Origin: a virus
Length of the DNA: 33,408 nucleotides
IMG/VR virus record: IMGVR_UViG_3300021091_000235
Span: 1-33,408 of that record
Reading direction: 5' to 3' (one strand)
Of this stretch, positions 1-33,408 are shown in pieces. Positions within the stretch are counted from its first letter, which is position 1. Every line of letters starts with the position of its first letter. Position numbers and translations under genes: made by a program. Below the pieces are notes generated by a model that ran no database searches, was not told where the DNA came from, and saw only the letters and a list, made by a program, of their open reading frames with translations.

Positions 1-19
1 ATCATCAGAGGATCAGAAA

Positions 20-1090
20 ATGTCAGAGTTAAACTTTGGTAAAACAGTGTCGCTCAAGCAAGCGGCGAATCTCATCATCACAAACCCCGACGTTGTGTTC
101 ATGCTCAGGGGTGAGCCTGGAATCGGTAAGAGTTCCATGCTTCAGTACATAGCCGACGCGGTTGGTTGCGATTGTGCATACATTGATGTACCTAACATGG
201 ACTTGGGCGATATTGCGATGCCTGTTATTGACCATGCGACCAAGACGACTCGGTACTATCCCAACGCTCGGTTCAAGTTCCACGAGGGCAAGCCTGTAGC
301 GATCATGCTCGATGAGTTCTCGAAAGGCGCCGAGCCTGTTAAGAATATGTTGCATCCGCTATTCGAGAAGGTGAACCCAAGGCTTGGTGATTTACCGCGC
401 CCCCAAGGTTCCTACTGCTTTCTTACGGGCAACTTGAGCACTGATGGTGTTGGCGATAACTTGAAAGCGCACAGTTGGAATCGTATTGTGCCTATCGTAG
501 TACGCAAGCCTAGTTCTGAAGAGTGGATCGAATGGGCGATGAACAGCACCAAGCAGATTGCCCCTGAGATTATTGCTTGGGTGCATCAGTTTCCGCATTG
601 CATGGCTTCGTACCTTGATGGGGATCAGAAGGAGAACCCCTATATCTTCAACCCGAAGAACACTCAACGTGCGTTCGTATCTCCACGCTCGCTTGAGACT
701 GCCTCTAACATTGTTAGGACTCGATCCAAGAATGACACCGAAGCAGTCATTGCGGCGTTGTCGGGTGCAATCGGTGAAGCGGCGGCGCGAGACATGCAAG
801 CGTACATCGAGTTCTCCGATCAGCTACCAACGTGGGAGCAAACAACCAAAGAACCTAAGACTGCGCGTGTGCCGGATAGCGCAGGGGCGTGTGCCATTGT
901 GGTGTTCGGTGGTATCGCTAGGGTTACTAAGGAAACCATAAAGCCTTTCATGGACTACATCGAGCGGTTCGAGGCTGAGTGGCAAGCAGTATTCGCTGTG
1001 AACATTGCACGTACACCGAGCAAGCAAGCGATTGCGTTCGGGTCGGAGAAGTTCGCGGCGTGGGTAGCTAAGAACCAAGACTTGCTGTGA
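20..1090 (+). CDS. MoxR-type AAA+ ATPase
   Basis: This 356-residue protein is an AAA+ ATPase of the MoxR type, a family of ATP-driven chaperone-like machines that usually work with a VWA-domain partner. The Walker A motif GEPGIGKSS lies at residues 31-39, Walker B LDEF at 97-100, a sensor-1-like asparagine in LTGNLS near 138, and an arginine-finger candidate in WNRIVP near 155. The start ATG follows AGAGGA at 7-12. The next gene is a VWA/zincin protein 27 bp downstream, the classic partner arrangement (established for RavA-ViaA, CoxD-CoxE and similar pairs). One copy of the CTAACATTGTTAG palindrome lies inside the gene at 705-717 and encodes Ser-Asn-Ile-Val-Arg. The substrate is unknown. The family call is strong, the phage role inferred. 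Confidence 0.9.
   Translation: MSELNFGKTVSLKQAANLIITNPDVVFMLRGEPGIGKSSMLQYIADAVGCDCAYIDVPNMDLGDIAMPVIDHATKTTRYYPNARFKFHEGKPVAIMLDEFSKGAEPVKNMLHPLFEKVNPRLGDLPRPQGSYCFLTGNLSTDGVGDNLKAHSWNRIVPIVVRKPSSEEWIEWAMNSTKQIAPEIIAWVHQFPHCMASYLDGDQKENPYIFNPKNTQRAFVSPRSLETASNIVRTRSKNDTEAVIAALSGAIGEAAARDMQAYIEFSDQLPTWEQTTKEPKTARVPDSAGACAIVVFGGIARVTKETIKPFMDYIERFEAEWQAVFAVNIARTPSKQAIAFGSEKFAAWVAKNQDLL
705..717 (+). repeat. 13-bp near-palindrome copy 1
   Basis: CTAACATTGTTAG, inside the MoxR ATPase gene, encoding Ser-Asn-Ile-Val-Arg. The arms CTAACA and TGTTAG surround a central T. This is the only one of the seven copies not preceded by C. Confidence 0.9.
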
Positions 1091-1096
1091 TTAAAC

Positions 1097-1109
1097 CTAA
1101 CATTGTTAG
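1097..1109 (+). repeat. 13-bp near-palindrome copy 2
   Basis: CTAACATTGTTAG between the MoxR and VWA genes, directly abutting the AGAGGA ribosome site. The 20-base stretch AACCTAACATTGTTAGAGGA (1095-1114 or close) is shared with copy 4. Confidence 0.93.
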
Positions 1110-1117
1110 AGGACAAT

Positions 1118-2308
1118 ATGGACGCAGAACGTAAACTCAAGAAAGTAAAAATCTCCATCATGCGTAACCCGAAGTTCGCACTTTGGCAAGGCGTATTGAT
1201 GATTGGTAAAACAAAGGTAGCCGACGATGTTGCATCGGCACAGACTAACGGGCGTGACGAAATCTACGGACGGGCGTTCGTAGACAGCTTGACTGAATCC
1301 GAGCTTGCCTTCGTTGTACTTCACGAGGCATTGCACAAAGCACTACGGCACTTTTCAACGTGGAGAAAACTCAGCGAAGAGAATCACTTGCTATGCAATG
1401 CCGCTTGCGACTACGTCATTAACCTCATGCTCTTCGACTTGGACAAGCAAGAGCAAACGATCCGTATGCCAAGGTACAAGGACGGCCCGAAGAAGGGGGA
1501 ACGGCTTGGGCTCATTGATGAGAAGTACAGAGGCATGAATACTAAGCAAGTCTTCGACTTACTTAAGAAGGAGTACGAAGATGGCGGCGGTGGAAGTGGT
1601 GGTGATCGGTTCGATGAGCATGATTGGGACGGGTTCAATGGGCTAACCGACGAGCAAAAGCGCGAGCTTGAGCGCGAGGTCGATGCTGCAATTAGGCAAG
1701 GACAGATAGCCGCGCAGAAGGTAGCGGGTAAGGGTTCACTTGGAATGCCAAGAGAGTTGGCCGACTTGCTCGAAGCCAAGATCGATTGGCGCGAGGAGTT
1801 GCGCGAGTTCATCAAAGCGTTTTGTTTTGCAAAAGACAAGAGCAGTTGGCGTAGACCAAACCGTCGATTCATTTCGGAGGACGTTTACTTACCTACGTTG
1901 GTAGGTGAGAAGGTTGGGCATTTGGTGTTTGGCGCTGATATGTCAGGAAGTATCGTTGATGAGTTGGCTATGTTCTTTTCAGAGATTCGCTATATCTCAG
2001 AAGAGATAATGCCCGAGAAGGTTGATTTGATTTATTGGGACTGCGAAGTCACGGGACATGAGGAGTATGACAGTGCGACTGTGCCTAACATTGTTAGCTC
2101 GACACAACCAAAGGGTGGAGGCGGCACTGCGCCAAGCTGTGTTAGTCGCTACCTCAAAGACAAAAAGATTGTACCGGACTGCATCATCATGTTCACTGAC
2201 GGATACGTTGGTAGCGATTGGGGCTCAGATTGGGAGGCTCCGATCCTATGGGTCATTGTGGGGAACAAGAAAGCACAAGCCGCACACGGTAAAACCATAC
2301 ATATTTGA
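1118..2308 (+). CDS. VWA domain protein with zincin-like metallopeptidase domain (DUF2201-like)
   Basis: The 396-residue protein has two parts. The N-terminal part carries HEALH at residues 69-73, followed by CNAACDYVIN around 93-102, matching the zinc-ligand pattern of VWA-associated metallopeptidase-like domains. After a glycine-rich linker (157-162) and a charged helical stretch, the C-terminal VWA domain shows the MIDAS motif DMSGS at 274-278 and a TD pair at 360-361. A metal-dependent adhesion or substrate-binding role beside the upstream MoxR ATPase is expected from known MoxR-VWA pairs. The ATG at 1118 was chosen over an upstream TTG at 1103 because AGAGGA at 1108-1113 is well spaced for it. 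A palindrome copy abuts that ribosome site, and another lies inside the gene at 2085-2097. Confidence 0.88.
   Translation: MDAERKLKKVKISIMRNPKFALWQGVLMIGKTKVADDVASAQTNGRDEIYGRAFVDSLTESELAFVVLHEALHKALRHFSTWRKLSEENHLLCNAACDYVINLMLFDLDKQEQTIRMPRYKDGPKKGERLGLIDEKYRGMNTKQVFDLLKKEYEDGGGGSGGDRFDEHDWDGFNGLTDEQKRELEREVDAAIRQGQIAAQKVAGKGSLGMPRELADLLEAKIDWREELREFIKAFCFAKDKSSWRRPNRRFISEDVYLPTLVGEKVGHLVFGADMSGSIVDELAMFFSEIRYISEEIMPEKVDLIYWDCEVTGHEEYDSATVPNIVSSTQPKGGGGTAPSCVSRYLKDKKIVPDCIIMFTDGYVGSDWGSDWEAPILWVIVGNKKAQAAHGKTIHI
2085..2097 (+). repeat. 13-bp near-palindrome copy 3
   Basis: CTAACATTGTTAG inside the VWA domain codons (Pro-Asn-Ile-Val-Ser). The flanked sequence GTGCCTAACATTGTTAGCTC is also found, on the other strand, around copy 5. 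Confidence 0.9.
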
Positions 2309-2321
2309 TACGGGGGTAAGC

Positions 2322-2573
2322 ATGGTTGTTATAAGTCTTGGCTACAACTCAACACTTGCTGTGACTAAGGAAGATGCAATGATCTTAGCTGGCATTTTTG
2401 AGCGAGCCCATAAGTGGGAAGAGAAGTGGGTTTCCAAAGCAGATTCGGAAACAGGGGAGTCGCATTACTTGTACTATGCGTACCCCCAAGATGATATGCC
2501 GAGCATGAAGATTGTGCATGATCGCATATATGAGATGGCAAAGTTGGCTGGCAAGCCTATCAGTAAATCTTAA
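2322..2573 (+). CDS. hypothetical protein, 83 aa
   Basis: I do not recognise this small protein. The ATG at 2322 follows a GGGGG ribosome site at 2312-2316 and lies 13 bp after the VWA gene. The open frame extends much further upstream (to 2058), but that part overlaps the VWA domain codons and reads as a shadow. The product begins MVVISLGYNSTLAVTKEDA and has a helical middle rich in Trp, Glu and Lys (FERAHKWEEKWVSK) followed by a tyrosine-rich YLYYAYPQ segment. The N-terminal strand with the AVTKEDA helix suggests a small alpha/beta fold. Its place between the VWA and DUF3150-like genes implies a role in the same module (inference). Confidence 0.65.
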   Translation: MVVISLGYNSTLAVTKEDAMILAGIFERAHKWEEKWVSKADSETGESHYLYYAYPQDDMPSMKIVHDRIYEMAKLAGKPISKS

Positions 2574-2574
2574 C

Positions 2575-2587
2575 CTAACATTGTTAG
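2575..2587 (+). repeat. 13-bp near-palindrome copy 4
   Basis: CTAACATTGTTAG directly before the ribosome site of the DUF3150-like gene, the same arrangement as copy 2. Confidence 0.93.
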
Positions 2588-2598
2588 AGGAAAATCAA

Positions 2599-3453
2599 AT
2601 GAGTATTAGCGCATCAGCAGTATTGGTCGAACTAAACATCAGTGTGTGGCCTGCTACGATCAAAGACAGCAAAGTCAGCGATCAAATCACGAGTGCTGCA
2701 TCAGCGATTGCCGACGCAGGACAATTTCGCAAGAACTTGTTTGCGGGTACGTCCTTACGCAAGGACATTGAGAACTACGCAGCTCGCGCTCGCTTGTACA
2801 ACAACCAACGCACAATGCCTTGGGCCGACAAAGGCGAGCGGTTGTTGCCGACTAAGTTGTTCATGGATTACAAGATCAGCATGAACACGTTTCAGCATAC
2901 CTTCGATAGTATGTGCAACACGTTCTTTCAGAACTACGCAGTGCTTATTCAGCAAGCACAAACTAACTTAGTAGGACTGTTCAACCCTGACGACTACCCC
3001 CCTCTTGATGAGGTGAAGGAGAAGTTTGCGTTCAATCTAACGATCAAGCCTGTGCCTGAGTCGGGAGACTTTCGCTTGGACATTCCTGCTACGGACTTAG
3101 AGGAGATCAAGCAATCGTTTGAGAACCAACAAGCTGAGAAGATGGCAGAGGCTATGCGTACGCCGTGGGAGCGGTTGCATACAGTGCTCACTGCAATGTC
3201 AACTAAGTTGGCTAAGGGTAGGGACGAAAAAGCAAACATGCGTTGGCATGACTCATTCATTACCAACCCGTTGGAGCTGTGCCAATTGCTTACTGCTATG
3301 AACATAACCAATGATCCCAAATTGGAGGAAGCAAGACAGCAACTGGAGCTAACAATGTTAGGCACAAATCTCAACTCGCTGAAAGAAGACGTACATGCGC
3401 GTGAAGATTTGAAATCAAAAGTCGATGGCATCCTTGGCAAATTTTCTTGGTAA
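2599..3453 (+). CDS. DUF3150-like phage protein
   Basis: This 284-residue protein opens MSISASAVLVELNISVWPATIKD and looks like the DUF3150 family of phage and bacterial proteins of unknown function, which I recall as common next to MoxR and VWA genes. The match is by memory of family style, not by search. It is mostly helical, with an amphipathic, charged C-terminal half (EEIKQSFENQQAEKMAEAM, then a Leu/Glu/Lys-rich tail) that could form coiled coils. No catalytic motif is evident. The ATG at 2599 has AGAGGA at 2586-2591 directly after a palindrome copy (2575-2587), copying the arrangement in front of the VWA gene. A further palindrome copy in reverse orientation lies inside the gene at 3349-3361. 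Confidence 0.7.
   Translation: MSISASAVLVELNISVWPATIKDSKVSDQITSAASAIADAGQFRKNLFAGTSLRKDIENYAARARLYNNQRTMPWADKGERLLPTKLFMDYKISMNTFQHTFDSMCNTFFQNYAVLIQQAQTNLVGLFNPDDYPPLDEVKEKFAFNLTIKPVPESGDFRLDIPATDLEEIKQSFENQQAEKMAEAMRTPWERLHTVLTAMSTKLAKGRDEKANMRWHDSFITNPLELCQLLTAMNITNDPKLEEARQQLELTMLGTNLNSLKEDVHAREDLKSKVDGILGKFSW
3349..3361 (-). repeat. 13-bp near-palindrome copy 5 (reverse orientation)
   Basis: CTAACAATGTTAG on the + strand, the complement of the usual form, inside the DUF3150-like gene (Leu-Thr-Met-Leu-Gly). Its 20-base flanked form is the same as copy 3 in reverse. Confidence 0.9.
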
Positions 3454-3462
3454 GAGGTAAGT

Positions 3463-4341
3463 ATGGAACAGTACGAAATCCTTTCTAATCGGTCGCTTGC
3501 TAACCAAGCGATGTTGCAATCCAACGTACGGCTTGTAAATGTTGACGTAGTAGATAAGCAAAACCTTGAGTTTGAATTTGCTGGAATGCTTGCCGATGTT
3601 GCATGGCCTTTGGTTACGAAGTTCCCTCATATCGAGTGGGTAGTACGGGCGCGAAAGCTAAACAATTCTCATAGGTACAGAGTTACAGACCTTGAAGCAT
3701 TCAAGGAGGGTAAAGAAGTTGGTAAGGTCAGCACAGTTTACTCTCGCGCATACGGCTCGGCGTTTGCGTTGTACAGCGAAACCATAAGTGAAGAGCGGGA
3801 GCGTGGCAGCTTTCTACGTACACAGAAGCATGACGTTGTGCTGGCTACGGTCAGGAAAAAGTTTAACCCTCGCTCTGTACAGAAAATGTTTCAAGAGGCA
3901 GAAAAATCTGTTTTTAACATACTAGGTACTTACACTTGGACAGCGGAGCGTCAGAGGAGAGATGCAAAGACTTCTATGGTTGACGATCTATTTACACGCA
4001 TGGAGGCAAACCCACAGATTGCCGACCATATTGCTCCGTTTATTAGAGCGTCGGACATGCTCAAGTATGAACAAGCATGTTTTGATATGCGTAGCATTGA
4101 GGACTTGCGTGAGATGGTTCAAACCTCAAATAAGCGCACTGCCTTGGTGTTACTTGACAAGGGAGGTTATATTGTACGTGCTGACCAACAAGTCGCAATC
4201 TACAACGACGAGACACTGCCGATGGAGATGCGTAAATCTTTAGGCTTACTTAAGCTGATACAGAACGACGAGCAGTTTGTTCCTGATGTTGGCGTACGAG
4301 TAAACGACCATACCTTTTTAGTTCTAGTGGATGAAGCCTAA
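3463..4341 (+). CDS. hypothetical protein, 292 aa
   Basis: I do not recognise a family. The ATG follows GAGGT at 3454-3458, only 9 bp after the DUF3150-like gene, so the two are probably co-expressed. The sequence starts with a beta-rich portion (NVRLVNVDVVDKQNLEFEFA), a basic middle (VRARKLNNSHRYRVTDLEAF, then RKKFNPRSVQKMF), a helical charged region, and ends with strands such as TALVLLDKGGYIVRADQQVA. No Walker, nuclease or membrane motif is seen. The basic middle could bind nucleic acid (speculative). Its TAA stop at 4339-4341 lies inside the palindrome copy at 4338-4350. Position suggests it is a fourth member of the ATPase/VWA module. Confidence 0.8.
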   Translation: MEQYEILSNRSLANQAMLQSNVRLVNVDVVDKQNLEFEFAGMLADVAWPLVTKFPHIEWVVRARKLNNSHRYRVTDLEAFKEGKEVGKVSTVYSRAYGSAFALYSETISEERERGSFLRTQKHDVVLATVRKKFNPRSVQKMFQEAEKSVFNILGTYTWTAERQRRDAKTSMVDDLFTRMEANPQIADHIAPFIRASDMLKYEQACFDMRSIEDLREMVQTSNKRTALVLLDKGGYIVRADQQVAIYNDETLPMEMRKSLGLLKLIQNDEQFVPDVGVRVNDHTFLVLVDEA

Positions 4342-4350
4342 CATTGTTAG
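4338..4350 (+). repeat. 13-bp near-palindrome copy 6
   Basis: CTAACATTGTTAG, extended to a 19-bp near-palindrome (4335-4353, AGCCTAACATTGTTAGGCT). It contains the stop codon of the 292-residue protein gene and lies ahead of the next ribosome site. Confidence 0.93.
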
Positions 4351-4375
4351 GCTACTTGACAACACGGAGATAATG

Positions 4376-4558
4376 ATGAGCGTTAAGACTACTTCAGAAT
4401 CTACAAACGTGTTGGCTACCTTTGTTCGGGAGTGGGAGAGGCTAGGGCAGCTCCCACCTTGGAAAGACCCCAAGGTTTTAACCGAGCGTCAAAGGATAGC
4501 CGACTTGGATTTACAACGAATAGCTGACAGGCTTGAGACTGAATATGGACGAGTCTAA
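4376..4558 (+). CDS. hypothetical protein, 60 aa
   Basis: A small acidic protein beginning MSVKTTSESTNVLATFVREW that I do not recognise. I chose ATG 4376 because GGAG at 4366-4369 is six bases upstream. Alternative in-frame ATGs at 4373 and 4331 exist, but the latter would make the palindrome at 4338-4350 coding and has no clear ribosome site. The C-terminus is predicted helical (ADLDLQRIADRLETEYGRV). It overlaps the following gene by 14 bp, which suggests translational coupling. Confidence 0.6.
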   Translation: MSVKTTSESTNVLATFVREWERLGQLPPWKDPKVLTERQRIADLDLQRIADRLETEYGRV

Positions 4559-4754
4559 GCCAAAGCGAAAGGGTCGGGGGAAAGCTAAGAAGCCCTCCAT
4601 GATAGGCACAAGCATACGGTTACCTTTGTATGTGCTTGAATGGTTCATCTTAAATCATCCCTATGACAAGCAGTCTGCAATGAGAGCAGTTTTAATTAAA
4701 CATATTGAGGATAGCAATCATGGCAAAAGCCAAATCCAGAGCAGCACAGATTAG
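4545..4754 (+). CDS. candidate ribbon-helix-helix DNA-binding protein
   Basis: This 69-residue protein has a very basic N-terminus (KPKRKGRGKAKKPS) followed by TSIRLPLYVLEWFILNHP and then QSAMRAVLIKHIED. The order of a short strand with alternating polar residues (SIRLP), a first helix (LYVLEWFILN) and a second helix after a turn (QSAMRAVLIKHI) fits the ribbon-helix-helix fold of Arc/MetJ/CopG repressors, which bind palindromic operators as dimers. The fold call is by eye. ATG 4545 was chosen over TTG 4533 upstream. It overlaps both neighbours. As a small DNA-binding protein inside the palindrome-rich block, it is one of three candidates for the factor that recognises those sites. Confidence 0.6.
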   Translation: MDESKPKRKGRGKAKKPSMIGTSIRLPLYVLEWFILNHPYDKQSAMRAVLIKHIEDSNHGKSQIQSSTD

Positions 4755-5073
4755 AAAGTATCTTGAGAAGAACCCGTACGTTAAGGCTAGTGACGTAGCC
4801 AAACATCTTGATGTACCGGCACACGCTGTGTACAACGTACGTTGGGCGATGAAGAAAGAAGTGCCTTTAAAAGTTGTTGACCCCGTCGAAGTCAGCACCG
4901 AAGAAGTTAGCACCCAAGTCTCTGGCACTGCACGAGTTAACACGGCACAAATAGACATGGTGGATTGGTTCGTTAACAAGTTTGGGCTGGACTACAACTT
5001 AGGCAATGCAGTTAAGTACATAGCTTTTAACGACATTGCAATGGCTAAAAGATATTTAGAACGAGCCGCATAG
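4720..5073 (+). CDS. HTH protein with DUF3310-like C-terminus
   Basis: This 117-residue protein has an N-terminal helix-turn-helix-like region (IRKYLEKNPYVKASDVAKHL then VPAHAVYNVRWAMKK, roughly residues 11-46), a Thr/Val/Glu-rich linker, and a C-terminal segment DYNLGNAVKYIAFNDIAMAK followed by RYLERA. That last part strongly resembles the core of DUF3310 proteins (NxGNAxKYI...DxxKARxYL), and a full DUF3310 protein is encoded at 8922-9161. The combination suggests a DNA-binding domain joined to a shortened DUF3310-type domain. ATG 4720 follows GAGGA at 4707-4711. It is the last gene before the terminator at 5111-5138, with a palindrome copy between them at 5092-5104. Confidence 0.7.
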   Translation: MAKAKSRAAQIRKYLEKNPYVKASDVAKHLDVPAHAVYNVRWAMKKEVPLKVVDPVEVSTEEVSTQVSGTARVNTAQIDMVDWFVNKFGLDYNLGNAVKYIAFNDIAMAKRYLERAA

Positions 5074-5091
5074 CCGATACAAACTCTGACC

Positions 5092-5104
5092 CTAACATTG
5101 TTAG
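5092..5104 (+). repeat. 13-bp near-palindrome copy 7
   Basis: CTAACATTGTTAG followed by GCT as in copy 6, between the last gene of the block and the terminator at 5111. Its centre is 51 bp (about five helical turns) from the centre of the promoter palindrome. Confidence 0.93.
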
Positions 5105-5110
5105 GCTTGG

Positions 5111-5138
5111 CCGCACCCCACAAAGGTGCGGTTTTTTT
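5111..5138 (+). terminator. intrinsic terminator
   Basis: CCGCACC (5111-5117) pairs perfectly with GGTGCGG (5125-5131) across a 7-base loop, followed by seven T residues (5132-5138). It closes the ATPase/VWA transcription unit just before the next promoter. Confidence 0.95.
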
Positions 5139-5140
5139 GT

Positions 5141-5170
5141 TTTTGACATTGTCAAAAGTTATGATATAAT
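5141..5170 (+). promoter_or_regulatory. sigma70-type promoter P1 with palindromic operator
   Basis: A consensus -35 TTGACA (5143-5148) and -10 TATAAT (5165-5170) are separated by 16 bp. The -35 box lies within the 17-bp near-palindrome TTTTGACATTGTCAAAA (5141-5157), which shares 9 of 13 core positions with the CTAACATTGTTAG repeats. It would drive the polymerase operon from about 5177. A protein binding the palindrome would block RNA polymerase (inference). Confidence 0.88.
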
Positions 5171-5192
5171 TCAATTTTCAGTGGAGGCTTGC

Positions 5193-5558
5193 ATGTATAA
5201 GCAACAGGTAATACTTAGAGATTACAACAACTTTATGGGTAGTGAGTTGCAATGCCCTACGTGTAACGAAGCATACTTACACCAACGCGATGTAACGGTG
5301 TTCCAACGGTATGAAGACCAGGATAAAACAATTGTGATGCAGCAGTGTGAAGACGACATGGTTGTTACAACTTTCCCATCGGGAGATACATGTAACCCTA
5401 GCCCTAGAAGGCATGGGCTTTTAATTGAGTTTGAATGTGAACACTGCCACTACACACATGTAGATGGCGAAGGCGATGAGCACCCTAGAGAACCGTTGTA
5501 CCGACTAGCTATATACCAACACAAAGGCCAAACTTACGTGGAGTGGCAACTTGACTAA
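5193..5558 (+). CDS. hypothetical protein with two CxxC knuckles
   Basis: This 121-residue protein contains CPTC near residues 20-23 and CEHCH further on, giving two cysteine pairs that could bind one zinc ion as a split zinc ribbon. The rest is acidic and rich in Tyr and His, with no recognised family. ATG 5193 was chosen over a GTG at 5181 because GGAGG at 5183-5187 overlaps that GTG and is correctly spaced for the ATG. It is the first gene after the promoter at 5143-5170, with a short leader of about 16 bases. It overlaps the VRR-NUC gene by 8 bp. Confidence 0.75.
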   Translation: MYKQQVILRDYNNFMGSELQCPTCNEAYLHQRDVTVFQRYEDQDKTIVMQQCEDDMVVTTFPSGDTCNPSPRRHGLLIEFECEHCHYTHVDGEGDEHPREPLYRLAIYQHKGQTYVEWQLD

Positions 5559-5856
5559 AACACCTGAAGCAAAAGTTAAGGACAAAATAAAAAAGATACT
5601 GAAAGACAACGGCGTGTATTACGTTATGCCGATTGGTTCGGGCTACGGCAAGGGGGGAGTGCCCGACTTTGTTTGTTGCTACAAGGGGTTCTTTATTGGT
5701 ATTGAAGCAAAGACAGTCGGCAACTTGCCTACGCTTTTGCAACATATCAACTTAACAGAAATCATAAACGCTGGTGGCGTGTGCGTAGTGATTAACGAAA
5801 ACAATTTAGATTCTATTAACGGGTGGCTAAGACTACTGGATGCTAAAGCACAATGA
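5551..5856 (+). CDS. VRR-NUC domain nuclease
   Basis: The 101-residue protein matches the stand-alone VRR-NUC fold, a small PD-(D/E)XK-type nuclease seen in many phages, related to the nuclease domain of FAN1 and expected to cut branched DNA such as Holliday junctions. The core motifs are GGVPDF (catalytic D39), GIEAKT (E52 and K54) and a glutamine (Q64) after a short gap. The start is a TTG at 5551 with GGAG at 5541-5544 upstream, overlapping the previous gene's stop. Its TGA overlaps the DNA polymerase start as ATGA, so it belongs to the replication operon. It may resolve replication or packaging intermediates. Confidence 0.87.
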   Translation: MTKTPEAKVKDKIKKILKDNGVYYVMPIGSGYGKGGVPDFVCCYKGFFIGIEAKTVGNLPTLLQHINLTEIINAGGVCVVINENNLDSINGWLRLLDAKAQ

Positions 5857-7661
5857 ACATCATCACTATAGATTTTGAAACGTACTACGACAAAGACTAC
5901 AGCTTGTCGAAGATGACTACGGAAGAATACATTAGGGACGAACGCTTTGAAGTGATTGGCGTATCAGTAAAGGTAGCTGATGCCGAGCCTGTCTGGTTCA
6001 GCGGGGGGACAGAAGAATCGCACCAGTTCCTGAAAAGCTTTAGCTTAGAGAAGCACTTGGTGCTAGCTCACAACGCGATGTTCGACGGAGCCATCCTTTC
6101 TTGGGTGTACGGAATTAAGCCAAAGGCATTCCTTGACACACTGTGCATGGGCCGAGCCTTGCATGGAACGGAAGTCGGAGGTAGCCTTGCGGTGCTAGCT
6201 TCCCATTACGGGGTTGGCAAAAAAGGCGACGAGGTGGTTCATGCACTCGGCAAACACAGACTTGATTTTGATCCTGTTGATCTTGATCGGTACGGTGCTT
6301 ATTGCTCCAACGACGTTGCTCTTACTTACGATCTGTTTCGGTTAATGAGTGAAGGCTTTCCTTGGTCGGAGCTTAAGCTTATTGATATAACCCTAAAGAT
6401 GTTTACCGACCCTGTCTTGTTACTGGATCGGCACGTACTTCTAAACATCTTAGATTCCGCTAAAAAAGCAAAAGCTTCACTGCTTGAGGCTGCGGGTTAC
6501 TCACGCGAAGACTTGATGAGTAATGACCGACTAGCTAACGTGCTGCGAGAACACGCTGTCAATCCACCAACAAAAATCAGCCCAACCACAGGCAAGGAGA
6601 CTTATGCGTTTGCGAAGAACGACGAAGAGTTTTTGGAGTTGCAAGAACATCCATCGATTGCCATACAGACTATCGTTACCGCTAGGCTTGGCGTTAAGTC
6701 TACGTTAACTGAAACAAGAACCGAACGATTGCTTGGTATTGCAAGCCGTGGCAAGCTGCCCGTACCCCTAAGATACTATGCCGCACACACAGGGCGTTGG
6801 GGCGGTGATGACAAACTGAATCTGCAAAACCTTCCAAGAGGCTCGACGCTTAAACACGCAATCATGGCGCCACCTGGGTACGTCATTATTGACTCTGACT
6901 CTTCACAGATTGAAGCCCGCACCTTGGCATGGCTTGCCGAACAGAACGACTTGGTGTCAGCTTTTGAAAAAGGCGAAGATGTTTATAGCATTATGGCCTC
7001 GGCTATCTATAGCAAACCTGTTGAAGACATAACGAAAGACGAACGGTTTGTAGGTAAGACCACGATCCTTGGTTCAGGTTACGGTATGGGCGCAGCGAAG
7101 TTCCAAAAGCAATTACAAAACTTTAGCGTAGCCATTGAGCTAAATGAAGCCAAGCGCATTATTGATACGTACAGAACGACTTACGATTGTATATCCAACC
7201 TTTGGAATCAAGCGAACCGCGCACTGGATGCCATGTATGCCGACATGAGTGAACAGCTAGGCCGAGTGGGTGTGCTTCAGGTTGAGGGGCGCAAGGGCAT
7301 ACGACTGCCAAACGGGTTGTATTTGAAGTACCCCAACTTGCGTAAGACTAACGATGGTTATGTGTACGACACAAAGAAGGGCAAAGCAATGATCCCTACC
7401 AAGATATACGGAGGCAAGCTAGTTGAGAACGTGTGCCAAGCGTTAGCTCGAATTATTATTGGTGAGCAGATGTTAATCATTGCCAAGAAGTACCGAGTAG
7501 TCATGACTGTGCATGATGCGATTGCGTGTGTAGTACCAAAATCCGAAGCTGAAACTGCTAAAGAATTTGTAGAGATATGTATGCGGTTGCGTCCTGATTG
7601 GGCTCTTGATTTGCCGTTGAACTGCGAGGCTGGATACGGCGTTACTTACGGAAGTTGTTAA
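5853..7661 (+). CDS. family A DNA polymerase with 3'-5' exonuclease
   Basis: This 602-residue protein is the phage replicative polymerase. The N-terminal DEDD exonuclease shows Exo I DFE at residues 7-9, Exo II HNAMFD (73-78) and Exo III YCSND (150-154). The polymerase domain shows motif A DSSQIEAR (catalytic D349), motif B R398-x3-K402-x7-Y410, and motif C VHDA (D555). Aligned to E. coli Pol I, R398/K402/Y410 equal R754/K758/Y766, and Leu406 (codon 7068-7070) equals residue 762. Motif C has Ala556 where HDE is usual, but the catalytic aspartate is present. It is shorter than T7 gp5 (704 aa). The ATG overlaps the VRR-NUC stop. The family and activity are clear. Confidence 0.96.
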   Translation: MNIITIDFETYYDKDYSLSKMTTEEYIRDERFEVIGVSVKVADAEPVWFSGGTEESHQFLKSFSLEKHLVLAHNAMFDGAILSWVYGIKPKAFLDTLCMGRALHGTEVGGSLAVLASHYGVGKKGDEVVHALGKHRLDFDPVDLDRYGAYCSNDVALTYDLFRLMSEGFPWSELKLIDITLKMFTDPVLLLDRHVLLNILDSAKKAKASLLEAAGYSREDLMSNDRLANVLREHAVNPPTKISPTTGKETYAFAKNDEEFLELQEHPSIAIQTIVTARLGVKSTLTETRTERLLGIASRGKLPVPLRYYAAHTGRWGGDDKLNLQNLPRGSTLKHAIMAPPGYVIIDSDSSQIEARTLAWLAEQNDLVSAFEKGEDVYSIMASAIYSKPVEDITKDERFVGKTTILGSGYGMGAAKFQKQLQNFSVAIELNEAKRIIDTYRTTYDCISNLWNQANRALDAMYADMSEQLGRVGVLQVEGRKGIRLPNGLYLKYPNLRKTNDGYVYDTKKGKAMIPTKIYGGKLVENVCQALARIIIGEQMLIIAKKYRVVMTVHDAIACVVPKSEAETAKEFVEICMRLRPDWALDLPLNCEAGYGVTYGSC

Positions 7662-7673
7662 ATGGAGAATGTT

Positions 7674-7844
7674 ATGGAAGATATAAGCACACATCTTCAA
7701 CGCGCTCACTTGGAACTAAAGAAGTGTTACGACAACGTCAATGACAACAACAAGAAAGATGCACTGGCTAGCGCGGAGGAAGCCCTCTTCCACGTACGTT
7801 GCTGCATCCTTTGGCTAAAGGAGAGACTTGATGCACCTAACTAA
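7674..7844 (+). CDS. hypothetical protein, 56 aa
   Basis: A small helical protein starting MEDISTHLQRAHLELKKCYD that I do not recognise. An in-frame ATG also exists at 7662, directly after the polymerase stop. I prefer ATG 7674 because GGAG at 7664-7668 is correctly spaced for it. The predicted structure is two helices (AHLELKKCYDNV and KKDALASAEEALFHVRCCIL). It overlaps the next gene by 14 bp. Its place right after the DNA polymerase suggests an accessory role, but none is visible in the sequence. Confidence 0.6.
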   Translation: MEDISTHLQRAHLELKKCYDNVNDNNKKDALASAEEALFHVRCCILWLKERLDAPN

Positions 7845-8529
7845 AGAAGAACAAAAAGCTTTGGCTTTTGTTGAAGATAAGGGAATACCTGTTAGCTCAA
7901 GGGAATACGGTGTTCACTTGAAAAAAGATTCTAAAGCAGCGAGCAAGATTTTTGGTTCGTTAATTAAAAAGGGCAAGTTAAAGTTTTTTCAGCAAACGGA
8001 TAATGACGGTATTACTCGTCACTATTACTTTGTTCCTGACACAAAAGCAGTTGAAGTGGAAAAATTAAAGGTGGAAGAACCAAAGGCAGAAGAACCAAAA
8101 GCAGAAGAACCGAAAGCAGAAGAACTAAAGGTAGAAGAACCAAAGCCTGTTGCAGAATCGAAGTCAAGCCCACTTAAAGACGTATACGATAATGACTATT
8201 ACGAACATAACATGAAACTATTGATTAAATCGTTCTCTAACTATATTGAAAAAGATTTGGGAATTAAAATGATAGTGATTCCCGCACCCAAACAAAAAGG
8301 AAATAAAGACTCAAGTGTTCCGAACTTGAGTAAAGAAGAAAAAAGAGAGTTAGATCGACGAAAAAAGATTGAGCGTGATAGTGCAGCAAGGCGGGAGCAT
8401 TTACGCACCATGTTAAACACTTGGTTTCCTGCATGGGTGCACATTCAAAGTTGGCGCTTTACTAATCCTACAGGACGAACAAGGACACATGCAGAACTTC
8501 AACACGCATTACAAACGGGGGTCTTATGA
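7831..8529 (+). CDS. winged-helix-like protein with EEPK repeats
   Basis: The 232-residue product has an N-terminal segment, residues about 1-68, that looks like a winged helix (LTKEEQKALAFVEDKG, SKAASKIFGSLIKKGKLKFF, then a wing-like DNDGITRHYYF). This is followed by six five-residue repeats (VEKLK, VEEPK, AEEPK, AEEPK, AEELK, VEEPK) and a basic C-terminus (SKEEKRELDRRKKIERDSAA). The layout is a DNA-binding-like head, a charged spacer and a basic tail. No family is recognised. ATG 7831 has AAAGGAGAG just upstream and overlaps the previous gene by 14 bp. The repeat length may vary between related phages. Confidence 0.75.
   Translation: MHLTKEEQKALAFVEDKGIPVSSREYGVHLKKDSKAASKIFGSLIKKGKLKFFQQTDNDGITRHYYFVPDTKAVEVEKLKVEEPKAEEPKAEEPKAEELKVEEPKPVAESKSSPLKDVYDNDYYEHNMKLLIKSFSNYIEKDLGIKMIVIPAPKQKGNKDSSVPNLSKEEKRELDRRKKIERDSAARREHLRTMLNTWFPAWVHIQSWRFTNPTGRTRTHAELQHALQTGVL
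8056..8145 (+). repeat. 15-bp tandem repeat, six units, coding
   Basis: Six in-frame 15-base units of the form GNAGAAGAACCAAAG encode VEKLK, VEEPK, AEEPK, AEEPK, AEELK and VEEPK in the protein at 7831-8529. The outer units are more diverged, which suggests growth by slippage in the middle. Confidence 0.9.
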
Positions 8530-8542
8530 GGGAGAGTACAAG

Positions 8543-8797
8543 ATGAGTTTAATGCACCAAAATAAATTAGCAGAAAAAGAAACGCAGCCTGTGTTTATTT
8601 TGCATGGTGTGCCGTATTACCCAAAACATCTTAATATTAAAGGGCAAGGTAGGCATACATGGGTAGGGCCAGGACGAGAACACGAACGCAAAGAGTACAC
8701 CACGACACAGATGTACGACATGCGAGCACGTCTTACAACAATGCAGTTATGGAAACGCTCATGGACTGAGGAGGTCAAAGGATGGAAGATACTTTGA
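8543..8797 (+). CDS. hypothetical protein, 84 aa
   Basis: A basic 84-residue protein of unknown function beginning MSLMHQNKLAEKETQPVFIL. The middle HGVPYYPKHLNIKGQGRHTW looks like a small beta structure and the end is basic. ATG 8543 was chosen because GGGAGAG at 8530-8536 is correctly spaced. An upstream in-frame ATG at 8489 would overlap the previous gene by 41 bp. The 3' end overlaps the following small membrane gene by 16 bp. Nothing in the sequence points to an activity. Confidence 0.6.
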   Translation: MSLMHQNKLAEKETQPVFILHGVPYYPKHLNIKGQGRHTWVGPGREHERKEYTTTQMYDMRARLTTMQLWKRSWTEEVKGWKIL

Positions 8798-8925
8798 TAT
8801 GGGGGTTTGGGTTTCTGTTTGGTTTTGTGGTCGGTGTGATCAGAGGCAGACGAAGCATTGTGCGCGAGGCACAAGCGTTAGTGACTGAAGCCATTATGAA
8901 AATACGAGAGGGGCACAAGGTATGA
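8782..8925 (+). CDS. small single-pass membrane protein, 47 aa
   Basis: A 47-codon gene starting MEDTLIWGFGFLFGFVVGVI. Residues about 6-20 are uninterrupted hydrophobic or small residues, a likely transmembrane helix, followed directly by RGRR, which would favour a cytoplasmic C-terminus. The start has a very strong ribosome site, GAGGAGGT at 8768-8775, and the TGA stop overlaps the next ATG (ATGA at 8922-8925). Those two signals make it a credible gene despite its length. The function is unknown. It could be an accessory membrane protein expressed with replication genes. Confidence 0.7.
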   Translation: MEDTLIWGFGFLFGFVVGVIRGRRSIVREAQALVTEAIMKIREGHKV

Positions 8926-9161
8926 ATGACAACGTCAATCACCCCAAGCATTACACGAACCACCCCTCGGGGGTGGAGTGCATAGAGATTACCGAGCACT
9001 TCAATTTTAACAAAGGTAACGCTATTAAATATATCTGGCGCAGTGCAGATAAAGGAAAGGAGGTTGAAGACCTACGCAAGGCACGTTGGTACATAGACCG
9101 TGAGATTGCACGGATATTAAACAATGATGAACCTCCCTTCATGAAGAGGAGTGAGGGATGA
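8922..9161 (+). CDS. DUF3310 family protein (putative nucleotide kinase family)
   Basis: This 79-residue protein begins NHPKHYTNHPSGVECIEITE and continues FNKGNAIKYIWRSADKGKE and DLRKARWYIDREI, the signature of the DUF3310 family. In T7 the related gp1.7 has been described as a nucleotide kinase, and phage annotations often carry that name, but no P-loop is visible here, so activity is not shown. A GC-rich hairpin at 8960-8976 lies in the codons for HPSGV. It is coupled to both neighbours by ATGA overlaps. A second, shortened DUF3310-like segment is at the C-terminus of the protein at 4720-5073. Confidence 0.88.
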   Translation: MNDNVNHPKHYTNHPSGVECIEITEHFNFNKGNAIKYIWRSADKGKEVEDLRKARWYIDREIARILNNDEPPFMKRSEG

Positions 9162-9343
9162 GCCCCGACTATAAGTTCGCCATGTTAGCGGCATGGCTTG
9201 AGGGCTATGCCGAAGGACTACCTGATTACTGCACCAATGAGAAGTTCAAAATAAAAGAGGCAGCAGAGTTGCTCATGGAAGTGTATGAGCAGCGTACCAA
9301 AGGCAATGACAATTGGAGAGGTAGAGAAGGAGATAGAGCATGA
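9158..9343 (+). CDS. hypothetical protein, 61 aa
   Basis: A small acidic helical protein (KFAMLAAWLEGYAEGLPDYC, then KEAAELLMEVYEQR) that I do not recognise. The ATG overlaps the DUF3310 stop and the TGA overlaps the next ATG, so it sits in a tightly coupled run of six small genes between about 8.8 and 10.2 kb. The pattern of aromatic and leucine positions suggests two helices. No function can be read from it. Confidence 0.65.
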   Translation: MSPDYKFAMLAAWLEGYAEGLPDYCTNEKFKIKEAAELLMEVYEQRTKGNDNWRGREGDRA

Positions 9344-9531
9344 GCGGGGATCATAACGAAGAACTACATATTCAAGCCGCTGCGTACGCTAATAAACGTA
9401 AGAAGGCGTATTTGGACTATGTAAAAAAAGGCTTAGCAGAAAAGCTGAGTAAAGAAATGATCGGCTGGGTATGGATGGCTCACTATGAGGGCTACAGAGA
9501 TGGTATGAAAGGGGGGAACCATGATCATTGA
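9340..9531 (+). CDS. hypothetical protein, 63 aa
   Basis: A small protein starting MSGDHNEELHIQAAAYANKR with a helical middle (KKAYLDYVKKGLAEKLSKEM) and the phrase HYEGYRDGMKGG near the end. That WxxxxYEGYRDG style also occurs in the protein at 9760-9978 (EKAWFKGFEAAW), so the two may share a short helical motif seen in many small phage proteins. I do not recognise a family with a known activity. It is linked by ATGA overlap to the gene before and overlaps the next by 11 bp. Confidence 0.65.
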   Translation: MSGDHNEELHIQAAAYANKRKKAYLDYVKKGLAEKLSKEMIGWVWMAHYEGYRDGMKGGNHDH

Positions 9532-9763
9532 ACAGATCAGGGTTCGGATCATGTCTGAAGCTTACGACCTCGCGGACCGAGGCGATCACGAGGGGTACAA
9601 CGCCGTCAAGGTGATGTGCAGTGAGGTTTTGGAATTAATAGCCGCTGCCGTTGCTGCCGAGCGTGAGGTGTGTGCCCAAGTTGTTGAAGCAATAGAACGC
9701 AATGGTGCTTGGGTTACTAAACTAGAAGCTGCCGCCGCCATACGAGCAAGGGGAAAAACATGA
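9521..9763 (+). CDS. hypothetical protein, 80 aa
   Basis: A helical protein rich in Ala, Val and Glu. The tract AAAVAAEREVCAQVVEAIER followed by a final AAAAIRARGK is a pattern I have seen often in small uncharacterised phage proteins (an ExxxCAxxxE helix and an AAxAIRARG tail). No enzyme motif is visible. The ATG at 9521 lies inside the end of the previous gene, and the stop overlaps the next start. Confidence 0.68.
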   Translation: MIIEQIRVRIMSEAYDLADRGDHEGYNAVKVMCSEVLELIAAAVAAEREVCAQVVEAIERNGAWVTKLEAAAAIRARGKT

Positions 9764-9978
9764 GCAAGAAAGGATTGTTTGATGACGTACCCGTTACCGA
9801 CCACGAACGAGACAAAGCGTGGGCAGCATTCATCAAGCGACGAGATGTTAAAGCCATGATGAAAGGCAAAGAAGAGTTCAAGTTCCCGCTCGATGGCTCA
9901 TACGATCTGTGGTGTATCGCTTGGGAGAAGGCTTGGTTCAAAGGGTTTGAAGCAGCATGGAAGGAGAAGGACAAATGA
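9760..9978 (+). CDS. hypothetical protein, 72 aa
   Basis: A basic, tryptophan-rich protein (WAAFIKRRDVKAMMKGKEEF, then WCIAWEKAWFKGFEAAWKEK). The two aromatic, lysine-rich helices could bind nucleic acid or another protein, but this is speculation. It is coupled to both neighbours by ATGA overlaps. I do not recognise a named family. Confidence 0.65.
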   Translation: MSKKGLFDDVPVTDHERDKAWAAFIKRRDVKAMMKGKEEFKFPLDGSYDLWCIAWEKAWFKGFEAAWKEKDK

Positions 9979-10172
9979 ATCCTGATACAAAAGTTAGAAT
10001 CAAACCGACAGGGAAGATAGGCTTCATTATCAAAGAGGAAGATGGTATGGTATGGCTTCGAGTTCCTAGAACCGATTGGCCTTTTCCCGACTACGTGTGC
10101 GCTCCGAGAAATCAACTAGCTATCGTACGGGGAAAGAAAGAACCCCCTACGTTAGAGGAAGCACCATTTTGA
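9975..10172 (+). CDS. hypothetical protein, 65 aa
   Basis: A 65-residue protein beginning MNPDTKVRIKPTGKIGFIIK. The sequence is a run of short strands (KVRIKPTGKIGFIIKEEDGM, VWLRVPRTDWPFPDYVCAPR, NQLAIV), consistent with a small SH3-like beta barrel. That fold guess is weak. ATG 9975 overlaps the previous stop as ATGA and has AAGGAG upstream at 9960-9965. The stop overlaps the TTG start of the nuclease gene. Confidence 0.65.
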   Translation: MNPDTKVRIKPTGKIGFIIKEEDGMVWLRVPRTDWPFPDYVCAPRNQLAIVRGKKEPPTLEEAPF

Positions 10173-10837
10173 ACATTGCATGGTCATACAGCAGTCTTAA
10201 AACATTCCAAGACTGCCCAAAGAAATACTACCACCTGAAGGTAGCTAAAGACTTTGTAGACAAACCAACCAAAGCAACTTTGTACGGCAACGAGCTGCAC
10301 AAAGCAGCAGAAGAATTTGTAAAGAACGGCACACCCATACCTGCTAAGTTTGACGACATTCACATTAAACCTACGTTGGAAGGGCTTATGCAGTTAGAGG
10401 GTGAGCGGTTCTGCGAATATCGCATGGGGCTGACCAAAGATTTAGAACCGTGCGGGTTTTTTGATAAGCATGTGTGGTGGCGTGGTATTGCAGACTTGCT
10501 GATTGTCAACCGAGAAAAAGGTCTGGCTTACTCTTTGGATTACAAGACAGGTAAAAGCGCAAGGTATGCAGATGTGCAGCAATTAGACTTGGTAGCCGAG
10601 GGGGTCATGGCGCACTTCCCCGAGATCACACGGATCAAATCGGGGTTACTTTTTGTAGTGAGCAACGAGTTTGTGAAGGCGTATCAAACAGCGGATAGCC
10701 GAGGGCGTTATATGGATAAGGTGAAGCCTGACCTACACAGACTGCAAAGTGCGTTTGAAACCGGCGTATGGAACGCTTCACCTAATAACTTATGTGGTTG
10801 GTGCCCTGTTAAAACTTGTGAACATAACAAAGGGTGA
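10169..10837 (+). CDS. Cas4/RecB-like PD-(D/E)XK nuclease with probable Fe-S cluster
   Basis: This 222-residue protein fits the PDDEXK_1 (Cas4/AddB/RecB-nuclease) family. It opens SYSSLKTFQDCPKKYY, the usual SxSxLxxFxxCPxxY motif, has NELHKAAEEF (H44), GIADLL (D109), LDYKTG (D124, K126) and QQLDL (Q137-138). One early cysteine (C16) and three late ones (C209, C212, C217) match the four cysteines that hold a 4Fe-4S cluster in Cas4 and AddB. The expected activity is exonuclease or recombination. It starts with TTG at 10169, overlapping the previous stop, with GAGGA at 10155-10159. A longer frame upstream exists but would overlap the previous gene. Its neighbours are replication genes, not CRISPR genes. 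Confidence 0.9.
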   Translation: MNIAWSYSSLKTFQDCPKKYYHLKVAKDFVDKPTKATLYGNELHKAAEEFVKNGTPIPAKFDDIHIKPTLEGLMQLEGERFCEYRMGLTKDLEPCGFFDKHVWWRGIADLLIVNREKGLAYSLDYKTGKSARYADVQQLDLVAEGVMAHFPEITRIKSGLLFVVSNEFVKAYQTADSRGRYMDKVKPDLHRLQSAFETGVWNASPNNLCGWCPVKTCEHNKG

Positions 10838-10839
10838 CA

Positions 10840-11190
10840 ATGGAAAGGGACGAAGCGTTATCCATTATTTATCAAGTGCAACAGCAACACCCTGACTTGA
10901 CTGCAAGTGGGTTTTCAAACGAGCGCCATGCAAGAGGTCATAGCCTAGACCCGAAGGCAGTTGGTTTATGTATTGAGTGGCTTTTGAGGCATGACGCATT
11001 AGAGCGCCGTAAAACTATAAACACCAGACGTACTAGCTATTCGTGGAAGCACATAGTGGAACGGCACTTCGATACATACATAGCTAACGGTGATTTCATA
11101 TGCGCGGCTCTTTATCTAAAATATAAAATGAAAAAACAGAGCCTCAATGCGTATTTTAATATAAAGGAATTGAAAAATGCCTTACGTTAA
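10840..11190 (+). CDS. hypothetical protein, 116 aa
   Basis: A basic, helical 116-residue protein (MERDEALSIIYQVQQQHPDL at the start) that I cannot place. The C-terminal half SYSWKHIVERHFDTYIANGD then FICAALYLKYKMKKQS is similar in style to small phage proteins of unknown function. No catalytic motif is seen. ATG 10840 was chosen over GTG 10834, which lies inside the GGGTGA overlapping the previous stop. It overlaps the next gene by 14 bp. Confidence 0.65.
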   Translation: MERDEALSIIYQVQQQHPDLTASGFSNERHARGHSLDPKAVGLCIEWLLRHDALERRKTINTRRTSYSWKHIVERHFDTYIANGDFICAALYLKYKMKKQSLNAYFNIKELKNALR

Positions 11191-11485
11191 CAAATCGCGT
11201 CCATACAAGAAGGAATACAAACAGCAAATTGCACGAGGCGAAGCCGACGAGCGATTAGCTAGAGCCCGCGCACGGTACTCCATCGACAAGAAGGGTGCTG
11301 ATAAAAACGGCAACGGCAAGGCTGATGCCCGTGAGGGTAAGGACGTAGCACATAAGGTAGCACTAAGCAAAGGAGGCAAAAACGAGCAAGGGCTGCGTAT
11401 TGAAAGCCCAGCAAAGAACCGATCATTTAAACGAAACTCAGGTCATAAACTTGTATCAGAAACCAGTAAGAGGGAGCGCAAATGA
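11177..11485 (+). CDS. basic HNH-like protein with EF-hand-like loop
   Basis: The 102-residue product is strongly basic. The second half, VAHKVALSKGGKNEQGLRIE followed by KNRSFKRN, resembles the core of HNH endonucleases (DHIxPLSKGGxN...NR), with H59 and N81 in the expected places but no zinc cysteines. Before it, D42-K-N-G-N-G-K-A-D-A-R-E53 matches the spacing of a calcium-binding EF-hand loop. I consider the HNH resemblance more convincing than the EF-hand one. Nuclease activity is not proven. It begins 13 bp before the previous gene ends and overlaps the next by 4 bp. Confidence 0.65.
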   Translation: MPYVNKSRPYKKEYKQQIARGEADERLARARARYSIDKKGADKNGNGKADAREGKDVAHKVALSKGGKNEQGLRIESPAKNRSFKRNSGHKLVSETSKRERK

Positions 11486-11676
11486 CAGACGAACAGAGGT
11501 GGCTCTTAATTCATGGACGGCAAGAAGTGCCTTGGTATGAATTGATAACAGGCCCAGTAGGGGGGCAATTGTTCGACCCACTATTTGAACGGTTGAGAGA
11601 TGCGGGAAAACTTAAAGCAAATATATCTCGAATGACAGTTAGACTAAAGGAAGAAAATGAATCTATCAGAGTATGA
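11482..11676 (+). CDS. hypothetical protein, 64 aa
   Basis: A 64-residue protein with MTDEQRWLLIHGRQEVPWYE at the start and FDPLFERLRDAGKLKANISR in the middle. The order of helices and a strand (MTVRLKEEN) could be a small winged helix, but the match is weak. It has a GAGGGAG ribosome site and overlaps the helicase gene by 20 bp, so it is probably translated together with it. Confidence 0.6.
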   Translation: MTDEQRWLLIHGRQEVPWYELITGPVGGQLFDPLFERLRDAGKLKANISRMTVRLKEENESIRV

Positions 11677-13039
11677 GTGGCCCCGACCACCAGGGTTTGA
11701 ACCGTTCGCGCATCAGAGGACAACATCAGAGTTTTTAGTTACCAGACGCAAGGCGTTCTGTTTCAACGAGCAAGGTACGGGTAAGACTGCATCCGTTATC
11801 TGGGCTGTTGATTACTTGATGAAACTTGGCGTATTACGCCGTGTGCTGATTGCTTGTCCGTTGTCGGTGATGCGCTCTGCGTGGCAGGAAGATTTCTTCA
11901 AGTTTGCCATTCATCGATCCGTTGATATTGCTTACGGTACAGCAGACAAGCGCAAGAAAATTGTCAATGGTATGGCCGAGGTAATCATCATCAACTTCGA
12001 TGGGATCGGCATCGTTAAGAAGGAGATAGCCGCAGCGGGCTTTGACTTGGTTGTCATTGACGAGGCGTCAGCTTATAAAAACGTGCAGACTGAACGATGG
12101 AAAGATTTGCGCGACGTTATGAAATCAGTCAAGGGTTTGTGGATGTTGACAGGAACACCCGCCGCTCAGTCGCCTGTGGATGCTTACGGATTGGCTAAGC
12201 TCATTAACCCAAGCAACACACCTAAATTCTTTGGGCAGTTCAGAGATATGGTGATGGACAAAACATCTATGTATCGATGGATACCGAAGATCGGGGCCGA
12301 CAAGATCGTACATACATTGTTACAACCAGCTATACGATTTGAAAAGCATCAGTGCTTAGACTTACCCCCACTAACCTACATTGACCGAGAAGCTCCGTTG
12401 AGTCCACAGCAAAAGTCGTACTACAACATGCTCAAAAAGCAGATGGTGATTCAAGCGGACAACGAGGACGTAACGGCAGTCAATGCAGCGGTGCAGATAA
12501 ATAAGTTGTTGCAGATAGCGGGTGGGGCGGTATACACCGACAACAAAGAAGTGCTTGAGTTTGATGTGTCAGGCAGACTTAGCGTAGTTAAAGAAGTCAT
12601 TGAAGAGTCGTCGCACAAAACGTTGATATTTGTTCCGTTTACTCATACGATACAAATACTGAAGCAGTTCTTGGATAAGCACAACATATCAAGCGATGTG
12701 ATCAATGGCGATACATCTGTGAAGAAACGCGCTGATATTGTCAGGGAGTTTCAAAAACATACCAACCCGAAAGTGCTTATCATTCAGCCTATGGCTGCAT
12801 CACATGGGCTGACGTTAACTGCGGCTGATACTATCGTATGGTATGCGCCTGTCACCAGTGTAGAGACGTATCTGCAAGCAAACGCACGGATTGACCGACC
12901 GGGGCAAGTCAATAACATGACGGTTGTGCACATCAAAGGATCGCCTGTTGAAGAGCGGCTGTACAAATTGCTGCGAGGCAACATGAGACAACATGCAAAA
13001 ATCATCGATTTGTATAAGCAGGAGGTACAAGCTGCTTGA
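11657..13039 (+). CDS. SNF2-like superfamily 2 helicase/ATPase
   Basis: This 460-residue protein is an SF2 helicase of the SNF2 type. Motif I is NEQGTGKT at residues 37-44, motif II DEAS at 135-138, motif III LTGTPAAQ near 156-163, and the C-terminal motifs include LIFVPF, ASHGLTLTAAD and ANARIDRPGQ (motif VI). Such small SNF2-like proteins are common in phage replication modules and probably move on or remodel DNA. No nuclease or primase domain is fused to it. The ATG at 11657 has AGGAAG upstream. Its TGA at 13037-13039 lies within the -35 box of the second promoter, so the next transcription unit begins at its very end. Confidence 0.93.
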   Translation: MNLSEYEWPRPPGFEPFAHQRTTSEFLVTRRKAFCFNEQGTGKTASVIWAVDYLMKLGVLRRVLIACPLSVMRSAWQEDFFKFAIHRSVDIAYGTADKRKKIVNGMAEVIIINFDGIGIVKKEIAAAGFDLVVIDEASAYKNVQTERWKDLRDVMKSVKGLWMLTGTPAAQSPVDAYGLAKLINPSNTPKFFGQFRDMVMDKTSMYRWIPKIGADKIVHTLLQPAIRFEKHQCLDLPPLTYIDREAPLSPQQKSYYNMLKKQMVIQADNEDVTAVNAAVQINKLLQIAGGAVYTDNKEVLEFDVSGRLSVVKEVIEESSHKTLIFVPFTHTIQILKQFLDKHNISSDVINGDTSVKKRADIVREFQKHTNPKVLIIQPMAASHGLTLTAADTIVWYAPVTSVETYLQANARIDRPGQVNNMTVVHIKGSPVEERLYKLLRGNMRQHAKIIDLYKQEVQAA

Positions 13040-13063
13040 CAATGTCAAAAGTTATGTTATCAT
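13036..13063 (+). promoter_or_regulatory. sigma70-type promoter P2 with palindromic operator
   Basis: TTGACA (13036-13041), 16 bp, then TATCAT (13058-13063). The -35 is within TTGACAATGTCAA (13036-13048). Over 30 bp from the -35 it matches P1 at 26 positions, including the spacer segment GTCAAAAGTTATG. It drives the genes from 13091 to the terminator at 17714. The helicase stop codon lies in the -35. Confidence 0.88.
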
Positions 13064-13090
13064 TGCGGTTCTTCATTAGAGAGGTTAGAT

Positions 13091-13498
13091 ATGGAAGAAA
13101 CTTTAGTTGATGTACCAATGGATCAGTTAGCAAAAACGTACGTCAGAATTAGGGACGAGCGAGCGAAGCTGAAAACAGATTATGAGTCGCAGGACAGTGA
13201 TTTAAAAGAACAAATGGCAGTGATCGAGCAGGAGTTGTTAAACGCTTGCAACCGTATCAAAGCCGACAGCATCCGCACTACGCATGGAACCATCATTCGG
13301 TCGATCAAGTCGCGCTATTGGACGAACGATTGGAGTTCTATGTATAAGTTTATAAAAGATTACGATGCGTTTGCGTTGTTAGAAAAGCGTATACATCAGA
13401 CCAACATGAAGGAATTCCTGAATGAAAACGCAGACTTACTACCTGCGGGTTTGAATGTAGAAAATGAGTACACCATTGTCGTTAGACGTTCCAAGTGA
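13091..13498 (+). CDS. coiled-coil protein, 135 aa
   Basis: A 135-residue protein with a long helical, charged first half (VRIRDERAKLKTDYESQDSD then LKEQMAVIEQELLNACNRIK) predicted to form a coiled coil, followed by a more globular part (SRYWTNDWSSMYKFIKDYDA). I recognise the general type from phage replication regions but not a named function. It is the first gene behind the promoter at 13036-13063, with a leader of about 20 bases and a GAGAGG ribosome site. Its position before a possible ssDNA-binding protein suggests a DNA-transaction role (inference). Confidence 0.75.
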   Translation: MEETLVDVPMDQLAKTYVRIRDERAKLKTDYESQDSDLKEQMAVIEQELLNACNRIKADSIRTTHGTIIRSIKSRYWTNDWSSMYKFIKDYDAFALLEKRIHQTNMKEFLNENADLLPAGLNVENEYTIVVRRSK

Positions 13499-13506
13499 GG
13501 ATATAA

Positions 13507-14373
13507 ATGAGTAACCTTGTATTAAGCCAAGACACACCTGACTTTCTTCAAAAAGCTGGCATCAGTAACTTAACCAAACAGCTTGCTGGTAAGAGCGGTG
13601 GCGTAAAACGTATCGTACCCAAGAACGGCATCTTCCGCAAAATGGCTGGTGGTGAAGAGGTCGGCAAAATCAAAGGCCCGTTGGAAGTTGTGATTGTTGA
13701 CGCATCCCCAGACGTTGGTCGTATCTACTACGAAAAGCAGTGGAGCCCTGACGCTGAGCCGACTGCGCCGACTTGCTTCTCAAACAATGGTCGTGAACCT
13801 GATGAGTCGGTGGAAGATCCTCCGGGAGATCGTTGCGATACTTGCCCTAAGAATATCAAAGGGTCAGGCATGGGCTCTTCAAAAGCCTGTCGGTATTCGC
13901 GTCGGCTTGCAGTTATGTTGCTTGAGGATTTTGGCACTGCGCTTGAAGGGCAGGTCTATCAAATGAATCTTGCATCAAAGTCGTTGTTTGGTGATTCAAA
14001 TGTTGAGAATGCTTACACCTTTGAAAACTACTCCAAGGTCTGCATAAACAACGGCAAAAGTATTGACCACATTGTTACCAGCATCTTCTTTAATGAGGAT
14101 AACGACAATCAGTCACTGCTGTTTATGCCCATGCGCTGGATCAGATCGGAGGAATACAACGCCGCTGTGAAGCTCACCGAGTCTGGTAGCACTAGACGTA
14201 TTGTTATGATGACTCCTTACCAAGCAGATACTGCGAAAACTTTACCTGCTCCCGCAAGTCAACCCGAAGAAACATTTGAGCCTAAGAAGCGCGAAAGCAA
14301 AAAGGAACCGGCTGCACCAGCATCGAAAGCCAACCTTGATGCCATCGTGAAAGCCTGGGCCGACGAGGATTAA
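13507..14373 (+). CDS. four-cysteine protein, possibly ssDNA-binding
   Basis: The 288-residue product has a beta-rich core (PLEVVIVDASPDVGRIYYEK), four cysteines (C90, C110, C113, C128) that could hold zinc in CDTCPKN...KACRYSRR, and a low-complexity Pro/Ala/Lys linker leading to an acidic tip, AWADED. A globular domain with a flexible linker and acidic tail is the layout of phage ssDNA-binding proteins such as T7 gp2.5. Its place between a replication promoter and the primase-helicase fits that job. No sequence match is claimed, so the functional name remains a suggestion. It lies 8 bp after the previous gene. Confidence 0.65.
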   Translation: MSNLVLSQDTPDFLQKAGISNLTKQLAGKSGGVKRIVPKNGIFRKMAGGEEVGKIKGPLEVVIVDASPDVGRIYYEKQWSPDAEPTAPTCFSNNGREPDESVEDPPGDRCDTCPKNIKGSGMGSSKACRYSRRLAVMLLEDFGTALEGQVYQMNLASKSLFGDSNVENAYTFENYSKVCINNGKSIDHIVTSIFFNEDNDNQSLLFMPMRWIRSEEYNAAVKLTESGSTRRIVMMTPYQADTAKTLPAPASQPEETFEPKKRESKKEPAAPASKANLDAIVKAWADED

Positions 14374-14374
14374 T

Positions 14375-14614
14375 ATGTCCTATGGATATAGCCAAAGTTT
14401 AGCTGCCACATTACTTGATGCGGACTCTGAACATCTTGGCATTACGCTTGGGAAACACTGCGTGAAGTTGGGCATCCCCGTAGCTGAAGTTGCTGACTCC
14501 TTGGGAGTCAGTAGGGCTACGGTCTACAATTGGTTTTGGGGGTTAAACACCCCCCTTGCCAAGCATGAAAAGCCCATCCGAGACTTCATTCGTGCTAACC
14601 GCAAACGCCGCTAG
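14375..14614 (+). CDS. small helix-turn-helix DNA-binding protein
   Basis: A 79-residue protein with a clear helix-turn-helix: CVKLGIPVAEVADSLGVSRA followed by TVYNWFWGLNTP. The AEVADSLGVSRATVYNW stretch is typical of Xre/Fis-like recognition units, and the C-terminus is basic (RANRKRR). It probably binds DNA as a dimer and is a candidate to regulate the palindrome-bearing promoters. Two short inverted repeats, at 14493-14511 and 14538-14554, fall within its codons. It starts one base after the previous gene and is followed by the primase-helicase 24 bp later. Confidence 0.85.
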   Translation: MSYGYSQSLAATLLDADSEHLGITLGKHCVKLGIPVAEVADSLGVSRATVYNWFWGLNTPLAKHEKPIRDFIRANRKRR

Positions 14615-14638
14615 AACCCCCGCTTTTTACGAGTCGCC

Positions 14639-17485
14639 ATGTCCAATTTTGATTTATTGGATGCCGTGCTGCCTTCTGAAGGTCGGTACTGCATTGTGGG
14701 GATCGGCAAGTATGTAGACCAAAGGCTGTTTGATACCAAAGAAGAAGCTGAAGCTTGCATTAAAGAACTTACCAAGTCTTTCAATGTGTACTTTGGGTGC
14801 GCCAAGTTTGGCTCACTAAACAATCGCAAACACGAGAACGCTCTATATTTCAGGGCGCTATGGCTTGATATTGACTGCGGCCCTACCAAGGGTGTGCCTG
14901 ATGAAAAGGGCATCATCGCAGGATACCTAGATCAAAACATAGGGATGAGTGAGTTCAAAAGGTTTTGCAAAGAAGTTAAGTTGCCAAAACCAATCTTGGT
15001 AAATTCAGGCTACGGCATACATGCTTACTGGTTGTTGGAAGAAACACTAACTCAAACGGAATGGAAGCCATTAGCTAAAAGACTTAAGCAGCTTTGCGAG
15101 AAGCACAACTTAATCGTTGACCCCGCAGTTTTTGAAGCATCAAGAGTGCTGCGTGTTCCGGGTACTTATAACCATAAAGATAAAAATGATCTAAAACAAG
15201 CTACGGTTATCAACGAAGTATCAGATCGTATACCTGTTGCAGCTTTAGCCGAGCTTCTCGGCGCACCAGAACCAGAACCAGACGACGAGCGACCTGAGTA
15301 CATATCCGCAAGCGTGAGCCCCATGATGGAAGCTCTGCTGAAGAATAAAGTAAAACGATTCAAAACCATCATGATCAAGTCGGCGCAAGGTACTGGGTGC
15401 GCCCAACTACTGCACTGCTATCAGAACCAACAAAGCATTGGCTACAACCTGTGGAGATCGGCACTTTCAATTGCAGCATTTTGCGTTGATAAAGACACTG
15501 CCATACACAAAATATCAGAAAACTACCCCGGCTATGATCGCTATGAAACAGAAGTAAAAGTTGATGATCTGATACGAACAGGCGCTCCGCACCGCTGTAC
15601 AACATTCCATCGATGGAATCCCGGAGGTTGCAACGGTTGTATGCACAAAGGGCGTATCAATACTCCCATCATGCTTGGGGTTGAGATAGCCGAGGCCGAC
15701 ACAGACGAAGTGGAGGTGGTATCAGAAGATGGCGAAGTAACCGTTGAACGTATACCTGAGTATCCGTTTCCATTCTTCAGGGGTAAAAACGGAGGTGTGT
15801 ACAAGCGCCCTCCCGCAGACGCCGAGGAAGAAGCAACGCAGGTTTACGAGCATGATTTGTACATACATAAACGGATGATTGATCCCTCGCTTGGGGATTC
15901 GGCTGTAGTTAGGTTGCGGCTACCAAGGGATGGGTTAAAAGAGTTTGTGCTTGCAGCCGACGAAATCTTTTCCAAAGATAAGTTAAGGCAGACGTTGGCT
16001 CGGCACGGCGTGTACACCCACAAGAAACAATACGATGACTTGTCCATCTACCTTGTCGGGTCACTTAAGGCAATGCAATTTGATAAAAAGGCGGAAACAA
16101 TGCGTACACAATTTGGTTGGATGGAAGCAGACAGTAAATTTATTTTGGGCGACCGCGAGGTAACTAAGGATGGTGTCTTTTATAGCCCCCCTTCAAGCTA
16201 TACAAAAGATGTATCAGAGATCATCACTCCCGTAGGGTCGTACGAGAAATGGAAAGAAGTGTTCAATCTTTATGGTCGGCCTGGACTTGAAGGAAATGCT
16301 TTTGGTGCGTTGACTGCGTTTGGCTCACCTTTGCTGAAATTCACTGGGATGAAGGGTGCGATCATTAACTTGATTCACCAATCAGCAGGTACAGGTAAGT
16401 CTACGGTGCTTTACTTGTGCAACAGTGTGTACGGGCATCCGACTGAGCTGGGCTCTATTTGGAAAGACACATTCAATGCCAAGATCCACAGGCTCGGCGT
16501 TCTAAATAATTTACCAAACACGATTGATGAAATAACAAATACAACCCCTCAAGAGTTTTCTGATCTTGCTTACAGCATTTCGCAGGGCAGGGGTAAGAAC
16601 CGCATGAAGTCTAACGCCAACGAAGCGCGGCTGAACCTAACGAGCTGGACAGGCATTACGCTTTCATCTGCAAACGCAAGTTTTTACGAGAAGCTCTCCA
16701 CACTGAAGAACTCACCAGATGGCGAGAACATGCGCTTACTTGAGTACCACGTACACAAGTCGGATGTAATTGCTACGCAAGAAGGCAAAGATATGTTTGA
16801 CCATCAGTTACTTGAAAACTACGGTCATGCTGGTGATATTTACATCCAATACTTAGTGAACAACCTTGAAAGCGTAAAAGACCTTATCCGTAAGGTGCAA
16901 GCCAAGATTGATAAGGAAGTGCAGTTTACAAGTCGTGAGCGGTTCTGGTCGGCAGTGGCAGCTTGCAACATCACGGGTGGTCTGATTGCTAAAGAATTAG
17001 GTATCCACAACTGGGACATGATGGTGATTTATGAGTGGCTTCTTAAGACCCTTAACAATATGCGCGAAGAAATTAAACCACCGACGCTAAACCCCTTGAT
17101 GATCATTGGCGACTTCATCAACACCAACATTCAGAAGGCTTTGGTTGTGCAGGGCAAAGAAGATAAACGCACCAACATGACTGCCAACCCGACACTTATG
17201 CCAAAGGGAGAGCTGTACATACGTTACGAGCCCGATACCAAGTACCTATTTATTACGGTGAATAGCTTTAAAAAGTATTGCACAGACCAGCAAGTCAACT
17301 ACAAAGACACCCTTAAACAGCTTAAGGATCTCAATGTATACGTTGAAAGCGTAAATAAGCGCATGGGCAAAGGCACTCAACTAGATTCTCCCGGTGTAAG
17401 GGTGCTGGCGTTTGATGCGTCTAACTCTGAGTATTTGCAAATGGATTCACTAGCGAACCATGAGGATCGAGACAGTAACGTATAA
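14639..17485 (+). CDS. primase-helicase (archaeo-eukaryotic primase plus DUF927-like ATPase)
   Basis: This 948-residue protein joins two enzymes. The N-terminal AEP-type primase shows LDID (D77, D79), GYGIHAYW (H128) and RVLRVPGTYNHK (169-180). A cysteine/histidine cluster (C320, C331, C334, H336) follows, resembling a zinc finger. The C-terminal ATPase shows FGALTAFGSPLLKF, Walker A SAGTGKST at 582-589 and Walker B NTIDEI around 627-632, the pattern of DUF927 helicase-like proteins. Together they would prime and unwind at the replication fork, replacing a T7 gp4-type enzyme. The ATG at 14639 has only a weak ribosome site (ACGAG). The end overlaps the next gene by 26 bp. Confidence 0.9.
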   Translation: MSNFDLLDAVLPSEGRYCIVGIGKYVDQRLFDTKEEAEACIKELTKSFNVYFGCAKFGSLNNRKHENALYFRALWLDIDCGPTKGVPDEKGIIAGYLDQNIGMSEFKRFCKEVKLPKPILVNSGYGIHAYWLLEETLTQTEWKPLAKRLKQLCEKHNLIVDPAVFEASRVLRVPGTYNHKDKNDLKQATVINEVSDRIPVAALAELLGAPEPEPDDERPEYISASVSPMMEALLKNKVKRFKTIMIKSAQGTGCAQLLHCYQNQQSIGYNLWRSALSIAAFCVDKDTAIHKISENYPGYDRYETEVKVDDLIRTGAPHRCTTFHRWNPGGCNGCMHKGRINTPIMLGVEIAEADTDEVEVVSEDGEVTVERIPEYPFPFFRGKNGGVYKRPPADAEEEATQVYEHDLYIHKRMIDPSLGDSAVVRLRLPRDGLKEFVLAADEIFSKDKLRQTLARHGVYTHKKQYDDLSIYLVGSLKAMQFDKKAETMRTQFGWMEADSKFILGDREVTKDGVFYSPPSSYTKDVSEIITPVGSYEKWKEVFNLYGRPGLEGNAFGALTAFGSPLLKFTGMKGAIINLIHQSAGTGKSTVLYLCNSVYGHPTELGSIWKDTFNAKIHRLGVLNNLPNTIDEITNTTPQEFSDLAYSISQGRGKNRMKSNANEARLNLTSWTGITLSSANASFYEKLSTLKNSPDGENMRLLEYHVHKSDVIATQEGKDMFDHQLLENYGHAGDIYIQYLVNNLESVKDLIRKVQAKIDKEVQFTSRERFWSAVAACNITGGLIAKELGIHNWDMMVIYEWLLKTLNNMREEIKPPTLNPLMIIGDFINTNIQKALVVQGKEDKRTNMTANPTLMPKGELYIRYEPDTKYLFITVNSFKKYCTDQQVNYKDTLKQLKDLNVYVESVNKRMGKGTQLDSPGVRVLAFDASNSEYLQMDSLANHEDRDSNV

Positions 17486-17654
17486 CGTCAACTGGGCTAG
17501 GTTTAAACCGGGGACTTCTTTTTTTGTACCTTGCATAGACCACAGGTCGGCAAAGACTGCGGTTAACGAAGTAATGCGCCGACTACGTATGAAGGTGGTG
17601 ATGAAGGTTGTAATTGAAGACGGTATAAAGGGCTTGCGTGTGTGGAGGGTTTAG
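17460..17654 (+). CDS. hypothetical protein, 64 aa
   Basis: A basic, beta-rich small protein starting MRIETVTYNVNWARFKPGTS and ending VVIEDGIKGLRVWRV. It resembles the many short proteins of unknown function that end phage replication operons, with one helix (KTAVNEVMRRLRMK) between strands. It overlaps the primase-helicase gene by 26 bp and is the last + strand gene, 59 bp before the terminator at 17714. Confidence 0.65.
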   Translation: MRIETVTYNVNWARFKPGTSFFVPCIDHRSAKTAVNEVMRRLRMKVVMKVVIEDGIKGLRVWRV

Positions 17655-17713
17655 GCTATATTGCCTTCGTAGTCCATGACTGCGTCCTCCTTTGGGAATC
17701 GCAACTTCCCCTT

Positions 17714-17741
17714 AATCCCGACCCCCCGTCGGGATTTTTTT
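17714..17741 (+). terminator. intrinsic terminator between convergent gene blocks
   Basis: AATCCCGAC (17714-17722) pairs with GTCGGGATT (17728-17736) across a loop of five C, followed by a T-rich run (17735-17741). It ends + strand transcription. The other strand has no U-tract after the stem, so it should work in one direction only. The giant virion protein's stop codon is at its edge. The stretch 17655-17713 between the last + gene and this stem holds nothing else I can see. Confidence 0.92.
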
Positions 17742-20700
17742 ATTTGTCAGACGAAGTGCCATACACTTCTATCCTACGTTGGCGCTCACGCTCGGCAACT
17801 GCTTTACGTGATGGTGCAGCAGCAGGGGCAAGCAACGCTGCATTCTTTTCTGACAACCGCAGACCACGCCAAGACTCACCACGGTCTTTAGCTCTACGCT
17901 CCAACGAGTCTTGAAGCTGTTCAACATCAATCCTAAACGAAGGATACTTTTTGTTGAATGCAACGAGGTCTTTGGTAATTAGTTGGTTGTAAGCCTTAAA
18001 GTCTCGCGTGCGGTATTCACGGTCAATGTTGTCAAATAACTTCTGGCGTTCGTTCTCAATGCGTTGCTGAATACCAATAAGTTTGAACGTCACGTTTTGT
18101 GTGTTGGCAAGAAGGTCTGAACGGAACCCAATGGCCTGACCAATAAGTTCACCTGTCGTAAAGGCATCCTTGCTCATAATCTGAGCACCTTTATTGTTTT
18201 TAGCGCCTTCAGTAGCGTACTTATGTGTAAGTATAAAGTTACGTATTAATGCGGGAGACAGTTTTTCTACACCTTTTTGGTAGTCTCCGTTTCGGAAAGC
18301 CTCATATGCGTCTGCCCAATTAAGCACCATGTTTACAGCAGGGCCAGCTTTTTCAATAGCCCAAGCTTCAAGCGATTCTCTAGTGGTTTTAGTTTCTTTA
18401 ATATCGCGGAACCACAGGTCGTTAAGCTGCGTACGAGAAGCAAAATCAACACCAGTAAATGCGTTTAGTAGCCCACGTTCAATAATACTACTTAGTTTCT
18501 TGCCTCCAATTGTAACGTCACCTAATATTTCAGGTAAGAATATTGTGCGGGACCAAATTTCAAAATCAAGGTCTTTAATATCTTTTGGTTTTTCATCATC
18601 GTCGGCAGCATTCCAAGCCATGCCAAGCAAACCCATTACTACACTAAACATAGGTAAACCAGCAGCTCCAGCAAGCATCCAAGTGGTTGCCATCGTACCC
18701 CAGAATATTTTTGCAGCTTCGGCTTTTTCTGCTTTAGTTTTACCCGCAATCATTCGCTTAAAATTTTTAACAAGATACATTGTTACGTGTAACGGATACA
18801 TTTGAAACTGCAATGCAATTTTACCGCCTGGATTACGCATAATCATTGGGCGGTTGTATTCACCATAATTACCAAGTGCATCATTAGTATCTTGAACTGC
18901 TTGGTCTATGGCGTCTTTCTCAGATATATTTGGGTTTTTTCTTTTAGACAGTCGATACGAAGTTAAAAATATAATTTCACGGGAAATTCTTTCGGTTGAG
19001 TGCATCAACCCACCAAGAACAAAATTAACAGTTTTCTTTGTTTTATCTAGTGGTGAGCCAATTTTTTCCGAAGGTATGTTGTTGTAATCATATAGCGCAC
19101 GCGCATAAGTTGATTGGGTTACGTCTCTAGCTAACATAGCTTCTACAGCTTTTCGTTCTTTAGGTGAAGCATTAACAGCCGTTGAATTTACAATTGATGG
19201 CATAACATTCACTTCGTCACCTGTAGCTGTTTTTCTAGTAACTGCAAGTGAGTCCCACACTTTCATAAGCTTTGCCATTTCTGCGGCTGTAGCTCCGTAC
19301 CCATGACGAGCACCAAGTATGGGGATGCCCGTTTGCACAATGCCAATTGGTTGCAACAGTGCAGAAGATGCGCCAGACAAATAATAGATAAAAGAAAGTT
19401 TATTAGCCCAACCAGCAATAGCGTCGGCTGCATTGGGTATTCTTGGGTTAAGTGTTTCTTTAACCCGCTTTTCCATTTCCGCTACAAACGGTTCAAACTC
19501 AGGTCGATTTTGAATTGAATCTCTTGCAGAAGCCAACGTATTACGTAGTTTAGGTGCATATTTAAGCCGAGCAAGTTGCAACGACATTTTAAGCGAAGAC
19601 TCATTAAAATCCCGAAGTAAATCAGTACTAAATCCAGCATAGCCTTTACGATGAATAAACTGCTTTCTAAAAGTCTGCTCTGGCATCGTACGTAAATACA
19701 TTTGATACACAGCATCTTTCATGTCGTCACGAATGTTTTCATCCGTGAAATTAGACTCATCAATAAGCTTGAACGTACTTTTTAACAACGAACTCGGCTC
19801 AGTGGATGCTAAACGCATTGAACGGATGTCATTGCCGATTTCAAACTTCTTAATATCAAGTAGTTCATCTAACTCAGTTTTACGATCTTCTGCAAGTTTT
19901 TTGGCTACGGCATCGCGCTCAGCCATTGTGGGGAACATATAAAATTCTTTTTCTTTGTTTTTACCCGTATACACAGCAAGCCAAAAACTACCATCTCTTG
20001 TTAAAGGGAAGTATGGATATATACGCTCGCCTTTTTCATACATTTTTTTAACCGCAGCAAGCAGTTGAGTTTTGGCTTCTGGGGGTATATTTGCTTGTTC
20101 AATTTGATCGTCAAGTAGTGACGTATATAGCTCAGCCATATCGTCGTAATACTGTTTTATATCTTTATATAGCTGTTGTCCTTTAGCCCCAAGATCTTTA
20201 TACATGTCGTTTAATTTTGTATTGCTTGAATCGGTAGCTGGGTCTATTTGAGATAACGTAGCTATTTTAGTTATGTCTTCTAACTTACGACGCAACTCAG
20301 GCGATTTACTAAACTCAGTATTAATTTTTTTAGATAAGTCAGCAGCCGCACCCATGAGTTTTTGCGCCATACCACTCATTGATTGAAGCTGCTGATTGAT
20401 TTCAGCAAGTCGAGGTATTTCATCAGCCCATTGCACTAACGCATCTGTAGTAACGCCTTTAACTAAAATACTTTTGCCTTTGTAATCCATGCCTTTCCAC
20501 AAGGCACGAAGTGAATCTAAAACACCTTCCCCATTACGCAGTCTGTACAACAGTGAAGCCTGCTTAGCGACTTCTTCTGAGGTACGCGACTTAGCTAATT
20601 TTTCAATCGCTTCATCGACTTTCTTGTCAATTTCTTTTTGTTTTTTAAGTGCTTCTTGTTCTTCTGGCGTAAGTTTTTGTTTTGTCAAAGAGACTTCAAC

Positions 20701-23700
20701 AGGTTGGCGTTTACGCAGCTCTTGCTTAATTGCGGCTCCAATTTTAGCCGTACCGGTTCTGTAAGGAGTTATTTTAGTACCAGCAAGCCTGTCAGTTATG
20801 TCAAGTAAATCAACCAACGCATTGAATTGATTAGGTGCAAGCCCAAGAATTTTGCGAACAGCTTCAACAAACTTAGTGAACAGTGTCTTGTCTCGACCTG
20901 TTGAGCTGTATTTATCTGGCGTTTTTACCGACTTAAGGAATTTAACAAACGCTGGATTAGTTGTACCGTATGCGGCAAACTCTCTAAGGTTGTTAAACAC
21001 ATCAATAGTTTCGGCATTACCAAGTTCAAGCACTCTAGGGTCAATTGTGTTGTTTTCTACTGCTTCATCGTATGCTTGCTGAGCAAGCATCATTGTTTCT
21101 TGTAGTTCTTGATACCCTCGCACTAGCGGGTCTTGTGCAACACCAGGGACTAAACCCCGTGTTTCAAGCATATTCTCGGCAGTAATAATTTTACGGTCAA
21201 GCGCAGCATGTGTAATTTCATGCAGTGCATCTACGTTGTTAACACTTTGTCGATCACCAAACGAAGCACCACGTAAATAAATTGTGGGTGTACCAAACGA
21301 CGGGCCGACATACATAGCCGTAGCTACATCCCAGTTTTCACTGAGTATTTTGTTGTCGGCAATTTGTGCAGGAACAGGATCGCCTTCTTCAAGTGTAACT
21401 ATAGGTACGTTGGTAGTTGATGCACGCAACCGATTGGCCAGTGTCGTTTGTAACGGGTCGCCCGTTTTTGAAATTGCAGCTATACCTTGGGTTGCATTTG
21501 TTGCAGTTAATAGTTGATTGTTTACCGGGGCTCCACTAAGGGCGGCACTTTTGGATGGTTCAGCTTTTGCGGCAGGCTTTGCCACTTCTGTTCCTTCAGC
21601 AGGCGCTGCTTTTCTCTCTTCTTTTGCTTGCTGGGTTTTGGGGGCTTCAGTGACACTTGGTGTTTCCTTTGTTTGTATATTGTCTATTTTTATATTACTT
21701 TCAAGAAGTTTATCTACTAGCGCGTTTTCTTCTTTATATAATTTGTCGCTTTCTTTTTTTAATCGATCTTTTTCCGCATTTTGTTTTTCAGCAGCTTCTA
21801 AAAGTTTTAGACGATTGGCAGCATAATCAGCAACCTGTTTAGCCTGTTCAACATACGTACCAGAAAACGATGGTGGGGTTTCGTCCGGGACACGAATATC
21901 AGGAATTTCTGATAATTTAGCTCTAGCGTTTTTTACTTCATCTCTGCGAGCTATCACATCTTGTAGCTCAGCAAAAATTTTTGCGTTTTGAGCTACAAGA
22001 TCTTCTAAAGACTCTACTGCACCGGGTGGTGCTTCTTCTCTTCGTACAGTTGGCTCAGCAGAAAGCTCAGTGCCTGCCACTCCTGTGTCGATAGATGGTG
22101 CAGCTCCTTCGGTGGGTACTCCTCCAGAGGGTCTGCCAGAAACTGAAACGCCCTCTCCACCTCCTGCAACGGGAGGCTCAGTAACATCTTCTGCATCTGC
22201 GGCCTCCTCATCAGCGACCCGTTTTTTGGCTAACGCAATAGCTTCAGCTTTAGTGCTAACGACATTATTGTCAAGTAGTTCCCCAGCATAAGCTTGCACT
22301 CTTGGGTCATCGTCAGGTATAACCAACCCTTCACGTAGCTTTGCTTTTCTTTCTTCTTCCGCTTCGTCAGCAAGTTTTTTATCTTGTGCTTCTAGTTCAT
22401 CAACACGTTTAATAGCAATTTTTCTAGCGTCTTCTTCTTCCATTCCACGGGTCTGAACAAGCTGCTGAGTTAAAGCATTTATTTGTTGGTCTTTGGTTAG
22501 TTCCGCATCAAGCGGTACTTTAGTTTTTATTTCTGGTTCTTTACGTTGCTCAATGACATCTTTTAATTTTTTTACTTCTTCGTCAGTCGCACCTTGTCCA
22601 CGAGCAATCTGTATGGCTTCTTTAACAGATAATGTCCCACCTAACGCAGCACCAGTAAGGAATTCAAGCGTGGCAGCACCGAATACCCCACGCATTGTTG
22701 GCGTTTCAGCCAACGCCTTAATGCCTTCTTCTTCTCCTACACGTTGTAGCGCAATATTTTCTGCTAGTTTTTCTTGTCCTGCTTGAGCAAATTCTGGTGC
22801 GGCTTCTTTACCCGCTTCAGTAACAACTTTTTTAGCTCCGGCAACAACGCCTGTTTTGGGTGCTTCTTTAGCTATTTCTTTAGCTACTTCTTTAGTTGCG
22901 GCAGTTCCTGCTGCTTCTTTTGCTGCGGCTTTTGTAAGTATACGTTTAGATAATGAATCAATAAATTGTCTTTCAGCACCCGTGCGTCCAGCAAGTGCGC
23001 CAAACCCAGCACCGGCAAGAATCATGTCTAGGTTTTTGCCACCATATTCTTGAGCTTTTAACGCAACTTCTTCTATTCGTTTTTCATCCTTAATACCTGC
23101 TTCTTTAAGTGCTTTTTTAGTCTCTTCGTAAATTGTGCCTTTAACAGTACCGGCGCCCATAACAGCGCCAAGACCAAGCGCAGTAGCGCCAGCGACTGTG
23201 CCTACAGCAGCGGCAGGAGCAAAAAGTGTAGCTCCTAAAGCAGCAACAAGTGTTGGAGCAGAAGTACCTAAAGCAGAAGAAAGTAAGTCTAAAGGTGCAA
23301 CAGTAAATGCTTTAAACGCAGCCTTTACATTCTCAAGAACGCCTTTGTCTTCGGCCTCCTTCATGATCCTAGCAACTTCTTTAGAATCATTTTTAGACTG
23401 TGCTGACATCAAACCAGCTATATAATCTTCAGCACCTTTAATATTTTTTGAGGTTTCGCTGCCAGCACCAAAAGCATCCGCAATCATACGGACACCCTGC
23501 GTCACTCCCTTAGCAATATTTAAAGGTACGTCAGCAACCTGACGAAATACAGATTCAGACTCAGGTTTTGCTTTAGTTTCTGCCAGAGCAGATGGTGAAC
23601 CTATTGAACCAGCTATTACTTTTTTTACTGTTGATTGGATAATAACCGGATCTGTGCCATCAGGAAATTCAAGCATCCTACCATCAGCAAGTTGAGCGTA

Positions 23701-23709
23701 AACGGCCAT
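17740..23709 (-). CDS. giant virion protein with zincin motif, 1989 aa
   Basis: The N-terminus (VYAQLADGRMLEFPDGTDPV) is a motif I recall from phage virion proteins. Residues about 140-190 and 225-245 are Gly/Ala-rich and hydrophobic, and several long charged helical regions follow (380-700). An HEITH motif at 830-834 (21208-21222) matches the zinc-binding core of metallopeptidases. The C-terminal third contains a segment with a hydrophobic stretch near 1670-1700 (TTWMLAGAAGLPMFSVVMGL), in the style of polyvalent-protein-like domains. I infer an internal or ejection protein that enters the cell with DNA, possibly with peptidase activity. It is the last late gene, with its stop in the T-tract of the convergent terminator. 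Its ribosome site is weak. Confidence 0.85.
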   Translation of the reverse strand: MAVYAQLADGRMLEFPDGTDPVIIQSTVKKVIAGSIGSPSALAETKAKPESESVFRQVADVPLNIAKGVTQGVRMIADAFGAGSETSKNIKGAEDYIAGLMSAQSKNDSKEVARIMKEAEDKGVLENVKAAFKAFTVAPLDLLSSALGTSAPTLVAALGATLFAPAAAVGTVAGATALGLGAVMGAGTVKGTIYEETKKALKEAGIKDEKRIEEVALKAQEYGGKNLDMILAGAGFGALAGRTGAERQFIDSLSKRILTKAAAKEAAGTAATKEVAKEIAKEAPKTGVVAGAKKVVTEAGKEAAPEFAQAGQEKLAENIALQRVGEEEGIKALAETPTMRGVFGAATLEFLTGAALGGTLSVKEAIQIARGQGATDEEVKKLKDVIEQRKEPEIKTKVPLDAELTKDQQINALTQQLVQTRGMEEEDARKIAIKRVDELEAQDKKLADEAEEERKAKLREGLVIPDDDPRVQAYAGELLDNNVVSTKAEAIALAKKRVADEEAADAEDVTEPPVAGGGEGVSVSGRPSGGVPTEGAAPSIDTGVAGTELSAEPTVRREEAPPGAVESLEDLVAQNAKIFAELQDVIARRDEVKNARAKLSEIPDIRVPDETPPSFSGTYVEQAKQVADYAANRLKLLEAAEKQNAEKDRLKKESDKLYKEENALVDKLLESNIKIDNIQTKETPSVTEAPKTQQAKEERKAAPAEGTEVAKPAAKAEPSKSAALSGAPVNNQLLTATNATQGIAAISKTGDPLQTTLANRLRASTTNVPIVTLEEGDPVPAQIADNKILSENWDVATAMYVGPSFGTPTIYLRGASFGDRQSVNNVDALHEITHAALDRKIITAENMLETRGLVPGVAQDPLVRGYQELQETMMLAQQAYDEAVENNTIDPRVLELGNAETIDVFNNLREFAAYGTTNPAFVKFLKSVKTPDKYSSTGRDKTLFTKFVEAVRKILGLAPNQFNALVDLLDITDRLAGTKITPYRTGTAKIGAAIKQELRKRQPVEVSLTKQKLTPEEQEALKKQKEIDKKVDEAIEKLAKSRTSEEVAKQASLLYRLRNGEGVLDSLRALWKGMDYKGKSILVKGVTTDALVQWADEIPRLAEINQQLQSMSGMAQKLMGAAADLSKKINTEFSKSPELRRKLEDITKIATLSQIDPATDSSNTKLNDMYKDLGAKGQQLYKDIKQYYDDMAELYTSLLDDQIEQANIPPEAKTQLLAAVKKMYEKGERIYPYFPLTRDGSFWLAVYTGKNKEKEFYMFPTMAERDAVAKKLAEDRKTELDELLDIKKFEIGNDIRSMRLASTEPSSLLKSTFKLIDESNFTDENIRDDMKDAVYQMYLRTMPEQTFRKQFIHRKGYAGFSTDLLRDFNESSLKMSLQLARLKYAPKLRNTLASARDSIQNRPEFEPFVAEMEKRVKETLNPRIPNAADAIAGWANKLSFIYYLSGASSALLQPIGIVQTGIPILGARHGYGATAAEMAKLMKVWDSLAVTRKTATGDEVNVMPSIVNSTAVNASPKERKAVEAMLARDVTQSTYARALYDYNNIPSEKIGSPLDKTKKTVNFVLGGLMHSTERISREIIFLTSYRLSKRKNPNISEKDAIDQAVQDTNDALGNYGEYNRPMIMRNPGGKIALQFQMYPLHVTMYLVKNFKRMIAGKTKAEKAEAAKIFWGTMATTWMLAGAAGLPMFSVVMGLLGMAWNAADDDEKPKDIKDLDFEIWSRTIFLPEILGDVTIGGKKLSSIIERGLLNAFTGVDFASRTQLNDLWFRDIKETKTTRESLEAWAIEKAGPAVNMVLNWADAYEAFRNGDYQKGVEKLSPALIRNFILTHKYATEGAKNNKGAQIMSKDAFTTGELIGQAIGFRSDLLANTQNVTFKLIGIQQRIENERQKLFDNIDREYRTRDFKAYNQLITKDLVAFNKKYPSFRIDVEQLQDSLERRAKDRGESWRGLRLSEKNAALLAPAAAPSRKAVAERERQRRIEVYGTSSDK

Positions 23710-23714
23710 AATAT

Positions 23715-25361
23715 TTATGGAATGAGGTTACCTTTGGCATCGAATTTTAAAGTTGTATCACCATCGGAAGACGTAGCGCTTCTTTGTGGCGTAGCGCCAC
23801 TAGATGAAAACCTTGCACGTTCTCCATCTTCTATTTGTCTCTTACGCTCAGGAGTAGCTTCCATATATTCGGAGTCAAATTTTAATCTTCTTAATGCTTC
23901 AGATACATTTTTTGCGTTTGCCGTGCTAGCACGCATTTGACTTGCTGCTGCATTTACATTTCTGTACCCATAAATTAAATTTGTAGCATCTTTAAAAGCT
24001 TGATCTTTAATTAAAGCATCCGATAGCCGCTGATTTTGTGGCAATTTAGCGTTAGCTTCTTTTAGCTTAGCTTCAATAACCCTAGCCGATACTTGCAAAT
24101 CAGTTTTACCTTCACCTGCTTTCGCGGCTTCAATTTTTGCCAACTGTACTTGATGCATCAAGTTAGTACGATCTTCATACGCTTTCATACGAACTTGCAA
24201 GAGAGTGTCGGCGCTCTTAAGTCTTTCAGCTTGAAGCTCCTTAGCAGCCGCAAGTTTTGCTTCACTAAGCTCTTTTCTTTGCCGAAGCCCAGCAATTTTT
24301 TCTTCTGCTCCAACTTCTGCTGTTATGACATCTTTATCATATCTATACGCTTTTTCTAAATCAGCTTCTGCGCTGGCCACAAGTTCATTAGCACGTTTAG
24401 TGCGACCACGTTCTTCTTCAAAATCAGCAAGTGCTTGTTTGCGCTTGGCTTCTGCCATATACATAGCTGCTTTATTTTCGCGTTCTTCAGCCTTAGCACG
24501 TTCACCAGCAACGCCACCAGCTAGCTTAGTCATAAGCCCTGCTATACGCACACCTCTTAAATCCGCAGGAAGCGCAGCTAGGCCAGCAGCTATACCTTGC
24601 ATAGTATTAGCAGGTTTGCCACGAATAGCAGCAGCAGTTTCATCATCTAACCCAGCAATCCCTGTCTTGTACTTTTCATACTGCCCACGATCTTTTGTTT
24701 CGGCTTCTTCTAAACGCCGCTTTTTTTCTTTGGGGGAAAGCATAGCTCGTTCTCGTGCTTCTTTTAATGAAGCTAACCCACTACGAATATTTGTTATGCT
24801 TTCTTCAATTTCAGAGTCATCTTCGCTTTCAGGTTTAGAAGGCACGACAAAAGATGGACGATCTTCATTAAATGCACCCAAATCAGGTTGCACTAACCCG
24901 CGCCGAGCGTACCCTTCAACTCCACCACCATGAGCAAATACAATTCCACCACGCATCGCAGTAAACGCATCTTGTGGAAGTGGTAGCGTACTTACCCCCA
25001 TCGTGTCTCGCATCTGAGCATTTCTAGCTTGTTGCGCCATTTGGTCAATAAGCGCGGCTTTAACTCCGAGTTGTTTCTCTGCCGCCGCTAGCTGTTGAGC
25101 TTTTTGCGCTAACTCCATATCCTTCTGTTGAAAGATTGTTGAGTCACTTACCTTGTTATTCATAGCCTGCTGGCGTTGGTTAGCCGCACTTGAAGCGCCC
25201 CTTGCAGCTAACTGTTTACCCGCTGCACCGTCTGGCCCCGGCGTGACTTGTCCTGTTATTTGAGGAGGTGTGCCCCCTGCATAATTTTTCAACACCCCCC
25301 CAGACATCTTAGACATTGCTGCCTGAACTTGGGGTCCGTCAGGTGGAAATGGGATTGGCAT
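23715..25361 (-). CDS. coiled-coil probable internal virion protein
   Basis: This 548-residue protein is dominated by long charged helices (for example ENKAAMYMAEAKRKQALADF and KIAGLRQRKELSEAKLAAAK), likely coiled coil. Near residues 137-155 it carries RGGIVFAHGGGVEGYARRG, a glycine-rich phrase related to ones in the two neighbouring virion proteins. The N-terminus is Pro/Gly rich. It lies between a polyglutamine virion protein and the giant protein, in a tightly packed late operon (5 and 9 bp gaps). I infer a structural or ejected protein. No enzyme motif is seen. Confidence 0.78.
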   Translation of the reverse strand: MPIPFPPDGPQVQAAMSKMSGGVLKNYAGGTPPQITGQVTPGPDGAAGKQLAARGASSAANQRQQAMNNKVSDSTIFQQKDMELAQKAQQLAAAEKQLGVKAALIDQMAQQARNAQMRDTMGVSTLPLPQDAFTAMRGGIVFAHGGGVEGYARRGLVQPDLGAFNEDRPSFVVPSKPESEDDSEIEESITNIRSGLASLKEARERAMLSPKEKKRRLEEAETKDRGQYEKYKTGIAGLDDETAAAIRGKPANTMQGIAAGLAALPADLRGVRIAGLMTKLAGGVAGERAKAEERENKAAMYMAEAKRKQALADFEEERGRTKRANELVASAEADLEKAYRYDKDVITAEVGAEEKIAGLRQRKELSEAKLAAAKELQAERLKSADTLLQVRMKAYEDRTNLMHQVQLAKIEAAKAGEGKTDLQVSARVIEAKLKEANAKLPQNQRLSDALIKDQAFKDATNLIYGYRNVNAAASQMRASTANAKNVSEALRRLKFDSEYMEATPERKRQIEDGERARFSSSGATPQRSATSSDGDTTLKFDAKGNLIP

Positions 25362-25370
25362 TTTTACCCC

Positions 25371-27398
<2,028 letters not shown>

Positions 27399-27401
27399 GA
27401 T

Positions 27402-28349
27402 TTACCTCGGCATAAATTTGTCAGGATTAATCTGCTTACCCTGTTTGCGGTTGCCCGTTCGTGCAGCACGAATACGATCCATCATTTCGTAAAGGCGTTT
27501 CGCACCTGCGTTAGAATTTCCATTCCCAAGATGACTAACAACATCAGCAGGAATAACAAACTCGCCATCAGAAAGTGCAGCAGGTCTTTTACCGTCAATA
27601 TGCGCTGGGACTTTGTCTGCCATGCCGTCTGAGTGTCCTTTGAGGTATCGTGGTGGTAGTGCACGTCCTCCCCTCGCCATTTCCAATGACCCAATGCCAC
27701 CTCCCATCGCAGCTTTCTTAAACCCAGTAACGCCACCTGCACCTGTGACTGCTTGATACCCAGAGCTACTTTTGAATGATTTGCCTTTTGCGGCTTCACG
27801 CGCATCTTTAGCATCGTCGTAAGCCATCTTTGCAGCGGCAAGCATAGCAGCGTATTTCAGTGCATCTGTACCAGAAATACCTGTACCGAGTATTCCTTTT
27901 TTATCGGTATCAATACCAAGTTTTTTAGTGCCCGTAGAATCGTTTGGGTCACCAACAGGCACACCTGTAGCTCTTAAATTTCCATCACCTTCATTACCTG
28001 CTTGACGTTGTAGCCGAGCAGTTTCAGCAGCGGATTGGTCATTAGGATCATAAACACCAGAAGCCGCATCAACGGGGTTGTCTGCACCGACAGGCGCAAA
28101 CCCATAATCCCCACCCATTAAATCTCTAAGTAGCGCAGCGTCTTCTGGGTTAGCTTCAGCAAAAGCAGCAAAAAGTTCTGGGTCATTAAGCACATTACCC
28201 GCAAAATCTAAATCTTTATATGCAAACTCCCCCCCTGCATAATCAAGGCCACCTAGCCCTTGAAAAGGAAGAAATTCCTCAAGATCAGGAGAAAAATCGT
28301 AATCGGAGTAAATATCTCCATAATCGTCGTAATCAAAATCACCCATCAT
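27402..28349 (-). CDS. conserved virion protein, 315 aa
   Basis: The N-terminus is very acidic (DFDYDDYGDIYSDYDFSPDL). The middle is Ala-rich and helical. The C-terminus (about 238-298) is HSDGMADKVPAHIDGKRPAA followed by LSDGEFVIPADVVSHLGNGN and KRLYEMMDRIR, a motif I have often seen in environmental phage structural proteins. Just before it is GGGIGSLEMARGG (216-228), related to phrases in two other virion proteins here. Function is unknown. The acidic head and conserved basic tail suggest a protein-binding role in the particle. It overlaps the previous gene by 4 bp, and an alternative ATG is one codon downstream. Confidence 0.78.
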   Translation of the reverse strand: MMGDFDYDDYGDIYSDYDFSPDLEEFLPFQGLGGLDYAGGEFAYKDLDFAGNVLNDPELFAAFAEANPEDAALLRDLMGGDYGFAPVGADNPVDAASGVYDPNDQSAAETARLQRQAGNEGDGNLRATGVPVGDPNDSTGTKKLGIDTDKKGILGTGISGTDALKYAAMLAAAKMAYDDAKDAREAAKGKSFKSSSGYQAVTGAGGVTGFKKAAMGGGIGSLEMARGGRALPPRYLKGHSDGMADKVPAHIDGKRPAALSDGEFVIPADVVSHLGNGNSNAGAKRLYEMMDRIRAARTGNRKQGKQINPDKFMPR

Positions 28350-29494
28350 GGTCCTCCCGGCTTACGCCGCGCTGCAATTAGCGGGGCAGCAAAATTTAAA
28401 AGCTTTGTCACGGCAGCTTGCTGTTTAGGATCAAACCCCGCAGCTTGTCCAGCTTGATTTAACCCATAGTTAATCGCAGCACCTTTTACTGCTTGCCCAA
28501 CATCAAAAGGTCGGCCTGTAGCGGCAGAAGTAAGCGCGGAAGTTGCTATGGATTTAGCGGGTACCCCTAAAGAACCAAGCCCCTTAAACATATTAGGAGC
28601 AACTTTGTTAACCCCCGCACCTATTACATCGGAAGCTAACGAAGATGTAGCGCCGGTTTTAAACCCTGTAGAAAATGGTTGCCCGGATAATTTCCCAAGC
28701 CCACCACTAACAACCCCAGATACTAAAGCTTTAGCCCCAGCGTCAGCCGCAAAAGATGGAAGCCCTAAACTAGCTAATTGCCCTGCAACACCACTACCTG
28801 CTGTATTAATCCCAAGCTCGCCAAGCGCAGCACCTGCTGCACCAGCAGTCCCAGTAACCCCGCTAAGCAGCCCACTAACACCCCCAAAGGGCATAGCAAG
28901 CAAAGACCCAACTTTTAACGCTGTAGCTACATTCTTAGCATCCGGGTGCTCGCCTTTGTAATACTTAGGGTCACCAACGGGGATTAGTTTATCGCCTTTG
29001 GGTATATAAGCTTGCGCCATGCGCTCGCGCTCAGAACCCCCGGTTTTACCCCCCATGTATAAAATGACATTGCCAGAGTTAAGTTCTTCTGGCGTAAGGG
29101 AATCTAGCTCTACTTCAACAGGATTACCTTTCTCATCCTTCTTATACGCTTTGGTAAACGTGGACTTATGCCCTAACTGCTCACCAAACTTCTCCCGCAT
29201 CAAATCACTAGCGGTTTTTGCTACTTCTTCCTGCCCTACTACGTTACTTAATTCTTCCCCAGTGCCGTATATATCAACGCTTTTCTTACCAAAATCTTTT
29301 AACCCTGCAAACGGGTTAGCCAGCGCCTTCCCCGCAGTAAAGCCTGTATCAGACTTGGCACCTTTGGGTGTTGCACCATACTGCGTTGCTCGCTCCGATA
29401 GGTAGTCGTCAAGAGCTTTTTGCTGCGTAAAGCTTTGCAGCTTAGCAAGGGCAGCTTGTTGCTCAGGAGTCAGGGTTTTAGCGGAGGTGGTCAT
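28346..29494 (-). CDS. probable internal virion protein, Gly/Ala-rich
   Basis: This 382-residue protein has a charged N-terminal half (MTTSAKTLTPEQQAALAKLQ, later KSVDIYGTGEELSNVVGQEE and EVELDSLTPEELNSGN). From about residue 210 it becomes long, hydrophobic and Gly/Ala/Ser-rich (SLLAMPFGGVSGLLSGVTGT, then further such stretches). Such C-termini occur in phage proteins that insert into or cross membranes during DNA ejection. I know no family for it. It is coupled to both neighbours by ATGA overlaps in the late operon. Confidence 0.75.
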   Translation of the reverse strand: MTTSAKTLTPEQQAALAKLQSFTQQKALDDYLSERATQYGATPKGAKSDTGFTAGKALANPFAGLKDFGKKSVDIYGTGEELSNVVGQEEVAKTASDLMREKFGEQLGHKSTFTKAYKKDEKGNPVEVELDSLTPEELNSGNVILYMGGKTGGSERERMAQAYIPKGDKLIPVGDPKYYKGEHPDAKNVATALKVGSLLAMPFGGVSGLLSGVTGTAGAAGAALGELGINTAGSGVAGQLASLGLPSFAADAGAKALVSGVVSGGLGKLSGQPFSTGFKTGATSSLASDVIGAGVNKVAPNMFKGLGSLGVPAKSIATSALTSAATGRPFDVGQAVKGAAINYGLNQAGQAAGFDPKQQAAVTKLLNFAAPLIAARRKPGGP

Positions 29495-30129
29495 TCAATC
29501 CCCGAAACAAAAGTAGCAGTCACAATGACTGATGGTATCGCAGGGCGCGTCGGAGAGGAAGGGGCAGTGTAGTGTTCAATGTAGGCATTAACATTAGAAG
29601 GACGCCAGAACAGTTGCACATAGCTGTTAACCGTAAACGAATTGACATAGTTGGCGCTAGCCACTGTGTGATATGGATCGCCCACTGCCTTTCTTGGGGC
29701 CAAACCAAAACGCCTATTAGAGTCGGCAATATCAGTTCCGTTTTTTCTAAACCAAATGTCTACGTCCTGTGAGGCAGCGTCATAGTTTGCTAGCACTATG
29801 CTGTATTGAATATTGTATATCCCCGTATACCCAAACGTAATTTGGCTACTACTTTCAACAGACACACCCGTGGATAGTGAGGTGTTATTTAGTGTAACCG
29901 TATTAGCTGTGGTTGTTAAAGCTGCTATTTGATCGGTTGTGTCAAAAAAAGACCCCAGCGGAAGTTGTACGTACTGCCCACCATAGTTACCAAATAACGC
30001 AAGTAAATTATTGTTAAGCCTGTTGAAGTACAAGCGCAAGACGTTGTTAAACTGTTCTTGATAGCGCGAGTCGTACTGCCCCGGTGCCAGCGGCAGATTA
30101 GGCGAAGCAGGGTGCTCAATAAGACTCAT
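29491..30129 (-). CDS. structural protein with C1q/TNF-like jelly roll
   Basis: The 212-residue protein starts MSLIEHPASPNLPLAPGQYD with a short helical segment (YQEQFNNVLRLYFNRLNNNL) that may trimerise it, followed by a beta-rich part. The phrases SQITFGYTGIYNIQYSIVLA and YVNSFTVNSYVQLFWRPSNV are typical of C1q/TNF-like jelly-roll domains used in phage tail fibres and head decorations. I therefore infer an exposed trimeric particle protein. It is coupled by ATGA overlap to the large structural protein upstream. Confidence 0.75.
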   Translation of the reverse strand: MSLIEHPASPNLPLAPGQYDSRYQEQFNNVLRLYFNRLNNNLLALFGNYGGQYVQLPLGSFFDTTDQIAALTTTANTVTLNNTSLSTGVSVESSSQITFGYTGIYNIQYSIVLANYDAASQDVDIWFRKNGTDIADSNRRFGLAPRKAVGDPYHTVASANYVNSFTVNSYVQLFWRPSNVNAYIEHYTAPSSPTRPAIPSVIVTATFVSGIE

Positions 30130-32219
30130 CGACGACCGTCCGGTCTAATGTCAATACGTGGTGCGCCAAGCTGCCAAGTTGTACCCAAGCCATCCGAAGC
30201 AATCTTAATAATCATCTGCCGCCCACGGATTCGGGTGTAAACAATATTGGTAAATTGCTCAATCGTAACCGTCGATGTACGGGCAACTGCTTTAGAAGCC
30301 TCGGTGTTAAACCCAGACCCCGAACCATTCATGCCGTACATGGTCATCGTGACTTGAGGCGTACCCGCAGTTGACCCTTGGAATGTCAAATCCGGCACCA
30401 TACGCCATACAAACCCAAAGTTTTGACCATCTTCAATATCAAATTCGGCAGACTCAATATAAGCTTCAATAGCCGTGGGAGTACTTGTCTGGTTGTCGTC
30501 AATACCATTTTCATGATTGACTAAATTATTACTATAAGTTGCAGCTACAGGGAAAGCACGCAACCCTGAATCAATCCAAGCAGTACGCGCTAGTGAGCCG
30601 TAGTACCAAATGTCTTCTGCATAATTGTAAATTACATAAGAATCAATTGCTGTAACATCAGCCGAACAATAAAACCACCATATTTCATTAAACCCTTCAT
30701 TAGTACCAGCAAACACCTGTTGAGCTTGATCTAAATTAATATTGCCAAATATATGACGACGAAGATCACAACGAAGCGTTTGTACGCGCCCGTCATAAAG
30801 ATAAAACTTATCAACGCCCATCCAGTAAATACGCCCCGATGCAACTGCCGCAGCATTTTGGCTTATAATTGATATGTTATCTCCAACAAGTTGAGAAGAC
30901 CAAACAATCGGTGCGCCCACATATTGAATAGAATATAAAGAAGAATTTGTCCACACTATAATTTCTTGGCGGGTTTGTAGAACTGTAATAATTTCAGAAC
31001 CGCGTGATAGCCGAACAGAACCTGCTTGATTAAGCGAAGAAGGCACCCAATCCACAACTGACTCTTGATTGCCCCAGCGAATAAGCATAGGATCAAGAGT
31101 TGCGCTACCATACTCCGTTGTGCCAAACAATAATACAAATCTAGAAATATCAGATACAAGTATGTAATTTTGTAGAGTTGGCACATCCACCAGAACACTT
31201 ACACTGTGAGTGCCAGATTGAGAACCTGATGTATTAATAATTGTGCCTGTTGGAGTAGCTGAAAGATTAGCAATAACACCATCAACATTACGTAGGTAAA
31301 AAGTAGTGCCTGTAGAAAGCCCAGTAGGTAACGCACCTGTCGTGGAAAACTGCACGGCTGTACCTTCAGCAAGTATTACAGAGAACGTAGCCACACACGG
31401 AGTAGCAATAGTAAAAGTTACTGCGCCTCCAAGAGTATTGACATTTACCCCTCTAGTAGCAACACCAGTTGACGCTTCCCAATAATATAACCCACCACCA
31501 CGAGGCCCAAAAACAAGATCTTCTCCCCAATTATTGTGAGACCATAAGCGCAATGAATCTGTTTGTGACGAACCTGAACCCCATGAACCAAAACCATAAA
31601 ATCCAGATCCCCAACCTGTAAGCGGAACTTGGATTGCTGGACCTGTATTTATTTGGTATGTGGCTACAACAGCCGCACCACCTCCTGGAGAAGCAGCTAT
31701 GGCTGTGGCATTAGGTGTAACAGAGATAGTGATGGAGTAAGAATTATCGTTAATTTTTGTAAGTTGGAATTCTGTATTAAGCACTGCTGCCGTAACGTTT
31801 GTACCCCCACCACCAATAGCAACTGCGCCACTAAACGTAACAAAATCGCCTGTTATAGCACCATGACTTGTGTCTGTCACCGTTACGGTAGTGGACGCAG
31901 TGAGAGCAAACGGGTTATTGTTGATCGTTGAAGTTGCACGAATAGGCGTAATATCGTAATAAACGCCATCTTGTTCAATATAATATTTAAGGTTTGTACC
32001 TAAGCCAATTAAGTTTGTAAAACTTAAATTAACCCAGTTCCACAAGGCTCGACAAACACCTAAGAACACATTCGCAGAAATACGTGTCCAGCCCCCAATT
32101 TTTTCAGGAGTGCCTTGGCGAAATCGTACTTTATCGGATATGTACCAACCGGTTTCATTGGTATAGCGGGTATTTTCTTTATTAACCCCCGGCTTTAGTA
32201 ATATCTTCTTGAGTGGCAT
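30126..32219 (-). CDS. large phage structural protein (possible stabilisation/tail protein)
   Basis: This 697-residue protein begins MPLKKILLKPGVNKENTRYT and then WYISDKVRFRQGTPEKIGGW, a motif I associate with podovirus proteins annotated as packaged-DNA stabilisation or tail proteins related to P22 gp10. The assignment is from memory and uncertain. The rest is beta-rich, with Thr/Ser/Gly-rich regions (FALTASTTVTVTDTSHGAIT) and repeated aromatic motifs (GWGSGFYGFGSWGSGSSQ, then SHNNWGEDLVFG). No signal peptide or enzyme motif is seen. It begins one base inside the endolysin stop (TAATG). Confidence 0.65.
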   Translation of the reverse strand: MPLKKILLKPGVNKENTRYTNETGWYISDKVRFRQGTPEKIGGWTRISANVFLGVCRALWNWVNLSFTNLIGLGTNLKYYIEQDGVYYDITPIRATSTINNNPFALTASTTVTVTDTSHGAITGDFVTFSGAVAIGGGGTNVTAAVLNTEFQLTKINDNSYSITISVTPNATAIAASPGGGAAVVATYQINTGPAIQVPLTGWGSGFYGFGSWGSGSSQTDSLRLWSHNNWGEDLVFGPRGGGLYYWEASTGVATRGVNVNTLGGAVTFTIATPCVATFSVILAEGTAVQFSTTGALPTGLSTGTTFYLRNVDGVIANLSATPTGTIINTSGSQSGTHSVSVLVDVPTLQNYILVSDISRFVLLFGTTEYGSATLDPMLIRWGNQESVVDWVPSSLNQAGSVRLSRGSEIITVLQTRQEIIVWTNSSLYSIQYVGAPIVWSSQLVGDNISIISQNAAAVASGRIYWMGVDKFYLYDGRVQTLRCDLRRHIFGNINLDQAQQVFAGTNEGFNEIWWFYCSADVTAIDSYVIYNYAEDIWYYGSLARTAWIDSGLRAFPVAATYSNNLVNHENGIDDNQTSTPTAIEAYIESAEFDIEDGQNFGFVWRMVPDLTFQGSTAGTPQVTMTMYGMNGSGSGFNTEASKAVARTSTVTIEQFTNIVYTRIRGRQMIIKIASDGLGTTWQLGAPRIDIRPDGRR

Positions 32220-32728
32220 TACGTACCCCGTAGATACAAAGCTTTTTCAGCTTTACGGCGGCGCACCAATCCCGGTAATACTTTGCCCCCGCCCATAGTC
32301 CACATCATAAACGCTTCTGCTGCGCCTTCATAGTCGGCACGGTTGTTCTTTATTCTCATCGAAGACCGCTGGTAATTGCCGACTCCAGCGTTGAACGCAA
32401 AACTGACCACAGCGTCGAAGCTTGACTGACGGCCAGCAAGATTAGGAGACATTCTAAGTACACCGCGTTCAAAACGGACGAGATCATCCTCAAAAAGGCG
32501 ATCAATCTCCTCCTGCGACCAAGTGCGATTATCTTGGGCTGCGAGCGGGTAATCCTTGCGAAGGATGCCGGTATAGCCATCTTTCCTCAATACAGGTAGC
32601 TTGATTTGATCTTGGTATAAAACATGACCGTAACCAATCGTCCAGATATGAGCAGGGCATAAGTAAGGCTTAAGACTCTTACCTTCAAAACTGTGCATCA
32701 GGTCGATGCCAGCCTGCCCTGTCTTCAT
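32219..32728 (-). CDS. endolysin, GH24 lysozyme family
   Basis: This 169-residue enzyme cuts peptidoglycan at the end of infection. The catalytic triad follows the pattern Glu-8aa-Cys-5aa-Thr (E15, C24, T30 from the ATG start): FEGKSLKPYLCPAHIWTIGY. The Cys variant in place of Asp is known in the P21 R21/P1 Lyz group (E-D/C-T). The following GYGH and the SFAFNAGVGNYQ motif are typical of T4-like lysozymes. There is no clear signal-anchor, so access to the wall would depend on the holin. ATG 32728 was preferred over TTG 32740 because it overlaps the holin stop as ATGA. The order holin then endolysin is a standard lysis cassette. Confidence 0.92.
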   Translation of the reverse strand: MKTGQAGIDLMHSFEGKSLKPYLCPAHIWTIGYGHVLYQDQIKLPVLRKDGYTGILRKDYPLAAQDNRTWSQEEIDRLFEDDLVRFERGVLRMSPNLAGRQSSFDAVVSFAFNAGVGNYQRSSMRIKNNRADYEGAAEAFMMWTMGGGKVLPGLVRRRKAEKALYLRGT

Positions 32729-33228
32729 TTTTTCTGCCAACTACGGGAACCAAACCAAAACCCAATGATGCCGCCAAGCATTGCCATTTCATCGTCGGAA
32801 AAAATAATCGCACTGACTCGGATCAAGTCGTCAATGTTTTGCACAAGATGAGGGTGCTGCCAGACGTAATACGCAAGCACAGCGTTGATAGCAATAAGTT
32901 CAAGAATGAGCAAGTAAGTGACGTTAGGCCGCACCGTACCAATGTAATTCACCACCCACTTGCTGGACTTCTCAATGATCTGCTTGTCGTGATCCAGTGC
33001 TGCAATTGTCATTTGAGCGTCAGTCTGCATGGCGATCTGGTCGGTGCGTATTTCTTCCACACGCTGCTGGGCTATGTAACCTTCTTTAGCTAGCGCAAGT
33101 TCACGCTCTGATTGCATCCTCGCAAGCTCAAGCTCATGGGCTTGGTCGGCTTTGTTTTGGAAGTAATCAAGCAGTTTGGGCAGGCCCGAGATCAGCAGCC
33201 CACCGAGTGTGGAGAGGAGTGAGAGCAT
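32725..33228 (-). CDS. holin, three-transmembrane GTA-type
   Basis: The 167-residue protein has a short hydrophobic N-terminus (MLSLLSTLGGLLISGLPKLL), a long charged helix (ADQAHELELARMQSERELAL and on), and two hydrophobic segments near the end (VTYLLILELIAINAVLAYYV and AMLGGIIGFWFGSRSW). This layout and the WFGSR ending resemble the GTA_holin_3TM family of phage and gene-transfer-agent holins. Holins let the endolysin reach the wall. The ATG at 33228 follows GGGGAAG and lies 22 bp after the previous gene. An upstream ATG at 33300 would overlap that gene and was rejected. A central charged coil longer than a simple holin loop is notable. Confidence 0.8.
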   Translation of the reverse strand: MLSLLSTLGGLLISGLPKLLDYFQNKADQAHELELARMQSERELALAKEGYIAQQRVEEIRTDQIAMQTDAQMTIAALDHDKQIIEKSSKWVVNYIGTVRPNVTYLLILELIAINAVLAYYVWQHPHLVQNIDDLIRVSAIIFSDDEMAMLGGIIGFWFGSRSWQKK

Positions 33229-33250
33229 TATTTCTTCCCCATCTTTTTTT

Positions 33251-33408
33251 TTAAAACGTGATTGAACCTGAAGAAGTCCAATAATAAATGCGAAACCCAC
33301 CTGATGTTGTTACGGTAGGTGAACCTGTTGTTGATGCAGCAGCTTTGTAAGTGTCGGGGTAGCGAATGATGACGATGCCGGAGCCGCCATTTCCACCAGT
33401 ATAGTTAC
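33251..33408 (-). CDS. glycine-rich tail fibre-like protein (3' end only)
   Basis: Only the last 51 residues lie in the window. The start is beyond the right end. The sequence NYTGGNGGSGIVIIRYPD followed by a Thr/Ser linker and GGFRIYYWTSSGSITF is the common ending of glycine-rich phage tail fibre or receptor-binding proteins (GGSGIVIIRYP ... Y-TSSGS-TF). The TAA is at 33251-33253, 22 bp before the holin start, so tail and lysis genes are read as one late unit. Confidence 0.8.
   Translation of the reverse strand, partial: NYTGGNGGSGIVIIRYPDTYKAAASTTGSPTVTTSGGFRIYYWTSSGSITF

Follow-up and report, generated by a model that had tools for sequence, protein, structure and literature searches.

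In the parts of their text available to us, Iyer et al. 2017 describe zincin-like MPTases, carrying an HExxH motif and a Glu on a helix and divided into 12 clades, as the commonest domain of polyvalent proteins (PMC5512222). The same source places an HEXXH region at aa 2130–2448 of the N4 virion RNA polymerase (vRNAP), states that this protein is packaged unprocessed, and proposes self-processing or host targets for such domains, while neither phiKMV nor "internal core protein" is mentioned in these parts. The N4 zincin assignment is repeated in the accessible portion of a 2021 review (PMC8472413), and a 2025 preprint on N4 notes, in the portion available, the HExxH motif in region C1 of vRNAP (PMC12633501). 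Another ejected protein, from phage PhiM1, was described differently: its stretch Asp268–Asp528 was assigned as endolysin/exotransglycosidase-like by BLASTP and DALI, and the accessible text names no protease, peptidase or metal and mentions zinc for nanoparticles only (PMC11440229). An ejection-protein review (PMC8954989) and the DEV preprint (PMC10925440) have no zinc, protease or peptidase in their text. In the open-access literature, the N4 preprint alone brought together a phage ejection protein and a zincin, and no paper was found, in the texts as far as they could be accessed, that places a zincin in a phiKMV/PhiM1-type protein.

The giant protein and its gene neighborhood

We analyzed a 33.4-kb virus record, the whole of which is called the window here. 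It holds a 1989-aa ATG open reading frame on the minus strand (17740–23709). The original prediction had pointed to a zincin motif, HEITH, at residues 830–834 of this protein, and translation of the minus-strand frame confirms both the motif and its coordinates (21208–21222). The surrounding sequence reads NNVDALHEITHAALDRK. The whole protein contains seven histidines, and any HExxH arises by shuffling of its residues with P = 0.0016 (20,000 shuffles). The features of the giant gene and of the genes around it are as follows.

17740–23709, minus strand: polyvalent-type giant gene, 1989 aa, with N-terminal block, linker, zincin, LPD39-like region and PLxRFG C-terminus
22420–23709, minus strand: N-terminal block, residues 1–430, ~75% identical to loci L002/L003 over 339–350 aa
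21508–22419, minus strand: low-constraint linker, residues 431–734, in which the mosaic switches parent
20698–21507, minus strand: predicted zincin metallopeptidase-fold domain, residues 735–1004, from the AlphaFold2 model and from profile and fold matches
21208–21222, minus strand: HEITH, predicted two zinc ligands and general base, from model helix 102–126 and conservation
20980–20982, minus strand: E910, predicted third zinc ligand on a second helix (model residues 185–194), also from the alignment
20053–20430, minus strand: LPD39-like region, residues 1094–1219 (Pfam PF18858, E 0.00019)
17842–20016, minus strand: PLxRFG domain, residues 1232–1956 (NCBIfam NF032893, E 8.8e-120)
23715–25361, minus strand: 548-aa gene immediately upstream of the giant gene, candidate partner ejection protein
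25371–27398, minus strand: 675-aa gene with a C-terminal Peptidase_S74, matching virion structural PHROG phrog_6121 (E 1.3e-15)
30126–32219, minus strand: 697-aa virion structural protein gene of the same-strand virion block (phrog_3287, E 9.1e-57)
5853–7661, 11657–13039, 14639–17485 and 1103–2308, plus strand: replication block, on the strand opposite to the virion block

The PLxRFG domain matches NF032893, "PLxRFG domain-containing protein", at 401.2 bits against a curated cut-off of 100, and residues 1219–1956 also match a PHROG named "DarB-like antirestriction" (E 6.9e-66). The match to LPD39 reaches 21.6 bits, under the gathering cut-off of 27, and the region is therefore termed LPD39-like only. 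The N-terminal block contains a hydrophobic segment at residues 151–184. When the zincin domain of the window protein was searched alone with Pfam, it matched no named family. Because a zincin, a PLxRFG domain and an LPD39-like region lie on one chain, and because the zincin is homologous to the N4 vRNAP domain with which the class began, the window protein belongs to the MPTase class of polyvalent proteins. The class itself, to which the original prediction made no reference, was already described in the accessible text of Iyer et al. 2017 (PMC5512222), and the window protein is an additional member.

Judged by sequence identity, the protein is a mosaic of two parents, with the switch in the linker. 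The closest sequences to residues 1–430 and to a portion of the linker are L002/L003 (75%, and 93% over 157 aa). For the zincin, the LPD-like region and the PLxRFG part they are L067/L068, at 74%, 59% and 78% identity (the last figure to L068); to L002/L003 these parts are only 28–34% identical where a match exists. The dN/dS ratios against L068 (Nei–Gojobori; rough values from single pairs) are 0.17 for the zincin, 0.18 for the PLxRFG part and 0.69 for the linker, and the zincin domain is thus under purifying selection. In L067 and L068, its nearest zincin relatives, HESAH stands where the window has HEITH.

The virion structural genes on the same strand and the packaged, ejected homologues described below lead us to infer that the giant protein is a virion protein. 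Among 58 loci selected by the N-terminal block, 7 have homologues of both the 548-aa and the 675-aa gene immediately upstream of the giant one. The Peptidase_S74 type is a self-cleaving chaperone; here the 675-aa protein that bears it matches a head/packaging PHROG rather than being a tail spike. Such a gene stands a few genes upstream of a zincin/PLxRFG giant both in the window (25371–27398) and in Serratia phage Parlo (L126:3152–4408). A TTGCTG hexamer repeat at 26838–26900 encodes a poly-glutamine run in the 675-aa protein, and in L002 a neighboring virion-type gene encodes a long TG-repeat peptide. The replication block contains a family A DNA polymerase, an SNF2-type helicase, a DUF927 primase/helicase and an HNH endonuclease. 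No capsid, portal or terminase gene was identified in the 33.4 kb, and Rfam and tRNA scans of the window gave no match. Since no relative of the N-terminal block or of the zincin was found in bacterial and archaeal genomes, no host is named; a search of plasmids with the zincin domain also gave no match.

Fold and conservation of the HEITH domain

The domain was modeled with AlphaFold2 over residues 724–1008 using 61 sequences, namely the window and 60 IMG/VR stretches, giving a mean pLDDT of 86.2 and a pTM of 0.81. In model numbering, helices are followed by strands at 46–50, 75–78 and 86–90, the HEITH helix at 102–126, further helices and the E910 helix at 185–194. The HExxH helix thus lies behind a three-stranded sheet, and the model places E910 on the second, C-terminal helix as the candidate Glu ligand, a residue present in 64 of 64 representatives. 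In a comparison by VIA-align 2, the closest PDB structures are the PhiM1 ejectosome protein 8vb2_A (Z 9.5, 148 residues, 3.4 Å) and region 2124–2364 of N4 vRNAP (9pnt, Z 9.4, 191 residues, 3.8 Å; 9pnr, Z 9.3), with a lethal-factor metallopeptidase next best at Z 5.1, far below the phage domains. Foldseek against the PDB, run with the zincin model and the C-terminus, gave no match at E ≤ 0.001, an absence that counts as no evidence; against predicted viral structures the zincin gave 17 matches, including a phiKMV-type core protein, internal protein D and an N4-like RNA polymerase. The PDB fold evidence hence rests on the second-look aligner and on profiles, with the predicted viral structures as support. 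Going by this model, the HEITH domain almost certainly has a zincin fold, and it would bind zinc.

The family alignment comprises 81 rows, or 64 representatives under 90% identity. H830, E831 and H834 are kept in 63 of these; the lone exception is L049, whose HEVMH falls just beyond the aligned stretch. Loci L067–L119 were found by patterns containing the first H or the E, so that this count is not motif-blind. Among rows found by the N-terminal block alone, the H/E/H triad is kept in 31 of 32 (L049 again being the exception) and E910 in 32 of 32. The five named phage proteins and the first two IMG/VR relatives carry one HExxH each in the same place (7/7), as HELTH, HELIH, HEAIH, HEAVH, HEITH, HELLH and HELLH, and H830, E831, H834 and E910 are among the invariant residues of the eight-sequence alignment. 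The original prediction had staked itself on structure prediction with a third zinc ligand and on histidines conserved in relatives, and it withstands both: the zincin layout and the candidate ligand E910 are found in the model, and the two histidines persist across the family. Given this predicted layout and the invariant E910, HEITH is no chance match.

A motif-blind search of 2.9 million viral contigs was made with the N-terminal block only (window residues 47–407 and two relatives), which returned the 58 loci mentioned above. All 38 proteins complete at the 3' end contain HExxH, whereas the 20 proteins cut by a contig end divide into 11 with the motif and 9 without. These nine are at most 883 aa long. 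The motif first appears at residue 827 or beyond in all 33 distinct proteins that are complete, so the motif-less fragments mostly end before it would be reached. At 90% identity, HExxH is present in 33 of 33 distinct complete proteins, against 0.30 expected from shuffles. The window-type zincin profile matches 25 of the 33, and the other eight (L016, L020, L027, L028, L029, L042, L051 and L059) have the motif in other contexts. L027 matches the Pfam metallopeptidases ATLF (8.2e-6) and M90 (3.8e-4), both under curated cut-offs; the remaining seven may be called zincin-like by the motif and its surroundings only, having no accepted zincin family match. A PLxRFG C-terminus is found in 23 of the 25 window-type proteins but in 1 of the 8 others (L028). 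The N-terminal block is thus always accompanied by a zincin-like motif, and the type of zincin tracks the C-terminal block. A further count, 72 of 72 long PLxRFG open reading frames with HExxH, is biased, many having been fetched by zincin patterns, and carries no evidential weight. On a single chain, the 2576-aa product of L022 combines an ART-PolyVal ADP-ribosyltransferase domain with a window-type zincin and a further HExxH.

Kinship with phage ejection proteins

Searching 50,697 phage records by tblastn with the domain gave 64 at E ≤ 0.01, mostly phiKMV-type internal core proteins. The family profile matched PDB chains 9sfn_G (1.3e-34), 8vb2_A (2.7e-13) and 23sg_S (1.2e-6), and hhalign gave 96.5% to N4 vRNAP 2125–2376 and 97.0% to PhiM1 269–528. 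The controls scored far lower, T7 gp16's transglycosylase domain at 0.2% and ejectosome C-termini at 0.07%. Residues 415–563 of phiKMV gp37 match a vRNAP PHROG (2.5e-17), and tblastn with the phiKMV domain found 146 records at E ≤ 0.001. N4-like RNA polymerases are among them (5e-8), as is the Serratia phage Parlo DarB-like protein (4e-7). The window protein, N4 vRNAP, PhiM1 and phiKMV gp37 hold the same zincin domain. A bare HExxH is insufficient for such an assignment, as T7 gp16 shows with HERLH at residue 559 and no profile match to the zincin, and the fold and the Glu were tested for this reason.

The PLxRFG block was compared with the C-terminal hub of T7 gp16, phiKMV gp37 and PhiM1. The hhalign value is 18.5%, or 32.1% with more sequences, and centers on a common QF-x-x-F stretch; the fold comparison gives Z 4.9 over 247 residues. 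In Xanthomonas phage S3 (L123:2728–7633), the annotation divides a gp16-type ejection protein between two open reading frames that overlap in different frames, the first ending ~250 residues past the zincin and the next holding the C-terminal hub; the division may be natural, or stem from a frameshift or from an error in sequencing.

Proposed role of the domain after ejection

Our best explanation, which we hold by a modest balance, is that HEITH is the zincin active site of a packaged and ejected DarB/vRNAP-type polyvalent protein and cuts after ejection. Its parts differ in strength. By analogy with its nearest characterized relatives (N4 vRNAP, PhiM1 and phiKMV), which are packaged and ejected, the window protein is probably an ejection protein, as had originally been proposed. 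The domain is probably an active peptidase; catalysis is favored over a structural metal because the conserved E831 would be a base and not a ligand. That it acts after ejection is, by the same analogy, slightly favored, and that its substrate is an ejected phage protein is a tentative proposal. The zincin would travel folded and silent inside the head, as expected if it behaves like the relatives packaged uncut, and would cleave once ejected, foremost the ejected proteins themselves. The cuts would fall in the flexible linkers of the giant chain, or would dismantle the transient channel, with host proteins as second-choice substrates. That the zincin type tracks the C-terminal block would fit cuts inside the ejected protein or in its partners, and linkage explains it as well. 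In the part of the N4 preprint available, full-length vRNAP transcribes in vitro, less than the isolated polymerase domain (PMC12633501), which argues that self-cleavage is not obligatory in N4. In the literature examined, as far as it was accessible, no substrate was found for any member of this zincin's clade.

Other identities for the domain were weighed against a peptidase. The PhiM1 assignment noted above and the names of several phage records ("peptidoglycan lytic exotransglycosylase", "with endolysin domain") would make it a peptidoglycan-degrading endolysin or exotransglycosylase. However, Pfam SLT, which was detected in the positive controls T7 gp16 (15–127) and YIMV22061, the latter having both SLT and zincin, is absent from the window, phiKMV, phiNV3, VAC_51 and PhiM1 proteins. 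A PHROG named "with endolysin domain", phrog_342, aligns to phiKMV and PhiM1 no earlier than at its profile positions 168 and 192, by which point the region expected to hold T7's transglycosylase is over. With the near-zero hhalign value to the T7 domain, this makes the endolysin reading very improbable. We take these labels to have been transferred from T7 gp16, and the profile and fold matches suggest that the Asp268–Asp528 stretch of PhiM1 is a zincin. An HExxH oxygenase is scarcely credible: the N4 preprint mentions, in the text available, HExxH in radical-SAM-associated proteins and that the motif alone cannot separate oxygenase from peptidase (PMC12633501), and one HExxH oxygenase is among the fold matches, but at Z 2.4 against 9.4–9.5 for the phage domains and 5.1 for the metallopeptidase, and no radical-SAM domain is among the matches of the window protein. 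A catalytically idle zinc site that stabilizes a folded domain for packaging accords with the need for this region in N4 encapsidation and with the lack of reported activity in the accessible literature examined; yet such a site alone would not keep E831, which is no zinc ligand, nor require the motif to be retained when another zincin type is swapped in, and we consider it quite unlikely.

The remaining alternatives concern when and on what a peptidase would act. A maturation protease would act before the particle is filled or while it is being filled, on its own chain or on other proteins of the virion. This was inferred for P1 DdrB, which has such a domain and is processed before packaging according to the available text of Iyer et al. 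2017 (PMC5512222). The N4 protein is packaged unprocessed, however, and the PhiM1 chain is modeled in the mature particle over 1103 residues, where matches fall to either side of the zincin (residues 289–506 and 555–1191). These relatives, packaged uncut, weaken a maturation role, which we regard as improbable, and strengthen action after ejection. More room is left for an effector that cleaves host proteins after ejection, such as a restriction, stress or transcription factor, with the rest of the chain as its delivery vehicle. Host targets are one option offered by Iyer et al. 2017 in the accessible text (PMC5512222), and the PLxRFG part matches a DarB-like antirestriction family. The domain type is also exchangeable, 8 of the 33 proteins selected by the N-terminal block having another zincin-like domain, and a Pfam scan of seven relatives detected ART-PolyVal in two (L020 and L022), a variety that resembles an effector repertoire. 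Set against these points, the zincin type follows the C-terminal block (23/25 vs 1/8), which fits a partner within the protein or mere linkage, and the host-effector proposal is somewhat unlikely. Of the interpretation first attached to the motif, then, the zincin fold, the third ligand and the conserved histidines stand, while action on peptidoglycan finds no support and action on virion partners during maturation is disfavored.

What began as a remark on a motif is now a modeled domain that has a predicted third ligand and homologues of solved structure, with the useful extra that the "endolysin" stretch of PhiM1/phiKMV ejection proteins is suggested to have a metallopeptidase fold. This bears on what ejected proteins do and on how the ejectosome is dismantled after DNA entry. 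A wider idea, which we rate as a long shot, is that podophages commonly build a zincin protease into their DNA-ejection machine as a catalytic part that has been overlooked, inactive inside the head and cutting ejection proteins once ejected. If true, it would span phiKMV-type ejectosome proteins, N4-type vRNAPs and DarB-like giants, masked by "endolysin" labels; it would free payload domains and, by dismantling the transient channel, keep the host membrane from staying open, and would speculatively answer how the ejectosome is switched off.

Among known systems, N4 vRNAP (gp50) is also a giant protein, in which the same domain is C1 (residues 2124–2375), with HELVH at 2228–2232 and the matching Glu E2310 as read from the alignment. 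The window protein differs from N4 vRNAP in giving no match to an RNA polymerase domain and in its C-terminal block, which is of the PLxRFG type and does not match N4 C2 (hhalign 0.2%). The tetrameric ejection protein of PhiM1 (PhiM1_43; PDB 8vb2) has the same zincin, with HEAAH at 385–389 and E449 as read from the alignment, and so have phiKMV gp37, with HEAVH at 423–427, and the internal virion protein of 9sfn. Serratia phage Parlo gp81 joins a window-type zincin (E 2.7e-33) and a PLxRFG C-terminus on one chain, as the window protein does, although at 3764 aa it is nearly double the length and carries a second HExxH at 2557.
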